Shown here in pieces: positions 1 through 64,000 of a DNA stretch of 64,000 nt (within the stretch, counting starts at the first letter, position 1; each line of letters starts with the position of its first letter). The stretch spans positions 1-64,000 of the forward strand of contig CANFLX010000010.1 in NCBI GenBank assembly GCA_947447985.1, given 5' to 3'. This stretch comes from Comamonadaceae bacterium. GTDB taxonomy: Bacteria > Pseudomonadota > Gammaproteobacteria > Burkholderiales > Burkholderiaceae_C. Both the position numbers and the translations under genes were made by a program. The notes under the pieces were generated by a model. The model was not told the origin of the DNA and did not search any database. It saw nothing but the letters and a program-made list of their open reading frames with translations.

Positions 1-759
1 ACCAACCCCAAGTACACCCGCCAAGGTTTCAAGACCACCTTCCGCGTGGTGGCTGACGACGTTCAACTCGGCAGCACCCTGGGCAAATACGCAGTGGGCA
101 CGCTCAAAGGCAAGGCCATCGCTGTGATTGATGACCGTACTGCTTACGGCCAAGGCGTGGCTGAAGAGTTCACCAAAGCGGTGGAAGCTGCTGGCGGCAA
201 AGTGGTGGCCAAAGAGTTCACCACCGACAAAGCCACCGACTTCAACTCCATCCTGACCACCATCAAGGGCAAGAAGCCTGACGTCGTGTTCTTCGGCGGT
301 ATGGACGCTGTTGCAGGCCCCATGCTCAAGCAAATGAAATCCTTGGGCATCAAGGCCAAGTTCATGGGCGGCGACGGCATCTGCTCGACCGAGCTGGTGA
401 AATTGGCTGGTGATTCCGTGACCGACGACCAAGTGTTCTGCGCTGAAGCCGGTGGCGTTGAAGGCGAAGCCAAAGTGGGCATGGACGAGTTCAAAGCCAA
501 GTTCAAGACCAAGTTCAACGCTGACGTTCAAGTCTACGCACCCTACGTCTACGACTCGGTCAAGATCATGGTTGCGGCCATGGTTGCCGCCAAGTCTTCG
601 GACCCCGCCAAGTACCTGCCGGTTCTTGCTGCGACCAAAGACTACAAGGGCGTGACTGGCCCCATCTCCTTTGACGAAAAGGGCGACATCTTGAACGGTG
701 CCTTGACCCTGAAGACCATCAAGGGCGGCGCTCTGACAACGATCGCTGTGATCCGCTAA
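1..759 (+). CDS. Branched-chain amino acid ABC transporter substrate-binding protein, 3' part
   Basis: The reading frame is open from the first base of the window, so the 5' end (signal peptide and first lobe) lies outside. The visible 252 residues are the C-terminal part of a type I periplasmic binding protein of the LivK/Leu-Ile-Val family: a lobe-2 Rossmann-like strand (GKAIAVIDDRTAYGQG), the hinge segment PDVVFFGGMDAVAGP, and the late YAPYVYDSV and GPISFDEKGD motifs, which are typical of this family. It should bind an amino acid in the periplasm and deliver it to a LivHM permease. The livHMGF genes at 27686-31252 lack a binding protein and are plausible partners, but that link is inferred. 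A strong terminator follows 33 bp downstream. Confidence 0.9.
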   Translation, partial: TNPKYTRQGFKTTFRVVADDVQLGSTLGKYAVGTLKGKAIAVIDDRTAYGQGVAEEFTKAVEAAGGKVVAKEFTTDKATDFNSILTTIKGKKPDVVFFGGMDAVAGPMLKQMKSLGIKAKFMGGDGICSTELVKLAGDSVTDDQVFCAEAGGVEGEAKVGMDEFKAKFKTKFNADVQVYAPYVYDSVKIMVAAMVAAKSSDPAKYLPVLAATKDYKGVTGPISFDEKGDILNGALTLKTIKGGALTTIAVIR

Positions 760-791
760 TTAGCGCATCCTTGCGATCCGTCGGATCCGAG

Positions 792-818
792 AAAAGCCCG
801 CGCAAGCGGGCTTTTTTT
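792..818 (+). terminator. Rho-independent terminator after the binding-protein gene
   Basis: A perfect 10-bp stem, AAAAGCCCGC / GCGGGCTTTT, with a GCAA tetraloop (802-805) is followed by a run of T. It sits 33 bp after the stop codon of the binding protein and before tRNA-Ser. Confidence 0.92.
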
Positions 819-900
819 CGCCTGTAAATGGCCGAAAAATTCAGTCGCGTGCCCTGGCGTCGAAAAACCAGGCCAATTGCAGGTTAAACTCGGAGGCTCT

Positions 901-990
901 GGAGAGGTGGATGAGCGGTTTAAGTCACACGCCTGGAAAGCGTGCGAGGGGTAAAACCCTCCGCGGGTTCGAATCCCGCCTTCTCCGCCA
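901..990 (+). tRNA. tRNA-Ser (anticodon GGA)
   Basis: The 90-nt sequence folds as a class II tRNA. The acceptor stem pairs GGAGAGG with CTTCTCC, followed by discriminator G and an encoded CCA. The D-arm contains GGATGAGCGGTTTAAG-type sequence, the anticodon loop CTGGAAA reads GGA, there is a long variable arm (GAGGGGTAAAACCCTC) and the T-loop is GTTCGAATC. The long variable arm and GGA anticodon identify serine, reading UCC/UCU codons. Confidence 0.96.
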
Positions 991-996
991 GAATCG

Positions 997-1028
997 AAGC
1001 CCAAGCAATGGTATTGCTTGGGCTTTTT
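997..1028 (+). terminator. Terminator of tRNA-Ser
   Basis: A 13-bp perfect stem (AAGCCCAAGCAAT / ATTGCTTGGGCTT) with a 3-nt loop ends in a T5 run, immediately after the tRNA. It lies 30 bp before the start of the outer-membrane lipoprotein gene, so the efflux operon must use its own promoter or read-through. Confidence 0.9.
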
Positions 1029-1056
1029 GCATTTTCTAGACCTTGTGTGTGCCCTG

Positions 1057-2460
1057 ATGTACAGAACTTTTACCCATTTGCTGCTACTTGCCTGCGTTTG
1101 CGCCCTGACGGCCTGCAGCACGCTTCAGGGCATGTTGCCTGCCGGCAAAGTGCCCGCCCTTGCGCCCACTGCATGGCAAGCGCCGCTTCCGCAACCGGGC
1201 AGTGTGGCTGAGTTGTCAAAGTGGTGGCAACAGCAGGGTGATCCCTTGCTGCTGGACCTGATCGAGGCGGCTCAAAAAGCCAGTCCCAACGTCTCCCAAG
1301 CGCTACAGCGCATTGCCCAGGCACGCGCCAACCAGGCGCAGGCCAACGCAGCACTTTTCCCAGGCATCAGCGCGCAAGCCAGTGCCGGGCGGGGGGTGAA
1401 CCAAGTGGGCGTCCCCAGCGCGACGACGGTCCAAGGCGGTCTGATGGCTTCGTGGGAACTCGACTTGGTGGGGGCCAATCGCGCTGTCAGTGATGCGGCG
1501 TCCGCGCAAGTGCAAAGTTCGCAGGCGCAGTGGCACGATGCCCGCGTGTCGGTGGCGGCCGAGGTAGCCAATCTCTATTTCAGTTGGTTGCATTGCCAGC
1601 AGTTGCAAGCTCTGGCAGCGCAGGACGCTGATTCGCAGCAGGAAACCGCCCGTTTGATGGACCTCAGCGCTGGCGCAGGATTCGTCAGTGCGGCCCAGGC
1701 GGGCCTGGCCCGTGCCACGGCGGCGGACAGTCGTGCACGCTTGTCGCAACAAACCTCACAGTGCGAGGTCAACGTCAAAGGCCTGGTGGCACTTACGGCG
1801 ACGGGTGAAGACGGGCTGCGCAAGCAACTGCAAGACGCTGCCAAGGCGCCCCATCATATAACCTCACCTGCGATGGCGCGTGTTCCCGCGGAGACCTTGA
1901 CCCAGCGCCCCGACGTATTTGCTGCGGAGAAAAATGTGTTGGTGGCTGCCGCTGCGGTGGGCAATGCCAAGGCGCAGCGTTTGCCGCGCCTGAGCCTGAA
2001 TGGCTCGATTGGCGCCATGCGCGTGAGCAGTGGTGGCATCGACCAAGATGTGAGTACCTGGTCGTTCGGGCCGCTGGCAGTGAGCCTCCCGATTTACGAC
2101 GCAGGGCAGCGCGAGGCGGCCCAAGCGTCAGCGCAAGCCGCGTACCAAACGGCAGTACTGGGCTATCAAGCCACCGTGCGGCAGGCGGTGCGCGAGGTCG
2201 AAGAAGTGCTGGTGCAATTGCAGAGCCTGCAAGCGCGTGAACAAGACGCGGCCTTGGTGCTGCAAAGCTACAACAAGGCTTTGGCCGCAACGCAGGCCCG
2301 CCTGCAACAAGGCCTTGCCAGCGTTGTCGAATTGCAGGAAGCGCGCCGCGCAGCATGGGCGGCCCAATCTTCGCTACTGGCGCTGGAGTTGCAACACAAG
2401 CTGGCCTGGGTCACGCTGTACCGCGCTCTGGGCGGCGGCTTTGAACCGAGCAAGCCTTGA
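1057..2460 (+). CDS. RND efflux outer-membrane lipoprotein, NodT/OprM family
   Basis: Predicted trimeric outer-membrane channel of a tripartite RND pump, 467 residues, normal for the TolC/NodT family. The start is placed at ATG 1057. An upstream in-frame TTG at 1018 would begin inside the tRNA terminator, whereas 1057 gives a short lipoprotein signal peptide ending in the lipobox LTAC with the lipidated cysteine at residue 20. Two long helical repeats rich in Ala/Gln/Leu follow, with the family signature QRPDVFAAEKNVLVAAAAVG near residues 280-300 and a second helical hairpin ending in LGGGFEPSKP. The next two genes encode the adaptor and inner-membrane pump, so the system is complete. The exported substrate is unknown. 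Confidence 0.93.
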   Translation: MYRTFTHLLLLACVCALTACSTLQGMLPAGKVPALAPTAWQAPLPQPGSVAELSKWWQQQGDPLLLDLIEAAQKASPNVSQALQRIAQARANQAQANAALFPGISAQASAGRGVNQVGVPSATTVQGGLMASWELDLVGANRAVSDAASAQVQSSQAQWHDARVSVAAEVANLYFSWLHCQQLQALAAQDADSQQETARLMDLSAGAGFVSAAQAGLARATAADSRARLSQQTSQCEVNVKGLVALTATGEDGLRKQLQDAAKAPHHITSPAMARVPAETLTQRPDVFAAEKNVLVAAAAVGNAKAQRLPRLSLNGSIGAMRVSSGGIDQDVSTWSFGPLAVSLPIYDAGQREAAQASAQAAYQTAVLGYQATVRQAVREVEEVLVQLQSLQAREQDAALVLQSYNKALAATQARLQQGLASVVELQEARRAAWAAQSSLLALELQHKLAWVTLYRALGGGFEPSKP

Positions 2461-2507
2461 TGCGCAGCCCCTTGCACTCACCCCTATTTATTACGCGCGA
2501 ATTGACT

Positions 2508-3662
2508 ATGAACCGCTTTGAAACTCAAACTTTGAATCGTCGCCCACGGGTGGCGAGTGTGGCCGTCGTATGGTCCTTGCTGTTATGGGGTGGCGCCAGC
2601 GCCGCTGCCGATGCGCCCAAGCCGGTGGCCAAAGCGGCGCTGACCGTCGCGGTGGTGCAAGCGACACGCAGCGCAGCGCCCGTTAAATTGGCTGCCAATG
2701 GCGGACTGGCCGCATGGCAAGAGGCCAGTGTGGGCGCCGAGGCCAGCGGTTTGCGCATTGCCGAGCTGCACGCGGCGGTGGGCGACAGCGTGCAAAAAGG
2801 GCAGGTGCTGCTGACCTTGGATGCCGAGAGTGTGCAGGCCGATGTGGCCTTGGCCCGTGCCGCTTTGGCCGAGGCGCAGGCCACTGCCAATGACGCGGCG
2901 GTCAATGCTGCGCGCGCCCGCGCGGTGGACGGTAGCGGCGCCCTGAGTGCCCAGCAAGTCAACCAGTACCTGACACAAGAGCAGGTGGCAAAGGCACGCG
3001 TCGATTCGGCCAAGGCGCAGCTCGATGCGCAGTTGCTTCGCCTCAAACATACCCAGGTGCTCGCGCCCGACGCTGGTGTGGTTTCTGCCCGCAGCGCCAC
3101 GGTGGGTGCGGTGGTGGGTGCTGGTACAGAATTGTTCAAGATCATTCGCCAGGGGCGCTTGGAGTGGCGCGGGGAAGTCACGGCGGCTGAAATGGGGCGC
3201 ATCACCGCAGGAATGCCGGTGCTGCTCACCGCCCCTGGGGGCGCCCAGCGCCAGGGGCGCGTTCGAATGGTCGCACCCACGGTGGACGTGGCGACCCGCA
3301 ATGGTCTGGTGTATGTCGATGTGCTGTCACCGCTGGGCAACGGAGCGGCCGCTGCGTTCAAGCCTGGCATGTATGCGCGGGGGGTATTTTCTTTGGGCAG
3401 CTCCAGTGCGCTCACCGTGCCACAAACCGCCGTGGTGGTGCGCGACGGCTTTAGCTATGTCTACCGGGTGGGTGCGGACAAGCGCGTGAGCCAGACCAAA
3501 GTGCAGGCAGGGCGTGTACTGGGCGACTCCATCGAGATCCAATCGGGCATCAAGCCCGAGGACAAACTGGTGGTCAGCGGCGGAAGCTTCTTGAGCGACG
3601 GCGACCTGGTCAAAGTGGTCGCTGGCGCGGCTGGGGCCCCAGCATCTGCCGCCAGCAAATAA
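2508..3662 (+). CDS. RND efflux periplasmic adaptor (membrane fusion protein, HlyD/AcrA family)
   Basis: This 384-residue protein should bridge the pump and the outer-membrane channel. ATG 2508 gives a classical signal peptide: basic N-region NRRPR, hydrophobic VAVVWSLLLWGGA, and cleavage after ASAAA. An in-frame ATG at 2460 overlapping the previous stop would add 16 residues without a clear role. Domains in order: barrel-sandwich/lipoyl half (residues about 55-95, with GDSVQKGQVLLTLD), alpha hairpin (about 95-170), second lipoyl half (VLAPDAGVVSARSATVG), beta-barrel and membrane-proximal domain ending in GDLVKVV. It is co-oriented with its neighbours and likely co-transcribed. Confidence 0.92.
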   Translation: MNRFETQTLNRRPRVASVAVVWSLLLWGGASAAADAPKPVAKAALTVAVVQATRSAAPVKLAANGGLAAWQEASVGAEASGLRIAELHAAVGDSVQKGQVLLTLDAESVQADVALARAALAEAQATANDAAVNAARARAVDGSGALSAQQVNQYLTQEQVAKARVDSAKAQLDAQLLRLKHTQVLAPDAGVVSARSATVGAVVGAGTELFKIIRQGRLEWRGEVTAAEMGRITAGMPVLLTAPGGAQRQGRVRMVAPTVDVATRNGLVYVDVLSPLGNGAAAAFKPGMYARGVFSLGSSSALTVPQTAVVVRDGFSYVYRVGADKRVSQTKVQAGRVLGDSIEIQSGIKPEDKLVVSGGSFLSDGDLVKVVAGAAGAPASAASK

Positions 3663-3674
3663 AGGGCTTGTGCG

Positions 3675-6600
3675 ATGAATGTTTCAGCCTGGTCCATCAA
3701 AAACCCGATTCCGGCGGTGATGCTGTTCGTCATGCTCAGCTTTGCTGGCATGTTGGCGTTCAAGTCCATGAAGGTGCAGCAATTTCCTGACTTGGAATTG
3801 CCTACCGTGGTGGTATCCGCCTCGCTGCCTGGTGCTGCGCCCGCGCAGATGGAAACCGAGGTGGCACGCAAAATCGAAAACGCCATCGCACCGCTGCAAG
3901 GTCTGAAGAATATTCAAACCAAAGTTCAGGACGGCGGCGTCACTGTCACCGCCGAATTCCGCCTCGAAAAAGCCACCCAGGAAGCGGTCGACGATGTGCG
4001 CTCTGCAGTGCAGGGGGTTCGCTCCGAGTTGCCCGCCGATGTGCGCGACCCGGTGATCAGCAAGGTCAATCTTTCAGGCGCTCCGATTCTGGCGTTTACC
4101 GTGCGTGCGCCCAGCATGGACGATGAGGCGCTGAGCTGGTTTGTGGACAACACGGTAGCGCGGCGCTTGTTGGGTGTGAAGGGCGTGGGCTCGGTCAGCC
4201 GCGTGGGCGGCGTGACGCGCCAAATCGAAGTGGCGCTGGATCCGCTCAAGCTTGAAAGCCTGGGCGGCACGGCCTCGGAAATCTCGCGCCAATTGCGCCA
4301 GGTGCAAACCGAAAGCGCGGGTGGGCGTGCCGATTTGGCCAGCAGCGAACAGCCCATGCGCACCCTGACCACCGTGGCCAGTGCCGCCGCCTTGGCGGAC
4401 TTGGAAATGGGCCTGGCCAACGGCGGGCGCCTGCGCCTGAGCGACGTGGCGTCGGTCAAAGACACGGTGGCCGAACCGCGTGCCTTGGCCTTGCTGAACG
4501 GCGTGCCCGTAGTGGGTTTTGAGATCACCCGCAGCAAAGGCGCCAGCGAGATCGAGGTGGGCGCTGCGGTGCAAGCCGCGCTGCAAGAGCTTAAAAGCCA
4601 GCACCCGGACCTGGAAATCACCCAGGCCTTTGACTTTGTGCAACCGGTGGCCGAGGAGTTTGAGTCGTCCATGACCATGCTGTACGAGGGCGCATTGTTG
4701 GCCGTCATCGTGGTGTGGTTGTTTTTGGGCAATCTGCGCTCCACGCTGGTGTCGGCGGTGGCGCTGCCCCTGTCGGTCATTCCGGCCTTCATCGGTATCG
4801 CGTATCTGGGTTTTTCCATCAATACCGTGACGCTGCTGGCTTTGTCGCTGGTCATTGGTGTGCTGGTGGATGACGCCATCGTCGAGGTGGAGAACATTGA
4901 ACGCCACCTGAATATGGGCAAAACGCCGTACCAGGCGGCCATGGAGGCGGCTGACGAGATCGGTCTGGCGGTGATTGCCACCACGTTCACGCTGATTGCC
5001 GTGTTTTTGCCCACGGCCTTCATGTCCGGCATTCCCGGCAAATTTTTTAAGCAGTTTGGCTGGACGGCGGCGCTGGCCGTGTTTGCCTCGCTGGTGGTGG
5101 CGCGGGTGCTCACCCCCATGATGGCGGCCTATGTCATGCGCCGCAGCCCCAAGCCGCACCAAGAGCCGTTTTGGATGGCCGCCTATCTGCGCGCCAGTCG
5201 CTGGGCGCTGTCCCATCGCTGGATCACCATGGGCGCCGCTGCGGCGTTTTTTGTCGGCTCCATCATGCTCATTCCCTTGTTGCCGACGGGTTTTATTCCG
5301 CCAGACGACAACTCACAAACCCAGATCTACCTGGAGCTGCCCCCTGGTTCCACAATGAGCCAAACCCGTGACGCGGCCGAAGCCGCGCGCCATTTGCTCG
5401 GTCGCGTGGAGCACATCCAAAGTGTGTACACCACCATTGGCGGCGGTGCGGCGGGCTCAGACCCCTTTGCACCGCCAGGCGCGTCAGAAGTGCGCAAGGC
5501 CACGCTCACGGTGCTCTTGAGCGAGCGTGGAAAGCGCCCGCGCAAGCAGCTGATTGAGAACAACATTCGCGCGGCCATGTCGGAGTTGCCGGGCGTGCGC
5601 AGCAAAGTGGGCTTGGGCGGCTCGGGCGAAAAATACCAGCTCGTGCTCACCGGCGAAGACCCGCAAGCCCTGGCCACGGCCGCATCGGCGGTGGAGCGCG
5701 ATTTGCGCACCATCCCGGGGCTGGGCACCATCACCTCGAGTGCCAGCCTGATTCGATCCGAAATCACGGTACGCCCGGATTTCATGCGCGCCGCTGAATT
5801 GGGCGTGACCAGCGCCGCCATTGGCGATACCTTGCGGGTTGCCACGGTGGGCGATTACGACAACAACGTGGCCAAGCTCAACCTGAGCCAGCGACAGGTG
5901 CCCATCATCGTCAAACTGCAAGACAGCGCCCGCCAGGACCTGGGCTTGCTCGGACGCCTGACGGTGCCCGGCGCCCGCGGCCCCGTGATGCTCAGCCAGG
6001 TCGCCACCATGGAGACCACAGGCGGCCCCGCCGTGATCGACCGCCTGAACCGCAGTCGCAACATCACGTTTGAGGTGGAGCTCTCCGGTGTGCCCCTGGG
6101 CGATGTGACCGCGGCGGTGGACAAGCTCCCCAGCATCAACAACCTGCCGGCCGGTGTAAAGCAATTGACCTTGGGCGACGCCGAGGTGATGGGCGAGCTG
6201 TTTGCCAGTTTTGGTTTGGCCATGCTGACGGGTGTGCTGTGCATTTACATCGTGCTGGTCTTGCTGTTCAAAGACTTTTTGCATCCCTTCACGATTCTGG
6301 CGGCCCTGCCGCTGTCGCTGGGCGGGGCCTTTGTCGGGCTGCTGATTGCCGACAAGAGTTTCTCCATGCCCTCGCTGATCGGCCTGATCATGCTGATGGG
6401 CATTGCCACCAAAAACTCGATTTTGTTGGTCGAGTACGCCATCCTGGCGCGCCAGGGCAGTGACGGTAGCGATGGGCACCCGGTGCGCGCGCCCCTGTCA
6501 CGCTTTGACGCCCTGATCGACGCCTGTCACAAACGTGCACGCCCCATCGTCATGACCACCATCGCCATGGGCGCCGGCATGGTGCCGCTGGCCGCGGGTT

Positions 6601-6770
6601 GGGGTGCGGCCGACAGCAGTTTTCGCAGCCCCATGGCGGTCGCTGTGATCGGCGGTCTGATGACCTCCACGGTCTTGAGTCTCTTGGTGATTCCGTCTGT
6701 GTTTACGGTGATGGACGACTTTGAGCACCTGCTGGGGCGCATAAAAGCACGTCTTTGGCGTCAGCCCTGA
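3675..6770 (+). CDS. RND efflux inner-membrane pump (AcrB/HAE-1-like)
   Basis: Proton-driven inner-membrane transporter of 1031 residues, the usual length for the family. It has the N-terminal membrane helix after MNVSAWSIKNPIPAV, two large periplasmic loops (porter/docking domains) and two blocks of transmembrane helices. The TM4 proton-relay pair is present as Asp399-Asp400 in GVLVDDAIVEVENIERH. The second half repeats the pattern with the conserved segment LIMLMGIATKNSILLVEYA and a C-terminal TM block (RARPIVMTTIAMGAGMVPLA). It lies 12 bp after the adaptor gene. Substrate class cannot be decided from sequence; drugs, dyes or solvents are family possibilities. Confidence 0.94.
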   Translation: MNVSAWSIKNPIPAVMLFVMLSFAGMLAFKSMKVQQFPDLELPTVVVSASLPGAAPAQMETEVARKIENAIAPLQGLKNIQTKVQDGGVTVTAEFRLEKATQEAVDDVRSAVQGVRSELPADVRDPVISKVNLSGAPILAFTVRAPSMDDEALSWFVDNTVARRLLGVKGVGSVSRVGGVTRQIEVALDPLKLESLGGTASEISRQLRQVQTESAGGRADLASSEQPMRTLTTVASAAALADLEMGLANGGRLRLSDVASVKDTVAEPRALALLNGVPVVGFEITRSKGASEIEVGAAVQAALQELKSQHPDLEITQAFDFVQPVAEEFESSMTMLYEGALLAVIVVWLFLGNLRSTLVSAVALPLSVIPAFIGIAYLGFSINTVTLLALSLVIGVLVDDAIVEVENIERHLNMGKTPYQAAMEAADEIGLAVIATTFTLIAVFLPTAFMSGIPGKFFKQFGWTAALAVFASLVVARVLTPMMAAYVMRRSPKPHQEPFWMAAYLRASRWALSHRWITMGAAAAFFVGSIMLIPLLPTGFIPPDDNSQTQIYLELPPGSTMSQTRDAAEAARHLLGRVEHIQSVYTTIGGGAAGSDPFAPPGASEVRKATLTVLLSERGKRPRKQLIENNIRAAMSELPGVRSKVGLGGSGEKYQLVLTGEDPQALATAASAVERDLRTIPGLGTITSSASLIRSEITVRPDFMRAAELGVTSAAIGDTLRVATVGDYDNNVAKLNLSQRQVPIIVKLQDSARQDLGLLGRLTVPGARGPVMLSQVATMETTGGPAVIDRLNRSRNITFEVELSGVPLGDVTAAVDKLPSINNLPAGVKQLTLGDAEVMGELFASFGLAMLTGVLCIYIVLVLLFKDFLHPFTILAALPLSLGGAFVGLLIADKSFSMPSLIGLIMLMGIATKNSILLVEYAILARQGSDGSDGHPVRAPLSRFDALIDACHKRARPIVMTTIAMGAGMVPLAAGWGAADSSFRSPMAVAVIGGLMTSTVLSLLVIPSVFTVMDDFEHLLGRIKARLWRQP

Positions 6771-6786
6771 CACGGTCCGGGCTTAG

Positions 6787-6818
6787 GCGACAAATGGGGA
6801 GCGGGTCATTTGTGTCGC
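6787..6818. repeat. Imperfect inverted repeat upstream of the decarboxylase
   Basis: GCGACAAATG and CATTTGTGTCGC face each other around a 10-nt spacer, pairing fully except for two extra bases (GT) in the right arm. It lies between the pump stop (6770) and the decarboxylase start (6881). There is no T-run, so it is not a typical terminator; an operator or mRNA hairpin is possible. Confidence 0.4.
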
Positions 6819-6880
6819 AATAAGTCCTTACACTTCGCGCTCCTCGCTTTTTTACTGGACTTTTGCTGGAGCGCCCCCTG

Positions 6881-9154
6881 ATGAAGTTTCGTTTCCCCAT
6901 CATCATCATCGATGAAGACTTTCGCTCGGAAAACACCTCCGGCCTTGGTATCCGAGCCCTGGCCCAGGCGATTGAGTCCGAAGGCTTTGAGGTGCTCGGT
7001 GTCACCAGCTATGGCGACCTGAGCCAGTTTGCCCAGCAGCAAAGCCGCGCCAGCGCCTTTATTCTGTCGATTGACGACGAAGAGTTCACCCCCGGCCCCG
7101 ACCTCGACCCTGCGGTCCTGAACCTGCGCCACTTCATTGAAGAGGTGCGCCGCAAGAACCTCGATGTGCCCATTTACGTCTACGGCGAGACCAAGACCAG
7201 CCGCCATATTCCGAACGACATCTTGCGCGAGCTGCACGGCTTCATTCATATGTTCGAGGACACGCCGGAGTTTGTGGCGCGCCACATCATCCGCGAGGCC
7301 AAGAGCTACCTTGAAGGCGTGCAACCGCCGTTTTTCAAGGCATTGCTGGACTACGCCGACGACGGCTCTTACTCCTGGCACTGCCCCGGCCACTCCGGTG
7401 GCGTGGCCTTTCTCAAGAGCCCGGTCGGCCAGATGTACCACCAGTTTTATGGCGAGAACATGTTGCGCGCCGACGTCTGCAACTCGGTGGAAGAACTGGG
7501 CCAGCTGCTCGACCACAACGGCGCCATTGGCGCCAGCGAGCGCAATGCGGCGCGCATTTTTAACGCCGACCACTGCTTTTTTGTGACCAACGGCACCAGC
7601 ACCAGCAACAAAATGGTCTGGCACCACACGGTGGCGCCGGGCGACGTGGTGGTGGTGGACCGCAATTGCCACAAGTCCATCCTGCACGCCATCATCATGA
7701 CCGGTGCGATTCCGGTTTTTTTAAAGCCCACGCGCAACCACTTCGGCATCATTGGCCCGATTCCGCAAAGCGAGTTTGCGCCCGATGCGATTCGCGCCAA
7801 GATAGAAGCCAACCCCTTGCTCCAAGGTGTGGACGCGAAAACAGTCAAACCCCGCGTGTTGACCATCACCCAGTCCACCTACGACGGCGTGCTCTACAAC
7901 ACCGAGACGGTCAAGAAAATGGTCGACGGCTACGTGGACAACATCCACTTTGACGAAGCCTGGTTGCCCCACGCGGCTTTCCACCCTTTCTACGGCACCT
8001 ACCACGCCATGGGCAAAAAGCGCGCGCGCCCCAAGCATGCGATGGTGTACTCCACCCAGTCCATCCACAAGCTGTTGGCGGGTATCAGCCAGGCCAGCCA
8101 TGTGCTGGTGCAGGATTCGCAAACCGTCAAGCTGGACCGCCACCTGTTCAATGAGGCCTACCTCATGCACACGTCCACCAGCCCGCAGTACAGCATCATC
8201 GCCAGCTGCGACGTGGCCGCCGCCATGATGGAGCCGCCCGGCGGCACCGCGCTGGTCGAGGAAAGCATTGCCGAAGCGCTGGACTTCCGCCGCGCCATGC
8301 GCAAGGTGGACGAGGAATATGGCGATGACTGGTGGTTCAAGGTCTGGGGCCCGGACAAACTGGCCGAAGAGGGCATTGGCCGCGCCACCGACTGGGTGCT
8401 CAAGGCCGAGGGCAAGAGCGTCAAAGCCAACTGGCACGGCTTTGGCAAGATGGCGGCCGGCTTCAATATGCTGGACCCGATCAAGGCGACCATCGTCACG
8501 CCCGGCATGGACCTGAACGGCAAGTTTGCCAAGACCGGCATTCCGGCCAGCATCGTGACCAAATTCCTGGCCGAGCACGGCGTGGTGGTGGAAAAAACCG
8601 GTCTGTACAGCTTTTTCATCATGTTCACCATCGGCATCACCAAGGGCCGCTGGAACAGCATGCTCACCGCCTTGCAGCAGTTCAAGGACGATTACGACAA
8701 AAACCAGCCCATGTGGCGCATCCTGCCGGAGTTTTGCAAAAAGTACCCTCGCTACGAAAAAATGGGCTTGGCCGATCTGTGCCAGCATTTGCACGCCCTC
8801 TACGCCAAGTACGACATCGCGCGCCTGACCACCGAGATGTATCTGAGCGACCTGACCCCGGCCATGAAGCCCAGCGACGCCTACGCCCACATTGCCCTGC
8901 GCAAGACCGAGCGGGTGGAGATTGACCACCTGGAAGGCCGCGTCACCGTGGGCTTGGTCACGCCCTATCCGCCTGGCATTCCCTTGCTGATTCCGGGCGA
9001 GGTGTTCAACAAAAAAATCGTCGACTACCTCAAGTTTTCGCGCGAGTTCAACACCCAGTGCCCGGGGTTTGAGACTGACATCCACGGCCTGGTGGAAGAA
9101 GAGGGCGCGGACGGCAAGAAGCATTACTTCGCCGACTGCGTGAAGCTGTCCTGA
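6881..9154 (+). CDS. Orn/Lys/Arg decarboxylase (PLP, fold type I, large inducible type)
   Basis: Cytoplasmic PLP enzyme of 757 residues expected to decarboxylate arginine, ornithine or lysine to agmatine, putrescine or cadaverine. ATG 6881 is chosen because GGAG lies 9 nt upstream. Order: N-terminal CheY-like wing domain (MKFRFPIIIIDEDFRSE, residues 1-130), PLP core with GHSGGVAFLKSPVG, TNGTSTSNKMVWH and DRNCHKSILHA, the HFDEAW aspartate motif, and the Schiff-base lysine Lys397 in STQSIHKLLAG, then the C-terminal domain with VTPYPPGIPLLIPGE. The architecture matches AdiA/SpeF/LdcC proteins. The exact substrate is not resolved. Agmatinase in the polyamine cluster at 51820 makes arginine an attractive but unproven choice. 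Confidence 0.9.
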   Translation: MKFRFPIIIIDEDFRSENTSGLGIRALAQAIESEGFEVLGVTSYGDLSQFAQQQSRASAFILSIDDEEFTPGPDLDPAVLNLRHFIEEVRRKNLDVPIYVYGETKTSRHIPNDILRELHGFIHMFEDTPEFVARHIIREAKSYLEGVQPPFFKALLDYADDGSYSWHCPGHSGGVAFLKSPVGQMYHQFYGENMLRADVCNSVEELGQLLDHNGAIGASERNAARIFNADHCFFVTNGTSTSNKMVWHHTVAPGDVVVVDRNCHKSILHAIIMTGAIPVFLKPTRNHFGIIGPIPQSEFAPDAIRAKIEANPLLQGVDAKTVKPRVLTITQSTYDGVLYNTETVKKMVDGYVDNIHFDEAWLPHAAFHPFYGTYHAMGKKRARPKHAMVYSTQSIHKLLAGISQASHVLVQDSQTVKLDRHLFNEAYLMHTSTSPQYSIIASCDVAAAMMEPPGGTALVEESIAEALDFRRAMRKVDEEYGDDWWFKVWGPDKLAEEGIGRATDWVLKAEGKSVKANWHGFGKMAAGFNMLDPIKATIVTPGMDLNGKFAKTGIPASIVTKFLAEHGVVVEKTGLYSFFIMFTIGITKGRWNSMLTALQQFKDDYDKNQPMWRILPEFCKKYPRYEKMGLADLCQHLHALYAKYDIARLTTEMYLSDLTPAMKPSDAYAHIALRKTERVEIDHLEGRVTVGLVTPYPPGIPLLIPGEVFNKKIVDYLKFSREFNTQCPGFETDIHGLVEEEGADGKKHYFADCVKLS

Positions 9155-9161
9155 GCGCGCC

Positions 9162-10184
9162 ATGAACTTCCTCGTGGTGGGTGCCGGTTCCATTGGCTGT
9201 TATGTGGGAGGCCGCCTGGCTGCAGCGGGGCAACGGGTGGCCTTTGTGGGCCGCGCGCATGTGATGGATCCCTTGGCCGAGGGCGGCTTGACGGTGTCGG
9301 ACCTGGACGGATTTGAGGCACACCTTCCTGCGGCGCAGCTCCGTCTGCACACCGCGGTGAAGGACGGCTGGGCTGCGTTGCAGGCGAGCAGCGACATCGA
9401 TGTCCCAACCATCGTTCTGCTGTGCGTCAAAGGCGGCGCCACGGCGTCCGCCGCGCAGGAGATTGGCGAACAGTGTCCCAAGGGGACGGTGGTGGTGTCC
9501 TTGCAAAACGGTGTCGAAAACGTCCAACGCATTGCACAGGCGGCGCCGGGCTTGCAGGCAGTGGCAGGCATGGTGCCCTACAACGTGGTGATGCCCCATC
9601 CCCACCGGGTGCACAGGGCCACTGAGGGGCCTTTGCAAATGGCGGATACCGCGTCCACCCGGGTCATGGCCGATATCTTTATTACCAGTGGGCTGCCCAC
9701 CGTCTTGGCCAGCGACATGCGTGCGGTGCAGTGGGGCAAGCTTTTGCTCAACCTCAACAACCCGGTCAATGCCTTGTCCGATCTGCCTTTGCTCGACGAG
9801 TTGCGCGAGCGCGATTACCGCCGCGTATTGGCGTCGCTGCAGACCGAGGCTCTGCAGGTCCTGGACGCCGCAGGCATCCAGCCCGCGCAGGTGGCGAAAT
9901 CGCCGCCGCGTCTGCTGCCACACATTCTGCGTTTGCCCAATTGGGCATTCAACCGGGTGGCCGCCAGTATGTTGCGCATGGACGCCTCAGCCCGTTCGTC
10001 GATGTGGGAGGATGTGCAGCGCGGCCGCACCACCGAAATCGACGATTTGTGCGGTGCGGTCGTGCGTTTGGCCCAAGCGCATGGCGCCAAGGCGCCCCGC
10101 AGTGCCGCGATGTGCCAACTGATGGCGGAGCACCGCAGCGGTCAGCGCTGGACGGGACTTGCCTTGCGCCAGGCGATCGGCTAG
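9162..10184 (+). CDS. 2-dehydropantoate 2-reductase family protein (PanE/ApbA-like)
   Basis: NADPH-dependent reductase family member of 340 residues. The N-terminal Rossmann motif VVGAGSIGCYVGG contains GxGxxG at residues 7-12, and the catalytic-lysine motif WGKLLLNLNNPVNAL places Lys193 where the family's acid/base lysine lies. The C-terminal helical domain includes SMWEDVQRGRTTEIDDLCG, the usual PanE signature with the E/D contacts for substrate. It follows the decarboxylase stop by 7 bp, so the two are likely co-transcribed. Many Burkholderiales carry several PanE-like paralogues, so a role in pantothenate synthesis is possible but not certain. Confidence 0.85.
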   Translation: MNFLVVGAGSIGCYVGGRLAAAGQRVAFVGRAHVMDPLAEGGLTVSDLDGFEAHLPAAQLRLHTAVKDGWAALQASSDIDVPTIVLLCVKGGATASAAQEIGEQCPKGTVVVSLQNGVENVQRIAQAAPGLQAVAGMVPYNVVMPHPHRVHRATEGPLQMADTASTRVMADIFITSGLPTVLASDMRAVQWGKLLLNLNNPVNALSDLPLLDELRERDYRRVLASLQTEALQVLDAAGIQPAQVAKSPPRLLPHILRLPNWAFNRVAASMLRMDASARSSMWEDVQRGRTTEIDDLCGAVVRLAQAHGAKAPRSAAMCQLMAEHRSGQRWTGLALRQAIG

Positions 10185-10206
10185 CGCAAGCGGCCAGACG
10201 GCCGGC

Positions 10207-10989
10207 TTATTCGGTGGTCACGCCCATGGTCTTGTTGTAGCCGCCATCCACGTAGGTGATTTCGGCGGTGACGCCTGCGGCCAGGTCGCTCAGCAGGAAG
10301 GCGGCCACATTGCCCACGTCTTCGGTCGTGACATTGCGCCGGATGGGCGACGCATCGGCCACCAGGTTGAGCAGCTTGCCAAAGTCTTTGATGCCGCTGG
10401 CCGCCAAGGTTTTGATCGGTCCGGCGCTGATGCCATTCACCCGGATGCCTTTGGGGCCCACCGCCTCGGCCAGGTAACGCACCGAAGCCTCCAACGATGC
10501 CTTGGCCAAACCCATGGTGTTGTAGTTGGGGATGATGCGCTCAGCCCCCAGATAGCTCAGGGTCAGCAGCGCCGATTGGGGGTTCAGGTAGGGCAGGGCC
10601 GCTTTGGCCATGGCTGGAAAGCTGTAGGCACTGATGTCGTGGGCGATCTTGAAGCCCTCGCGGCTCAGGCCGTCCAGAAAATTGCCGGCAATGGCCTCGC
10701 GCGGCGCAAAGCCAATCGCGTGGACAAAGCCGTCAAACGTGGGCCAGTGGCTGGAGAGATCGCTAAACAGGCGTTCGATCTGGGCGTCGTCGCCCACATC
10801 GCAGTCAAACACCAGCGTGGAGCCAAAGTCGGCGGCAAATTCGGTAATGCGTTCCTTGAAGCGCTCGCCGACATAGCTGAACGCCAGCTCTGCGCCCTGG
10901 GCTTTGCAGGCCTTGGCGATGCCATAGGCGATGGAACGGTTGGACAGTACGCCCGTGATCAACAACTTCTTGCCTGCTAGAAAGCCCAT
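10207..10989 (-). CDS. fabI: Enoyl-[acyl-carrier-protein] reductase, NADH-dependent
   Basis: Catalyses the last reduction of each fatty-acid elongation cycle, trans-2-enoyl-ACP to acyl-ACP. The protein is 260 residues, matching E. coli FabI. The nucleotide-binding segment is [15 protein letters not shown]. The catalytic residues align by number with E. coli: Tyr146 and Tyr156 ([19 protein letters not shown]) and Lys163. The C-terminus has the conserved ITYVDGGYN. It is convergent with the PanE-like gene (22 bp apart) and divergent from yejA (47 bp), so the fabI and yejA promoters must lie close together or overlap. Confidence 0.97.
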
Positions 10990-11036
10990 ATCGTCCTCTT
11001 GAAATGTGTCTTGGGGGAGTGAGGCAGAATTGTCGC

Positions 11037-12833
11037 ATGCGTTTTTTGCTGCTCCTTGTCGTCGCCTTCTCGTCCGTGCAGGCTTGGGCGGCGCACGGCT
11101 ATGCGCTGTGGGGCGAACTGAAATACCCGGCCGGGTTTGCGCACTTTGACTACGTCAACCCCGTGGCGCCCAAAGGCGGCGAGCTTCGATTGGTGAGCAA
11201 CCAGCGCACCTCGACCTTTGACAAGTACAACCCCTTCACCATCAAGGGCTCGGCTCCGGCTTACTTGAGTACCTTGATGTTTGACTCCTTGCTCACCAGT
11301 GCCTTGGACGAAACGGCGGCCGCTTATGGGCTCTTGGCCGAGGACGTGAGCGTGGCGTCTGACGGCCTGAGTGCCACCTTCCGGCTGCGCCCTCAGGCGC
11401 GTTTTCACAATGGTGACCCGGTGTTGGCGCTTGATGTGAAGCACAGCTTTGACACCCTCAACGGCAAATTTGTGTCACCCAGCTACCGCAGCCAGCTCGA
11501 AGATGTGGCGGGCGTCGGCGTGCTGGACGCGCGCACCGTGCGCTTTCGCTTCAAAAAGCCCAACCGCGAGCTGCCCCTGACGGTGGGCGGTCTGCCAGTG
11601 TTCAGCCACCGCTGGGGCGAGTCTCAAGGGGTGCTCAAGCCCTTTGACCAGGTGGTCATGGACATTCCGATTGGCAGTGGGCCCTACAAGGTAGGCCCGG
11701 TCAATTTCGGCAAGGACATCAGCTATGTGCGCGATAGCGCCTACTGGGCCCAAGACCTGAATGTGCGGCTCGGTACCGCCAACTTTGACCAGGTCACCGT
11801 CAAAATTTACAAAGACAATACCGCGCGCCTAGAGGCGCTCAAGGCGGGTGAGTTTGATCTGATGCGGTTTTTCTCAGCGGGTGACTGGGCGCGGCGCGTC
11901 ACGGGCCGCAAGTTTGACAGCGGCGAATTGGTCAAGGCCGAATTTGCCCACCGCCTGCCCACCGGTTTCCAGAGCTATGTGCTCAACCTGCGGCGTGACA
12001 AGCTCAAGGACCTGCGGGTGCGACAGGCGCTGGGCCTGGCGCTGGACTACGAGTGGATGAACCGGCAAATGTTTTACGGCGCCTACCAGCGCGTGCAGGG
12101 CATTTTTGGCAACACGGCCTGCCAGGCTACAGGCGTGCCCGACGCCAAAGAACTGGCGCTGCTAGAGCCCTGGCGCGCCCAGCTGCCTGCCAGCGTATTC
12201 GGCGCGATGGCGATGGCACCGCGCACCGACGGTGACAGCAGCTTGCGCAGTAACTTGCGCCAGGCGCAGCAATTGCTCAAAGACGCCGGCTGGGAATACC
12301 GCAATGGGGCTCTGCGCAACAGCGCCAATGAGCCGCTGGAGTTGGAGTACCTGGACAGCAATGAGGGCGGCGCCCGCGTGGTCACGCCCTGGGCGCGCAA
12401 TCTGGAAAAAATCGGCGTGACGCTCAAGTTCCGCCCGGTGGACTACGCGCTGTACCAGCAGCGCCTGCAAAAATTTGACTTTGACATCACCTCGCTGGCC
12501 TATGGCGGCACCCACAACCCGGGCCAGGAGTTCGCCGATTTGTTTGGCAGCAAGGCCGCCGACCAGGAAGACTCGGGCAACCACAGCGGTATCAAAAATC
12601 CTGCCGTCGACGCACTGATCACCCGCATGGTGGCCGCCAAGTCGCAGGCCGATTTGCTGCCAGCCTGCCGGGCGCTGGACCGGGTGATTGCGCACAGCCA
12701 CATCTTTGTGCCGCAGTGGTCGGCTGCCACCCACCGGATTGCCTACAACGCATGGCGACTGCAAAAACCGGCCGTGCTGCCACCCTATGCCCAAGGTGAA
12801 ACCTGGGCCATCGACACCTGGTGGGCCCGCTGA
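11037..12833 (+). CDS. yejA: Peptide ABC transporter periplasmic binding protein (YejA-like, SBP family 5)
   Basis: Periplasmic binding protein of about 598 residues for oligopeptides; YejABEF family systems import microcin C-type and other peptides. ATG 11037 gives a signal peptide [19 protein letters not shown] cut after AWA. The mature start [21 protein letters not shown] and the following [24 protein letters not shown] are typical of YejA proteins, followed by the SBP_bac_5 body. The stop codon lies 2 nt before the yejB ATG, indicating translational coupling in a yejABEF operon. Confidence 0.93.
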
Positions 12834-12835
12834 CC

Positions 12836-13864
12836 ATGTTGCTCTACATCCTCAAACGCCTGGTGCTGATGGTGCCGACCCTGCTGGGTATTTTGTTGCT
12901 GACCTTTGTCGTCATCCAGTTTGTGCCCGGCGGGCCCGTGGAGCAGTACCTGGCCGAAGCCAAGGCGGGCGCTGGCAGTGGTGCCGAAGGCGGGGGACTG
13001 AGCTACCGGGGCGCACAAGGCGTGGACCCCAAGCGCATTGAACAGGCCAAAGCGCTGTACGGCTTTGACAAGCCCGCCCCCGAGCGCTTTTGGCAGATGC
13101 TGACGCAGTTCGCGCGCTTTGACCTGGGCACGAGTTTTTTCCAGAACCGCAAGGTGTCTGAACTGGTGTGGGAAAAACTACCGGTGTCCATGAGCCTGGG
13201 ACTTTGGACTTTTTTCATCAGCTACCTGGTGGCCGTGCCCTTGGGCGTGGCCAAGGCGGTGCGCGCAGGCTCGCGGTTTGACTGGATCACCTCGGTGCTG
13301 GTGCTGGTGGGTTATGCGATTCCCGGCTTTGTGCTGGGCGTGGCGCTGCTGGTGGTGTTTGGCGGGCAACTGCAATGGTTTCCCCTGCGCGGTCTGACCT
13401 CGGGCAACTGGGAGCAGCTGAGTTGGGGTGCGCGCATCACCGACTATCTGTGGCACATCGCGCTGCCGGTCACGGCCATGGTGATGGGCAGTTTTGCGAC
13501 CACCGCCATGCTGACCAAGAACGCGTTCCTGGAGGAAATCCGCAAGCAGTACGTAGTCACCGCCCGTGCCAAAGGCCTGTCAGAGCGCCGCGTGCTGTGG
13601 AAACATGTGATGCGCAATGCGCTCATTCCCATCGTGACCGGTTTTCCGGCGGCATTTATCGGTGCGTTTTTCACCGGGGCCCTGCTGATTGAAACCCAGT
13701 TTTCCTTGGATGGGCTGGGCTTGCTGAGCTACGAGAGCGTGATCCGGCGCGACTACCCGGTGGTCATGGGCACGCTGTACTTGTTTACCTTGATCGGCTT
13801 GGTCACCAAGCTGATCTCCGACCTCTGCTATGTGTGGGTGGATCCGCGTGTCAAATTCGATTAA
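12836..13864 (+). CDS. yejB: Peptide ABC transporter permease YejB-like
   Basis: Inner-membrane permease of 342 residues from the BPD_transp_1/DppB class. It begins with the canonical helix YILKRLVLMVPTLLGILLLTFVVIQFVPGGPVEQ. A YejB-specific insertion (AEAKAGAGSGAEGGGLSYRGAQGVD) precedes the core, and the EAA coupling loop is EEIRKQYVVTARAKGLSERRVLWKHVMRNAL. The C-terminus YVWVDPRVKFD is typical. A GTG at 12836 minus 15 would overlap yejA; the ATG gives the standard family start. The yejE frame overlaps its last bases. Confidence 0.93.
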   Translation: MLLYILKRLVLMVPTLLGILLLTFVVIQFVPGGPVEQYLAEAKAGAGSGAEGGGLSYRGAQGVDPKRIEQAKALYGFDKPAPERFWQMLTQFARFDLGTSFFQNRKVSELVWEKLPVSMSLGLWTFFISYLVAVPLGVAKAVRAGSRFDWITSVLVLVGYAIPGFVLGVALLVVFGGQLQWFPLRGLTSGNWEQLSWGARITDYLWHIALPVTAMVMGSFATTAMLTKNAFLEEIRKQYVVTARAKGLSERRVLWKHVMRNALIPIVTGFPAAFIGAFFTGALLIETQFSLDGLGLLSYESVIRRDYPVVMGTLYLFTLIGLVTKLISDLCYVWVDPRVKFD

Positions 13865-14897
13865 GCCGACCGCCAGCCTCAGTCCATCGCGCCGCGCCTG
13901 GTTGCGCTTCAAGCGCAACCGGCTGGGGTTTGTCAGCCTGGTCATTTTTTGCATTTTTGTGGGGCTCAGTCTGGCCGCTGAGTTGGTGTCCAACGACCGG
14001 CCGCTGGTGGTGTCCTACCACGGCCAGCTCTACTGGCCCATGGTGCGCGACTATCCTGAGACCACCTTTGGTGGCGATTTCGCCACGCCCACCGATTACC
14101 TCGATCCCTTCATCCGCGACAAGCTCTCCGAACCGGGCAACTGGGCGCTGTTTGCCCCCAACCGCTATGGCCCCAAAACGCTGAACTATTTCGCCCGTTC
14201 GCCCAACCCCGCGCCGCCCACCACGGACAACTGGCTGGGCACCGACGACCGGGGGCGCGATTTGCTGGCCCAGCTCATTTACGGATTTCGGGTCAGCGTT
14301 TTGTTTGCGCTGGCGCTCACGGCCACCGGTGTGCTTCTGGGTATCGTGACGGGCGCGATCCAGGGTTTTTTTGGCGGCAAGACCGACCTCGCCTTGCAGC
14401 GGGTGATTGAGGTTTGGAGCGCCATGCCGGAGTTGTATTTGCTGATTATTTTCAGCGCGGTGTTCGCGCCCAGCATCGGCTTGCTGCTGGTGTTGCTGAG
14501 TTTGTTTGGCTGGATGGGGCTGAGCGACTATGTGCGGGCGGAATTTTTGCGCAACCGGCAAATGGACTATGTGCGCGCCGCACGGGCGCTGGGGGTGTCC
14601 AACTGGACCATCATCACCCGCCATGTGCTGCCCAACAGCCTGACGCCGGTGGTCACTTTTTTGCCGTTTCGCATGAGCGGCGCGATTTTGGCCTTGACCT
14701 CGCTCGATTTTCTCGGCCTGGGCGTTCCGCCGGGCACACCCTCGCTGGGGGAGCTGCTATCGCAGGGCAAGAACAATATTGACGCTTGGTGGATTTCGCT
14801 GGCGACGTTTGGCGTCCTGGTGCTCACTTTGCTGCTGCTCACTTTGATGGGCGACGCCCTGCGCGATGCGCTGGACCCCCGAAAGGCCGATCAATGA
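13830..14897 (+). CDS. yejE: Peptide ABC transporter permease YejE-like
   Basis: Second inner-membrane permease, DppC class, up to 355 residues. The start is uncertain: ATG 13830 overlaps yejB by 35 bp, while GTG 13848 has a GGTGGA-like site 6 nt upstream and gives a start closer to the family (SLSPSRRAWLRFKRNRLGF). It has an N-terminal transmembrane helix, a YejE-type periplasmic loop (YPETTFGGDFATPTDYLDPF), the motif NWLGTDDRGRDLLAQLIYG, and the EAA loop RNRQMDYVRAARALGVSNW. It ends in an ATGA overlap with yejF. Confidence 0.92.
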   Translation: MCGWIRVSNSIKPTASLSPSRRAWLRFKRNRLGFVSLVIFCIFVGLSLAAELVSNDRPLVVSYHGQLYWPMVRDYPETTFGGDFATPTDYLDPFIRDKLSEPGNWALFAPNRYGPKTLNYFARSPNPAPPTTDNWLGTDDRGRDLLAQLIYGFRVSVLFALALTATGVLLGIVTGAIQGFFGGKTDLALQRVIEVWSAMPELYLLIIFSAVFAPSIGLLLVLLSLFGWMGLSDYVRAEFLRNRQMDYVRAARALGVSNWTIITRHVLPNSLTPVVTFLPFRMSGAILALTSLDFLGLGVPPGTPSLGELLSQGKNNIDAWWISLATFGVLVLTLLLLTLMGDALRDALDPRKADQ

Positions 14898-16486
14898 GCC
14901 TGCTGAGCGTCCAAGGTCTGCGCATCGCCTTTGGCAGCCAAGAGGTGGTGCACGGTGTGGACTTTCACATCGAAGCGGGAGAAAAACTGGCCTTGGTGGG
15001 CGAGTCGGGCTCCGGCAAGACCGTGACCGCTTTGAGCTTGCTGGGGCTTGCGCAGGGCGCTCAATGCAACGGTCAGGCGCTGTTCGAAAGCGAAGGCCTG
15101 TCGCTGGACCTGTTGCACGCAAGCCCCGAGGCGCTACGGGGTGTGCGGGGCCAGGACATCGCCATGATTTTTCAGGAGCCAATGACCGCGCTCAACCCCG
15201 TGTTCACCGTGGGCGAGCAGATTGCCGAAGTGTTGCAGCTCAAAACCGGTTTGAGCGCCCGCCAGGCGGCACAGGCGGCTATGGGTTTACTGGCCGACAC
15301 CGGCATACAGGAACCCGAGCGCCGCGCCCGGGCCTATCCCCACCAGCTGTCGGGCGGCCAGCGCCAACGCGCCATGATCGCCATGGCTTTGGCCTGCCGT
15401 CCCAAGCTGCTGCTGGCCGATGAGCCCACCACGGCGCTGGACGTCACGGTGCGCAAGCAAATTCTGGATTTGCTGGGCGACTTGCAAAAAAAGCAGGGCA
15501 TGGCCGTGCTGCTAATCACCCACGATTTGAACCTGGTACGCCAATTTGCCGACCGGGTGGCGGTCATGGAAAACGGCCACGTGGTGGAGCAGGGAGACGT
15601 GGCGACAGTCTTCGCCGCGCCCGCACACCCTTACACACAGCGGCTGTTGGCGAGCAAGCCGGTTCGCAACGTTGCCCCCGCGCAGCCACAGGCGACAACT
15701 GCACTGCACACCAAGGCATTGCGCGTGACCTACCCTGTGCCGCGACCCGGCATTCGCGGATGGTTCAGCAGTGCAGCGTTTGTGGCGGTTGAAGCGGCCA
15801 CCCTGGACCTGGCGGCCGGGCAAACGCTGGGCGTGGTGGGCGAGTCGGGCTCTGGCAAGTCCACCTTGGCGCTGGCCGCTCTGGGTTTGCTGCATTCCCA
15901 GGGCGATATTGACGTGTTTGGACAGGGCTGGGGGCAAGGCGCAGCCAACGATTTGGCGATTCGAAAGCGCATGCAGGTGGTGTTTCAAGACCCGTTTTCG
16001 TCGCTCTCACCGCGGTTGACGGTTGAAGAGATCGTCGGCGAGGGCCTGCGGGTGCACCAACCGCATCTGTCCGCCGCCCAGCGCCAATCCCGGGTGGTCG
16101 CCGCTTTGGCCGAAGTGGGGCTGAGCGACACGCAGTTTCCCGGGCTGCTGCAACGCTACCCCCACCAGTTCTCGGGCGGGCAACGCCAGCGCATTGCGAT
16201 TGCCCGCGCTTTGATCGTCGAGCCCGACATTCTGGCGCTTGATGAGCCCACCAGTGCCCTGGATGTCACCATGGCGCAACAAATCCTGGAGTTGCTGCAA
16301 GCCTTGCAGCGCAAACGGGGCCTGTCTTACTTGCTGATCACTCATGACGTGGCGGTGGTACAGGCCATGGCCCATGCGGTCGTCGTTATGAAAGACGGCC
16401 AGGTGGTGGAATCGGGGCCGGTGGAGATGGTGCTGGGCCATCCGCAGCATCCCTATACCCAAATGTTGCTGGCCGCCAGCGAATAA
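14894..16486 (+). CDS. yejF: Peptide ABC transporter ATP-binding protein YejF-like (two fused ATPase domains)
   Basis: This 530-residue protein carries both ATPase domains in one chain, as expected for YejF. Each half has a Walker A (GESGSGKT, residues about 37-44; GESGSGKS near residue 320), an ABC signature (LSGGQRQRAMIA; FSGGQRQRIAIA), a Walker B (LLLADEPTTALD; ILALDEPTSALD) and an H-loop (LLITHD in both halves). An oligopeptide-type C-terminal extension follows each (HPYTQRLL, HPYTQMLL). ATG 14894 overlaps the yejE stop (ATGA). It powers peptide uptake through YejBE. Confidence 0.95.
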   Translation: MSLLSVQGLRIAFGSQEVVHGVDFHIEAGEKLALVGESGSGKTVTALSLLGLAQGAQCNGQALFESEGLSLDLLHASPEALRGVRGQDIAMIFQEPMTALNPVFTVGEQIAEVLQLKTGLSARQAAQAAMGLLADTGIQEPERRARAYPHQLSGGQRQRAMIAMALACRPKLLLADEPTTALDVTVRKQILDLLGDLQKKQGMAVLLITHDLNLVRQFADRVAVMENGHVVEQGDVATVFAAPAHPYTQRLLASKPVRNVAPAQPQATTALHTKALRVTYPVPRPGIRGWFSSAAFVAVEAATLDLAAGQTLGVVGESGSGKSTLALAALGLLHSQGDIDVFGQGWGQGAANDLAIRKRMQVVFQDPFSSLSPRLTVEEIVGEGLRVHQPHLSAAQRQSRVVAALAEVGLSDTQFPGLLQRYPHQFSGGQRQRIAIARALIVEPDILALDEPTSALDVTMAQQILELLQALQRKRGLSYLLITHDVAVVQAMAHAVVVMKDGQVVESGPVEMVLGHPQHPYTQMLLAASE

Positions 16487-16523
16487 TTCCTTAAGAATCA
16501 AGGCGTTAAGCGCGCATTTCCAG

Positions 16524-16529
16524 TACAAT
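16524..16529 (+). promoter_or_regulatory. Candidate -10 element (TACAAT) upstream of rimP
   Basis: TACAAT, one mismatch from consensus, lies in the 158-bp gap between yejF and rimP. No strong -35 hexamer is visible at 16-18 bp. A start near 16536 would place the following hairpin within the first 40 nt of the rimP-nusA-infB transcript. Confidence 0.45.
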
Positions 16530-16545
16530 CCGAGCTTCACGACCA

Positions 16546-16576
16546 AACGGGCGGGTATTTACCGCCCGTTTTTTTT
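16546..16576 (+). terminator. Terminator-like hairpin between yejF and rimP
   Basis: Nine paired bases, AACGGGCGG / CCGCCCGTT, with loop GTATTTA are followed by a T run to 16576 that extends the final TT of the stem. It is a strong intrinsic terminator by shape. It may end the yej operon, or act as an attenuator if transcription starts at the TACAAT element just upstream. Confidence 0.85.
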
Positions 16577-16644
16577 GGTCGATCGTTTTCTGATGCCACT
16601 GCTTTTGGGCGCTGGCAAAGCTTGTTGAGACGGATTACACAGAC

Positions 16645-17259
16645 GTGGCATTGCAGGACATCGTGACACAAACCGTGGTGGGGCTCGGCTACGACTTGGT
16701 CGAAATCGACCGGTCGGCCGGGGGCTTGCTGCGCATCACGATCGACTTGCCCTGGGTAAAGGCGCCTGAAGGCGAGGTGCAGGTGGAGCAATTCATCACC
16801 GTGGAAGATTGCGAGAAGGTCACGCGCCAGCTGCAGTTTGCGCTGGAGGTGGACGGCATTGAGTACCGCCGCCTGGAAGTGTCTTCGCCGGGTATCGACC
16901 GGCCTTTGCGCCATGCGCAGGATTTCGAGAGATTTGCAGGCCAGGTGGTGGATGTGACCCTGAAGGCGCCGATTGGCGTGGCAGCGACGGGACAAGTCAG
17001 TGCCAACCGCAAAAAGTTTCGCGGCACCTTGGAGCGTCTGGTGGACGAGCAGGGCCAGGTGACCTGGCAAATTGTGTGGAGCGATGCGCCTGCAGTGAAG
17101 CCCGGCCAAAAGGTGAGCAAAAAGCGCGTACCGCCGCCGCTGCAGGCTTTGGGCTTCGCGTTGGACGAATTGCGTGAGGCGCGTTTGGCGCCGATTGTGA
17201 GTTTTAAGGGGCGCGGCAGCGGTGCAGAGTTGCACGGCGGCGAGGCCTCCGTTTCGTAG
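16645..17259 (+). CDS. rimP: Ribosome maturation factor RimP
   Basis: Required for late assembly of the 30S subunit. The protein is 204 residues, longer than E. coli RimP (about 150) because of a C-terminal basic tail after residue 150, a length often seen in betaproteobacteria. It starts with GTG. N-terminal domain: VVGLGYDLVEIDRSAGGLLRI-type strand pattern and VEQFITVEDCEKVTRQLQ; core motif LEVSSPGIDRPLR, the family signature, then an Sm-like C-terminal domain. It is first in the rimP-nusA-infB-rbfA-truB cluster. Confidence 0.93.
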   Translation: MALQDIVTQTVVGLGYDLVEIDRSAGGLLRITIDLPWVKAPEGEVQVEQFITVEDCEKVTRQLQFALEVDGIEYRRLEVSSPGIDRPLRHAQDFERFAGQVVDVTLKAPIGVAATGQVSANRKKFRGTLERLVDEQGQVTWQIVWSDAPAVKPGQKVSKKRVPPPLQALGFALDELREARLAPIVSFKGRGSGAELHGGEASVS

Positions 17260-17292
17260 TTATTGAAAAAGAGTGTTCAGGAGAGTCTAGGC

Positions 17293-18798
17293 ATGAATCG
17301 CGAATTGTTGATGTTGGTTGAGGCTATTTCACGCGAGAAAAACGTGGAGCGTGACGTGGTGCTCGGTGCCGTTGAAGCGGCGTTGGCGCAAGCGACGAAG
17401 AAGCTGTACGAGGGCGACGTGGATATTCGCGTTGCGCTGGACCGCGACAGCGGTAACTACGAAACTTTCCGCCGCTGGCACGTGGTGCCCGACGAGGCGG
17501 GTTTGCAATTGCCCGACCAGGAAATTTTGCTGTTTGAAGCCAAAGAGCAAATCCCTGACATCGAAGTTGACGAATACATTGAAGAGGCGATCGAGTCGGT
17601 GCCGATCGGACGCATTGGCGCCATGGCGGCCAAGCAAGTCATTTTGCAAAAAATCCGCGACGCCGAGCGCGAGATGTTGCTCAACGAGTTCATGTCCCGT
17701 GGCGACAACATCTTCGTCGGCACCGTCAAGCGCATGGACAAGGGCGATTTGATTGTGGAGAGCGGTCGTGTCGAAGGTCGCTTGCGCCGCAACGAGATGA
17801 TCCCCAAAGAAAACTTCCGAGCTGGCGACCGTGTGCGCGCCATGATCATGGAAGTCGATTTGACGCTGCGCGGTGCGCCCATTGTGTTGTCGCGCTCTGC
17901 GCCTGACTTCATGATCGAGTTGTTCCGCCAGGAAGTGCCTGAAATCGAGCAAGGCCTGTTGGAGATCAAATCCTGCGCCCGTGACCCCGGTTCGCGCGCC
18001 AAGATTGCAGTGCTGTCGCATGACAAACGCGTGGACCCCATCGGTACCTGCGTCGGTGTGCGTGGCACCCGCGTCAACGGCGTGACCAATGAACTCGCCG
18101 GTGAGCGCGTGGACATTGTGCTGTGGAGCGAAGACCCGGCGCAGTTCGTGATTGGTGCGCTGGCACCCGCCAACGTGTCATCGATCGTGGTGGACGAAGA
18201 GCGCCACGCCATGGACGTGGTGGTGGACGAAGAAAACCTGGCGATTGCGATTGGCCGTGGCGGTCAAAACGTGCGCCTGGCGTCCGAGTTGACCGGCTGG
18301 AAGATCAACATCATGGACGCGGCAGAGTCCGCACAAAAACTGGCGGTGGAAACCGATTCGGGTCGCCGTCTGTTCATGGACAAGCTCGATGTGGACGAAG
18401 AAATCGCCGACATTCTGATTGCCGAAGGCTTTACCAGCTTGGAAGAAGTGGCCTACGTGCCCTTGCAAGAAATGCTGGAAATCGAGAGCTTTGACGAAGA
18501 CACGGTCAATGAACTTCGCACCCGTGCCAAAGACGCTTTGTTGACGATGGAAATCGCCCGCGAAGAAACCGTCAGCCAGGTCTCGCAGGACTTGCGCGAC
18601 TTTGCCGGTTTGAGCACCGCGCAAATCGCCCAACTGGCAGAAGCCGGTGTGCACACGCTCGACGATTTTGCCGACTTGGCGACCGACGAACTTACAGAAA
18701 TTACAGGCCAGTCTGCGGACGAAGCCACGGCCCTGATCATGAAGGCGCGCGAACATTGGTTTACCGATGACGCAGCTTCTCCAGAGTCACGGTCATGA
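17293..18798 (+). CDS. nusA: Transcription termination/antitermination protein NusA
   Basis: RNA-polymerase-associated factor controlling pausing, termination and antitermination, 501 residues (E. coli 495). ATG 17293 is preceded by AGGAG about 10 nt upstream. Domains in order: N-terminal RNAP-binding domain starting [20 protein letters not shown] (1-125), S1 domain (about 135-200, [20 protein letters not shown]), two KH domains (about 205-345, including the second KH motif [18 protein letters not shown]), and two acidic C-terminal repeats with helix-hairpin-helix character ([17 protein letters not shown]-like and [19 protein letters not shown]). All expected parts are present. Confidence 0.97.
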
Positions 18799-18813
18799 AA
18801 GGTTACCCCATAA

Positions 18814-21702
18814 ATGTCAAGTACGACCGTCGCTGAGTTTGCTAGTGAACTCAAAAAATCCACTGAAACCCTGCTGGACCAATTGAAGTCTGCAGGGGTT
18901 GTTAAAAAGTCGCCCAGCGACGTTTTGACCGACGCCGACAAGCACAGCTTGCTCAATTACTTGCAAAGCAGCCACGGCACCGCCGGTGGTGACCGCAAGA
19001 AAATCACCTTGGTCAAAAAGCAGACCACCGAGATCAAGCAGGCCGATGCCAGTGGCAAAGCCCGCACGATCCAGGTGGAGGTGCGCAAGAAGCGCACCTT
19101 TGTGCGCCGTGAAGACGGCATGGACGCGGTGCCCGAGGGCAGTGAGCCGCCGGTGGTCGAAGCCGCGCCCAGTGCGCCGGTGATTGACGACGCAGAGCTG
19201 GTTCGCCGCGAAGAAGAAGCACGCCACCAGGCCGAATTCATCCGCCGCCAAGAAGAAGAATTGGCTGCGCGGCGCCAGGAGCGCGAAGAACAAGAAGCCA
19301 AGGCCCGCGCTGCACATGAAAAAGCCGCAGCAGAAGCCCAGGCTTTGCAAGCGGAAGTGAGCAAGCGCACGACCAAGGGTTCCAAGGCAGCGCCCGCAGA
19401 GGCGGTAGCGGATGCCACCGCCGACGCGGAGTCCGCCCAGCAGGCTGCACAAGCTGCCAATCTGGCCCGTGAAGAAGCCTTGGTGACCGCTGCAAACGCC
19501 TCCAAGGCCGCTGCTGCAGAAGAAAGCAAGCGTGCCTCGGAGTTGGGTGACCGCCGCCGCAAGGCGGAGGCCGAAGCCGCTGCCATTCGCCTGATGATGG
19601 CAACACCGAACAAAGTTGCGGTGCCACCGAAAAAAGTGGAAGCGCCAGTGGACCCCAAAGCGGCCATCAAAGGCACGCTGCACAAGCCCGCAACCGGCTC
19701 CACCGTGGCAAAGCCCGCGGGAACCGCAGGCAATACGGGCGGAGCAGGGGCTGGCAAAGAAGTGAAGTCGGCCAAGCTCTCCAGCAGCTGGGCGGGCGAT
19801 CCTGCCAAGAAAAAAGAACTCAAGACCCGTGGCGACACCGGTGCAGGCGCAGGCCGCTCCACCAACTGGCGTGCGGGTCCGCGTGGCCGCCGTGGCAATG
19901 ACCGCGATCGCGACGACCATGTGCAAGCGGCACCGGTCGAAACCCGCGTGCTCGAAGTGCACGTGCCGGAAACTATCACCGTGGCCGAGCTGGCCCACAA
20001 GATGGCGGTGAAGGCGTCCGAAGTCATCAAGCAATTGATGAAGCTGGGCCAGATGGTCACCATCAACCAGCCGCTGGACCAGGACACCGCCATGATCGTG
20101 GTGGAAGAACTGGGTCACACCGCGGTGGTCGCGGCACTCGACGACCCCGAAGCATTCACCGACGACGATGCAGCGCAAGCCCAGTTCGAGTCCATGCCAC
20201 GCGCACCGGTGGTGACCGTGATGGGCCACGTGGACCACGGTAAGACTTCGTTGCTGGACTACATCCGCCGCGCCAAAGTGGCCTCGGGTGAAGCCGGTGG
20301 CATTACCCAGCACATTGGCGCCTACCATGTGGAAACGCCACGCGGCATGATCTCGTTCCTGGACACTCCCGGTCACGAGGCGTTTACCGCCATGCGTGCC
20401 CGCGGTGCCAAGGCCACCGACATCGTGATTCTGGTGGTGGCAGCCGATGACGGCGTGATGCCGCAAACCAAAGAAGCGATCAAGCATGCCAAGGCGGCGG
20501 GTGTTCCTATCGTCGTGGCCATCAACAAGATCGATAAGCCTGATTCCAACCCCGAGCGCGTGAAGAACGAGCTGGTGGTGGAAGAGGTGGTGCCGGAAGA
20601 GTTTGGTGGCGACTCGCCCTTTGTGTCGGTGTCCGCCAAAACGGGCCAGGGCATTGACCAGCTGCTTGAACAAGTGTTGTTGCAAGCCGAGGTGCTGGAG
20701 TTGCGCGCGCCGGTGGAATCCATGGCCAAGGGCCTGGTGATCGAAGCGCGTCTGGACAAGGGTCGCGGCCCGGTGGCCACGATTCTGGTGCAGTCGGGCA
20801 CGCTCAAAACGGGCGACGTGGTGCTGGCAGGCCAAACCTTTGGCCGCGTGCGCGCCATGCTGGACGAAAACGGCAAGCCGATCAAGGAAGCCGGTCCTTC
20901 CATTCCGGTGGAAATCCAGGGTCTGACCGAAGTGCCGCAAGCGGGTGACGAATTCATGGTGATGTCGGACGAGCGCCGCGCCCGTGAGATTGCTACCTAC
21001 CGTGCCGGCAAGTTCCGCAACACCAAGCTGGCCAAGCAGCAAGCCGCCAAGCTGGAAAACATGTTCAGCGACATGTCGGCCGGCGACGTCAAAACACTGC
21101 CCATCATCGTCAAAGCCGATGTGCAAGGTTCGCAAGAGGCCTTGGCCGCGTCCCTGCTCAAGCTCTCGACCGACGAAGTCAAAGTGCAGATGGTGTACTC
21201 CGCCGTGGGCGGCATCAGCGAGTCGGACATCAACCTGGCGATTGCGTCCAAAGCCATCGTCATCGGCTTCAATGTGCGTGCCGACGCCGGTGCGCGCAAA
21301 CTGGCCGAAGGCAATGGCGTCGATATCCATTACTACAGCATCATTTACGACGCGGTGGACGAGCTCAAAGCCGCCATGTCGGGCATGCTGGCGCCGGAAA
21401 AGCGCGAAGAAGTCATCGGCTTTGCCGAGATTCGCACCGTGTTTGTGGCGTCCAAGATTGGTACCGTGGCCGGTTGTATGGTCACTGGCGGCCATGTCAA
21501 CCGCAGTGCGCATTTCCGCCTGCTGCGCGACAACGCGGTGATTTACACCGGCGAGCTCGATTCACTCAAGCGCATGAAAGACGATGTGCGCGAGGTCAAA
21601 GAAGGCTTCGAGTGCGGTATCAAACTCAAGAACTACAACGACATCGCCGTGGGCGACCAGTTGGAATTCTTTGAAATCAAAGAAATCGCCCGTACCCTAT
21701 GA
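18814..21702 (+). CDS. infB: Translation initiation factor IF-2
   Basis: GTPase that brings initiator fMet-tRNA to the 30S subunit, 962 residues. N-terminal IF2N domain ([21 protein letters not shown]), then a long Ala/Glu/Lys-rich charged linker (about residues 60-360, predicted helical and disordered), a second IF2N domain ([21 protein letters not shown]), and the G domain starting at residue 471 with [17 protein letters not shown] and NKIDKPD. Domains II-IV follow, including the IF-2 signature near [14 protein letters not shown]. It is 15 bp downstream of nusA. Confidence 0.97.
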
Positions 21703-21793
21703 GCCCCCACGCTCGTCACCTCGTGTCTGTCGCTGTCCCCCGGGGGCGGCATCGCGCGCCTTGGGGCGGCCCGGCGGCGTGCGGAGCGGCCTT
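21703..21793. repeat. GC-rich REP-like intergenic element between infB and rbfA
   Basis: The 91-bp gap is very GC-rich and contains a CCCCCGGGGG palindrome (21737-21746), GCCCCCACGCTCGTCAC at its left end and CCTTGGGGCGGCCCGGCGG to the right. From memory, closely similar modules (CCCCACGCTC...CCCCCGAGGGGG...TTGGGGCGGCCCGGCG) occur as dispersed intergenic repeats in Comamonadaceae. Only one copy is visible here, so repeat status is an inference. Its right end (GCGGAGCGG) supplies the GGAG that serves as ribosome-binding site for rbfA. Confidence 0.6.
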
Positions 21794-22162
21794 GTGAAGA
21801 AAAAATCGTCCGTCCCCAACCGCGGCTTTCGCGTTGCCGATCAGATCCAGCGCGATCTGACGGAACTGATCGCCCGCGAGTTGAAAGACCCGCGGGTGGG
21901 CATGGTGACGATTCAGTCGGTCGAGGTGACGCCGGACTATGCGCACGCCAAGGTTTTTTTCAGCCTGCTGGTGGGCGACCCGGTGCAATGCGCCCAAGGT
22001 CTGAACCAGGCGGCGGGATTTTTGCGTTCGGGTTTGTTCAAGCGTTTGCACATTCATACCGTGCCGACGCTGCACTTTTTGTTCGACCAAACCACGGAGC
22101 GGGCGGCGGACATGAATGCCTTGATTGCGCGGGCGGTAGCGTCTCGGGCAGTAGAGGACTGA
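21794..22162 (+). CDS. rbfA: 30S ribosome-binding factor RbfA
   Basis: Small KH-fold protein of 122 residues that matures the 16S rRNA 5' end and supports cold growth. GTG 21794 has GGAG 8 nt upstream and gives the usual basic start [21 protein letters not shown]. Conserved parts are [29 protein letters not shown] (split here by description) and the C-terminal [15 protein letters not shown]. The frame is open much further upstream into infB, but that part is a shadow of infB. It ends 3 bp before truB. Confidence 0.94.
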
Positions 22163-22165
22163 AGG

Positions 22166-23146
22166 ATGACAAGCGCGCCACGTGCACGGGTTGCAAGGCG
22201 CCCCGTGCATGGGGTGCTGTTGTTGGACAAGCCCATCGGGTTTTCCAGCAACCAGGCTTTGCAAAAAGCCAAATGGTTGTTGCGGGCCGAAAAGGCCGGG
22301 CATACGGGCACGCTGGATCCATTGGCGACCGGCGTTTTGCCTTTGTGCTTTGGCGCTGCAACCAAATTCAGCCAGATGCACCTGGACGCCGACAAGGTGT
22401 ACGAAGCGACGCTGCATCTGGGTGTCAAGACCAGCACGGCGGATGCAGAGGGCGAGGTCCTCAGCGAGCGCCCGGTGCAGGTGGGTGTGGAAGATATTGA
22501 GCGGGTGGTGCGCCAATTCACCGGAGCGATCCGGCAGGTGCCGCCCATGCACAGCGCCTTGAAGAAAGACGGCAAGGCGCTGTACGAGTATGCAAGGGCC
22601 GGCGTGGAAGTGGAGCGCGCGGCGCGGGATGTGACGATTTATGCCCTGCGTGTGCTTGAAATGCCCACGGTGGAAGCGCCGCATGCATTGAAGGTCGAGG
22701 TGCGCTGTAGCAAAGGAACTTATATCCGAACCCTGGGCGAGGATATGGGAGAGGCCTTGGGCTGCGGCGCCCATCTGAGCGCGCTACGGCGTACGCAGAC
22801 GGGTGATTTTGGACAGGCGCGTTGCGTCAGTCTCGAGGCCTTGGAGGCTATGACGGACGCACAGCGCCTGGCGCTCTTGCTGCCGGTGGATGCCTTGTTG
22901 GAAGGTCATCAGCGCGTCACCTTGGAGGGTGACAGTGCAGGGCGCTTTTTAAGCGGCGTGCGCCGCAGCGGAGATTGGTTGGATGCCGAGCGCGTCGCGG
23001 TATATGCCAAGGCGCCGTGGGCGCTTTTGGGCACGGGACATGTGAAAGCAGGGGAGTTGATCCCCAGGCGGCTCTTGAGTCCGCTGGACATTGCCGAGGT
23101 GCAGGCGCAGCAGGATGCGCTGACCGGGGCAGTGGTTACGAATTGA
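22166..23146 (+). CDS. truB: tRNA pseudouridine(55) synthase TruB
   Basis: Makes pseudouridine 55 in the T-loop of tRNAs. It has 326 residues. The catalytic aspartate is Asp51 in [16 protein letters not shown], preceded by [13 protein letters not shown]. The conserved [20 protein letters not shown] and [19 protein letters not shown] segments are present, with a C-terminal PUA-like domain. It follows rbfA by 3 bp, standard for this cluster. Confidence 0.96.
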
Positions 23147-23175
23147 AATTTGAATCTGTAGAAAGAAAGTGAACC

Positions 23176-24999
23176 ATGAGTAGCAAGCAAATCCGCAACA
23201 TCGCCATCATCGCCCACGTGGACCATGGCAAAACCACCATGGTGGACCAACTGCTGCGCCAGTCGGGCACCTTTGCCGACCACGAAAAAGTGGTCGATAC
23301 CGTGATGGACAACAACGCGATTGAAAAAGAACGTGGCATCACGATTCTGGCCAAAAACTGTGCAGTGACCTGGGAAGGTACGCACATCAATATCGTCGAC
23401 ACCCCTGGACACGCGGACTTCGGCGGTGAGGTGGAGCGCGCTTTGTCCATGGTGGACGGTGTGGTGCTCTTGATCGATGCGCAAGAAGGCCCCATGCCCC
23501 AAACCCGCTTTGTGACCAAAAAAGCCCTGGCCCTGGGCTTGAAGCCCATCCTGGTGGTCAACAAAGTCGACAAGCCCGGTGCGCGTCCCGATTTCGTGGT
23601 GAACGCCGCGTTTGATTTGTTTGACAAACTGGGTGCCACCGACGAGCAGCTCGATTTCCCCGTGGTCTATGCCTCGGGCATCAACGGTTGGTCCTCCATG
23701 GACGAAGGCGCGGCCGGTGAGCAGTGGGGCCCGGACATGTCGGCTCTGTTCAACACCATCCTGGCCCATGTGCCCTCGCAAAAAGGCGACCCTGCAGCGC
23801 CTTTGCAATTGCAAATTTCCGCCCTCGACTTTTCGACCTTTGTGGGTCGTATCGGCGTAGGCCGTATCAGCCAAGGCACGATCAAGCCCATGATGGATGT
23901 GGTCGTGATGGAAGGCCCGGACGGCAAACCCGTCAAAGGCCGTATCAACCAGGTGTTGACCTTCCAAGGCTTGGAGCGCGTGCAGGCCACCGAGGCCGGC
24001 CCGGGTGAAATCGTCTTGATCAACGGTATTGCAGACATTGGTATCGGCGTCACCATCACCGACCCGGCCAACCCCTCGCCACTGCCCATGCTCAAGGTGG
24101 ATGAACCCACGCTGACCATGAACTTTTGTGTCAACACCAGCCCCCTGGCAGGCCGCGAAGGCAAGTACGTCACCAGCCGCCAAATCTGGGACCGCCTGCA
24201 AAAAGAGCTGCAACACAATGTGGCGCTGCGTGTCAAAGAAACCGACGAGGAAGGTATTTTTGAAGTCATGGGCCGTGGTGAATTGCACCTGACCATCTTG
24301 CTGGAAAACATGCGCCGCGAAGGCTATGAGTTGGCCGTGTCCAAACCGCGCGTCGTGTTCCGCGACATCAACGGCGAAAAGCACGAGCCTATCGAGCTGG
24401 TGACCGCCGACATCGAAGAAACCCACCAAGGCGGCGTGATGCAAGCCCTGGGCGAGCGCAAAGGCGAGCTGGTGAACATGGAGCCGGACGGCCGTGGCCG
24501 CGTCCGTTTGGAATACCGCATTCCTGCGCGTGGATTGATTGGTTTCACCAACGAGTTCTTGAACCTGACGCGTGGTTCGGGCCTGATCTCCAATATTTTC
24601 GACCGCTACGAAGCCCACAAGGGCGACATCGGCGGCCGCAAGAACGGCGTGCTGATTTCCATGGACGCCGGAGAAATTTTCACCTATGCCCTGGGCAAGT
24701 TGGACGACCGCGGACGCATGTTCGTCAAACCCAATGACCCGGTGTACGAAGGCATGATTGTGGGTATCCATAGCCGTGACAACGACCTGGTGGTTAACGC
24801 CACACGCACCAAGCAACTGACCAACTTCCGGGTCAGCGGCAAGGAAGACGCGACCAAGATCACGCCGCCCATTGAATGCACGCTGGAGTACGGTGTGGAA
24901 TTCATTGAAGACGACGAGTTGGTCGAAATCACGCCGAAGTCGATTCGCCTGCGCAAGCGCTACCTCAGCGAGAGCGAGCGCAAACGCGCAGGACGTTAA
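23176..24999 (+). CDS. typA: Ribosome-associated GTPase TypA/BipA
   Basis: Translational GTPase of 607 residues involved in ribosome assembly and stress adaptation. G1 motif AHVDHGKTT (residues 13-21), switch I with [13 protein letters not shown]3 [16 protein letters not shown], and G4 [14 protein letters not shown]-like domains III and V follow, then the BipA-specific C-terminal domain ([40 protein letters not shown] in shorter pieces). It is 29 bp after truB and probably transcribed with it. Confidence 0.97.
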
Positions 25000-25003
25000 A
25001 CGG

Positions 25004-25026
25004 GTTGCGGCGCGGAGCGCCGCAAC
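25004..25026. repeat. Perfect 10-bp stem hairpin between typA and the next gene
   Basis: GTTGCGGCGC and GCGCCGCAAC flank a 3-nt GGA loop, five bases after the typA stop and 15 bp before the next ATG. It has no T-run, so it is not an intrinsic terminator. It could stabilise the typA mRNA end or hinder translation of the next gene. Confidence 0.75.
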
Positions 25027-25041
25027 GCACAGGGAACAGCC

Positions 25042-26133
25042 ATGTCAGAGTTTTTGCTAACCGAGGTGCGGGGCCGGGTAGGCTTCATCACCCTGAACCG
25101 TCCCAAGGCCTTGAACGCCTTGAATTTGGACATGGTGCGGGGGCTTACACAGGTGCTGCTGGCCTGGGAGCGCGATGACGCCATCGTCGCTGTGGCCATC
25201 CGGGGCACCAGCAAGCAGGGCAATTTTGGTGGGTTTTGCGCGGGTGGCGACATCCGCTACTTCCACCAGGCAGCCCTGGGTGGCGACCCGTCGCTGGAAG
25301 ACTTTTTCACCGAAGAGTACGCGCTCAACCACCTGATTCATTGCTACCCCAAGCCCTATGTTGCCTTCATGGACGGCATCGTCATGGGCGGCGGCATGGG
25401 CATCAGCCAGGGCACGCGTTACCGCCTGGTTACCGACAACACCAAAATGGCCATGCCTGAGACCCACATCGGTCTGTTTCCGGACGTAGGCGGCGGCTAT
25501 TTCTTAAGCCGTTGTCCGGGTCGCACCGGGGAGTGGTTGGCGCTCACGGGTGCGGTGCTCGGTGCTGCGGCTGCGATAGAACTGGGCTTGGCAGACTATT
25601 GTTTGGACGCCACTGCCCTGGAATCGTCATGGGCGGGACTGGGCGGGGTCAACAGCCTGGATGCACTGCAGGCTTGGGTCAAAGAATTCGCGGTACCACC
25701 TTCAGCGCCCAGCGGACTCGAGCGCGAGCACATTGAGCGGGTTTTTTCGCTGCCCAGCGCGCCAGCCATCGTGGCGGCACTCGAAGCCACTCCAGACGCC
25801 TGGAGCCAGCAAACCGCGTCCACCTTGCGCCACCGCTCGCCGCTGATGCTGCATGTGGTGCTGGAGCAGGTGCGGCGCGCCCGCACCATGGACTTGGCCG
25901 ACGATTTGCGCATGGAACGCGACATGGTGCGCCATTGCTTTTACACCGCACATCTGGGTCGCAGCGGTGCGGCCAGCGAGACGGTGGAGGGCATACGCGC
26001 CTTGGCGGTGGACAAAGACCACCAGCCGCGCTGGAACCCTGCCCGGGTGGAGGATGTGGCGCCAGAGATGGTCGCGCCTTTTTTCAAGAGCCCGTGGCCT
26101 GCCACAGCCCATCCGCTGCGCGACCTGACCTAA
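25042..26133 (+). CDS. Enoyl-CoA hydratase/isomerase family, 3-hydroxyisobutyryl-CoA hydrolase-like
   Basis: Crotonase-fold protein of 363 residues, longer than plain enoyl-CoA hydratases (about 260) and matching the HIBYL-CoA hydrolase class of valine catabolism. Conserved parts: ITLNRPKALNALNLDMV at the N-terminus, FCAGGDIRYFH for the oxyanion region, DGIVMGGGMGISQG, and PETHIGLFPDVGGGYFLSR carrying the glutamate and aspartate typical of hydrolases. The C-terminal extension (QQTASTLRHRSPLMLHVVLEQ...) is also characteristic. It would release 3-hydroxyisobutyrate from its CoA ester. It sits alone between typA and convergent smpB. Confidence 0.85.
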   Translation: MSEFLLTEVRGRVGFITLNRPKALNALNLDMVRGLTQVLLAWERDDAIVAVAIRGTSKQGNFGGFCAGGDIRYFHQAALGGDPSLEDFFTEEYALNHLIHCYPKPYVAFMDGIVMGGGMGISQGTRYRLVTDNTKMAMPETHIGLFPDVGGGYFLSRCPGRTGEWLALTGAVLGAAAAIELGLADYCLDATALESSWAGLGGVNSLDALQAWVKEFAVPPSAPSGLEREHIERVFSLPSAPAIVAALEATPDAWSQQTASTLRHRSPLMLHVVLEQVRRARTMDLADDLRMERDMVRHCFYTAHLGRSGAASETVEGIRALAVDKDHQPRWNPARVEDVAPEMVAPFFKSPWPATAHPLRDLT

Positions 26134-26168
26134 CATTGTTAGGTGCCTGATGTGCCAGCAGGCCCGCG

Positions 26169-26642
26169 TCAGCGGTGCTTGCTTTTCATAGCGCGCTCGA
26201 CCTCGCGTTTGCCTTCACGGTCTTTGATGGTGTCGCGCTTGTCGTGCTCGGCCTTGCCTTTGGCCAAGGCGATTTCGCATTTGATTTTTCCGGTTTTCCA
26301 ATGCAGGTTGATGGGCACCAGGGTGTAGCCTTTTTGCTCAACTTTGCCGATCAGGCGCTCAATCTCGGCCTTGTGCATCAGCAGTTTTTTGGTGCGTACC
26401 TTGTCCGGGCTGATGTGGGTGGAGGCAGTATTGAGCGGGTTGATCTGCAGACCGATCAAGAAAAGCTCTTTGTTGCGAATCACCACATAGCCATCGGTCA
26501 GCTGCACCTTGCCTTCGCGCAGGGATTTGACCTCCCAGCCTTCCAGCACCAAGCCCGCTTCGAAGCGCTCTTCGAAAAAATAGTTGTACGCGGCCTTTTT
26601 GTTATCGGCAATGCGGGACGCGGTTTCGGGTTTTTTGGCCAT
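26169..26642 (-). CDS. smpB: SsrA-binding protein SmpB
   Basis: Binds tmRNA and brings it to stalled ribosomes. The 157-residue length is normal. Conserved segments: [32 protein letters not shown] (quoted in part), [19 protein letters not shown], and the C-terminal basic tail [19 protein letters not shown] needed in the decoding centre. It is divergent from ratA with 68 bp between starts. The tmRNA gene itself is not in this window. Confidence 0.96.
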
Positions 26643-26710
26643 GGAAGGGAGCTGGGGGTGAAAGCGGGAATTGGAAGAGTGCGTGACTACAATCCCGCAA
26701 GCCCCATTCT

Positions 26711-27154
26711 ATGAAAACCGTTACCAAGTCCGTTCTGCTGTGGTACAGCCCCCAGGAAATGTACGCATTGGTCACCGATGTCGCACGCTACCCTGAGTTT
26801 TTGCCCTGGTGTGACCGCGCTGCGATCCTGAGCCTGGACGACACCGGCGTCACCGCCGAAGTCGGCATTGCGTTCAGCGGCATCCACCAATCCTTCACCA
26901 CCCGCAACACCCATACGCCGCCCAGCCAGGTGGACATGGCCCTGGTCAAAGGCCCCTTTTCGAAGTTGGACGGGCAATGGACTTTTTTGCCGGTGGGAGA
27001 TGGCTCTGAACGGGCGTGCAAGGTTCAGCTTTCTCTGCATTACGGTTTCGACAACGCCGTGCTGGGCCGCTTGGTCGGCCCCGTGTTCGACAAAATCGCG
27101 GCCACGCTGGTCGACGCCTTTGTCAAAAGAGCGCAGACGGTCTATGGCGAGTAA
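26711..27154 (+). CDS. ratA: RatA family START-like protein (COQ10/ubiquinone-binding type)
   Basis: A 147-residue START/Bet v1-fold protein beginning KSVLLWYSPQEMYALVTDV and containing RYPEFLPWCDRAAIL, the family hallmark. The family includes eukaryotic COQ10, which binds ubiquinone, and E. coli RatA, described as a toxin blocking 70S formation. Divergent smpB and overlapping rnfH form an arrangement conserved across proteobacteria. I favour a housekeeping lipid/quinone role over a true toxin, but the sequence cannot decide. Confidence 0.9.
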   Translation: MKTVTKSVLLWYSPQEMYALVTDVARYPEFLPWCDRAAILSLDDTGVTAEVGIAFSGIHQSFTTRNTHTPPSQVDMALVKGPFSKLDGQWTFLPVGDGSERACKVQLSLHYGFDNAVLGRLVGPVFDKIAATLVDAFVKRAQTVYGE

Positions 27155-27503
27155 GGCCTTGGATGCGCCCATGGTGGCCATCACCGTGGTTTTTTCCGAA
27201 GCGCCGCGCTGTGTGCGGGAGTTGGTGCTCCACGTCCCGTCGGGGTGCATGGCATGCGAGGCGCTGGAGTTGGCGGCACTGGCGTGGGGCGTGGCACCTG
27301 ACACGCTGCAGAGTCTGCACCTGGGTGTGTGGGCAAAGCCGGTTTCAACGCAGCATGCGTTGCGCAGCGGCGACCGCTTGGAGGTGTACCGCGCACTCAC
27401 GGTCGACCCCAAGGTCGCACGGCGAGAACGCTTTGTCCGCCAGGGCAGCAAAGGCACAGGCTTGTTCTCCAAGCGGCGCGCGGGCGGCAAAGCGGGGTAC
27501 TGA
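27144..27503 (+). CDS. rnfH: RnfH family ubiquitin-fold protein
   Basis: A 119-residue beta-grasp protein. Start ATG 27144 overlaps the end of ratA by 11 bp. The family motif is ITVVFSEAPRCVRELVLHVP at the N-terminus, followed by LGVWAKPVSTQHALRSGDRLEVYRALTVDPKVARRERF (in parts), the strongly conserved DRVEIYRPL-like and DPKxARRxR block. The basic Gly-rich C-terminal tail (FSKRRAGGKAG) is normal. Function is unknown; a link to Rnf or to RatA is suggested only by genome context. Confidence 0.9.
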   Translation: MASKALDAPMVAITVVFSEAPRCVRELVLHVPSGCMACEALELAALAWGVAPDTLQSLHLGVWAKPVSTQHALRSGDRLEVYRALTVDPKVARRERFVRQGSKGTGLFSKRRAGGKAGY

Positions 27504-27551
27504 AAGGGTAAACCCGCAAGTTCCAGCCTGCCAAGCAAAGGCGCGGGTCGC

Positions 27552-27557
27552 TAGAAT
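27552..27557 (+). promoter_or_regulatory. Candidate -10 element (TAGAAT) upstream of livH
   Basis: TAGAAT lies 49 bp after the rnfH stop and 129 bp before the livH start. A convincing -35 is not seen. The terminator-like hairpin at 27571-27610 would be inside the resulting leader. Confidence 0.35.
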
Positions 27558-27570
27558 CAGGCCGCACTTG

Positions 27571-27610
27571 AATCGGCGGCCCCGAAACCCTTGGGACTGG
27601 CCGATTTTTT
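27571..27610 (+). terminator. Terminator-like hairpin in the livH upstream region
   Basis: AATCGGC (27571-27577) pairs with GCCGATT (27600-27606), followed by a T tract to 27610. The 22-nt loop contains CCC and GGG runs that can pair further. It may end the ratA-rnfH transcript or attenuate liv transcription. Confidence 0.6.
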
Positions 27611-27685
27611 GCTATGTGAGGCGGGGCACCAACAGTGCTTGCGGCCCATTTGGTTCAAACACAAGAACTTCGAAAAAGGTTTTTC

Positions 27686-28615
27686 ATGGATATCTTCATA
27701 CAACAGGTCATCAACGGCTTGGTTCTGGGCAGCATGTATGCGCTCATTGCCTTGGGCTACACCATGGTCTACGGCATCATTAACCTGATCAACTTCGCCC
27801 ACGGTGAAGTGATGATGGTCGGGGCCTTGACGAGCTGGACCATCATCGGACTGATGCAAGACGGCATGCCAGGTACCCCTGGCTACATCATCTTGCTCGT
27901 TGCACTGATCATTTCCTGTGTGGTCGCGGCCACGCTGAATTTTGTGATCGAAAAAGTGGCCTACCGCCCCTTGCGCAACAGCCCCAAGCTTGCGCCCCTG
28001 ATCACGGCCATTGGCATGTCGATCCTGCTGCAAACCTTGGCCATGATTATTTGGAAGCCCAACTACAAGTCCTACCCGACCTTGTTGCCGACCACGCCCT
28101 TCAACATCGGCGGTGCGGTGATCACCCCGACCCAGGTCATGATTCTCGGCGTGACGGCGGTGTCGTTGGCGCTTTTGATGTGGCTGGTGAACTACACCAA
28201 ACTCGGCCGCGCCATGCGTGCCACCGCAGAGAACCCCCGCGTGGCGGGCCTGATGGGTGTCAAGCCCGACATGGTGATTTCTGCGACCTTTGTGATTGGC
28301 GCGGTGCTGGCTGCGATTGCCGGTGTGATGTACGCCTCCAACTACGGCACGGCACAGCACGCCATGGGCTTTTTGCCCGGATTGAAAGCGTTCACGGCTG
28401 CGGTGTTTGGCGGCATTGGCAACCTGGCCGGTGCGGTCGTGGGGGCCATCTTGCTCGGACTAATCGAATCGATTGGCGCCGGCTACATCGGCGAGCTCAC
28501 GGGGGGGGTGCTGGGCAGCCACTACTCCGATATTTTTGCCTTCATCGTTTTGATCGTGGTGTTGACCCTGCGTCCCTCGGGCCTGCTGGGTGAGCGCGTG
28601 GCCGATCGCGCTTAA
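27686..28615 (+). CDS. livH: Branched-chain amino acid ABC transporter permease LivH
   Basis: Inner-membrane permease of 309 residues with about eight hydrophobic segments. It begins DIFIQQVINGLVLGSMYALIALGYTMVYGIINLINFAHGEV (hallmarks GSMYALIALGYTMVYG and INFAHGEV). The EAA-like cytoplasmic loop is LGRAMRATAENPRVAGLMGV. ATG 27686 fits the family start; upstream in-frame codons would add a charged, non-conserved stretch. First gene of livHMGF. Confidence 0.95.
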   Translation: MDIFIQQVINGLVLGSMYALIALGYTMVYGIINLINFAHGEVMMVGALTSWTIIGLMQDGMPGTPGYIILLVALIISCVVAATLNFVIEKVAYRPLRNSPKLAPLITAIGMSILLQTLAMIIWKPNYKSYPTLLPTTPFNIGGAVITPTQVMILGVTAVSLALLMWLVNYTKLGRAMRATAENPRVAGLMGVKPDMVISATFVIGAVLAAIAGVMYASNYGTAQHAMGFLPGLKAFTAAVFGGIGNLAGAVVGAILLGLIESIGAGYIGELTGGVLGSHYSDIFAFIVLIVVLTLRPSGLLGERVADRA

Positions 28616-28624
28616 GGAGACGCT

Positions 28625-29710
28625 ATGAAACAACAACAAAAAATCATGGGCCTCGCGCTTGCCGCTGTCGCCTTGCTGGTGCTGCCCCTGTTACTGCAGG
28701 GCTTCGGCAACGCCTGGGTGCGCATTGCCGACATGGCGCTGCTGTACGTGCTCTTGGCCCTGGGCCTGAACATTGTGGTGGGTTACGCCGGACTGCTCGA
28801 CTTGGGCTATGTCGCATTTTTTGCGATCGGCGCCTACTCCTACGGGCTCTTGAATTCACCGCAACTCACCGACGCCTTTCCCGCCATCGCGGCCAGTTTC
28901 GCGCAGGGCCTGCACACGCCGATCTGGGTCGTGCTGCCCTTGGCGGCGGGCGCTGCGGGTATTTTTGGCATCTTGCTGGGTGCGCCCACCTTGCGTCTGC
29001 GCGGCGACTATCTGGCCATCGTGACGCTGGGTTTTGGTGAAATCATCCGCGTGTTTTTGAACAACCTGGACAACCCCTACAACATCACCAACGGACCCAA
29101 GGGCATCAACCAAATTGATTCCTTGCACTTCTTTGGCTTTGACCTGGGTAAAAAACTCGTGGTCGGCGGCATCGAATTCGCGTCGGTTTCCTTGTACTAC
29201 TACCTGTTTCTGGCACTGGTTTTGTTCAGTGTGCTGCTTTCGCACCGCTTGGAGCACTCGCGCATTGGCCGCGCCTGGATGGCCATTCGTGAGGACGAAA
29301 TCGCGGCCAAGGCCATGGGCATCAACACCCGCAATTTGAAGCTCACCGCCTTCGGCATGGGCGCCACATTTGGGGGTGTGTCGGGCGCGCTGTTTGCGTC
29401 CTTCCAGGGCTTTATCTCGCCGGAGTCTTTCAGCCTGATGGAGTCGGTGATGATTGTGGCCATGGTGGTGCTCGGTGGCGTGGGCCATTTGCCCGGCGTG
29501 ATTTTGGGCGCGGTGCTCTTGTCAGCTCTGCCCGAGGTGCTGCGCTATGTGGCCGGTCCCTTGCAAGGCATGACCGGCGGCCGACTGGACGCCTCCATCC
29601 TGCGCCAATTGCTTATCGCACTGGCCATGGTCAGCGTGATGTTGATCCGCCCGCGTGGTCTGTGGCCAACGCCTGAGCACGGCAAGTCATTGCCAACGAA
29701 CAAAGCCTGA
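28625..29710 (+). CDS. livM: Branched-chain amino acid ABC transporter permease LivM
   Basis: Second inner-membrane permease, 361 residues. It shows the LivM core LGLNIVVGYAGLLDLGYVAFFAIGAY (in parts), the segment LRLRGDYLAIVTLGFGEI, and the coupling loop IGRAWMAIREDEIAAKAMGI. It follows livH by 9 bp with AAGGAG upstream of ATG. Confidence 0.95.
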   Translation: MKQQQKIMGLALAAVALLVLPLLLQGFGNAWVRIADMALLYVLLALGLNIVVGYAGLLDLGYVAFFAIGAYSYGLLNSPQLTDAFPAIAASFAQGLHTPIWVVLPLAAGAAGIFGILLGAPTLRLRGDYLAIVTLGFGEIIRVFLNNLDNPYNITNGPKGINQIDSLHFFGFDLGKKLVVGGIEFASVSLYYYLFLALVLFSVLLSHRLEHSRIGRAWMAIREDEIAAKAMGINTRNLKLTAFGMGATFGGVSGALFASFQGFISPESFSLMESVMIVAMVVLGGVGHLPGVILGAVLLSALPEVLRYVAGPLQGMTGGRLDASILRQLLIALAMVSVMLIRPRGLWPTPEHGKSLPTNKA

Positions 29711-29721
29711 TTGGAGTGAGC

Positions 29722-30516
29722 ATGACCAATACCAATCAAACCAAGCAAAAAGACACGGTTCTCAATGTGTCGGGTGTGTCCAAGCGTTTTGGGGGCCTGC
29801 AGGCCCTGAGCGATGTGGGCATCAAGATCGAGCGCGGACAGGTCTACGGCCTGATCGGCCCCAACGGTGCGGGCAAAACCACATTCTTCAACGTGCTGAC
29901 GGGCCTCTACACGCCCGATGGCGGCAGCTTTGAATTGGCAGGCAAGCCTTACCAGCCTACGGCCGTGCACACGGTGGCCAAGGCCGGTATTGCGCGCACC
30001 TTCCAGAACATTCGCCTGTTCGCCGAAATGACGGCGCTGGAGAACGTGATGGTCGGGCGCCACATCCGTACGCATTCGGGCCTGCTGGGCGCCATGTTCC
30101 GCACGCCAAGCTTCAAGGCCGAAGAGGCCGCGATTGCCCAGCGCGCACACGAGCTGCTGGACTACGTGGGCATTGGCAAGTTTGCCGACTACAAAGCCCG
30201 CACCCTGAGCTACGGCGACCAACGTCGCTTGGAAATTGCCCGTGCGCTGGCCACCGATCCTCAGTTGATTGCGCTGGACGAACCCGCTGCCGGCATGAAC
30301 GCGACCGAGAAAGTCATGTTGCGCGAGCTGATTGACCGCATCCGCAATGACAACCGCACCATTTTGCTGATCGAGCACGACGTGAAGTTGGTCATGGGCC
30401 TGTGCGACCGGGTCACCGTGCTCGACTACGGCAAGCAAATTGCCGAAGGCACACCGGCCGAAGTGCAAAAGAACGACAAAGTGATCGAAGCCTATTTGGG
30501 CACCAGCGGTCATTAA
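29722..30516 (+). CDS. livG: Branched-chain amino acid ABC transporter ATP-binding protein LivG
   Basis: Cytoplasmic ATPase of 264 residues. Walker A GPNGAGKT (46-53), LivG signature region TLSYGDQRRLEIARAL, Walker B LIALDEPAAGMN, and H-loop LLIEHD. TFQNIRLF after the Q-loop is typical of LivG. ATG 29722 has GGAG 8-9 nt upstream. It pairs with LivF to drive the LivHM permease. Confidence 0.95.
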   Translation: MTNTNQTKQKDTVLNVSGVSKRFGGLQALSDVGIKIERGQVYGLIGPNGAGKTTFFNVLTGLYTPDGGSFELAGKPYQPTAVHTVAKAGIARTFQNIRLFAEMTALENVMVGRHIRTHSGLLGAMFRTPSFKAEEAAIAQRAHELLDYVGIGKFADYKARTLSYGDQRRLEIARALATDPQLIALDEPAAGMNATEKVMLRELIDRIRNDNRTILLIEHDVKLVMGLCDRVTVLDYGKQIAEGTPAEVQKNDKVIEAYLGTSGH

Positions 30517-30532
30517 TTTTCAGGGACATTCC

Positions 30533-31252
30533 ATGACCAGCAAAACTTTACTCAAAGTCAGCCAGCTCAAAGTGTCCTATGGCGGCATCCAAGCCGTCAA
30601 AGGCGTGGACTTTGAAGTGCGCGAAGGCGAGCTCGTCTCGCTCATCGGATCCAACGGCGCGGGCAAAACCACGACCATGAAGGCCATCACCGGCACGCTG
30701 CCCATCAGCGGCGGTGACATCGAATACCTGGGTCGCAGCATCCGCGGCCAAGGCCCCTGGGACCTGGTGAAACAGGGCCTGGCCATGGTGCCGGAAGGTC
30801 GCGGTGTGTTCACCCGCATGACCATCATTGAAAACCTGCAGATGGGCGCCTACATCCGCGACGACAAAGACGGGATTGAGGCCGATATCGACAAGATGTT
30901 TGCCATTTTTCCGCGTCTCAAAGAGCGTCGCGACCAGCTGGCGGGCACCATGTCCGGCGGCGAGCAGCAGATGCTGGCCATGGGCCGTGCGCTCATGAGC
31001 CGCCCCAAAGTGCTGCTGATGGACGAGCCCTCCATGGGCTTGTCGCCCATCATGGTCGACAAGATTTTTGAGGTGGTGCAAGACGTGTTCGCGCAGGGCG
31101 TGACGATTTTGCTGGTGGAGCAAAACGCCAGCCGCGCCTTGTCGATTGCCAACCGCGGTTATGTGATGGAGTCTGGCGTCATCACCATGACGGGCGAGGC
31201 CAAGCAAATGCTCAACGACCCCAAGGTGCGCGCAGCGTACCTGGGAGAGTAA
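30533..31252 (+). CDS. livF: Branched-chain amino acid ABC transporter ATP-binding protein LivF
   Basis: Second ATPase, 239 residues. Walker A GSNGAGKT (39-46), signature MSGGEQQMLAMGRAL, Walker B VLLMDEPSMGLSP, and H-loop replaced by Q as is normal for LivF (LLVEQNASRAL). The Q-loop region VPEGRGVFTRMTIIENL is characteristic. Last gene of livHMGF; the EamA transporter follows by 9 bp. Confidence 0.95.
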   Translation: MTSKTLLKVSQLKVSYGGIQAVKGVDFEVREGELVSLIGSNGAGKTTTMKAITGTLPISGGDIEYLGRSIRGQGPWDLVKQGLAMVPEGRGVFTRMTIIENLQMGAYIRDDKDGIEADIDKMFAIFPRLKERRDQLAGTMSGGEQQMLAMGRALMSRPKVLLMDEPSMGLSPIMVDKIFEVVQDVFAQGVTILLVEQNASRALSIANRGYVMESGVITMTGEAKQMLNDPKVRAAYLGE

Positions 31253-31261
31253 GCGCACGCT

Positions 31262-32152
31262 TTGCGCCTTGCGGCTCTGCGGCTGGATCGCCACGTTGCG
31301 GCCCTGCTGTTCGTCACCGTCGTATGGGGGGCTACCTTTCCCATTTTGAAGCTGGCGACAGCGTCATTGAGTGGGGTGGAAATTTCTGCCTTGCGGTTTC
31401 TCATCGCCGCCGCTTGCATGGCGCCCTGGGTGATCAAGGTGCCGCGCCACACCTGGCGCGATGGCGCTGTGATGGGCACACTCGTGTTGGCGTCCTATGT
31501 GGGCCAGGCCTATGGGCTGGAGTTCATTTCTTCGAACCGCAGCGCATTTCTCACCAGTCTCAATGTCTTGATGGTGCCGCTGCTGGGCTGGGCCTGGGGA
31601 GCGCGCCCTGACCGGGTCGTGTTCGCGGCAGCTGCCTTGGCCTGCCTGGGCATTGGTTTGATGTCCTACGACGGTGGTGCCCACTTGCTGGCGGACACCA
31701 CCACGGTGCTGGGCGCATTGGCGTATGCAGCCTACGTGCTGCTGCTCTCAGGCCGTTCGCGCTTGCACGTGCCGATTCAATTGGCCACCGCCCAGATGTT
31801 TTGCATGGCGCTCATGGGCAGCGTCTGGATGGTCGCGGCGGGCGGTTGGGACCGAACCGCCACCTTGCCGCAGCGCATGGATGGGGAGTTGCTCGCCGGA
31901 CTGCTTTACTTGGGGGTCGTGGCCTCTGCAGCCATGTTTTTCTTGCAGGCCGTGGCGCAGCGCCACGTCAGCGCCGAAAAATCCGCGGTGATTTACGCCA
32001 TGGAGCCGGTATTTGCAGCCCTGTTTGCCTGGGTTTGGCTCGCTGAGACGATGACGCTGCGCGCCTTGGTGGGCGCAGTGATTGTGGTGGTCGCGGTGGT
32101 TCTCGGTGAACTCAAGCCCGCTGTGTCACCCCGCGAGTCTGCGCCTTCTTAG
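31262..32152 (+). CDS. EamA/DMT family transporter
   Basis: A 296-residue membrane protein with ten predicted helices arranged as two EamA repeats. Repeat 1 begins AALLFVTVVWGATFPILKLA and repeat 2 includes VYAMEPVFAALFAWVWLAE-type sequence (seen as VIYAMEPVFAALFAWVWLAE), the usual signature. It starts with TTG 31262, 9 bp after livF with GGGAGAG upstream. Position directly after livHMGF suggests amino-acid or metabolite export, but no substrate can be assigned. Confidence 0.85.
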   Translation: MRLAALRLDRHVAALLFVTVVWGATFPILKLATASLSGVEISALRFLIAAACMAPWVIKVPRHTWRDGAVMGTLVLASYVGQAYGLEFISSNRSAFLTSLNVLMVPLLGWAWGARPDRVVFAAAALACLGIGLMSYDGGAHLLADTTTVLGALAYAAYVLLLSGRSRLHVPIQLATAQMFCMALMGSVWMVAAGGWDRTATLPQRMDGELLAGLLYLGVVASAAMFFLQAVAQRHVSAEKSAVIYAMEPVFAALFAWVWLAETMTLRALVGAVIVVVAVVLGELKPAVSPRESAPS

Positions 32153-33189
32153 CGGGCCGTATCGGCGGCCGAGGTGAACGAATCCGCGAAAAATTCATCG
32201 GCGGGCAAACCTGCCTGCGCGCTGAAACTGCTGCGTGCCGACTCCACCACGATGGGCGCGCCACAGGCATAGACCTGGTGGCCGGAGAGGTCGGGGAAGT
32301 CCTGCAGTACGGCCAAATGGACGAAGCCGGTGCGTCCGCTCCACTGGTCTTGGGCAAGCGCATCGGACACGACGGGCACATAGCGCAAACCCGGCATCAA
32401 TGCCATTTGGGCTTGAATCCAATCTTCCATGTAGAGGTCCGAGGGGCGCCGGCCGCCCCAATACAGCGTGGTCGGGCGGGTGATGCCGCAGTGCTGCATG
32501 TGCTCGAGCAATGCCTTGAGCGGCGCAAAACCGGTGCCCGAGGCCAGAAAAACCAGGGGCTTGTCGGAGTCTTCGCGCAAGAAGAAGGAACCAAATGGGC
32601 CCTCGATGCGAAGAATGTCTTTTTCCTTCATGGAGCCGAACACCAGATCGGTAAAGCGGCCACCCGGCATATGGCGGATGTGCAGCTCCAAGGCAGGGCC
32701 GGTATGCGGTGCATTGGCCATGGAATAGCTGCGCCGCGTGCCATCGCGCATGATGAACTCAATGTACTGGCCTGCGCGGTAGGCAAAACTGTCATTAGCA
32801 GGCAGTTGGAGTTGCATCACCACCACATCGGCTGATTTTTTGACCATGCTGCTGACGCGGGTGGGCATCTTTTTGATGGGCAGGGCACCGGCGGGGGTGA
32901 CCTGGCGCGACTCCAACACGATGTCGCTTTGGGCAGTGGCGCAGCAGGTCAGCACGAAGTTTGCCGCCTCTTCTTCGACGCTCAAGGCCTTGCGCTGGAA
33001 GTTGGACTGGACCACTCTGCCCGATACCATCTTGCATTTGCAGGACCCGCAGGCGCCGTCTTTGCAACCGTAGGGCAGCCCCACGCCCTGGCGAATCCCG
33101 GCGGCCAACAGGGTTTCATCAGAGTTGGCGCTGAATGCGGTGCCGCTGGGTTCCACCGTGACGGTGAAAGAAGAAGCGCTGGCGGTCAT
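32149..33189 (-). CDS. Ferredoxin-NAD(P)H oxidoreductase with N-terminal plant-type [2Fe-2S] domain
   Basis: A 346-residue electron-transfer flavoprotein. Residues 1-95 are a plant-type ferredoxin with ligands Cys42, Cys47, Cys50 and Cys82 (spacing C-x4-C-x2-C-x31-C). The FAD-binding barrel carries RRSYSMANAP, and the NAD(P) domain carries LVFLASGTGFAPLKALLEH and ending YACGAPIVVESAR. The layout matches reductases of multicomponent mono- and dioxygenases and the CDP-6-deoxy-glucoseen reductase family (AscD). No oxygenase or hydroxylase partner is present in the window. It overlaps the end of the convergent EamA gene by 4 bp. Confidence 0.88.
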   Translation of the reverse strand: MTASASSFTVTVEPSGTAFSANSDETLLAAGIRQGVGLPYGCKDGACGSCKCKMVSGRVVQSNFQRKALSVEEEAANFVLTCCATAQSDIVLESRQVTPAGALPIKKMPTRVSSMVKKSADVVVMQLQLPANDSFAYRAGQYIEFIMRDGTRRSYSMANAPHTGPALELHIRHMPGGRFTDLVFGSMKEKDILRIEGPFGSFFLREDSDKPLVFLASGTGFAPLKALLEHMQHCGITRPTTLYWGGRRPSDLYMEDWIQAQMALMPGLRYVPVVSDALAQDQWSGRTGFVHLAVLQDFPDLSGHQVYACGAPIVVESARSSFSAQAGLPADEFFADSFTSAADTAR

Positions 33190-33219
33190 TGAATTGGGTA
33201 TCCTTGAGAACGTTGATCA

Positions 33220-34155
33220 GTGGAGCCCTCGATTTTGCCCTCAAACCAATCCCCCCTGGGCGCCTTGCCCGCGCGCTTTCGCCGCCCTCGCGTGTTAATC
33301 ATTGGTTGCGGTGACGTCGGTGTGCGAGCGGTACGGGAGTTGCAAGGCAAGGTCACGGTGCGGGCTTTGACCTCGCAGCGCTCTCGCGCCCCTGCGTTGC
33401 GCGCGGCAGGAGTGACGCCCTTGTGGGGCAATCTGGACCGCCCGCAAACCTTGCGCCGATTGGCGGGCTTGGCGCAGCGGGTGCTGCACCTGGCACCACC
33501 GGCTACCGTGGGCTACCAGGATGAGCGCACAAGAGCGCTTTTGCGTGCCTTGCATTTGCGTGGCGTGCCACAGACCCTGGTCTACGGTTCCACCAGCGGG
33601 GTGTATGGCGATTGCGAAGGGGCCTGGGTAGATGAGACAAGGACACTTTGTGCGACGACGCCCCGCGCGCAACGTCGCGCGGATGCCGAGGCCCGCGTTC
33701 GCTTCTTTGGGCATTCGTCGGGGACCGCGGTGAGCGTCTTGCGCATCCCCGGCATTTACGCACCTAACCGAGAGGGCGGCACACCGGTTGAGCGCCTGCG
33801 CAAGGGCTTGCCGGTGCTGGACGCACAGGACGATGTCTACACCAACCACATCCATGCCGACGACCTGGCGCGGGCCTGCGTGCTGGCCTTGTGGCGTGGC
33901 AAGCCCCAACGCATTTACAACGTCAACGACGACAGCGCACTCAGGATGGGAGACTACTTTGACGCCGCTGCGGCGCTGTACGGCCTGCCCGTGCCGCCAC
34001 GCATCAGCCGTGCCCGCGCCCAAGTGGAGTTGGGCGCCATGCAGCTGAGCTTTATGTCCGAGTCGCGCCGCATGGTGAACACACGCATGAAGCAGGAACT
34101 GCGTCTGCGTCTGCGGTATCCGACCATTCAGGAAGGCTTGTCGGGTTCCCTGTAA
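33220..34155 (+). CDS. NAD(P)-dependent SDR/epimerase family protein (YeeZ-like)
   Basis: Extended SDR-type protein of 311 residues starting with GTG. Rossmann motif VLIIGCGDVGVRAVREL near residue 25, the region VYGSTSGVYGDCEGAWVDE containing the STSGVYGD signature, and HIHADDLARACVLAL near the C-terminal half. Catalytic YxxxK is not evident after STSGVYG, as in other YeeZ-like members, so the activity is uncertain. It is divergent from the ferredoxin reductase (30 bp) and overlaps the convergent PAP2 gene by 28 bp. Confidence 0.8.
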   Translation: MEPSILPSNQSPLGALPARFRRPRVLIIGCGDVGVRAVRELQGKVTVRALTSQRSRAPALRAAGVTPLWGNLDRPQTLRRLAGLAQRVLHLAPPATVGYQDERTRALLRALHLRGVPQTLVYGSTSGVYGDCEGAWVDETRTLCATTPRAQRRADAEARVRFFGHSSGTAVSVLRIPGIYAPNREGGTPVERLRKGLPVLDAQDDVYTNHIHADDLARACVLALWRGKPQRIYNVNDDSALRMGDYFDAAAALYGLPVPPRISRARAQVELGAMQLSFMSESRRMVNTRMKQELRLRLRYPTIQEGLSGSL

Positions 34156-34832
34156 GCCCAGAGCAGTGCGCGCCAGACCAGCCAGCTGCAGGCCCAGGTA
34201 ATGGGCGCGGCCCACAGGGCGTCGCTAAGCCAATGGGCCATATCGGCCATGCGGGCAAAGGCGATCAAAGCGCCCGCAGCGCACCCGACCATGGCCCAAA
34301 GTCGTCTGCGCCGGGCATGGACCAGCATCAAGGACGCAAAAAAGAAGCCGCAGGACACATGACCGCTGACAAACGAGCAGTTGTTGTCGCACTGGTCGGT
34401 GATGACACCAGCGCGTGTGAATTGTTGGCTGCCGCCAAAGTTCACCACCTCGTAGGGGCGAGCCCGTTGCCAATGCTCTTTGAAGCCCGCGTTGACCACC
34501 AGCCCCGGCCCTAAGGCGCCCGAAAGAATGAAAAAAGCCAGAGGAAGCCGCCATGGCTTCCAGTTCACCCGCAGGGTTGCGACCACCCACAGGCCGATGG
34601 CGACAAAAATCATCCAGCGAAAAACCGCGGGCACATAGAGGTTGATGCCCAGCACCCACCCCCAGGCCTTTGCCTCAACATGGCCGTCGGGCGGCGCAAA
34701 CCACTGGGCCGCACCCAGATCCCATTCCGGCCAGACTGTCGGCACCAGCGCCAATACAAGCAGTGCAACTGCCATCTGCCTATACAGGCGCGGCGTGCTT
34801 GGATCGTCAGAGCTTTGGTGGGATTCGAGCAT
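34128..34832 (-). CDS. PAP2 (phosphatidic acid phosphatase type 2) family membrane protein
   Basis: Integral-membrane lipid phosphatase family, 234 residues from ATG 34832; a GTG at 34895 would add 21 residues. The three phosphatase motifs are recognisable but altered: KEHWQRARP (motif 1, K-x6-RP), CSFVSGHVSCG (motif 2, with Val where Pro is usual before SGH) and ARMADMAHWLSD (motif 3, R-x5-H-x3-D). Around five transmembrane segments are predicted. This version resembles lipid A or undecaprenyl-phosphate phosphatases, acting at the periplasmic face; the true substrate is unknown. Confidence 0.83.
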   Translation of the reverse strand: MLESHQSSDDPSTPRLYRQMAVALLVLALVPTVWPEWDLGAAQWFAPPDGHVEAKAWGWVLGINLYVPAVFRWMIFVAIGLWVVATLRVNWKPWRLPLAFFILSGALGPGLVVNAGFKEHWQRARPYEVVNFGGSQQFTRAGVITDQCDNNCSFVSGHVSCGFFFASLMLVHARRRRLWAMVGCAAGALIAFARMADMAHWLSDALWAAPITWACSWLVWRALLWAYREPDKPS

Positions 34833-35027
34833 GGAGGCCGGACGGGGGTGTAGAGCGTGTTGGAAGCCGCAAAGCGGTGACGAGGGATTATCCACGCAGC
34901 GTCAGGCTGGGGCGCCTGCGCCGCCAGGTCGCGCGTCGGTGCGTGTTAGCGCTGTGTAAAGGGGAATGGCGTTGTCAACAAAGCGAGGTTTCATCGCGTT
35001 ATGGAACGACAACATCGAAAGGTTCAC

Positions 35028-35651
35028 ATGAAGCATTGGATTGCAGCCACATTGGCGCTGGGTGCCGTATCGGCGGTCTGGGCCGACGATATCGGTCGGG
35101 TGCTGTGGTCGACGCCGGTGGTGCAGCAGGTCAGCGTTCCCCGGCGCAGCTGCACCGTCGAGCAAGTGAATATTCAAGGGCCCAACAGCGGTGCTGGGGC
35201 GCTGATCGGGGCCATCACGGGCGGCGCACTGGGCAATGCCGCCGGTGGCAATGGGCAGGGCAGGGCGGCTGCCACCGTCATCGGCACGGTGGGCGGCGCG
35301 ATGATTGGAGACCGGTTCGAAGGCCCTGCGCCGATTCGCACGGAGAATGTTCAACGCTGCGGCGTGCAAAACGTCTATGAAAACCGCGTCGTGGCCTACA
35401 ACGTGGTCTATGAATTTGGCGGAATGCAATATTCGGTGCAAATGCCCAATGACCCCGGCCCCACGATTGCCGTTCAGGTTTCGCCGGTAGGAAGCCTGCA
35501 ATCAGCCCCTGCCGCGGTAATGCAAGCGCAAATCGTGCCTCCGGTCACGAATTACGTCACCGTACAGCCGACACCCTATTACTACCCGCCTTTATTTATG
35601 CCCTTTGGTTTTCGAGGCCACTGGCATGAGCGGGAGCATCGCCGCTGGTAA
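35028..35651 (+). CDS. Exported glycine-zipper (2TM) envelope protein
   Basis: A 207-residue secreted protein with signal peptide MKHWIAATLALGAVSAVWA. Residues about 50-95 form a glycine zipper (GAGALIGAITGGALGNAAGG ... VIGTVGGAMIGDRFE) as in Rick_17kDa_Anti/SlyB-like outer-membrane proteins. There is no lipobox cysteine. A Cys pair (RRSCTVEQ and VQRCGVQ) flanks the zipper, possibly a disulfide. The C-terminus is Pro/Tyr-rich and ends in a His/Arg-rich stretch. Likely a small envelope-stability protein; specific role unknown. Confidence 0.8.
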   Translation: MKHWIAATLALGAVSAVWADDIGRVLWSTPVVQQVSVPRRSCTVEQVNIQGPNSGAGALIGAITGGALGNAAGGNGQGRAAATVIGTVGGAMIGDRFEGPAPIRTENVQRCGVQNVYENRVVAYNVVYEFGGMQYSVQMPNDPGPTIAVQVSPVGSLQSAPAAVMQAQIVPPVTNYVTVQPTPYYYPPLFMPFGFRGHWHEREHRRW

Positions 35652-35675
35652 CGACGCCAGGGCCGCTTCGCATCC

Positions 35676-38600
35676 TTAAGCGGTGACTGTGTCGATGCGG
35701 GTGTCCGGCCCCTTGCCGCTGAAGCGATCCATGAGCAAATAAAGCACTGGCGTGATAAACAGGGTGATCGCCTGCGAGAACACCAAGCCACCCGCGACTG
35801 CCAGGCCCAGGGGTTGACGCAACTCAGCACCCGCACCAATGCCCAAGGCGATGGGCAAAGCGCCTACCAAGGCGGCCAGCGTGGTCATCATGATGGGGCG
35901 AAAGCGCAAGATACACGCCGTGCGGATGGCCTCCAGGGGTGTCATGCCCTCGTGGCGCTGCGCTTCGAGAGCAAAGTCAATCATCATGATCGCGTTCTTT
36001 TTGACGATACCAATCAACAGGACGATGCCAATGGTGGCGATCAGGGTCAGGTCTTGGCCAAACAGCATCAAGGTGGCCAAGGCCCCTACAGCGGCCGATG
36101 GAAGACCGGCCAAAATCGTGATCGGGTGAATGTAGCTCTCGTACAGCACGCCCAAAAGGATGTAGATGACCAGCAGGGCGGCGATCACCAAAATCATCTG
36201 ACTGCCCTGAGAGCTCTTGAACACCGCTGCATCACCACCGTAGCTGCTGATGATGCTCGAAGGCATTTGAATGGCTTCGCGTGCAGCATCGATCTTGGCG
36301 GTGGCATCACCCAAGGCAGCGCCAGGCGCAAGGTTGAAAGATACGGTGACCGCCTGGAGCTGGCCTACGTGGTTGATGGCGGTGGGCCCGACGGACCGCT
36401 CCACGGTGGTGAAGCTCGACAAAGGCACCAAGGCACCCGTGTTCGCCCGCACATAGATGCCTGAGAGCGCGGACTCGTCCATTTTGGCATCGGGGGCCAC
36501 TTCCATGATGACCTGGTAGGTGTCCACCGGCAGGTAAATGGTGGACACCTGGCGTTCGCCAAATGCGCTGAACAGCGCAGAACGAATGGCGTCCACCGAA
36601 ACGCCGAGCGAGTTGGCGCGGTCGCGGTCAATGTTGAGCTGGGCTTGCAGTGCACGCAGCTGTGCGTCACTGGTTACGTCACGGAAGATCGGGTCGGCCC
36701 GCATGCGCTCCTGGAGTTTGCTGGCCCATCCGTTGAGTTCATCGGCCTTGACGCTTTGCAAAATGTACTGAAACTGTGCCTTGCTCTGGCGTCCACCGAG
36801 TTGCAGATTTTGTACCGGACGCATAAATACATTGATGCCGGCCACACTGCGCAATTTTTTGCGCAGGCCTTCTATCACCTGTTTCATGGGCAGTCGCTGA
36901 CCTTGTGGCTTGAGACTGATGAACATGCGTCCGGAGTTTTGTGCGTTATTGCCACCATTGAAGGAACTCACCGCGTTGATATTGGGGTCCGCACGCAAAA
37001 TCGCGGCAACGCGCTCTTGCAAGGCGACCATGGCAGGAAAGGAGATGTCCTCGCTGGCCTCTGTGCTTATCTGGATTTGACCGATGTCTTCTTCGGGGAA
37101 AAAGCCCTTTGGAATGATGTTGACCAACCAAAATGTGCCAACAAATGTGCTCGCTGCGAGGAGCAAAATGATTTTTCGATGGCCCAGAGCCAAGTCCAAT
37201 ACACGGGTGTAACCGGCCAAGGTGGCGTCAAAACCCCGTTCAAATAGCCGCACCAACATGCCTGGCGGCTTTTTGTGCGCGTCGTCGGTCAAAAAACGGC
37301 CGGCCAACATGGGCACCAGCGTCAAGGAGACGAACGCCGAGACGATGATGGCCAAACCCACCACCACGGCAAACTCGTGGAACAACAGGCCGATGACGCC
37401 CGGCATGAAGAAAATCGGAATAAAAACAGCGATGAGCGAAGTCGAGATGGAGACGATGGTGAAGCCCACCTCGCGCGCGCCTACCAATGCCGCATGAAAA
37501 GGGGCTTCGCCTTTTTCCACGTGCCGAATAATGTTCTCCAGCACCACAATGGCATCGTCCACCACCAAGCCGACGGCCAGGGTCAGCCCGAGTAGCGAGA
37601 TGTTGTCCAAGCTGTAATGCAAGCCCCACAACAATGCCACCGCGCCCATGAGCGAAATCGGCAAGGACAGGGTGGGAATGGCGGTGGCCATGAAGCGGCG
37701 CAGAAACAGAAAAATCACCAACACGACCAGCACAATGGTTCCCGCCAGAGTCAGCGTTACATCATGAAGCGCATCACGAACAGAAACCGAGCGGTCGTTG
37801 ATGGGCGTCATACGAACCGACTGTGGCATTTGGGCCTGCAAGTCCGGCATGGCGGCGCGAATGGTGTCGACCAGGCGCACCGTATTTGCACCCGGCTGGC
37901 GCTGTATGGCGATGGTGATGGAGTTTTCTCCGTCCAGCGTGGCCCAGCTCTTGAGTGTTTCTACGCTGTTTTCAACCTTCGCAATGTCTTTCAAGCGGAT
38001 CGCGTTGCCGCCTTTGGTGCTGACGATCAAATTGCCAAAATCTGAGGCGGTTTTCAACTGTTTGTTGGCTTGCAACACCAGAGTTTGCTTGGGGCCATCC
38101 AAGGTGCCGACCGGCGTGTTGACATTGGCCGCGCGCAGGGCACTGCTGAGTTCGTCCAGGCTGATGTTGGATGCCAGCATCGCATCGGGCTTGACGCGCA
38201 CACGCACCGCAAAGCGCTTAGCGCCATAAATATTGACCTGCGCCACACCATCGATGGTGGAAAAGCTGGGCGAAATCAGGTGTTCGGCATAGTCCTGCAG
38301 GTCTGACGGTGACAACGAAGGGGATGTCAATGCGATCAACAGAACAGGAGCATCCGCAGGATTGACCTTGCGGTAGGACGGTGGCACCGTCATGTCGACG
38401 GGCAGCGTCCTCTGGGCGCGAAGTAGCGCGGCCTGAACGTCCACGGCGGCGGCATCGATGCTGCGACCTTCTTCAAACTCCAGGGTCAGAGACGTGCTGC
38501 CCAGCGTACTGCTGGAGCTGATGGTCTTGAGACCCGGGACAGTCTGAAACTGCTTTTCGAGGGGCAAGGCCACCGAGCTGGCCATCGTCTCCGGGTTGGC

Positions 38601-38759
38601 GCCTGGGAAGGTGGCCGACACATTGATGACGGGCGTGTCATAGCTGGGCAAGGCCGCAATGGGAATATTGCGCAGTCCGATGACGCCTGCACCAATCATC
38701 GCTACATTGAGCAACACCGTCATCACCGGACGGCGGATAAAGAGTTCTGAGAAATTCAT
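35676..38759 (-). CDS. RND efflux inner-membrane pump (MdtC/MuxC-like HAE-1)
   Basis: Second RND pump, 1027 residues. It opens with NFSELFIRRPVMTVLLNVAM, IPIAALPSYDTPVINVSATF and FPGANPETMASSVALPLEKQF-type sequence typical of the MdtB/MdtC branch. The TM4 proton-relay aspartates are Asp401-Asp402 in GLVVDDAIVVLENI. The C-terminal half carries GIVLLIGIVKKNAIMMIDFA and ends before a short cytoplasmic tail. Start ATG overlaps the adaptor stop by 4 bp (ATGA). Unlike the first pump, no outer-membrane channel gene is adjacent, so it probably borrows one, perhaps the NodT-type protein at 1057. Confidence 0.94.
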   Translation of the reverse strand: MNFSELFIRRPVMTVLLNVAMIGAGVIGLRNIPIAALPSYDTPVINVSATFPGANPETMASSVALPLEKQFQTVPGLKTISSSSTLGSTSLTLEFEEGRSIDAAAVDVQAALLRAQRTLPVDMTVPPSYRKVNPADAPVLLIALTSPSLSPSDLQDYAEHLISPSFSTIDGVAQVNIYGAKRFAVRVRVKPDAMLASNISLDELSSALRAANVNTPVGTLDGPKQTLVLQANKQLKTASDFGNLIVSTKGGNAIRLKDIAKVENSVETLKSWATLDGENSITIAIQRQPGANTVRLVDTIRAAMPDLQAQMPQSVRMTPINDRSVSVRDALHDVTLTLAGTIVLVVLVIFLFLRRFMATAIPTLSLPISLMGAVALLWGLHYSLDNISLLGLTLAVGLVVDDAIVVLENIIRHVEKGEAPFHAALVGAREVGFTIVSISTSLIAVFIPIFFMPGVIGLLFHEFAVVVGLAIIVSAFVSLTLVPMLAGRFLTDDAHKKPPGMLVRLFERGFDATLAGYTRVLDLALGHRKIILLLAASTFVGTFWLVNIIPKGFFPEEDIGQIQISTEASEDISFPAMVALQERVAAILRADPNINAVSSFNGGNNAQNSGRMFISLKPQGQRLPMKQVIEGLRKKLRSVAGINVFMRPVQNLQLGGRQSKAQFQYILQSVKADELNGWASKLQERMRADPIFRDVTSDAQLRALQAQLNIDRDRANSLGVSVDAIRSALFSAFGERQVSTIYLPVDTYQVIMEVAPDAKMDESALSGIYVRANTGALVPLSSFTTVERSVGPTAINHVGQLQAVTVSFNLAPGAALGDATAKIDAAREAIQMPSSIISSYGGDAAVFKSSQGSQMILVIAALLVIYILLGVLYESYIHPITILAGLPSAAVGALATLMLFGQDLTLIATIGIVLLIGIVKKNAIMMIDFALEAQRHEGMTPLEAIRTACILRFRPIMMTTLAALVGALPIALGIGAGAELRQPLGLAVAGGLVFSQAITLFITPVLYLLMDRFSGKGPDTRIDTVTA

Positions 38760-40015
38760 GGCGTCGTGCGCGAAGCGGCAGCGGCAGGGGCGGCACTTGC
38801 TGCACCCGAGGCACCAGCGGCAGGGCCGGAGGCACCTGTTTTGGGTTCTTTGGCACGCTCCACCACCAGCGAGCCTGGGCGCAGGTTTTGTTTGCCATCC
38901 ACCACCACGCTGTCTCCCGCCGAGATGCCGGTGATGGCGGCCTCACCGCTTTGGCCTCCCACCTGTTTTACGGGACGCAAGACGGCTTTGCCGTCTTCAA
39001 CGACATACACAATCGTGCCGCGCGCCGATTGAATCAGCGCCACCTGGGGCACCACCACCGCATCTTTGAGGGTGTTGATCGTTTGGGAAATCTCAACATA
39101 GGCGCCGGGCCATAACTTGCCCGCTTTGTTGTCAAAAAGCGCGCGGGCCCGCACGGTGCCCGAGGCTGGGTCGACCGCGTTGTCGACAAAGTACAGGCGT
39201 CCTTGAAAGCTGCCTCCGCCGTCGGCCAGCGTGGCCGTCACTTTCGCTCCGCCGTCTTTGAGTGCTGCAATGGCGTCAGCCAGGTTTCGCTGGGGTAAAT
39301 TGAAGGTCACCGCAATCGGGTCCAACTGCGTGATGGTGACGATAGGGCTCACGCCGGCCACCAAGGCCGTGCCGTTTGACACACTCAGGGCGCCGGCGCG
39401 GCCGCTCAGCGGCGCGTTGATGTGGTTGTAAGACACCGCAACTTTGGCCGCATCGATCGCAGCTTGATCTGCCAACAGAGTTGCCGCAGCGGAATCCACA
39501 CCGGCTTGTGCCGTATCCACCGCACTTTTTGCGACAAAGTTTTGTGCCAGTAGCTCTTGGGCACGCTTGAGTTGGCGTTGTGCGTCGGATAACAGTGCCT
39601 GGTCTTTCGCGTGCTGCGCCCGCACTTTGGCCAGATTCGCTTCATCGGCTCGCGCATCCAGCGTAAACAGGGGATCACCAGCGCGCACAAATTGCCCGCC
39701 ATTGATGTGCATCTTGGTCACAACCGAATTGATCTGTGATTTGATGTCAACACTGGCCAATGGAAACACCGTGCCATTCGCACGAAGGTTGACCGCCAGG
39801 TCTTTTGCTTCGGCTTTCACCGTTGACACGGTGACCGGTGGGCCTGCGGGCGCTGACGCCGCCGACGCCGGAGCCGATGCCGTCGGGGCAGCAGGCGCCG
39901 CACTGGCCGCCGTCGCGGCCACAGTGACCTCCGCCGGCTTTTTATCGCTGCAAGCAGTGATGCCCACGCCCAAGACCAAAGTGAACAAGGTAAATGTGAT
40001 TTTTGTGAAATTCAT
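38756..40015 (-). CDS. RND efflux adaptor lipoprotein (MdtA-like membrane fusion protein)
   Basis: A 419-residue adaptor for the downstream RND pump. It has a lipoprotein signal with lipobox GITAC, lipidated cysteine at residue 22, then an Ala/Pro/Ser-rich linker (about 30-60). The core has barrel-sandwich halves around INSVVTKMHINGGQFVRAGDPLFTLD and INAPLSGRAGALSVSNG, with an alpha hairpin between. The C-terminal tail is Ala/Gly/Pro-rich low-complexity. It precedes and overlaps the pump gene. The 209 bp upstream hold its promoter region. Confidence 0.93.
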   Translation of the reverse strand: MNFTKITFTLFTLVLGVGITACSDKKPAEVTVAATAASAAPAAPTASAPASAASAPAGPPVTVSTVKAEAKDLAVNLRANGTVFPLASVDIKSQINSVVTKMHINGGQFVRAGDPLFTLDARADEANLAKVRAQHAKDQALLSDAQRQLKRAQELLAQNFVAKSAVDTAQAGVDSAAATLLADQAAIDAAKVAVSYNHINAPLSGRAGALSVSNGTALVAGVSPIVTITQLDPIAVTFNLPQRNLADAIAALKDGGAKVTATLADGGGSFQGRLYFVDNAVDPASGTVRARALFDNKAGKLWPGAYVEISQTINTLKDAVVVPQVALIQSARGTIVYVVEDGKAVLRPVKQVGGQSGEAAITGISAGDSVVVDGKQNLRPGSLVVERAKEPKTGASGPAAGASGAASAAPAAAASRTTP

Positions 40016-40224
40016 AGCACTCGGATTTTCGATGTTCGGGGTCGATGGGGTGGCAAATCGGCGACACCCGCCCTGGCGTTCAGAGCAGGTCTTCGGGGGG
40101 CGATCTTAATAGTTCCGCGTGACAATCAGCGGAAAACACCCGATTCCAAGCGGATTTGCCCGGTGCTTCACCGAACTTTAGCTCGGCAATGGGTCGGTGT
40201 GCGGGCCGGTGGCCGGCCAGCGGG
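40016..40224. other. Intergenic region between soxG end and RND adaptor start
   Basis: Both flanking genes are on the minus strand, so this holds the 3' end of the sox operon and the promoter of the adaptor-pump pair. A GC-rich hairpin GGCCGG/CCGGCC (about 40204-40218) and a CCGAACT/AGCTCGG dyad (about 40172-40187) lie after soxG, but neither has a T-run. I see no convincing promoter hexamers. Confidence 0.4.
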
Positions 40225-40860
40225 TCACTCCCCGAGCGTCAATTCAACACCATATTCCAGCGCAGCGTCCTGCAGGGACTCCAACTGCCCGCGGGCGTAG
40301 GTGCTGAACAGGTACAGGTCAAAACTTTGCTGCTCAGCACGGTAAATACTGCAGGGAACGTGGTGGTGCCCGGTGAGCTTGACGTGTCCGATGGCAAATG
40401 CGGCTTCGCGGAAGTCCAAGGCAAACAACTTACCCAAGGCCTCCACGGCTTTGGGGCCCTTGACGTGCACCCGGCAACGCGCGTGGCTGAGGTCCAGCAC
40501 GGCGCCGATCTCCGGCGTGACGTGTTGACGCAGGAGGTCCAGGGGCGGCGTGTTTTCGCCAATCAACAGAAATTCGTTCGGCCCCGTTCGCATCAGCAAA
40601 CCCAAGGCCGATTGCAGTGTTTGTCCTGTGCTTGCAGGCAAAGGAAACAGGTCGGTGGCCGCGACCGCTTCGGCGAGTGCAGCGCACAGAGCCTGCGTGC
40701 CTCCCATCCAGGTACTGATCTGGACCACGCTGCTCAGCCCTTCGGCATGGAGCTGCACCTGCACCTGTCCCTGGCGATCGGCCCTGCGGTGGGGCTGGAT
40801 GGACGCAAACGGACTGCGCAAGGCGGTGGCGGCAGGCGTTGTGGGCTTTGAATCAGACAC
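40225..40860 (-). CDS. soxG: Sarcosine oxidase gamma subunit
   Basis: A 211-residue protein of the SoxG family, structurally a GcvT-like fragment without catalytic groups. It shows the family pattern QISTWMGGTQAL, LMRTGPNEFLLIGE, VLDLSHARCRVHVKGPKAVEALGKLFALDF (in parts) and YRAEQQSFDLYLFSTYARGQLE near the C-terminus. In the heterotetramer it packs with the alpha and beta subunits. Its start overlaps the soxA stop by 8 bp. Last gene of the operon. Confidence 0.92.
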   Translation of the reverse strand: MSDSKPTTPAATALRSPFASIQPHRRADRQGQVQVQLHAEGLSSVVQISTWMGGTQALCAALAEAVAATDLFPLPASTGQTLQSALGLLMRTGPNEFLLIGENTPPLDLLRQHVTPEIGAVLDLSHARCRVHVKGPKAVEALGKLFALDFREAAFAIGHVKLTGHHHVPCSIYRAEQQSFDLYLFSTYARGQLESLQDAALEYGVELTLGE

Positions 40861-43800
40861 GGTAGCGCGCTCCTTCAGGATCCAAGAAGCAGGGGTCTAC
40901 CACACGCAGGCGGTAGGTTCGGCCCTGGGTAGGGGAGGTGGCAACAATCTCTTGGCCAACATGTGCGGTGCCGCCTTGGAGCAGTCCCAGCGCAATCGCC
41001 TTGCCCACGGATTTGCTGTAGGTGGTGGAGGTGACGTGGCCACGACCGTGGCCCTTGATCGCATCGTCCGCAAAAAAGAGGATGGAGCCATTGCTGGGTG
41101 GCTCTTTGTCGTCCACGGCCTCCAGGCCGATCAGGGTGGGCCGGTTGTCACGCGCCAAGTTGGGGCTGCGGCGCAGTGCGTCGCCCCAGAACGACTTGGT
41201 CTTGCTGGCCATCTTGCCCGCGCCCAAATCGTCCAGCGTGGTGCGTCCGTCCATCTCAGAGCCGACCACGTGGCCTTTTTCAATGCGCAGCGAACCCAGG
41301 GCTTCCAGTCCATAGGGCTGCATGTTCCAGGGCTTTCCGGCGGCGATCACATGCTCCCACACGGCCAGGCCGTGGTGGGTGGGCGTGAAGATTTCGTAGG
41401 CCAGCTCGCCAGAGAAGGTCAGGCGCAGGATGCGCAGGGGTACATCGGCCAGGGCACCACTGCCCACGGTGTCTAGCACGCCCATAAAGGGCAGGGCAGT
41501 ATTGCTCAGGTCCAGGTGCGGGAATGCCGCTTGCAGTGCATCGCGGGTGCGGGGGCCCGCGACACTCATGGCCGCCCATTGGTCAGACACCGAGGCCACG
41601 GTCACACGCAACGTGGGCCACACCACCTGGAGCAAAAACTCCAGGTGGCTCATGACCTTGGCTGCCTGTGCAGTGGTTGTGGTCATGAAAAACTGGGTTT
41701 CGCTGATGCGGGTGGTGGTGCCGTCGTCCATGACGATGCCGTCCTCGCGCAGCATGAAGCCGTAGCGCGCTTTGCCTACCGCCAGTTTCGAGAACCCATT
41801 GACATAGACGCGGTCCAGAAATTCGGCGGCGTCCGGCCCTTGGACATCAATTTTGCCAAGCGTTGAGGTGTCGGCAATGCCGACGGAGCTGCGCACAAAG
41901 TCCATCTCCGCCTTGTAGGCCTCGCCCAGCGTGGTGCCATGGGTGCGGTACCAAAGCGGCCGCAACCACAGGCCTGCCTCCATCTTGACGCCGCCGTTGG
42001 CCTCGTGCCAGTCGTGCATGGCCGTGCGACGCTCGGGCTGGAAATGGGGCCCCACATTGCGTCCGGCCAAAGCACCCAGGCTGGCTGGCGTATAGGGGGG
42101 GCGGAAAGTCGTGGTGCCCGCTGCCGTGACGTCGATACCACGCGCGGCTGCCATCAGGCTCAAGCCGTTGATGTTGGAGGTCTTGCCCTGGTCGGTACCC
42201 ATGCCCAGGGTGGTGTAGCGCTTGAGATGCTCCACCGATTGGTAACCCTCGCGGTGGGCGAGTTCCACGTCGGCCACCGTGACATCGTTTTGAAAATCAA
42301 TGAACGCTTTATCCGAGGGCCTGCTAGAGAGCAGCGTGCCGGCTGGGACGAATGCAATGCTGGTGTCGTCTTCGAGTGCGGGTGCGTGGTCGTTGGCGTT
42401 ACGTCCATTGATGGTCGCCGCCTGGGCGCCCGCTTGCCAGCCCGAGTTGATGGCGTCCTGCCAGGTTTGGCTGCCCACCATGGCGCCCGCGCCAAACTGG
42501 GCGCGGTCAAAGCCACCGGGCACGAAGCAGGCGATGTCGCTGCGGTACACCGGTTTGACGTTGCGGTGGGAGCTCAGGTGCACCGTGGGCGTCCAGCCCC
42601 CGGACATGGCGACCAGATCAACGTCAAGCTCCATCGGGCCGCCCATGACTGCACCGCTGGCAGCGTCATAACCCGCAATGCGGCAGCGCTTGGCGTGCAT
42701 GCGGCCGTACACATCGGTCACGGTGCTGCCCGTTTGTACCGTGATACCCGCGCTGGAGGCTGTCGCTAAAAGACTTGGCTGCACCACGCTGCGCAGGTCC
42801 ACCACATTGACCTGAGAGCCCGCACGCGCCAGCGCCAAGGCGTCGGCGTAGGCAGCATCGTTGTTCACGCAAAAAACTGCGCGCTTGCCGGGTGCTACGG
42901 CATAGCGGTTGACATAAGCGCCTACGGCTCCCGCCAGCATGACGCCGGGTTTGTCGTTGCCTGCAAACACCAATGGCCGCTCGATCGCGCCACAGGCCAT
43001 GACAATGGCATTGGCGCGCACGGTGCGCATGCGCTGGCGAGGCACGCCGTGGGCGGCGTCGGCTTCGCCGGGGGCGGTGCGCTCGATCACGCCGACGGTG
43101 TTGCCGTCGTACATGCCGAAGGCCGTGGAGCGCGTCAGCATGCGCACCTTGCCAGTAGCCTGCAGTTCGTCCAAGATCGTTGCCAGCCATTGGCCTTTGG
43201 CGCCGTTGTTTGACTGGTTGAGCAGTGCGCCGCCCAGGGCAAAGTCTTGCTCCACCAGCATGACCTCACAGCCCGCGCGGGCAGCACTTAGCGCAGCACT
43301 CAGTCCTGCCGCACCGGAGCCAATCACCAACACGTCGGTGTAGTCGTTGTGCCAGTCGTAGCGGTGCACATCGGCGTCATTGACCGAAGCGCCCAGGCCC
43401 GCTGCCTTGCGAATGAAATGCTCGTACAGCATCCACGCATGGCGCGTGGGGCCCATGAAAGTCTTGTAATAAAAACCCGCCACAAAAAAAGGCGACAGCA
43501 CCGAGGTGATGGCCATCGCATCAAACCTGACCGAGGGCCAGGCGTTTTGCGTGCGCGTGCGCAAGCCGTTTTCGAGTTCTAAAACGGTGGCGGCGATATT
43601 GGGCTCGTGCGTGCCCTTGGCGCCTACGGTCAAGAGCGCGTTGGCTTCTTCAACACCGGCGGCCATGATGCCGCGGGGGCGGTGGTATTTGAACGACCGC
43701 GCCACCAGGTGCTCGCCATGGGCGAGCAGGGTGGAGGCCACGGTATCACCGGCAAAGCCCTGAAAGGACTTGCCGTCCAATGTGAAGCTCAGCGGACGGC

Positions 43801-43876
43801 TGCGCTCAATGCGTCCGCCTTGTGCCAGGCGGAACGCACCACCGGTGGCTGCGTTGGAAGGGGTGGCTTGCGTCAT
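40853..43876 (-). CDS. soxA: Sarcosine oxidase alpha subunit
   Basis: Large subunit (1007 residues) of heterotetrameric sarcosine oxidase, which oxidises sarcosine to glycine, H2O2 and 5,10-methylene-tetrahydrofolate. Order: N-terminal Fer2-like domain (SFTLDGKSFQGFAGDTVAS, about 25-110), NAD-binding domain with VLVIGSGAAGLSAALSAARAG (about 180), a second dinucleotide half and long linker, then a C-terminal GcvT aminomethyltransferase-type domain for folate (from about 600; YGFMLREDGIVMDDGTTTR, SIGSLRIEKGHVVGSEMDGRT-like GSLRIEKGHVVGSEMDG). All expected parts are present. ATG overlaps the soxD stop (ATGA). Confidence 0.96.
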   Translation of the reverse strand: MTQATPSNAATGGAFRLAQGGRIERSRPLSFTLDGKSFQGFAGDTVASTLLAHGEHLVARSFKYHRPRGIMAAGVEEANALLTVGAKGTHEPNIAATVLELENGLRTRTQNAWPSVRFDAMAITSVLSPFFVAGFYYKTFMGPTRHAWMLYEHFIRKAAGLGASVNDADVHRYDWHNDYTDVLVIGSGAAGLSAALSAARAGCEVMLVEQDFALGGALLNQSNNGAKGQWLATILDELQATGKVRMLTRSTAFGMYDGNTVGVIERTAPGEADAAHGVPRQRMRTVRANAIVMACGAIERPLVFAGNDKPGVMLAGAVGAYVNRYAVAPGKRAVFCVNNDAAYADALALARAGSQVNVVDLRSVVQPSLLATASSAGITVQTGSTVTDVYGRMHAKRCRIAGYDAASGAVMGGPMELDVDLVAMSGGWTPTVHLSSHRNVKPVYRSDIACFVPGGFDRAQFGAGAMVGSQTWQDAINSGWQAGAQAATINGRNANDHAPALEDDTSIAFVPAGTLLSSRPSDKAFIDFQNDVTVADVELAHREGYQSVEHLKRYTTLGMGTDQGKTSNINGLSLMAAARGIDVTAAGTTTFRPPYTPASLGALAGRNVGPHFQPERRTAMHDWHEANGGVKMEAGLWLRPLWYRTHGTTLGEAYKAEMDFVRSSVGIADTSTLGKIDVQGPDAAEFLDRVYVNGFSKLAVGKARYGFMLREDGIVMDDGTTTRISETQFFMTTTTAQAAKVMSHLEFLLQVVWPTLRVTVASVSDQWAAMSVAGPRTRDALQAAFPHLDLSNTALPFMGVLDTVGSGALADVPLRILRLTFSGELAYEIFTPTHHGLAVWEHVIAAGKPWNMQPYGLEALGSLRIEKGHVVGSEMDGRTTLDDLGAGKMASKTKSFWGDALRRSPNLARDNRPTLIGLEAVDDKEPPSNGSILFFADDAIKGHGRGHVTSTTYSKSVGKAIALGLLQGGTAHVGQEIVATSPTQGRTYRLRVVDPCFLDPEGARYRV

Positions 43877-44154
43877 GGCAGTTCTCTCTCGCTGGCGATG
43901 ACCACAGACTCAATGTCGTGTGTAACGGTATGGCGTTTCACCACCAGCCAGCGGCGACATCCCAGGGTGTGTTGCCAGAATTCGCTGTGGACGCCTTTGG
44001 GGTTGTTGCGGGTGTAGACCGCGTCCACCCAGGCGTCGTGGTTGTCTGCTGACGGCTCGGTCGTCAAGGCCGGGTAGGCTTTGGTGGCGTCGCCGAAGTA
44101 GTTGAATTCTTCGTGGTCGCGCAGCCCGCAGTGGGGGCAGTGGATGCGTAGCAT
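43873..44154 (-). CDS. soxD: Sarcosine oxidase delta subunit
   Basis: A 93-residue zinc-binding subunit. Ligands expected from the family are present: Cys6 and Cys9 (HCPHCG) and a His and Cys in FWQHTLGCRRWL. The middle part RDHEEFNYFGDATKAYP and DAWVDAVYTRNNPKGVHSEFW is strongly conserved in SoxD. A GAGGAGG site precedes the ATG. It stabilises the alpha subunit in the tetramer. Confidence 0.95.
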   Translation of the reverse strand: MLRIHCPHCGLRDHEEFNYFGDATKAYPALTTEPSADNHDAWVDAVYTRNNPKGVHSEFWQHTLGCRRWLVVKRHTVTHDIESVVIASERELP

Positions 44155-44169
44155 GGTGGGCGCCTCCTC

Positions 44170-45426
44170 TTACTGCAAATGGTTGTAAGGGCCGGTACCG
44201 GCTTCGTCGATGTAGCGACCCTGGGCAAAGCGGTCCATGGTGAAGCCGGCGTTGTAGGCGTGCGGCGCATCGTTGGCAATCGTGTGGGCAAAGCACCAGC
44301 CCGAGGCCGGCGTGGCCTTGAAGCCCCCGTAGCACCAGCCACCATTGAGGTAGAGCCCGTCCACCGGAGTTTTGGTGATGATGGGGCTGCCGTCGGGCGT
44401 CATGTCCATGATGCCGCCCCAGTGGCGCAGCACCCGCAGACGCGCAGCGCTGGGCATGGCGCTGACCAGGGCCTGGGTGACTTCACTCACATTGGCCAGG
44501 TTGCCGCGCTGGGCGTAGGAGTTGTAGCGGTCGATATGGCCGCCAAACACCAGGCCGCCTTTGTCGGACTGCGAGAAATAAAAGTACGACGCAGACCAGA
44601 CCACCACGTGGTTGACCACGGGCTTGATCGACTCGCTGACATAGGCTTGCAGCACATGGCTCTCGATGGGCAGTTCCAGCCCCGCTTTTTGGGCCAGGAC
44701 CGAGGTGTGGCCCGCCACCGCAATGCCGACCTTGCCCGCGCTGATGTCGCCGCGTGTGGTCTTGAGGCCGGTAATGCGCTCACCCGACCATTGGTAGTCC
44801 AGCACTTCGCAGTTTTGAATAATGTCCACGCCCAGCGCATTGGCGGCGCGTGCATAGCCCCAGACCACGGCGTCGTGGCGGGCGGTGCCTGCATCGGGTT
44901 GCAGCATGGCGCCGTAAATTGGAAAACGGGCCTTGTCCGAGAAATCGAGGTAGGGCGCCTCTTTCATCACGTCTTCGCGCGTCAGGATGTCGGCGCGGAT
45001 GCCGTTCAAGCGCATGATGTTCGCACGGCGGATTTGGGCGTCCTGCGCGCTGGGCGACATGGTGACGTACAAATAGCCCCGCGGCGAGAACATCACGTTG
45101 TAGTTGAGGTCCTGCGACATGCCGCGCCACAGCGACATGGAATGCTCGTAGAACGCCGTGTTGTCCTGCATCATGTAGTTGGAGCGCACGATGGTCGTGT
45201 TGCGCCCCGCGTTGCCCGAGCCGATGTAGCCCTTTTCCAGCACGGCAATATTTTTGATGCCGTGGTTCTTGGCCAGGTAGTAGGCCGTGGCCAGCCCGTG
45301 GCCACCGCCGCCCACGATGACCACGTCGTAGCTCTTTTTGGGCTCGGGGTCGCGCCAGGCACGGTCCCAGTGTTGGTGTCCCGACAGTGCATTGCGCAGC
45401 AGGGACCAGGCTGAGTAATGGGACAT
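44170..45426 (-). CDS. soxB: Sarcosine oxidase beta subunit
   Basis: Catalytic FAD/FMN subunit, 418 residues from ATG 45426 (GAGGAG about 7 nt upstream; the codon before it is TTG). Dinucleotide motif VVIVGGGGHGLATAYYLA near residue 35, GSGNAGRNTTIVRSNY, and the flavin-linked histidine candidate His184 in TARHDAVVWGYARAA, matching the covalent FMN histidine of known SoxB. The C-terminus has GGIMDMTPDGSPIITKTP and LYLNGGWCYGGFKATPASG. It oxidises the N-methyl group of sarcosine. Confidence 0.96.
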   Translation of the reverse strand: MSHYSAWSLLRNALSGHQHWDRAWRDPEPKKSYDVVIVGGGGHGLATAYYLAKNHGIKNIAVLEKGYIGSGNAGRNTTIVRSNYMMQDNTAFYEHSMSLWRGMSQDLNYNVMFSPRGYLYVTMSPSAQDAQIRRANIMRLNGIRADILTREDVMKEAPYLDFSDKARFPIYGAMLQPDAGTARHDAVVWGYARAANALGVDIIQNCEVLDYQWSGERITGLKTTRGDISAGKVGIAVAGHTSVLAQKAGLELPIESHVLQAYVSESIKPVVNHVVVWSASYFYFSQSDKGGLVFGGHIDRYNSYAQRGNLANVSEVTQALVSAMPSAARLRVLRHWGGIMDMTPDGSPIITKTPVDGLYLNGGWCYGGFKATPASGWCFAHTIANDAPHAYNAGFTMDRFAQGRYIDEAGTGPYNHLQ

Positions 45427-45438
45427 CAACAGCTCCTC

Positions 45439-47868
45439 TTACATGCGCATGCGCTTGGCTTCGGGATCAAACGGCGGATCCATTTGCAGGCGTGCGGCAC
45501 GGCGTTCGCCCAGAATTTCAATTTCCAGCGTCATGTCGGGCTTGAAGCACTCGGTGGGGATGTAACCCTGTGCCAGCGATTGGTCCACATAGTGACCGTA
45601 GCCACCGGACGTCACCCAACCGACCACCTTGCCATCGACCCAAATGGGTTCGTCGCCCATGACGTCGCAGTCCAGCGCGTCCACGACCATGAAGATGCGG
45701 GTCTTTTTGGGGCCGTCGGCCTTTTCCTTGATGGCGGCGGCCTTGCCGATGAACTCGTGCTGGTCCAGTTTGATAAAACGGTCCAGGCCGGCCTCGAAGG
45801 GGCCGTAGATGGGGCGGAACTCGCGGAACCAGGTGCCGAAGTTTTTCTCCAAACGCAGGCACAACAGCGCGCGCATGCCGAAGTTCCGGATGCCCAGGTC
45901 AGCACCGGCTTCCATGATGCTTTCGTACAAGCGGCGTTGGTATTCAGGGGCCACCCAGATCTCGTAGCCCAGGTCACCGGTGTAGGTCACGCGGTTGACC
46001 TTGGCCTGCACCGTGGCTATTTCCATTTCACGGTAGTCCATGAACTTGAACGCCGCGTTGGACACATCATCGTCAGTCAGGCGTTGCAACAGTTCGCGCG
46101 ATTGGGGGCCTGCAATCGACAAGCCGATGAGCTTCATGCCATAGGGCTTGATCGAAACCGAGCCGTCTTTGGGCAGCGTCTGTTCAAACCAACGCATGTG
46201 GTAGACCTGCGCCTGGCTGGAGCCCCACATCATGAAACGCTCGTCGTCGGCCTTGGCAATCGTGAAGTCGCCAATGATCTTGCCCTGGTGGTTCAGCATG
46301 GGGCACAGCTGCAAGCGGCCTTTTTTGGGCAGGGTGTTGGTCATCTGACCTTGCAGCCAGGCCTCAGCACCGGGGCCGGTGATCTCGTACTTGGCAAAGT
46401 TGGCGACCTCGGTCACGCCCACGGCCTCACGCACCGCCTTGCATTCGGCCTTGATGTGCTCAAAGTCGTTGGAGCGGTGGAAGGACACAATGTCTTTCGC
46501 CTCAGTACCTTTGGGGGCGAACCACAAAGGTGTTTCCATTCCCCAGGAGTCGCCCATCACTGCGCCTTGTTCGATGAACTTGTCGTACAGCGGCGTGGTT
46601 TGCAGCGGACGCGCTGCGGGCAATTCTTCGTTGGGGAAGCGGATGCGGAAGCGACGCGAATAGTTCTCGCGCACCTTGGCGTTGGTGTAAGTGCGGGTGG
46701 CCCAGTCGCCGTAGCGCGCCACATCCATGCCCCAGATGTCAAAGCCGGGGTCGCCGTCCACCATCCAGTTGGAGAGCGCCAGGCCGACGCCACCGCCCTG
46801 GCTGAAGCCCGCCATCACGCCGCACGCCGACCAGAAGTTGGTGCGGCCTTGCACCGGACCGACCAAGGGATTGCCGTCAGGTGCGAAGGTGAAGGGGCCG
46901 TTGATCACGCGTTTGATGCCGGCGTTTTCAAGGGTAGGGAAGTGCTTGAACGCGATTTCCAAAGAGGGCGCAATGCGGTCCAAGTCCGGCTGCAGCAACT
47001 CCTGGCCAAAGCTCCAGGGCGTCGTTTTGGTGGACCAGGGCTTGCCTGCTTGTTCATAGACGCCCAGCACCATGCCTTTGCCCTCTTGGCGCAAATAGCT
47101 CTCGGCGCCGAAGTCAATCACGTGACCGATCTCTTTGCCTGCGCTCTTGTTGAATGCTTCCACTTCAGGAATGTCGTCGGTCACGAGGTACATATGCTCC
47201 ATGGCCAGCACCGGCAACTCAATGCCTACCATGCGGCCCACTTCGCGCGCCCACAAGCCGCCTGCGTTGACTACGTGTTCGCACTCGACCACGCCTTTGT
47301 TGGTGATCACGCGCCAGGTGCCGTCGGGCTTTTGTTCCAGGCTTTCCACCTTGGTTTGCACCTCGATGGTCGCACCGCCAAGGCGTGCGGCTTTGGCGTA
47401 GGCGTAGGTCGTGCCGCTAGGGTCCAAGTGGCCTTCATTGGGGTCCAGCAGTGCGCCCAAGAAGTATTTTTCTTCAATAAAGGGGAAATAGTTCAGCGCC
47501 TCTTTGACCGAAATGATTTCGGTCTCCATGCCCAAATAGCGGCCGCGCGCCACGGTCATTTTCAAGAACTCCATGCGCTCTGGCGTGTCGGCCAGCATGA
47601 TGCCGGGCGACTTGTGCATGCCGCAGGATTGACCGGAAATGCGTTCCAGCTCTTCATACAGACTCACGGTGTAGCTTTGGAGCATGGCCACATTGGGGTC
47701 ACCGTTGAGGGTGTGAAAGCCGCCTGCGGCATGCCAGGTGGAGCCCGAAGTCAACTGGTCGCGCTCAATGAGCATGACGTCGCTCCAGCCTTTTTTCGTC
47801 AAGTGGTAGAGCACCGAACATCCCACCACACCACCACCAATTACCACTACCCGTGCTGTTGTTTTCAC
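45439..47868 (-). CDS. FAD-dependent dimethylglycine/sarcosine dehydrogenase with GcvT-type folate domain
   Basis: An 809-residue two-domain demethylase. GTG 47868 is preferred as start because AGGAA lies 7 nt upstream and the N-terminus becomes KTTARVVVIGGGVVGCSV; a TTG at 47901 would add 11 residues. Residues 1-about 390 are the DAO-type FAD domain with GGGVVG and the covalent-flavin motif TSGSTWHAAGG (His46 from this start). An FAO_M linker leads to the GCV_T and C-terminal GCV_T domains (KYEITGPGAEAWLQGQMTN; VTYTGDLGYEIWVAPEYQ; LRLEKNFGTWFREF). Mitochondrial DMGDH/SARDH share this design and pass formaldehyde to tetrahydrofolate. Dimethylglycine is the best guess because soxBDAG, which handles sarcosine, lies immediately downstream. 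Confidence 0.9.
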   Translation of the reverse strand: MKTTARVVVIGGGVVGCSVLYHLTKKGWSDVMLIERDQLTSGSTWHAAGGFHTLNGDPNVAMLQSYTVSLYEELERISGQSCGMHKSPGIMLADTPERMEFLKMTVARGRYLGMETEIISVKEALNYFPFIEEKYFLGALLDPNEGHLDPSGTTYAYAKAARLGGATIEVQTKVESLEQKPDGTWRVITNKGVVECEHVVNAGGLWAREVGRMVGIELPVLAMEHMYLVTDDIPEVEAFNKSAGKEIGHVIDFGAESYLRQEGKGMVLGVYEQAGKPWSTKTTPWSFGQELLQPDLDRIAPSLEIAFKHFPTLENAGIKRVINGPFTFAPDGNPLVGPVQGRTNFWSACGVMAGFSQGGGVGLALSNWMVDGDPGFDIWGMDVARYGDWATRTYTNAKVRENYSRRFRIRFPNEELPAARPLQTTPLYDKFIEQGAVMGDSWGMETPLWFAPKGTEAKDIVSFHRSNDFEHIKAECKAVREAVGVTEVANFAKYEITGPGAEAWLQGQMTNTLPKKGRLQLCPMLNHQGKIIGDFTIAKADDERFMMWGSSQAQVYHMRWFEQTLPKDGSVSIKPYGMKLIGLSIAGPQSRELLQRLTDDDVSNAAFKFMDYREMEIATVQAKVNRVTYTGDLGYEIWVAPEYQRRLYESIMEAGADLGIRNFGMRALLCLRLEKNFGTWFREFRPIYGPFEAGLDRFIKLDQHEFIGKAAAIKEKADGPKKTRIFMVVDALDCDVMGDEPIWVDGKVVGWVTSGGYGHYVDQSLAQGYIPTECFKPDMTLEIEILGERRAARLQMDPPFDPEAKRMRM

Positions 47869-47920
47869 TGCTGCGTTCCTTGCGTCAAAAGTCAATGTCA
47901 AAAATGAAGGATGCTGTCAC

Positions 47921-49480
47921 TCAAAAGTCGGTCGGCGCGCCGCCTTCAGCCTTGCGCTTGGCGACAAAGGCGTCGAGTTCTTCTTCGATGGCGGGGTCCA
48001 TATAAGGGCGCTCATAGGCGGCCAATTCTTTTTGCCACACGGCGTTGGCCTTATCGTACGCGGTGGGGCGCCCGCCCTCGTCCCAGCTCTCGTAATTGCG
48101 CCAGTCCGAGATGATGGGAGAGTAAAACGCCGTCTCAAAGCGCTCCAGCGTGTGCGCCGTTCCGAAGTAGTGGCCGCCAGGGCCCACATCGCGCACGGCG
48201 TCCAGGCCCAAACCGGCAGGGCTGACGTCCAGGGGCGCCAAAAATTCGGCCACCATCTGCAGCAGATCGCAGTCCAGAATGAATTTTTCGAACGATGCGG
48301 TCAGTCCACCTTCCATCCAGCCCGCGCTGTGCATGATGAAGTTGCCCCCCGCCTGGGTGAGCGCCCAGAGCGAAAACACCGACTCGTAGGCCGCTTGGGC
48401 GTCCACCGTATTGGCGGCGTTCACATTGCTCGTGCGGTAAGGAATGCCGTATTTGCGGCACAGCTGACCGCCCACCAGTACCGCCTTCATGTACTCGGGT
48501 GTACCGAAGGCGGGAGCGCCACTCTTCATGTCCACATTGCTGGTGAAGCCGCCGTAGACCACCGGTGCACCGGGGCGCACCAGTTGTGTCAGCGCAATAC
48601 CGGCCAGGGCTTCGGCGTTTTGCTGCGCGAGAGCGCCTGCAATCGTCACCGGTGCCATGGCACCCGCCAGTGTGAACGGCGTCAGGATGATGATCTGGTT
48701 GCGCGAGGACATTTCCAAAATGCCTTGCAGCATGGGCGTGTCCAGGCGCAGCGGAGAGGAGCTGTTGATGATGGAGAACAGCGAGGGCTCTCGCTCCATC
48801 TGTTCGTGGCTGATGCCGCGCGCGATGCGCGCAATCTCGAGTCCGTCCTGGTTGCGCTCCTTGCCCAGTGAGTAGGCGTGGAAGGCTTTGTCGGTCAGTT
48901 TGGCAATATCCGACAGGCAGTCCAGGTGGCGGATGGAGGCGTGCAAATCCACCGGCTCCACAGGGTAGCCGCCCGAGCAATGGATGATGTCGTAACGCTG
49001 CGCCAGCTTGACCAGGTTGCGAAAGTCCTGCTGGTTGCCTGCGCGCCGGCCGCCTTGCATGTCAGAGGCATTGGGTGGGCTTGCGACCTGGGCAAAGGCC
49101 AGGTTTTTGCCGCCGATGTGCACATTGCGCTCGGGGTTGCGGGCGTGCAAGGTGAATTCGGAGGGGCAGGTTTTGATCGCTTCCAGAATCAGGTTGCGAT
49201 CGAAGCGCACACGCTCCGATCCGGGTTTGACGTCGGCCCCGGCTTTTTTCAAGATCTCACGGGCACCTTCGTGCATGAAGTCCATGCCCATTTCTTCGAG
49301 GATGGTGAGCGATGTATTGTGTATCGCCTCCAGCTCATCCTCGGACACCATGGGCGTGGGAGCAAAGCGGTGCTGGAGCTTGCGGTACTTGGCCGTGGAG
49401 GGCGCAACGCGGACGGTGCCGCTTCCGCGACCTGCGCGTCTGCGCGCTGGCGTTGCGGGTGTTGATGCTTCTTCTGTCAT
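47921..49480 (-). CDS. MttB-family methyltransferase, non-pyrrolysine (trimethylamine/glycine-betaine type)
   Basis: A 519-residue member of the MttB superfamily. ATG 49480 is chosen because GGAG lies 6 nt upstream; an in-frame GTG at 49492 is the alternative. A basic Ala/Arg-rich N-terminus precedes RFAPTPMVSEDELEAIHNTSL. The core holds TFDRNLILEA-like FDRNLILEAI, HCSGGYPVEPVDL, TPFTLAGAMAPVTIAGALAQ, VYGGFTSNVDMKSGAPAFG and the region RTSNVNAANTVDAQAAYES. The frame is uninterrupted, so there is no amber codon for pyrrolysine. Members without pyrrolysine include glycine betaine:corrinoid methyltransferase (MtgB). Head of an operon for dimethylglycine and sarcosine breakdown, so glycine betaine is the likely substrate, but no corrinoid protein gene is seen. 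Confidence 0.88.
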   Translation of the reverse strand: MTEEASTPATPARRRAGRGSGTVRVAPSTAKYRKLQHRFAPTPMVSEDELEAIHNTSLTILEEMGMDFMHEGAREILKKAGADVKPGSERVRFDRNLILEAIKTCPSEFTLHARNPERNVHIGGKNLAFAQVASPPNASDMQGGRRAGNQQDFRNLVKLAQRYDIIHCSGGYPVEPVDLHASIRHLDCLSDIAKLTDKAFHAYSLGKERNQDGLEIARIARGISHEQMEREPSLFSIINSSSPLRLDTPMLQGILEMSSRNQIIILTPFTLAGAMAPVTIAGALAQQNAEALAGIALTQLVRPGAPVVYGGFTSNVDMKSGAPAFGTPEYMKAVLVGGQLCRKYGIPYRTSNVNAANTVDAQAAYESVFSLWALTQAGGNFIMHSAGWMEGGLTASFEKFILDCDLLQMVAEFLAPLDVSPAGLGLDAVRDVGPGGHYFGTAHTLERFETAFYSPIISDWRNYESWDEGGRPTAYDKANAVWQKELAAYERPYMDPAIEEELDAFVAKRKAEGGAPTDF

Positions 49481-49562
49481 GGGGGTCTCCACGTTGAACC
49501 AAAAAGTCGCGCTCTTCGCGCGGCCACCACAGAACGGTGGCGTGCCGCCTAGAACCTTTTTA

Positions 49563-49568
49563 ATTCTA
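49563..49568 (-). promoter_or_regulatory. Candidate -10 element of the mttB-dmg-sox operon
   Basis: Read on the minus strand this is TAGAAT, 82 bp before the chosen start. A weak -35 (GCTGAA) lies 16 bp upstream. It overlaps a CTATGCA half-site (49566-49572) that repeats the outer arm of the 25-bp dyad. Confidence 0.4.
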
Positions 49569-49616
49569 TGCAGTACCGGCCCTTTTCAGCCCTGAAGCCC
49601 TGCGATACCCCCGGTG

Positions 49617-49641
49617 CTATGCAATTTAATAAATTGCATAG
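49617..49641. promoter_or_regulatory. 25-bp dyad, likely operator of the betaine/sarcosine operon
   Basis: Arms CTATGCAATTT and AAATTGCATAG are perfect inverted repeats around an AAT centre. It is AT-rich in a GC-rich genome, lies about 137 bp before the mttB-like start and has no T-tract, so it is not a terminator. It looks like a binding site for a dimeric regulator. No regulator gene is nearby. Confidence 0.7.
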
Positions 49642-49668
49642 TTCGCTGGGCAAGAGCTGTACGCGGCA

Positions 49669-49697
49669 CAAAAAAAAGCCGGAGCGGGCCCCGGCTT
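49669..49697 (-). terminator. Terminator of the SWIB gene
   Basis: On the minus strand, AAGCCGG pairs with CCGGCTT (with inner GC pairs) and is followed by a run of eight T. It lies 37 bp after the SWIB stop codon, separating that gene from the mttB operon. Confidence 0.88.
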
Positions 49698-49733
49698 CTT
49701 TGTCATGCCGCCCCGAGGGCAGGCACTTGGATA

Positions 49734-50099
49734 TTACGAAAGGTGCTTGCCGATCAGGCCAGCCATTTCGAACATCGTGACTTGGGCTTTGCCAAAAACG
49801 GCCTTCAGCTTGTCGTCAGAGTTGATGTTGCGCTTGTTGGCTGCGTCTTGCAGCTTGTGCTTTTTGATGTGGCCCCACAGCTTTTTCACCACTTCGGTGC
49901 GCGGCAGAGGTGCTGCGCCCACCACAGCAGCCAAAGCGGCGCTGGGGGTCAGGGGTTTCATGAATGCAGCGTTCACAGCGCGCTTTTTAGCAGGCGCTTT
50001 GGCGGCTACTTTTTTAGCCGGGGCTGCGGCTTTTTTCGTGGCGGTTACTTTTTTTGCGGGTGCCGCTTTTGCAGCGGGGGCCTTTTTTGCAGTTGCCAT
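49734..50099 (-). CDS. SWIB/MDM2-domain protein with histone H1-like Lys/Ala-rich tail
   Basis: A 121-residue basic protein. Residues 1-45 are low-complexity Lys/Ala/Pro repeats (KKAPAAKAAPAKK type) like bacterial histone H1. Residues about 47-121 are a SWIB domain: FMKPLTPSAALAAVVG, LPRTEVVKKLWGHIKKHKLQD, and NSDDKLKAVFGKAQVTMFEM. SWIB proteins of this form occur in betaproteobacteria and Chlamydia and are thought to bind DNA. It stands alone, with a strong terminator downstream and 183 bp before divergent rraA. Confidence 0.92.
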   Translation of the reverse strand: MATAKKAPAAKAAPAKKVTATKKAAAPAKKVAAKAPAKKRAVNAAFMKPLTPSAALAAVVGAAPLPRTEVVKKLWGHIKKHKLQDAANKRNINSDDKLKAVFGKAQVTMFEMAGLIGKHLS

Positions 50100-50201
50100 T
50101 GTCGGTTCGTCCTTAGGGAAGTGATAAGAGAGCCAGCGATAAATTTCTCAGCTGGTGCAGGGATGCTACTGGAGAAAAGGGCGCTTTCCTATAGGGATAA
50201 C

Positions 50202-50221
50202 CATTTTTCAGAGGGAAAATG
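50202..50221. repeat. Short imperfect dyad between the SWIB gene and rraA
   Basis: CATTTTTC and GGAAAATG form an inverted repeat with one mismatch around AGAG. It is AT-rich and lies 62 bp before the rraA start and 102 bp before the SWIB start. Role unknown. Confidence 0.35.
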
Positions 50222-50282
50222 ATAATTTTTGTGGTTCCGCATCTCGCGCGCAGCCCATTTCACCTCGGTTTGGAGCACTTTG

Positions 50283-50801
50283 ATGAAGCCATTTGTACCC
50301 ACGACAGACCTGTGCGACCGCCACCTTGATGACCTCAGTGGCAATTTCCGCGTGCTGCCCCCGGTCTTCGTGGACTTCGGGCAGGAGCGACGTTTTCACG
50401 GCCCCGTGTACACGGTGCAGTGCCTCGACGACAACACCAGTGTGAAGGCCGCGCTGGAGGCGCAAGGGTGGATTGAAGGTCCCACGGGACGCATTGCCCA
50501 AGTGCTGGTCGTGGCAGGTGGTGCCTCGATGCGTCGCGCCTTGATGGGTGGCAAGTTGGGTGCCCATGCGGTGCGCAACGGCTGGGCCGGTGTGGTCGTG
50601 GATGGCTGTGTGCGCGACGTCGGCGAACTGGCGCAATGTGCAGTGGGTATTCGGGCCCTGGCGCTTTATCCGATGCCCACGCAGCGACGCATGCCAGGCC
50701 AAACCCAGGTGGCGGTTCAGATCCAAGGCGTGTGGGTGCGTCCGGGAGACTGGCTCTATGCCGACGAAGATGGCATGGTGGTGAACAGTCAGCCGCTCTA
50801 A
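50283..50801 (+). CDS. rraA: RraA family protein (ribonuclease E inhibitor / HMG aldolase fold)
   Basis: A 172-residue protein of the RraA family. ATG 50283 (VPTTDLCDRHLDDL) matches the family start PTADLCD. The signature GGKLGAHAVRNGWAGVVVDGCVRDVGEL is present (quoted as GGKLGAHAVRNGWAG and VVVDGCVRD). E. coli RraA binds and inhibits RNase E; close homologues are 4-hydroxy-4-methyl-2-oxoglutarate aldolases. The VVVDGCVRD motif includes the Arg/Asp that bind metal and substrate in the aldolases, so both roles stay possible. It overlaps the convergent EamA gene by 4 bp. Confidence 0.9.
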   Translation: MKPFVPTTDLCDRHLDDLSGNFRVLPPVFVDFGQERRFHGPVYTVQCLDDNTSVKAALEAQGWIEGPTGRIAQVLVVAGGASMRRALMGGKLGAHAVRNGWAGVVVDGCVRDVGELAQCAVGIRALALYPMPTQRRMPGQTQVAVQIQGVWVRPGDWLYADEDGMVVNSQPL

Positions 50802-51730
50802 GTGCTCGCTTCGGGCGTCGTACTGCGGCCGGGCAGCGTGGCCAGCAACAGTCCGAGCAAGGCCAGCGCAAACGCAGCCGCTTGAATTGCCGTAAACGGC
50901 TCATGCAAAAAAATGGCGCCTATCGCTGTCGCGGTGACCGGTAGCATCACGCTGAAAACGCCTGCCTGCGCTGCAGGCACCGTTTTCACTCCCGTCATCC
51001 ACAGCCAGACCGTGCCCATGCTGGCGGCCAGTGCATAAAAAACCAAGAGTCCCCAGGAGGATGGCTGTACTGCGGCAAAGTCAAACCGCAGCGCGAAATA
51101 AAGCCCGGCAGGCGCCATGAGGGCAAATCCGTAGAGATTGATGATCGCCGCGATGCGTTTGGGGCTGATGTTGGCAGAGAGCCGTTTGCCGATGACCAGG
51201 TAGGCGGCCTCACACACGACTGCGCCAAAAACCAGCAGGTTGCCCCAGAGGGCACGCTCCGTCTCGGCAGTCGGCATCTCTACCGACTGCGCGTGCTTGC
51301 CCCATGACAGCAGGGCCATGCCCGCCGCACCGCAGGCCACGGCCAGCCAAATGCGAAGGCCCAAGCGCTCCTTTAAAAACAGTCCGCTCATCAGCGCAGC
51401 AACCGCTGGAATAGCCGCCAATATCACCCCTGCCGAAACGGTGCTGGTCATGCTCACGCCGTAGAGCATGCAAATAGAAAACAGAAAGTTGCCCAAAAAG
51501 GACTCGAAGAACAGCAACACGCGGGTGCGGCGATCCAGCGCAGGCTCGCTGGCCGGTTTTTTCAGCCAGGGTGCCATGGCGATGGCGGCAATGCCAAAGC
51601 GCATCCACCCCAGCAAAAACACGGGCAGTGCCGCAACCAAGGGTTTGGACAGCGCCACGTAGACGCCGACCAGGCTCATGCTCAGGGCCAGGCAGAGGTA
51701 GGCCAGCGGACGTTGGAATCGGTGGTTCAA
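50798..51730 (-). CDS. EamA/DMT family transporter
   Basis: Ten-helix membrane transporter with two EamA repeats. The frame is open to 51889, but those N-terminal residues (RRETGCCYWRRRSG...) are unlike the family. A TTG at 51730 just before the first helix (RPLAYLCLALSMSLVGVYVA) is a plausible start; a clear Shine-Dalgarno is missing and the true start is uncertain. The body has GWMRFGIAAIAMAPWL, ILAAIPAVAALMSGLFLKERL and VMLPVTATAIGAIFLHEPFT. Neighbouring polyamine genes are on the other strand. Substrate unknown. Confidence 0.8.
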   Translation of the reverse strand: MNHRFQRPLAYLCLALSMSLVGVYVALSKPLVAALPVFLLGWMRFGIAAIAMAPWLKKPASEPALDRRTRVLLFFESFLGNFLFSICMLYGVSMTSTVSAGVILAAIPAVAALMSGLFLKERLGLRIWLAVACGAAGMALLSWGKHAQSVEMPTAETERALWGNLLVFGAVVCEAAYLVIGKRLSANISPKRIAAIINLYGFALMAPAGLYFALRFDFAAVQPSSWGLLVFYALAASMGTVWLWMTGVKTVPAAQAGVFSVMLPVTATAIGAIFLHEPFTAIQAAAFALALLGLLLATLPGRSTTPEAST

Positions 51731-51819
51731 AGCGAAAAAAAGGGGGGTGAATGAGCGTGAATTGCGCCAGCGAGCAAATAGGCGGCAGCGATTACCATGC
51801 TGATCTTGGAGGTTACACC

Positions 51820-52743
51820 ATGAGCAGCGCCCACTTCGCCTACGCCAATAACAGCAACCGGTTTCTCGCCGCAGAATCGCTGCAAGCACACCGCTTTGCC
51901 ATCGCGGGAATTCCCTTTGACGGTGCGGTGACGAACCGCCCTGGTGCGCGCTTTGGACCGCAGGAAATACGCCGCGCGAGTTTGATGCTGTGTGATGGCA
52001 TCCACCCCTATTTCAATGTTTCTCCACTGGGATATCTGGGCGACGCGGGAGATATGCGTCTGCCCAACGCCTCGCCGCTGCCCGAGGTTCGCAGCGCAAT
52101 TCAAAGCCAGGCCGCTGCCCTCATGGCGCGCCACCACTGTGTGTTTATTGGCGGTGATCATTCGGTTACTTTGCCTTTGTTGCGCGCTGCCAGCGCACAG
52201 CACGGGCCCGTGGCGCTGATCCATTTTGACGCCCATTGCGACACCTGGAGCGATCACTTCGGCGAGCCCTCGGGCCATGGCACCTGGACTTACGAGGCGA
52301 TTCAAGAGGGGCTGGTGGATCGCGCCAAGACGGTGCAGATTGGCATTCGTTCCAGTGGTGAGCGTGCCGCGCGCGAATACGTGAAAGACCAGGGCGGTGC
52401 GATTTACACCGCGCGGGATTTGCGCGGCAAGGACGGCGCACATTTGGGCGACGTCATCACGGAGATTCGCAAGCGCATAGGCCAACAGCCTTGCTACCTG
52501 ACCTTGGATATTGATTGCCTGGATCCGGCATTTGCACCCGGCACCGGCACACCCGAGCCCGGTGGCATGACGAGTTCGCAGGTGCTGACCTTGTTAGAGG
52601 AGCTTGCACCCTTGAACTTCATTGGCATGGATTGCGTGGAGGTGGCACCCGCCTATGACCATGCCGAACTGACAAGCAACGCCGCCGCACAATTTGTTTG
52701 GACCTACCTGTGCTCTCAGGTGGCCAAAACAGCTCAGGAATAA
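51820..52743 (+). CDS. speB: Agmatinase
   Basis: Ureohydrolase of 307 residues, hydrolysing agmatine to putrescine and urea. ATG 51820 is preceded by TTGGAGG. The binuclear manganese motifs are intact: GGDHSVTLP, HFDAHCDTW and DIDCLDPAFAPGTGTPEPGG. Guanidinobutyrase and arginase are alternatives within the family, but N-terminal GIPFDGAVTNRPGARFGP and the polyamine surroundings favour agmatinase. First gene of the polyamine cluster, 5 bp before the oxidase gene. Confidence 0.9.
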   Translation: MSSAHFAYANNSNRFLAAESLQAHRFAIAGIPFDGAVTNRPGARFGPQEIRRASLMLCDGIHPYFNVSPLGYLGDAGDMRLPNASPLPEVRSAIQSQAAALMARHHCVFIGGDHSVTLPLLRAASAQHGPVALIHFDAHCDTWSDHFGEPSGHGTWTYEAIQEGLVDRAKTVQIGIRSSGERAAREYVKDQGGAIYTARDLRGKDGAHLGDVITEIRKRIGQQPCYLTLDIDCLDPAFAPGTGTPEPGGMTSSQVLTLLEELAPLNFIGMDCVEVAPAYDHAELTSNAAAQFVWTYLCSQVAKTAQE

Positions 52744-52748
52744 AAACG

Positions 52749-54056
52749 ATGGCATCGCTGCTGCATTCAGACACCCAACTCAACCAGCAAAGCTACTACG
52801 AGGCCAGTGTGGTGCGCCCGCCCTCGCTGGCGCCGTTGCAAACGGATCTGGTGGTCGACGTGGTGGTGGTGGGCGCAGGTTTCTCGGGGCTCTCTGCTGC
52901 CATTGAGCTGGCCAAGCAGGGGTTCAGCGTGGTGGTGCTGGAGGCAGACCGGATTTGCAGCGGCGCTTCGGGTCGCAATGGCGGCCAGACCATTGTGGGA
53001 TATGCCAGCGGCCAAGGGCCATTTGAAGAGCAACTGGGTAGGGCGGCCGCCCGTCAAATTTGGGATATGTCGCTGGAGGCGATTGATCTGGTGGACCAGC
53101 GGATCACTGAGTTTGGCATCGATTGCGACCGCGCGCATGGCTATATGTACGTCGCGGACTCGCCCCGCAAAGCCCGTGATTTGGAGGCAGACGTCCGGTC
53201 TATGGAGCGCGACTACGGCTTTGTCAGCACCTGGGCCGAAGGTGCGGACGTGCAACAGTTCATCGGCAGCGAGCGTTACCACGCATGCGCCTTTGAGACA
53301 CGTTCGGGGCATTTGCACCCCCTGAAATATGGACTCGGCCTGGCGCGTGCAGCGCACATGCTGGGGGTGCAGATCTTTGAAAAATCAGCGGTGGTGGCGC
53401 TGGAGCGGGGCACGACGGTAACTGCCCGCACGGCGCAAGGCCAGGTGCGCGCCAGGTTCGCCCTTTTGTCGGGGAACTGCACCTTGCCGGCTTACGGGCC
53501 GTTGGTTGCGCCCGAACTGGCGGCGCGCGCCATGCCGGTGGGTACCTACATCGTGGGCACCGCGCCCCTGGATGCCGAACGTGCCAAAGCTTTGCTGCCC
53601 CACAATGCAGCGGTGTGTGACAACAATTTCGTGCTGGACTACTTCCGCTTCAGTGCGGACCACCGCATGTTGTTTGGTGGGCGGGTGAGCTACACCACCA
53701 GCACGCCGCGCAATTTGAAAGAAACCATGGCGCAGCGCATGGCCAAGGTATTCCCCGCGCTCAAGGATGTGCCAATCGACTACGTGTGGGGCGGCTTTGT
53801 CGACATCAGCATGAACCGGGCGCCGGATTTCGGCCGCCTGGGCAACAACATTTATTACTTGCAGGGTTTTAGTGGACACGGGGTGGCGCTGACGGGATTG
53901 GCGGGTCAGCTGGTAGCGCAGGCCATCGCCGGCCAGGCCGAGCGCTTTGATGTTTTCAGCCGGCTCAAGCACCGCAATTTCCCCGGTGGCGCCCTGCTGC
54001 GCACGCCCAGTCTGGTGCTCGGGACGCTCTACCACCGGTTGCGCGATCATTTTTGA
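52749..54056 (+). CDS. puuB: FAD-dependent oxidoreductase, PuuB-like gamma-glutamylputrescine oxidase
   Basis: A 435-residue DAO-family flavoprotein. FAD motif VVVVGAGFSGLSAAIELAKQG at about residue 35, then ICSGASGRNGGQTIVGYASG, and the C-terminal YLQGFSGHGVALTGLAGQL. This pattern is the PuuB/OrdL type that oxidises gamma-glutamylputrescine to the aldehyde. The PuuA-like gene next door supports it. The start MASLLHS fits with 5 bp after speB; an earlier in-frame start inside speB is rejected. Confidence 0.85.
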   Translation: MASLLHSDTQLNQQSYYEASVVRPPSLAPLQTDLVVDVVVVGAGFSGLSAAIELAKQGFSVVVLEADRICSGASGRNGGQTIVGYASGQGPFEEQLGRAAARQIWDMSLEAIDLVDQRITEFGIDCDRAHGYMYVADSPRKARDLEADVRSMERDYGFVSTWAEGADVQQFIGSERYHACAFETRSGHLHPLKYGLGLARAAHMLGVQIFEKSAVVALERGTTVTARTAQGQVRARFALLSGNCTLPAYGPLVAPELAARAMPVGTYIVGTAPLDAERAKALLPHNAAVCDNNFVLDYFRFSADHRMLFGGRVSYTTSTPRNLKETMAQRMAKVFPALKDVPIDYVWGGFVDISMNRAPDFGRLGNNIYYLQGFSGHGVALTGLAGQLVAQAIAGQAERFDVFSRLKHRNFPGGALLRTPSLVLGTLYHRLRDHF

Positions 54057-54135
54057 TGGTCGGAGCGGTGCACAATGGCCCTTACAGATCCGACAACGAA
54101 ACAAGGCTGAAAAGCAACATAAGAAGGGATAAACG

Positions 54136-55503
54136 ATGTCTGAACAAAAAACCATGAACTTCAATGACTTGGAGCAATGGCTCAATGAACGTCGGGTGAC
54201 CGAGGTCGAATGCCTGGTGCCCGACTTGACTGGAGTGGCGCGCGGAAAAATTTTGCCGCGTGCCAAATTCACCGAGGACCGGGGCATGCGCTTGCCCCAA
54301 GCCATCGTCGCCATGGGCGTGACCGGCGAGTTCCCGGAAAGCGGGCCGTATTACGACGTGATCGACCCCACTGACAAGGACATGCAGTTGCGCCCGGACC
54401 CATCCTCGGTGCGCATCGTGCCGTGGGCGACGGATCCGACGGCACAGGTGATCCACGACTGTTTTGACCATGCGGGCAATTTGGTGCCCTTTGCGCCGCG
54501 CAGCGTCTTGCGCAAAGTCTGCGACTTGTTCGCCGCCGAAGGCTTGCAGCCCATCGTGGCGCCCGAGTTGGAGTTTTATTTGACGGCCCGAAACACCGAC
54601 CCCAACACCTTGTTGAAGGCGCCCATTGGCCGCAGCGGCCGGGCCGAGACCTCGCGCCAGGCCTACAGCATTGACGCCGTCAATGAGTTTGACCCGCTGT
54701 TTGAAGAGATCTACGACTACAGCGACAAGATGGAACTCAACGTGGACACCCTGATCCACGAGGTGGGTGCCGGGCAGATGGAAATTAACTTCTTCCATAA
54801 CAAGCCGCTCGGTTTGGCGGACGAGGTGTTTTTCTTCAAACGCACGGTGCGCGAGGCGGCGTTGCGCCACGATATGTACGCCACCTTCATGGCCAAGCCG
54901 ATTGCCGGTGAGCCGGGCAGTGCCATGCATGTGCACCAAAGCTTGGTGGACATTGCCAGCGGACACAATGTTTTCAGCAACCGGGATGGCTCGCCGTCCG
55001 AGATGTTTATGCACTACATCGGCGGCCTGCAACGCTACATTCCGGCGGCCATGGTGCTGGTGGCGCCCTATGTGAACAGCTACCGACGCCTGAGCCGCAA
55101 TTCGGCCGCCCCCATCAACATTGAATGGGGTTACGACAACCGCACCGTGGGCATCCGTTCCCCGATTTCCAGTCCGGCTGCGCGGCGCGTGGAAAACCGG
55201 GTGATAGGTTCCGACGCCAACCCCTATGTGGCCATGGCCATGACCCTGGCCTGCGGCTACCTGGGCATCAAGAACAAGATCATGCCCAAGCCCGAGATGA
55301 AGGGCGATGCCTATTTGGCCCCCTATGCCTTGCCCCGCAGTCTGGGCGAGGCGCTGGACTGGCTGCGCCGCGAGTCCGACTTGCACGAGGTTCTGGGCAA
55401 AGAGTTCATCACTGTCTATTCAGAAATCAAGGAGTTGGAGTTTGATGAGTTCATGAAAGTGATTTCCCCCTGGGAGCGTGAGCATTTGTTGCTGCACGTC
55501 TAA
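54136..55503 (+). CDS. puuA: Glutamine synthetase family protein, PuuA/SpuB-like gamma-glutamylpolyamine synthetase
   Basis: A 455-residue GS-fold ligase. Conserved blocks are VPELEFYLTARN-type APELEFYL, HEVGAGQMEINFF, GSAMHVHQSL and RLSRNSAAPINIEWGYDNRTVGIR, which place ATP, glutamate and ammonia/amine sites. It is of the PuuA branch rather than housekeeping GlnA: it lacks the GlnA adenylylation-site region and starts MNFNDLEQWLNERRVTEVECL. It should join glutamate to putrescine or another amine. AAGGG lies 9 nt before ATG. Confidence 0.88.
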   Translation: MSEQKTMNFNDLEQWLNERRVTEVECLVPDLTGVARGKILPRAKFTEDRGMRLPQAIVAMGVTGEFPESGPYYDVIDPTDKDMQLRPDPSSVRIVPWATDPTAQVIHDCFDHAGNLVPFAPRSVLRKVCDLFAAEGLQPIVAPELEFYLTARNTDPNTLLKAPIGRSGRAETSRQAYSIDAVNEFDPLFEEIYDYSDKMELNVDTLIHEVGAGQMEINFFHNKPLGLADEVFFFKRTVREAALRHDMYATFMAKPIAGEPGSAMHVHQSLVDIASGHNVFSNRDGSPSEMFMHYIGGLQRYIPAAMVLVAPYVNSYRRLSRNSAAPINIEWGYDNRTVGIRSPISSPAARRVENRVIGSDANPYVAMAMTLACGYLGIKNKIMPKPEMKGDAYLAPYALPRSLGEALDWLRRESDLHEVLGKEFITVYSEIKELEFDEFMKVISPWEREHLLLHV

Positions 55504-55545
55504 ATCCCATCCGCCCTCGTTTTTTCGTTTATTGCCCCCACGCTT

Positions 55546-56946
55546 ATGACCACAACCAGCATCAACACCCAGCACATCCAAGCCATGGACAGTGCGCACT
55601 TTTTGCATCCTTTTACCGATTTCAAAGACCTCAATACCCGGGGGGCGCGGGTCATTACCGAGGCCAAAGACATCTACGTGTGGGACTCGGAGGGGCGGCG
55701 CATGCTCGACGCCATGAGCGGCTTGTGGTGCGTCAACGTAGGGTATGGCCGCAAAGAGCTTGCCGATGCCGCACAAGCCCAAATGATGCAGCTGCCGTAC
55801 TACAACAGCTTTTTCCAAACCACCAATGTGCCTGCGGCCACTTTGGCCGCCAAGTTGGCGTCTTTGGCGCCCACGGTGGGTGACCGAAGCTTTGAACACG
55901 TGTTTTATTCGTCCAGCGGCAGTGAGAGCAATGACTCCAATGTGCGCATGGTGCGCCGTTATTGGGATTTGCTGGGGCAGCCCGAGCGCAAGGTCATCAT
56001 CGGGCGTGTCAACGGATACCACGGCAGCACCATGGCCGGGGCGTCTTTGGGGGGCATGAGCGGCATGCACGCCCAGGGCGATTTGCCGATTCCCAACATC
56101 ACCCACATTGAGCAGCCCTACTATTTTGAAAAAGCCCTGCCAGGCGAATCCAGCGATGCGTTCGGGATACGGGCTGCGGGGTGGCTGGAGCAGAAAATTC
56201 TGGAAATCGGGCCTGAAAAGGTGGCGGCTTTCATCGGCGAGCCGGTGCAAGGGGCGGGCGGCGTCATCATTCCGCCAGACACCTATTGGCCCGAGATCCA
56301 GCGCATTGTCGACAAGTACGGCATTTTGCTGGTCAGTGATGAAGTCATTTGCGCTTTTGGCCGGGTGGGGCATTGGTTTGCCTACGAGAAATTTGGATAC
56401 AAGCCCGACTTGGTCACGTTTGCCAAGGCGATCACCAGCGGCTACATCCCTTTGGGCGGTGTCATGGTCGGCAACCGCGTGGCCAAGGTGCTGATCGAGC
56501 AGGGCGGTGAGTTCAACCATGGCTACACCTACAGCGGCCACCCGGTCGCCTGTGCCGTGGCGCTGGCCAATCTGGAGATCATGGAGCGTGAAAACCTGGT
56601 CGGCAGGGTTCGGGACGATGTCGGGCCCTATCTGGCGCAGCAATTCGCGGGACTGAGCAGCCATCCGCTGGTGGGTGTGGCAGAAACCTGCGGCCTGATG
56701 GCGGGGCTGGTGCTGGTCAAGGACAAGGCCAGCAAGACGCCGTTTCCCTCCGAGCTGGAGGTGGGTATGCGCTGCCGCGCGCACTGCTTTGCCAACGGAC
56801 TCATCATGCGCGCCGTGGGCGACCGCATGATCATTGCGCCGCCACTGACCATCACCCACGCGCAGATCGATGAGCTGATGGCACTGATCCACAAGGTGCT
56901 GGACTTGACGCTGGCGGATGCCCGGGCGGCAGCTTGGATGGATTGA
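55546..56946 (+). CDS. spuC: Class III aminotransferase, SpuC-like putrescine/polyamine:pyruvate aminotransferase
   Basis: PLP enzyme of 466 residues. Motifs: DSEGRRMLDAMSGLWCVNVGYGRKEL at the N-terminus, YHGSTMAGASLGGM, the PLP-aspartate segment LLVSDEVICAFGRVGHWFA, and the PLP lysine Lys294 in TFAKAITSGYIPLGGVMVG. This is the omega-amine:pyruvate class, to which SpuC and PuuE-like enzymes belong. It would make 4-aminobutanal or a semialdehyde from putrescine-type amines. A TATAAT immediately follows the stop. Confidence 0.88.
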   Translation: MTTTSINTQHIQAMDSAHFLHPFTDFKDLNTRGARVITEAKDIYVWDSEGRRMLDAMSGLWCVNVGYGRKELADAAQAQMMQLPYYNSFFQTTNVPAATLAAKLASLAPTVGDRSFEHVFYSSSGSESNDSNVRMVRRYWDLLGQPERKVIIGRVNGYHGSTMAGASLGGMSGMHAQGDLPIPNITHIEQPYYFEKALPGESSDAFGIRAAGWLEQKILEIGPEKVAAFIGEPVQGAGGVIIPPDTYWPEIQRIVDKYGILLVSDEVICAFGRVGHWFAYEKFGYKPDLVTFAKAITSGYIPLGGVMVGNRVAKVLIEQGGEFNHGYTYSGHPVACAVALANLEIMERENLVGRVRDDVGPYLAQQFAGLSSHPLVGVAETCGLMAGLVLVKDKASKTPFPSELEVGMRCRAHCFANGLIMRAVGDRMIIAPPLTITHAQIDELMALIHKVLDLTLADARAAAWMD

Positions 56947-56950
56947 CTTT

Positions 56951-56956
56951 TATAAT
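56951..56956 (+). promoter_or_regulatory. Candidate promoter -10 (TATAAT) before the first potF
   Basis: A perfect TATAAT sits 5 bp after the aminotransferase stop and 70 bp before the potF ATG at 57026. No good -35 at 17 bp was found. It may allow separate expression of the transporter genes. Confidence 0.4.
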
Positions 56957-57025
56957 TTTTCGTTGAATGCGCCCCTGGTGCTCGATTTTTCCTCCATCCA
57001 CCCCTTTTCTTCGGAGATTTTCATC

Positions 57026-58168
57026 ATGAATAAATTCGTATTGCCATTCGCCCTGACGGCCTTGGCACTGCTTGCCTGTGGCAAAAAAGAGGAGGTTGCG
57101 GCACCGGCCGCCAGCGCCCCGGTTGCGGCGGCGACTTCCGAGGAAAAAGTGCTCAATATCTACAACTGGCCCGACTACATTCCCGAGGGAATGATTGCCG
57201 CCTTTGAGAAGGAGACCGGCATCAAGGTCAATTACGACACTTTTGAGACCAACGAGGCGCTCAATGCCAAGCTGGTGGCTGGCAATACGGGCTACGACAT
57301 CGTCGTGCCCGGTACCGCGTTCAGCCCCGCGCAAGTTGAAGCAGGCTTCTTCCAACCGCTGGATCGCGCCAAACTGAAGAACTATGGCAACCTGGACGAG
57401 GCCATCATGCAGGCCTTGGGCAAAGCCGACCCGGGCAACAAGCACCTGGTACCCTGGGCCTGGGGCTTCACGACCGTGGGTATCAACCGCACCAAGGTTG
57501 AAAAAGCGCTGGGCAAGATGCCCATGCCTGAAAACGCCTGGGATTTGGTGTTCAAGCCCGAATACACGTCCAAACTGAAGTCTTGCGGCATTGCCTACCT
57601 CGACTCGCCCACCGAAATCATGCCGCCCGCGCTGCACTACATCGGCAAAGACGCCTATTCCAACGATCCTGCCGACCACAAGGCGGCGGCTGACATGCTG
57701 GGCAAGGTGCGCAAGGACATCCGCATCTTCAGCTCCACCATGATCGACGACGTTGCGGGTGGCAAGGCTTGCGCCGTGGTGGGCTGGTCGGGGGACATCA
57801 ATATTGCCGCTGGCCGTGCGAAAGACAATGGCAGCAAAGATGTGATCGAGGCACTGTTGCCCAGCACGGGCGGCATGATCTTCTTTGACTCCATGGCCAT
57901 CACCAAAGATGCCAAGCACCCCGCCAATGCCCACGCGTTCATCGATTTCTACCTGCGGGCTGAGAGTGGCGCAGCGGTCTCTAACGAGATGAGCTATCCC
58001 ACCGCCAACAAGGCGGCGCTCGCGCAGATCAAGCCGGAAGTATCGGGTAACAAGACCATCTTTATTGACGCTGCCACGGCCGCCAAAATGGTGCCACCCG
58101 GCAAGTTCACCAATGAAGGTCGCGAAGCCATGGCCAACGCGTACACCGCGTTCAAAAAGGGCAAGTGA
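57026..58168 (+). CDS. potF: Polyamine ABC transporter substrate-binding lipoprotein (PotF/SpuD-like)
   Basis: A 380-residue polyamine-binding protein. ATG 57026 has CGGAG upstream. The signal ends in lipobox LLAC with Cys18, so it is predicted to be a lipoprotein, unlike most PotF proteins. After an Ala/Pro/Glu linker the mature domain starts EEKVLNIYNWPDYIPEGM, and TGIKVNYDTFETNEALNAKL plus VVPGTAFSPAQVEAGF are typical of PotF. Close paralogue of the protein at 60153. An alternative upstream frame is not supported. Confidence 0.93.
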   Translation: MNKFVLPFALTALALLACGKKEEVAAPAASAPVAAATSEEKVLNIYNWPDYIPEGMIAAFEKETGIKVNYDTFETNEALNAKLVAGNTGYDIVVPGTAFSPAQVEAGFFQPLDRAKLKNYGNLDEAIMQALGKADPGNKHLVPWAWGFTTVGINRTKVEKALGKMPMPENAWDLVFKPEYTSKLKSCGIAYLDSPTEIMPPALHYIGKDAYSNDPADHKAAADMLGKVRKDIRIFSSTMIDDVAGGKACAVVGWSGDINIAAGRAKDNGSKDVIEALLPSTGGMIFFDSMAITKDAKHPANAHAFIDFYLRAESGAAVSNEMSYPTANKAALAQIKPEVSGNKTIFIDAATAAKMVPPGKFTNEGREAMANAYTAFKKGK

Positions 58169-58200
58169 GCGCTGGGTTCTGAATTGACTGGCCGGCCGAT

Positions 58201-59160
58201 ATGAACAAAGTGGCTCGTCCGCTTGGGCGCGAGTGGGTGCCCGGGCGGCGCTTTGTGATCGGTCTGCCTTTTGCTTGGCTCACAGTTTTTTTTCTGTTGC
58301 CTTTTTTCATTCTGCTGTACATCAGCTTTGTGGACATGGGCAGCGATATCCACCCTTTCAAGCCGCTGTGGGACAGCCAAACCGGCGTGCTTCGGCTGAA
58401 GTACGAGAACTACCTGTCCATTTTTCGACCGACAGAAGGTGGTGGGTTCTTCCAGACCGTGTACGTCGATGCATATGTGCGTTCGATTGGCTATGCCTTG
58501 TGTACCGGCCTGCTCTGCCTGGTGCTCGGCTACCCCTTCGCTTACTTCATTGCCAGGGCCAATCCCATCATTCGCCCCGCGTTGCTGATGATGGTGATGT
58601 TGCCGTTTTGGACCTCTTTTTTGCTGCGGGTTTATGCCTGGAAGGGCATCCTGGCGGACCAAGGGGTGTTAAACCAACTCCTGATGCGTTTGGGGATCAC
58701 CCATGAGCCGGTACAAATGCTCTACACCAGCTTCTCGATGCTGGTGGGCATGACCTATGTCTATTTGCCGTTCATGGTGCTTCCGCTCTACGCCAACCTG
58801 GTCAAGCTGGATCTGCGCCTGCTGGAGGCTGCCAAAGACTTAGGCGCGACACCCTGGAAAGCGTTTTGGCTGGTGACAGTGCCCTTGTCCAAGCCGGGCA
58901 TCGTGGCAGGGTTCATGCTGGTGTTTATTCCTGCGGTGGGCGAGTTTGTCATCCCCTCTTTGCTCGGAGGCCCTGAAAACCTGATGGTCGGACGCGTGGT
59001 GTGGGACGAGATGTTCAGCAGCAACAACTGGCCGCGAGCCAGCGCGCTGGCCGTCTCCATGATCGCCCTGGTGGTGTTGCCGCTGTCCCTCTACTACCGA
59101 CGGGTTGGCAACGCGGCCGAACCCGAGTCGCCAGCACCTGCGCTCAGTGCAGGCGATTGA
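58201..59160 (+). CDS. potH: Polyamine ABC transporter permease (PotH-like), first copy
   Basis: Inner-membrane permease of 319 residues with six helices. It has the PotH core LLMMVMLPFWTSFLLRVYAWKGIL, and the EAA loop EAAKDLGATPWKAFWLVTVPLSKPG that contacts the ATPase. The pattern VVWDEMFSSNNWPRASALAVSM near the end is also PotH-specific. No ATPase gene is between this and the next potI, so it likely shares the downstream PotG. Confidence 0.93.
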   Translation: MNKVARPLGREWVPGRRFVIGLPFAWLTVFFLLPFFILLYISFVDMGSDIHPFKPLWDSQTGVLRLKYENYLSIFRPTEGGGFFQTVYVDAYVRSIGYALCTGLLCLVLGYPFAYFIARANPIIRPALLMMVMLPFWTSFLLRVYAWKGILADQGVLNQLLMRLGITHEPVQMLYTSFSMLVGMTYVYLPFMVLPLYANLVKLDLRLLEAAKDLGATPWKAFWLVTVPLSKPGIVAGFMLVFIPAVGEFVIPSLLGGPENLMVGRVVWDEMFSSNNWPRASALAVSMIALVVLPLSLYYRRVGNAAEPESPAPALSAGD

Positions 59161-59172
59161 CAGGGAGCGGCC

Positions 59173-60024
59173 ATGCAGCGTTTTTTTTCTCAGCATCTGA
59201 GCAAGATTTGGCTGACCGTCATTTTTGCGTTTCTGTACTTGCCGCTGTTTTTCATGGTGCTGTTTTCATTCAACAGCACGCGACAAGACGCCGTTTTCAC
59301 GGGGTTTTCATGGCGTTGGTACGAGGCCCTGGGGCGGGACGTCAAAATTGTCGAGGGCTTCTGGCTCTCCCTGCAAATTGCAGGCTTGACGGGCGTGCTG
59401 TCGGCGGTTTTGGGTACTTTTGCCGCTTTTGTATTGGTGCGCTACCACCGATTTTCCGGGCGAACGGTGTTTTCGGGCATGGTGAACGCGCCGCTGGTGA
59501 TGCCGGAGGTCGTGATCGGCTTGTCGCTCCTGCTGTTGATGGTGGGTGTACAGCGGGCCGTGGGTTGGCCCGAGCGTGGGCTGTTGACCATTGTGTTGGG
59601 CCACACACTGCTGGGCTTGGCCTATGCCATGGTGGTGGTGCAGTCGCGTTTGTTGGCGTTTGACAAATCCCTTGAAGAGGCCGCCATGGACCTGGGCGCA
59701 CGCCCCATTCAGGTGTTTTTTTTGGTGACGCTCCCCAATATCGCGCAGGCGATTGTCGCTGCGTTTTTGCTTTCATTTACCTTGTCGTTTGACGATGTCG
59801 TGATTTCTGAGTTTTTGTCCGGCCCAGGCGTGAATACGCTGCCGCAGGTGATTTTTGGCTATGCCCGCCGCGGCATCAATCCGACAATTTATGCTGCGGC
59901 CAGCCTTTTGATAGCCACCGTCAGCGTCGGCGTGATCGCTTACAGCGTCTGGGTGGCAAGGGACGCCCGCCGGCGCGCGCGTGACGCCCAGACGGCCGCA
60001 CAATCCGCATCTGCAAATGCCTAA
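59173..60024 (+). CDS. potI: Polyamine ABC transporter permease (PotI-like), first copy
   Basis: A 283-residue inner-membrane permease with six helices. Hallmarks: FAFLYLPLFFMVLFSFNS, WRWYEALGRD, the segment MVNAPLVMPEVVIGLSLLLLM, and the EAA loop EEAAMDLGARPIQVFFLVTLPNI. Preceded by GGGAG. Forms the heterodimeric channel with the potH product just upstream. Confidence 0.93.
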   Translation: MQRFFSQHLSKIWLTVIFAFLYLPLFFMVLFSFNSTRQDAVFTGFSWRWYEALGRDVKIVEGFWLSLQIAGLTGVLSAVLGTFAAFVLVRYHRFSGRTVFSGMVNAPLVMPEVVIGLSLLLLMVGVQRAVGWPERGLLTIVLGHTLLGLAYAMVVVQSRLLAFDKSLEEAAMDLGARPIQVFFLVTLPNIAQAIVAAFLLSFTLSFDDVVISEFLSGPGVNTLPQVIFGYARRGINPTIYAAASLLIATVSVGVIAYSVWVARDARRRARDAQTAAQSASANA

Positions 60025-60152
60025 TAGGCGCCTTGGCATAGGGATTGCGTGGCTGTTAGGCAGTTCCCGAATCGCTTAGGATGTCGGGGTTGTCTTTGCG
60101 CTGTTTTAGTGCGGTTTTGTATTACCCTTTGTCTGAATCGTTTTCTCAGGAG

Positions 60153-61289
60153 ATGAAATTGACCAACCCCCACCCCCTCAAGCGCTGGCGCGAAATCCTC
60201 GGCACCCTGGCAACAGGACTGGTTCTTGTGGCAAGCGCCACCCCGGCCCTGGCCGAAGAAGAAAAAGTCCTCAATATCTACAATTGGTCGGACTACATCG
60301 CCGATGACACCATTGCCAATTTCGAAAAAGAAACCGGCATCAAGGTGCGCTACGACACCTACGACAACAACGAAATCTTGCACGCCAAACTGGTGGCAGG
60401 CAAAACGGGCTACGACATCGTCGTTCCGTCCTCGACCTTCGCGCCTTTGCAGATCGGCGGCGGTTTGTTGGCGAAATTAGACAAAAGCCTTTTGCCGAAT
60501 TTGAAAAATTACGATCCTGCGGTTCAGGCGCAAATTGCGACCATCGATCCAGGGAACCAGCATTTGGTGAACTGGCTCTGGGGCTATACGACGATTGGCA
60601 TCAACACCGCCAAAGTCAAGGCGGCTTTGGGCAATGAGCCGATGCCTGAAAACGTGTGGGACCTGTTTTTTAACCCCAAATACATCAGCAAACTGAAGAG
60701 CTGTGGCGTATCCACCTTGGACGCGGGCAGCGAGGTATTGCCTGCTGCGCTGCACTACTTGCACAAAGATCCCTTCAGCAAGAACCCGGGTGATTACCAG
60801 GAGGCCTCGGCCTTGCTGAAGTCGATTCGGCCTTATGTCACTTTGTTCAGCTCGTCAGGCTACATCAATGACATGGCCAGTGGCTCCATTTGTTTGGCAC
60901 TGGGTTGGAACGGGGACATCAACATCGCACGCGCCCGTGCCATCGAGGGTAAGACAGGCCAGGACATCAAGGCCTTTGTGCCCAAAGATGGTGCAATTCT
61001 GTTCTTTGACATGATGGCGATACCCGCCGATGCAGCGCACCCCAAAAACGCGCACTTGTTTATGAACTACATCATGCGTCCGGAGGTTCAGGCCGCGATT
61101 ACCAACAAAGTGAAGTACGCCAATATCAATTTGGCGTCGAAGAAGCTGATCAGCGCCGAAATTGCCAACAACCCCTCGTCCTATCCCAGTGTGGCCGAGA
61201 TGGCAAGCATGATTCCACCCAAGGCCTTGACCAATGACATCCGCCGTTTGGAAAGCCGTGCGCACACTGCGTTCAAGACCGGTTTGTAA
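60153..61289 (+). CDS. potF: Polyamine ABC transporter periplasmic substrate-binding protein (PotF/SpuE-like)
   Basis: Second binding protein, 378 residues. The start needs care: AGGAG (60148-60152) directly abuts ATG 60153, while TTG 60159 lies 6 nt from AGGAG, a better spacing. Either gives a Sec signal peptide ending ASATPALA, without a lipobox, so the mature protein is soluble. Mature N-terminus EEEKVLNIYNWSDYIADDT. It is clearly paralogous to the 57026 gene (shared EKVLNIYNW, FEKETGIKV, KLVAGxTGYDIVVP) and may have a different polyamine preference. Confidence 0.92.
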   Translation: MKLTNPHPLKRWREILGTLATGLVLVASATPALAEEEKVLNIYNWSDYIADDTIANFEKETGIKVRYDTYDNNEILHAKLVAGKTGYDIVVPSSTFAPLQIGGGLLAKLDKSLLPNLKNYDPAVQAQIATIDPGNQHLVNWLWGYTTIGINTAKVKAALGNEPMPENVWDLFFNPKYISKLKSCGVSTLDAGSEVLPAALHYLHKDPFSKNPGDYQEASALLKSIRPYVTLFSSSGYINDMASGSICLALGWNGDINIARARAIEGKTGQDIKAFVPKDGAILFFDMMAIPADAAHPKNAHLFMNYIMRPEVQAAITNKVKYANINLASKKLISAEIANNPSSYPSVAEMASMIPPKALTNDIRRLESRAHTAFKTGL

Positions 61290-61313
61290 AGTCATACCAC
61301 CGATAGGTTCTGT

Positions 61314-62465
61314 GTGAGCACTTTGAACAACGCCCCGAGTCCGGCCAAGTCCGTTGGCAAGCCATTCTTGCAAATCAACCGCATCGTCAAAAAGTTTGAT
61401 GACGTGTTTGCGGTGGACGAGGTCACGCTCGATATCCAGCAAGGGGAAATATTTGCCCTGCTGGGTTCTTCTGGATGTGGGAAATCGACGCTGCTGCGCA
61501 TGCTCGCAGGGTTTGAGAGTCCCACCTCCGGGCAGATTCTGCTGGCTGGCCAGGACATCGTGGGGCTTGCGCCCTACGAGCGCCCCATCAATATGATGTT
61601 CCAAAGCTATGCCTTGTTTCCGCATCTGACCGTGTGGGACAACGTCGCATTTGGATTGCACCGCGATGGAATGCCCAAGGACGAATTGGCGGAACGCGTC
61701 GGACAAATGCTCGATTTAGTGCAGCTCAAGCAGTACGCAAAGCGCAAGCCCCACCAACTCTCGGGTGGTCAGCAACAACGCGTAGCGCTTGCGCGCAGCC
61801 TTGCAAAGCGGCCCAAATTGCTCTTGCTGGACGAACCCTTGGGCGCGCTGGACGCGAAGCTGCGCCAGCGCACCCAATTGGAATTGGTGGACATTATTGA
61901 GCAGGTAGGGGTGACCTGCGTGATGGTCACCCACGATCAAGAAGAGGCCATGACCATGGCCACCCGCATCGGCGTGATGAGTGAGGGCAAGATTTTGCAG
62001 ATCGGCGCGCCCGCCGATATTTACGAGACCCCGAACTGCCTCTTTGTTGCTGATTTCATTGGTAGCGTAAACATTTTTAAAGGCGCCGTCGAGATTGACG
62101 CGCCCGACCATGTGACGGTTTCTTCGCCCGAGTGCAGGCACTACGTGAGCCACGGCATTACCGGCACCCAGGGTATGGCCGTGAGCATCGCCATTCGCCC
62201 GGAAAAAATGTCGATTCAAACCACTCCGCCGGCAGACAGTGAGCGAGACTCCTTGGCTGAAGTCGGGTACAACGTGGTGCAGGGCGTCATTCACGATCTT
62301 GCGTATTTGGGAAGTTTGACGACTTACCACGTGAAGCTGGAAAACAACACCGTTGTGAAGGTCACACTGACGAACGCAGCGCGTCACGGTGAGTCGCAGT
62401 TGACCTGGGGTGACAAGGTCTATGTATGGTGGTGTGGCAGCGATGTTGTGGTTTTGACGCAATAA
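61314..62465 (+). CDS. potG: Polyamine ABC transporter ATP-binding protein (PotG-like)
   Basis: ATPase of 383 residues starting with GTG 61314. Walker A GSSGCGKST (51-59), signature LSGGQQQRVALARSL, Walker B LLLLDEPLGALDAKLR, and the H-loop MVTHDQEEAM. A C-terminal TOBE domain follows (from about residue 280; ITGTQGMAVSIAIRPEKM). The only ATPase for two sets of Pot permeases in this window. Confidence 0.95.
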   Translation: MSTLNNAPSPAKSVGKPFLQINRIVKKFDDVFAVDEVTLDIQQGEIFALLGSSGCGKSTLLRMLAGFESPTSGQILLAGQDIVGLAPYERPINMMFQSYALFPHLTVWDNVAFGLHRDGMPKDELAERVGQMLDLVQLKQYAKRKPHQLSGGQQQRVALARSLAKRPKLLLLDEPLGALDAKLRQRTQLELVDIIEQVGVTCVMVTHDQEEAMTMATRIGVMSEGKILQIGAPADIYETPNCLFVADFIGSVNIFKGAVEIDAPDHVTVSSPECRHYVSHGITGTQGMAVSIAIRPEKMSIQTTPPADSERDSLAEVGYNVVQGVIHDLAYLGSLTTYHVKLENNTVVKVTLTNAARHGESQLTWGDKVYVWWCGSDVVVLTQ

Positions 62466-62470
62466 AAACG

Positions 62471-63394
62471 ATGGCCACCGCCGCAACTTTCGCCCCTTCC
62501 TGGCAAACCAAGCTCACGGGTGTTTGGGGGCGCAATATGGTTATTGCGATCCCTATGGCTTTTTTGTTGGTGGTGTTCTTGCTGCCATTTCTGGTGGTGT
62601 TCAAAATTAGCCTGTCCGAGATGGACACGGTTTTTTTCAAAGACATTTTTTCCCTGCGCGACGATGTCATCGTCCTGACGCTCAAGTTCGGCAATTACCT
62701 GAGCCTGACGCAGGACACTCTGTACATCAATGCCTACCTGAGTTCGATCAAGATCGCGGCAGTCACGACCTTGATTTGCTTGGCTATCGCTTACCCGTTT
62801 GCGTATTTCATGGCGCGCAGCCCCGCAGACCGACGCCCGGCGCTGCTGATGTTGGTTATGCTGCCGTTTTGGACTTCCTTTCTGCTTCGCGTCTACGCCT
62901 GGAAGATGCTGCTGGCAGACAATGGTCCGTTCAATAACGCAGCGATTGCCTTGGGCTTGATTGCCGAACCGGTCAAGATGATGAACACGCCGTTTTCGCT
63001 GGTGCTGGGCATGGTCTACACCTATGTTCCGTTCATGATTCTGCCGCTGTATGCCAACCTGGTGAAGATGGACTTGCGCTTGCTAGAGGCGGCGTTGGAC
63101 TTGGGTGCTACGCCTTGGCAAGCGTTCTGGCGCATTACCGTGCCGCTGTCCATGAGTGGAATCATCGCGGGCTCTATGTTGGTGTTCATCCCCTGCGTGG
63201 GCGAGTTTGTGATTCCTGAACTGCTGGGTGGCCCGGAAACCTTGATGATTGGCCATGTGCTGTGGGACGAGTTCTTCAGCAATAACGATTGGCCCATGGC
63301 AGCGAGTGTGGCCGTGGTCATGGTTGCGCTAATCATTATCCCGCTGGCGTTTTTCAACAAGCACCAGGCGGAAAGCACCGGAGGCCGCGCGTGA
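62471..63394 (+). CDS. potH: Polyamine ABC transporter permease (PotH-like), second copy
   Basis: A 307-residue permease with six helices, starting ATG 62471, 5 bp after potG. Motifs parallel the first copy: LLMLVMLPFWTSFLLRVYAWKM, EAA loop EAALDLGATPWQAFWRITVPLSMSG and GHVLWDEFFSNNDWPMAASVAV. Ends in a GTGA overlap with the last gene. Confidence 0.93.
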   Translation: MATAATFAPSWQTKLTGVWGRNMVIAIPMAFLLVVFLLPFLVVFKISLSEMDTVFFKDIFSLRDDVIVLTLKFGNYLSLTQDTLYINAYLSSIKIAAVTTLICLAIAYPFAYFMARSPADRRPALLMLVMLPFWTSFLLRVYAWKMLLADNGPFNNAAIALGLIAEPVKMMNTPFSLVLGMVYTYVPFMILPLYANLVKMDLRLLEAALDLGATPWQAFWRITVPLSMSGIIAGSMLVFIPCVGEFVIPELLGGPETLMIGHVLWDEFFSNNDWPMAASVAVVMVALIIIPLAFFNKHQAESTGGRA

Positions 63395-64000
63395 CGTTCA
63401 ATGCGGGTCGGCAGACTTCCTACGTCTGGATGGGCGCGGTGTTTGTGTTTCTGTACCTGCCCATCGTTGCGTTAATAGTTTTCAGCTTCAACGCCAGCCC
63501 CATGGTGACGAACTGGGGTGGTTTTTCCTTGCGCTGGTATGCCGCGCTGATGGACGACCGGGAAATCATCGACGGCTTTAAGCTGTCACTGCGCATTGCG
63601 TTTTCCACTGGATGTTCATCGGTTGTCCTTGGCACACTTGCAGCCTTAACGCTACATCGGTTCAAACGCTTCCCAGGTCGCACTTTGTTTGCAGGCATGG
63701 TCAATTCACCGTTGGTGATGCCCGAGGTGATTATTGGCCTGTCCCTCTTGTTGATGCTGGTGTCGGTGCAGCGCTTGTTGGGGTTTCCAGAGCGTGGTTT
63801 TTCTACGATTTGGCTAGGCCACACCCTGCTGGGTATGGCATATGCCACTGTCGTGGTCCTGTCGCGTCTGCAAGAAATGAGCCCCTCGCTGGAGGAGGCC
63901 GCCCAAGACCTTGGAGCCCGCCCGCTGCAAGTGTTTTTCCTGATCACTTTGCCCATGATTTCGCAGGCGATCGCATCGGCCTGGCTGCTGACGTTCACGC
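63391..64000 (+). CDS. potI: Polyamine ABC transporter permease (PotI-like), second copy, 5' part
   Basis: Starts with GTG 63391 overlapping the potH stop (GTGA) and runs off the window, so only about 203 residues are seen. The visible sequence has FVFLYLPIVALIVFSFNASP, MVNSPLVMPEVIIGLSLLLML and EEAAQDLGARPLQVFFLITLPMI. This is the PotI-type EAA motif and matches the first copy. No frameshift is visible. Confidence 0.9.
   Translation, partial: MTFNAGRQTSYVWMGAVFVFLYLPIVALIVFSFNASPMVTNWGGFSLRWYAALMDDREIIDGFKLSLRIAFSTGCSSVVLGTLAALTLHRFKRFPGRTLFAGMVNSPLVMPEVIIGLSLLLMLVSVQRLLGFPERGFSTIWLGHTLLGMAYATVVVLSRLQEMSPSLEEAAQDLGARPLQVFFLITLPMISQAIASAWLLTFT

What the first reader, a model, noticed from the sequence alone, without database searches (positions are those of the whole stretch)
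40225..49480. Non-pyrrolysine MttB methyltransferase heads a complete dimethylglycine-to-glycine operon, without a corrinoid partner
The six minus-strand genes read mttB-like, DMGDH-like, soxB, soxD, soxA, soxG with short gaps or overlaps. Together they could remove three methyl groups from glycine betaine. Known MtgB-type enzymes need a cognate corrinoid protein, a reactivase and a methyl acceptor, often in the same cluster; none of these is visible here. Aerobic bacteria usually start this pathway with the GbcAB Rieske enzyme or BHMT. So this MttB-like protein may use a corrinoid protein encoded elsewhere, methylate a different acceptor, or act on another quaternary amine. I consider this the most likely place for undescribed biochemistry in the window.
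Basis: partly seen in the sequence, partly recalled or inferred. Interest (0 to 1): 0.8.

Follow-up and report, generated by a model that had tools for sequence, protein, structure and literature searches.

The report
Betaine demethylation operon, B12 partner elsewhere
A bacterium of the Comamonadaceae carries an operon that probably strips all three methyl groups from a betaine, its first enzyme passing a methyl group to a vitamin-B12 protein encoded elsewhere in the genome; the partner that looked missing is therefore present, but which betaine this enzyme handles is still open.

Summary
In detail: six minus-strand genes, mttB (non-pyrrolysine), DMGDH-like, soxB, soxD, soxA, soxG, spaced -8 to 19 bases. 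"No corrinoid partner" holds for the window only. Elsewhere in the same genome one cluster carries an MtgC-type corrinoid protein, a RamA-type reactivase, an MtgD-type methyltransferase, MetV/MetF-like reductase genes, purU, a GbdR-like regulator and an MtgE-like protein. In a sample of 100 same-genus genomes no RamA or MtgC was found without MttB; at 90% completeness or more, 22 of 22 MttB-positive and 0 of 36 MttB-negative genomes have both. In a Hydrogenophaga MAG the same operon adjoins that cluster. This matches the aerobic MtgBCD(E) system reported in Ruegeria in 2025 (PMC12478193). New here: the window enzyme is not the MtgB ortholog, which is a paralog on another contig. It belongs to a separate clade in which a predicted methyl-cage tyrosine is replaced, so glycine betaine is likely but not secure; another trimethylated amino acid is the main rival. 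MetH was not found in 18 of the 22 carriers.

The parts
47921..49480 (-). mttB paralog (window type): non-pyrrolysine MttB-superfamily methyltransferase, predicted betaine:MtgC methyltransferase
   Evidence: PF06253 677 bits; 182 of 467 aligned positions (39%) identical to D. hafniense MtgB; 22-row clade in the tree
45439..47901 (-). dimethylglycine dehydrogenase-like flavoprotein with folate-binding GCV_T domains
   Evidence: STWHAAG stretch aligned with rat DMGDH (that its His binds FAD covalently is recalled)
44170..45429 (-). soxB, sarcosine oxidase beta family
   Evidence: TIGR01373 647.8 bits, cut-off 529.45
43873..44154 (-). soxD, sarcosine oxidase delta family
   Evidence: PF04267 103.6 bits over its cut-off 27; TIGR01374 102.5 under its cut-off 116.5
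40853..43876 (-). soxA, sarcosine oxidase alpha family
   Evidence: TIGR01372 1210.4 bits, cut-off 1164
40225..40860 (-). soxG, sarcosine oxidase gamma family (divergent)
   Evidence: TIGR01375 82.8 bits, under its cut-off 143.95
49481..49733 (-). upstream region of the operon; no copy of the candidate GbdR box at up to 4 mismatches

Best explanation
The window MttB is a corrinoid-dependent methyltransferase for an N-trimethylated amino acid, most likely glycine betaine. It moves one methyl group to the cob(I)alamin of the MtgC protein encoded on contig C4. MtgD passes the methyl to tetrahydrofolate, the MetV/MetF-like reductase oxidises methyl-H4F, and PurU can release formate; RamA re-reduces MtgC when it oxidises. 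The DMGDH-like flavoprotein and the SoxBDAG oxidase encoded downstream remove the second and third methyl groups onto folate, giving glycine if the substrate is glycine betaine. Shown: genes, order, conserved synteny, the single MtgC/RamA hub, co-occurrence. Inferred: all catalytic steps, the use of MtgC by this particular paralog, and the substrate (glycine betaine about 0.5, another trimethylated amino acid about 0.35). The confidence given is for the MtgC-dependent mechanism, not for the substrate.
For: One MtgC (B12-binding and B12-binding_2 domains, GDIHDIG stretch) and one RamA in the genome, clustered with DUF1638, Virulence_fact, MetV-like, MetF-like, MtgD, MtgE-like, purU, GbdR-like, a choline-type binding protein and betB. 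Genus sample of 100: MttB 54, RamA 49, MtgC 46; no RamA or MtgC genome lacks MttB; 22 of 22 against 0 of 36 at 90% completeness or more (the excluded corrinoid-type rows and the two edge fragments were checked). Closed genome G210: four MttB, one MtgC, one RamA. The same operon adjoins the mtgC-ramA-mtgE cluster in Hydrogenophaga L045. On a Terrarubrum plasmid a same-clade MttB with SoxBDAG and a DMGDH-like gene (54% identical) lies about 13 kb from mtgC and RamA across the record start. Two successive oxidative demethylases downstream suggest a substrate with three N-methyl groups. Precedent: mtgC and mtgD mutants of Ruegeria cannot grow on glycine betaine, and its candidate mtgB genes lie apart from mtgC (PMC12478193: abstract, Results part 1 of 2, Discussion and passages seen).
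Against: The operon is not linked to mtgC in this genome, and only 1 of 31 betaproteobacterial loci shows the link within the stored flank. The closer ortholog of the mtgC-adjacent MtgB of S. meliloti and Paracoccus is on contig C11 (66-69% identity; window protein 43-46%), so MtgC could serve that paralog and not this one. The co-occurrence counts any PF06253 gene and the genomes are related, so its Fisher values overstate the support. In the family sample 2 of the 4 genomes with a RACo-type protein have no MttB. Several hub names rest on Pfam or on NCBIfam matches under the curated cut-off (MtgC 206.1 of 370, reactivase 389.5 of 800, GbdR 411.5 of 480). The DhMtgB cage residue Tyr94 is Ala here. 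No GbdR-type box was found upstream of the operon. No expression or enzyme data exist, and in the parts of PMC12478193 that I read no mtgB mutant is described.
Confidence: 0.82

Rival explanations
1. The operon serves a second N-trimethylated amino acid, not glycine betaine, which is handled by the C11 MttB with the C11 SoxBDAG copy; both lines feed the same MtgC hub.
For: Window MttB is in a 22-row clade (100/100) whose members have Ala, Gly, Ser or Asn at the DhMtgB Tyr94 column; the 13-row clade with the mtgC-adjacent MtgBs (94/91) keeps Tyr in 12 rows. Of five genus genomes with a single PF06253 match, the two of 92% and 99% completeness with a full gene (G214, G163) carry the C11 type, about 6 kb from the mtgE end of the hub cluster and 18 kb from mtgC. 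The Azoarcus mtgC locus has a C11-like SoxB (72% against 49%). Four alphaproteobacterial members of the window clade sit beside enolase-superfamily, Xaa-Pro peptidase, OYE-like or CocE/NonD genes. A weak form of the mtgC box lies upstream of the C11 type in 3 of 6 loci and upstream of the window operon in 0 of 15.
Against: The DMGDH-like protein is the closest in the held genome to the one in the Azoarcus mtgC cluster (609 against 516 and 275 bits) and matches mammalian DMGDH at E about 1e-179; SoxA and SoxB pass their family cut-offs. Two less complete genomes with a single match (G184 72%, G190 58%) carry, judged by score only, the window type, and G153 a short match that I did not type. The role of Tyr94 is a docking prediction. 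No substrate-specific transporter or enzyme lies in the operon.
Confidence: 0.35
2. The window MttB works without MtgC: it methylates free cobalamin or another acceptor.
For: The Rhizobiales orthologs (71-77% identity) show no mtgC within the stored flank: 0 of 49 loci. A Methanolobus MtgB homolog methylates free cob(I)alamin in vitro (PMC6855144, passage).
Against: None of the 22 MttB genomes of at least 90% completeness in the genus sample lacks RamA or MtgC; physical linkage in Hydrogenophaga and Terrarubrum.
Confidence: 0.05
3. The first methyl is removed by GbcAB or by BHMT, and mttB is accessory.
For: A protein that passes the NCBIfam betaine-homocysteine methyltransferase cut-off (476.4 bits, cut-off 338) lies in the C4 cluster; one Rieske alpha subunit exists.
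Against: The Rieske protein scores 60 bits against a GbcA cut-off of 670. The BHMT-like protein matches a MetH homocysteine domain better (139.7 bits) than mammalian BHMT (at most 63.9 bits), as expected of MtgE; PMC12478193 cites that an S. meliloti bhmt mutant still grows on glycine betaine when given methionine.
Confidence: 0.04

Closest known systems
Aerobic MtgBCD(E) glycine betaine methyltransferase / split methionine synthase of Ruegeria pomeroyi (PMC12478193)
   Same: MtgC, MtgD, MtgE, RamA, DUF1638 and a MetF2-like gene; several PF06253 paralogs with one MtgC; MttB genes apart from mtgC; MetH not found in most carriers
   Different: Comamonadaceae; the window MttB is in a different clade from the mtgC-adjacent MtgB and heads its own DMGDH-SoxBDAG operon; the paper's text has 0 occurrences of 'Betaproteobacteria' and 'freshwater' (it does name Gammaproteobacteria)
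MtgB of Desulfitobacterium hafniense (PDB 2qne, 9yce)
   Same: PF06253 family, non-pyrrolysine, 39% identity, Asn199/Arg309/His345 aligned
   Different: Tyr94 is Ala and Phe353 is Gly; no mtgC next to the gene; host lifestyle differs (aerobic by inference)
Putative trimethylamine methyltransferase 4yyc (S. meliloti by recall)
   Same: best-scoring solved structure for the window protein (409 bits)
   Different: far closer to the C11 paralog (755.3 bits)
Mammalian dimethylglycine dehydrogenase (4p9s, 5l46)
   Same: near full-length alignment, DMGDH-type domains
   Different: bacterial operon; substrate not tested
Eubacterium MtpB, MtcB, MtyB and others
   Same: several MttB-superfamily enzymes share one corrinoid protein (as stated in PMC12478193, Discussion)
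   Different: anaerobe; sequences not compared here

Membership tests
MttB superfamily (PF06253) | full-length match to the family model | tested here: met
   677 bits, profile positions 1-500 of 500
Pyrrolysine TMA methyltransferase (TIGR02369) | over the equivalog cut-off | tested here: not met
   293.7 bits, cut-off 525; frame without internal stop
MtgB, glycine betaine methyltransferase | catalyses glycine betaine:corrinoid methyl transfer | not testable with these tools
   no assay
MtgB, glycine betaine methyltransferase | docked pocket residues Tyr94, Asn199, Arg309, His345 (PMC6855144, passages) | tested here: inconclusive
   three of four kept, Tyr94 is Ala
MtgB, glycine betaine methyltransferase | ortholog of the mtgC-adjacent aerobic MtgB | tested here: not met
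   separate clade; the C11 gene is that ortholog
Aerobic MtgBCD(E) system | MtgC, MtgD, MtgE and RamA encoded in the genome | tested here: met
   MtgC and reactivase are under their NCBIfam cut-offs but over Pfam's, and most of the genes around mtgC recur in Azoarcus, S. meliloti and Paracoccus
Aerobic MtgBCD(E) system | MtgC required for both methionine synthesis and betaine use | not testable with these tools
   no MetH-type protein found here, but a core-MetE-like methionine synthase is present (569.8 bits, cut-off 392)
Dimethylglycine dehydrogenase | FAD, FAO_M and GCV_T domains and best match to DMGDH | tested here: met
Dimethylglycine dehydrogenase | acts on dimethylglycine | not testable with these tools
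   DMGDH-like relatives also sit in clusters with enolase-superfamily genes
Heterotetrameric sarcosine oxidase | all four subunits over family cut-offs | tested here: inconclusive
   alpha and beta over, delta and gamma under; in the C11 copy alpha and beta over, gamma under, delta not scanned
GbcAB glycine betaine monooxygenase | GbcA over its cut-off in the genome | tested here: not met
   the one Ring_hydroxyl_A protein found: 60 bits against 670

The most novel reading that the evidence does not exclude
The operon is a dedicated three-step line that strips a bulkier N-trimethylated amino acid, not glycine betaine, to the free amino acid. Its MttB represents a clade in which the cage tyrosine is replaced by small residues, and it shares one MtgC/RamA hub with at least three other MttB paralogs, making MtgC a general intake port for methylated osmolytes that in most carriers of this genus has also taken over from MetH.
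Probability: 0.33. Interest if true: 0.68.

Novelty: new variant of a known kind. Interest (0 to 1): 0.5.

Why it matters
It extends the aerobic, B12-dependent hub for betaine breakdown from the bacteria in which it was described to Comamonadaceae (at least one of the named loci is a lake MAG by its isolate name, Baikal-deep) and to an Azoarcus plasmid. It names a clade of MttB-family enzymes with an open substrate and a testable prediction. In one genus the hub goes with absence of the classical methionine synthase MetH (not found in 18 of 22 carriers and 3 of 36 non-carriers of at least 90% completeness), so the proposed dual role of MtgC can be tested by comparison.

Tried and rejected
Rejected: an absent corrinoid partner; a pyrrolysine enzyme; GbcAB; a true BHMT as the first step. 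Left open: glycine betaine against another trimethylated amino acid.

Weak or empty: upstream regions of the window-type operon are too variable to yield a clear shared box. The candidate GbdR box was drawn by eye from the mtgC upstream regions, so its hits there are circular in part. It has no hit of up to 4 mismatches just upstream of the Azoarcus mtgC. Mononucleotide-shuffled sequence gave 0 hits at 0-2 mismatches and 13 at 3-4, but the real loci gave 35 at 3-4 (window and L015 share one), so the shuffle understates the background and the 4-mismatch hits upstream of C11-type genes (3 of 6 loci: L005, L119, L120; not L112, L122, L126) are only suggestive. Rhizobiales orthologs gave no informative neighbours. 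The weak B12-binding_2 hit on C17 (18.9 bits, under the cut-off) was fetched as L014 and not examined further. No structure was predicted: no pocket coordinates would have come out of it. Paper searches list no report of this system in Comamonadaceae; they cover the held open-access library, and at most 20 rows each were seen.

Limits of the counts: MetH and MtgC were told apart by score and frame (MetH: 69.9 bits or more, frame 557 aa or more; MtgC: 58.9-64 bits, profile 3-73, frame 210-400 aa). Rows not counted as either include short corrinoid-type proteins in MttB-negative genomes (G156, G160, G161, G171, G173, G179, G203); two of them (G203:C166, G173:C28, 61.1 and 59.2 bits, 384-aa frames) lie in the MtgC score range. 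I fetched eight such rows from those seven genomes: seven match MtgC at 27-33% identity over part of its length and one (G171) not at all, whereas MtgC in three other carriers is 92-95% identical; the two edge fragments counted as MtgC (G153, G242) are 98-99% identical. The 90% completeness set ignores contamination (58 genomes: 22 with MttB, 36 without); the tool's stricter set gives 19 of 49 for MttB and 19 of 49 for RamA. Draft assemblies can hide a MetH. C62 and C72 carry only parts of MttB genes at contig ends.

Papers: PMC12478193: abstract, Results part 1 of 2, Discussion, passages. PMC6855144 and PMC9842639: passages. PMC8604678: abstract start in a listing; a term search of its text found nothing. 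Others: listings only. Proline betaine pathway genes (enolase-type epimerase, OYE-like demethylase) are recalled.
Full report
OBSERVATION. The six genes are as described. mttB starts most plausibly at the ATG at 49480. In 25 of the 31 the DMGDH-like gene follows mttB; in the other 6 the contig ends within about 1 kb. In 19 of the 31 soxB follows as well; in the other 12 the contig ends first. None of the 49 Rhizobiales loci has DMGDH, sox or mtgC homologs in the stored flank at the threshold used (E 1e-10, 40% of the query); in the one looked at by eye, L074, the neighbours seem unrelated.

THE PARTNER. The window lies on contig C10 of a 2.85 Mb, 99.56% complete assembly. The genome has four PF06253 matches: C11, C10 (window), and contig-end fragments on C62 and C72. 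It has one B12-binding_2 protein over the cut-off (C4, 232 aa) and one RACo-type reactivase (C4). The C4 cluster reads BKACE, two ABC transporter frames (OpuA-like; the first is 69% identical to a gene annotated proV in Azoarcus), GbdR-like regulator, purU (opposite strand), mtgC, DUF1638, Virulence_fact, MetV-like (DUF5981), MetF-like, mtgD, ramA, choline-type binding protein, betB, a choline dehydrogenase-like frame (by eye), MtgE-like. MtgC matches solved corrinoid proteins including the partner of MttB (7xcn) and keeps the GDIHDIG stretch; its best NCBIfam models are MtgC but under their cut-offs (206.1 of 370). MtgD passes its model (367.9, cut-off 259) and matches methyl-H4F:corrinoid methyltransferases. 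This is close to the gene set that PMC12478193 describes for aerobic glycine betaine demethylation.

CO-OCCURRENCE. In 150 genomes of the family, 2 have MttB and 4 a RACo-type protein; both MttB genomes are among the 4, so 2 RACo-type genomes lack MttB. In 100 genomes of the genus (drawn from a larger group), 54 have MttB, 49 RamA, 46 MtgC (44 plus 2 contig-edge fragments that are 98-99% identical to MtgC). No RamA or MtgC genome lacks MttB. The 5 MttB genomes without RamA and the 8 without MtgC are all under 90% complete. At 90% or more, 22 of 22 MttB genomes have both and 0 of 36 others have either. Seven MttB-negative genomes carry other corrinoid-type proteins that were not counted; eight such rows, checked, are 27-33% identical to MtgC or show no match. 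These genomes are related and the count is for any MttB paralog, so the Fisher value (1.8e-16) is not from independent trials. MetH was found in 4 of the 22 and 33 of the 36; PMC12478193 reports that about 70% (108 of 156) of marine carriers of MtgBCD lack MetH. The genome studied here shows no MetH but has a core-MetE-like protein, so MtgC need not be its only route to methionine.

PHYSICAL LINKS. In Hydrogenophaga L045 the window-type operon (MttB 86%, DMGDH 84%) is divergent from a GbdR-like gene, beyond which lie purU, mtgC, DUF1638, Virulence_fact, MetV, MetF2, MtgD, RamA and MtgE. In Terrarubrum flagellatum (NZ_CP091854.1) SoxBDAG, a DMGDH-like gene (54% to the window one), an MtgE-like gene and an MttB of the window clade lie near one end of a circular record, and mtgC, DUF1638 and a Virulence_fact-RamA fusion near the other, about 13 kb apart across the start. 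In closed genome G210 (5.49 Mb) the window-type operon is far from the mtgC cluster; there is one MtgC, one RamA, one MetH and four MttB. Azoarcus sp. KH32C carries sox, DMGDH-like, ETF, GlxA-type, purU, mtgC to ramA and betBA genes in one 40 kb plasmid stretch, with no MttB match in it.

WHICH PARALOG IS MtgB. The MttB next to mtgC in S. meliloti and Paracoccus aminovorans is 66-69% identical to the C11 gene and 43-46% to the window gene. A tree of 37 rows separates a clade with those two and the C11 and C62 types (13 rows, 94/91, just under the program's star) from a clade of 22 rows with the window type (100/100) (long branches were flagged). In the window clade the column of DhMtgB Tyr94 is Ala, Gly, Ser or Asn, never Tyr; in the other it is Tyr in 12 of 13 rows (Thr in G225_L128). 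Arg309 and His345 are kept in 36 of 37 rows, Asn199 in 35; the exceptions are the very divergent C72 type, whose alignment is unsure, and Ser for Asn in SmelpB_L138. The role of these residues is a docking prediction (PMC6855144, passages). Five genus genomes have one PF06253 match: G163 and G214 (99% and 92% complete) the C11 type, about 6 kb from the mtgE end of the hub and 18 kb from mtgC; G184 and G190 (72% and 58%) by score the window type; G153 a short match not typed. So the window gene is a paralog of the likely MtgB, and its substrate cannot be read from orthology.

SUBSTRATE. Two consecutive folate-linked oxidative demethylases argue for a substrate with three N-methyl groups, of which glycine betaine is the simplest; the DMGDH-like protein is also the closest in the held genome to the Azoarcus one (609 bits against 516 and 275). 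Against this stand the altered cage column, the second SoxBDAG copy near the C11 gene, and the neighbourhoods of four alphaproteobacterial members of the window clade, with enolase-superfamily, Xaa-Pro peptidase, OYE-like or CocE/NonD genes, which I read, from recall of proline betaine pathways, as hints of other betaines. The closest plasmid-borne DMGDH-like relatives listed (44-49%) include two beside an MttB and an enolase-superfamily gene, but those MttBs belong to the other clade. A candidate regulator box (TGTCGT-N4-CGACAA-N5-RGTCGC) is seen upstream of mtgC in the six clusters aligned (five exact, one with two mismatches) and, with 3-4 mismatches, upstream of the OpuA-like gene in G163 and G225; it was not found just upstream of the window-type operon in 15 loci, nor of the Azoarcus mtgC; a degenerate form lies upstream of the C11 type in 3 of 6 loci.

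VERDICT. A real, conserved operon, explained in outline by a published system; the corrinoid protein that seemed missing is encoded in trans. What remains new is the paralog clade, its private DMGDH-SoxBDAG line and the spread of the hub in Comamonadaceae.

Noticed in passing
L005 (G000:C11:4000-23900), 4325-19901: Second soxBDAG set (soxD at 10025-10282) with an L-serine dehydratase-like frame, a hydantoinase/oxoprolinase-like gene, dipeptide-type ABC frames and the C11-type mttB: likely the ordinary MtgB locus. Names partly by eye.
   Followed up: partly
L116 (G210:C1:1695000-1714900), 4684-11288: The divergent C72-type MttB lies next to two DMGDH-like genes; none of the four aligned pocket residues is kept in it (alignment unsure).
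   Followed up: partly
L141, 11756-14038: The gene annotated 'virulence factor' on the Terrarubrum plasmid matches Virulence_fact and then RamA in one annotated gene, suggesting that the small Virulence_fact protein of these clusters works with the reactivase.
   Followed up: partly
100 genus genomes: MetH was not found in 18 of 22 MttB-positive but in only 3 of 36 MttB-negative genomes of at least 90% completeness.
   Followed up: partly
G000:C51:10499-11494 (L102): Core-MetE-like methionine synthase in a genome without a detected MetH.
   Followed up: no
G054 and G091: RACo-type reactivase genes in family members that have no MttB match; their corrinoid partner was not looked for.
   Followed up: no
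G203:C166 and G173:C28 (L146, L147): Corrinoid-type proteins with 384-aa frames, 31-33% identical to MtgC over part of its length, in MttB-negative genomes.
   Followed up: partly
window 35676-40015: Two frames that look like an RND efflux pump and its membrane-fusion protein (by eye) lie 209 bases downstream of soxG on the same strand.
   Followed up: no
window 51751-54056: Agmatinase-like frame followed by an FAD-dependent amine oxidase-like frame (by eye, not scanned).
   Followed up: no
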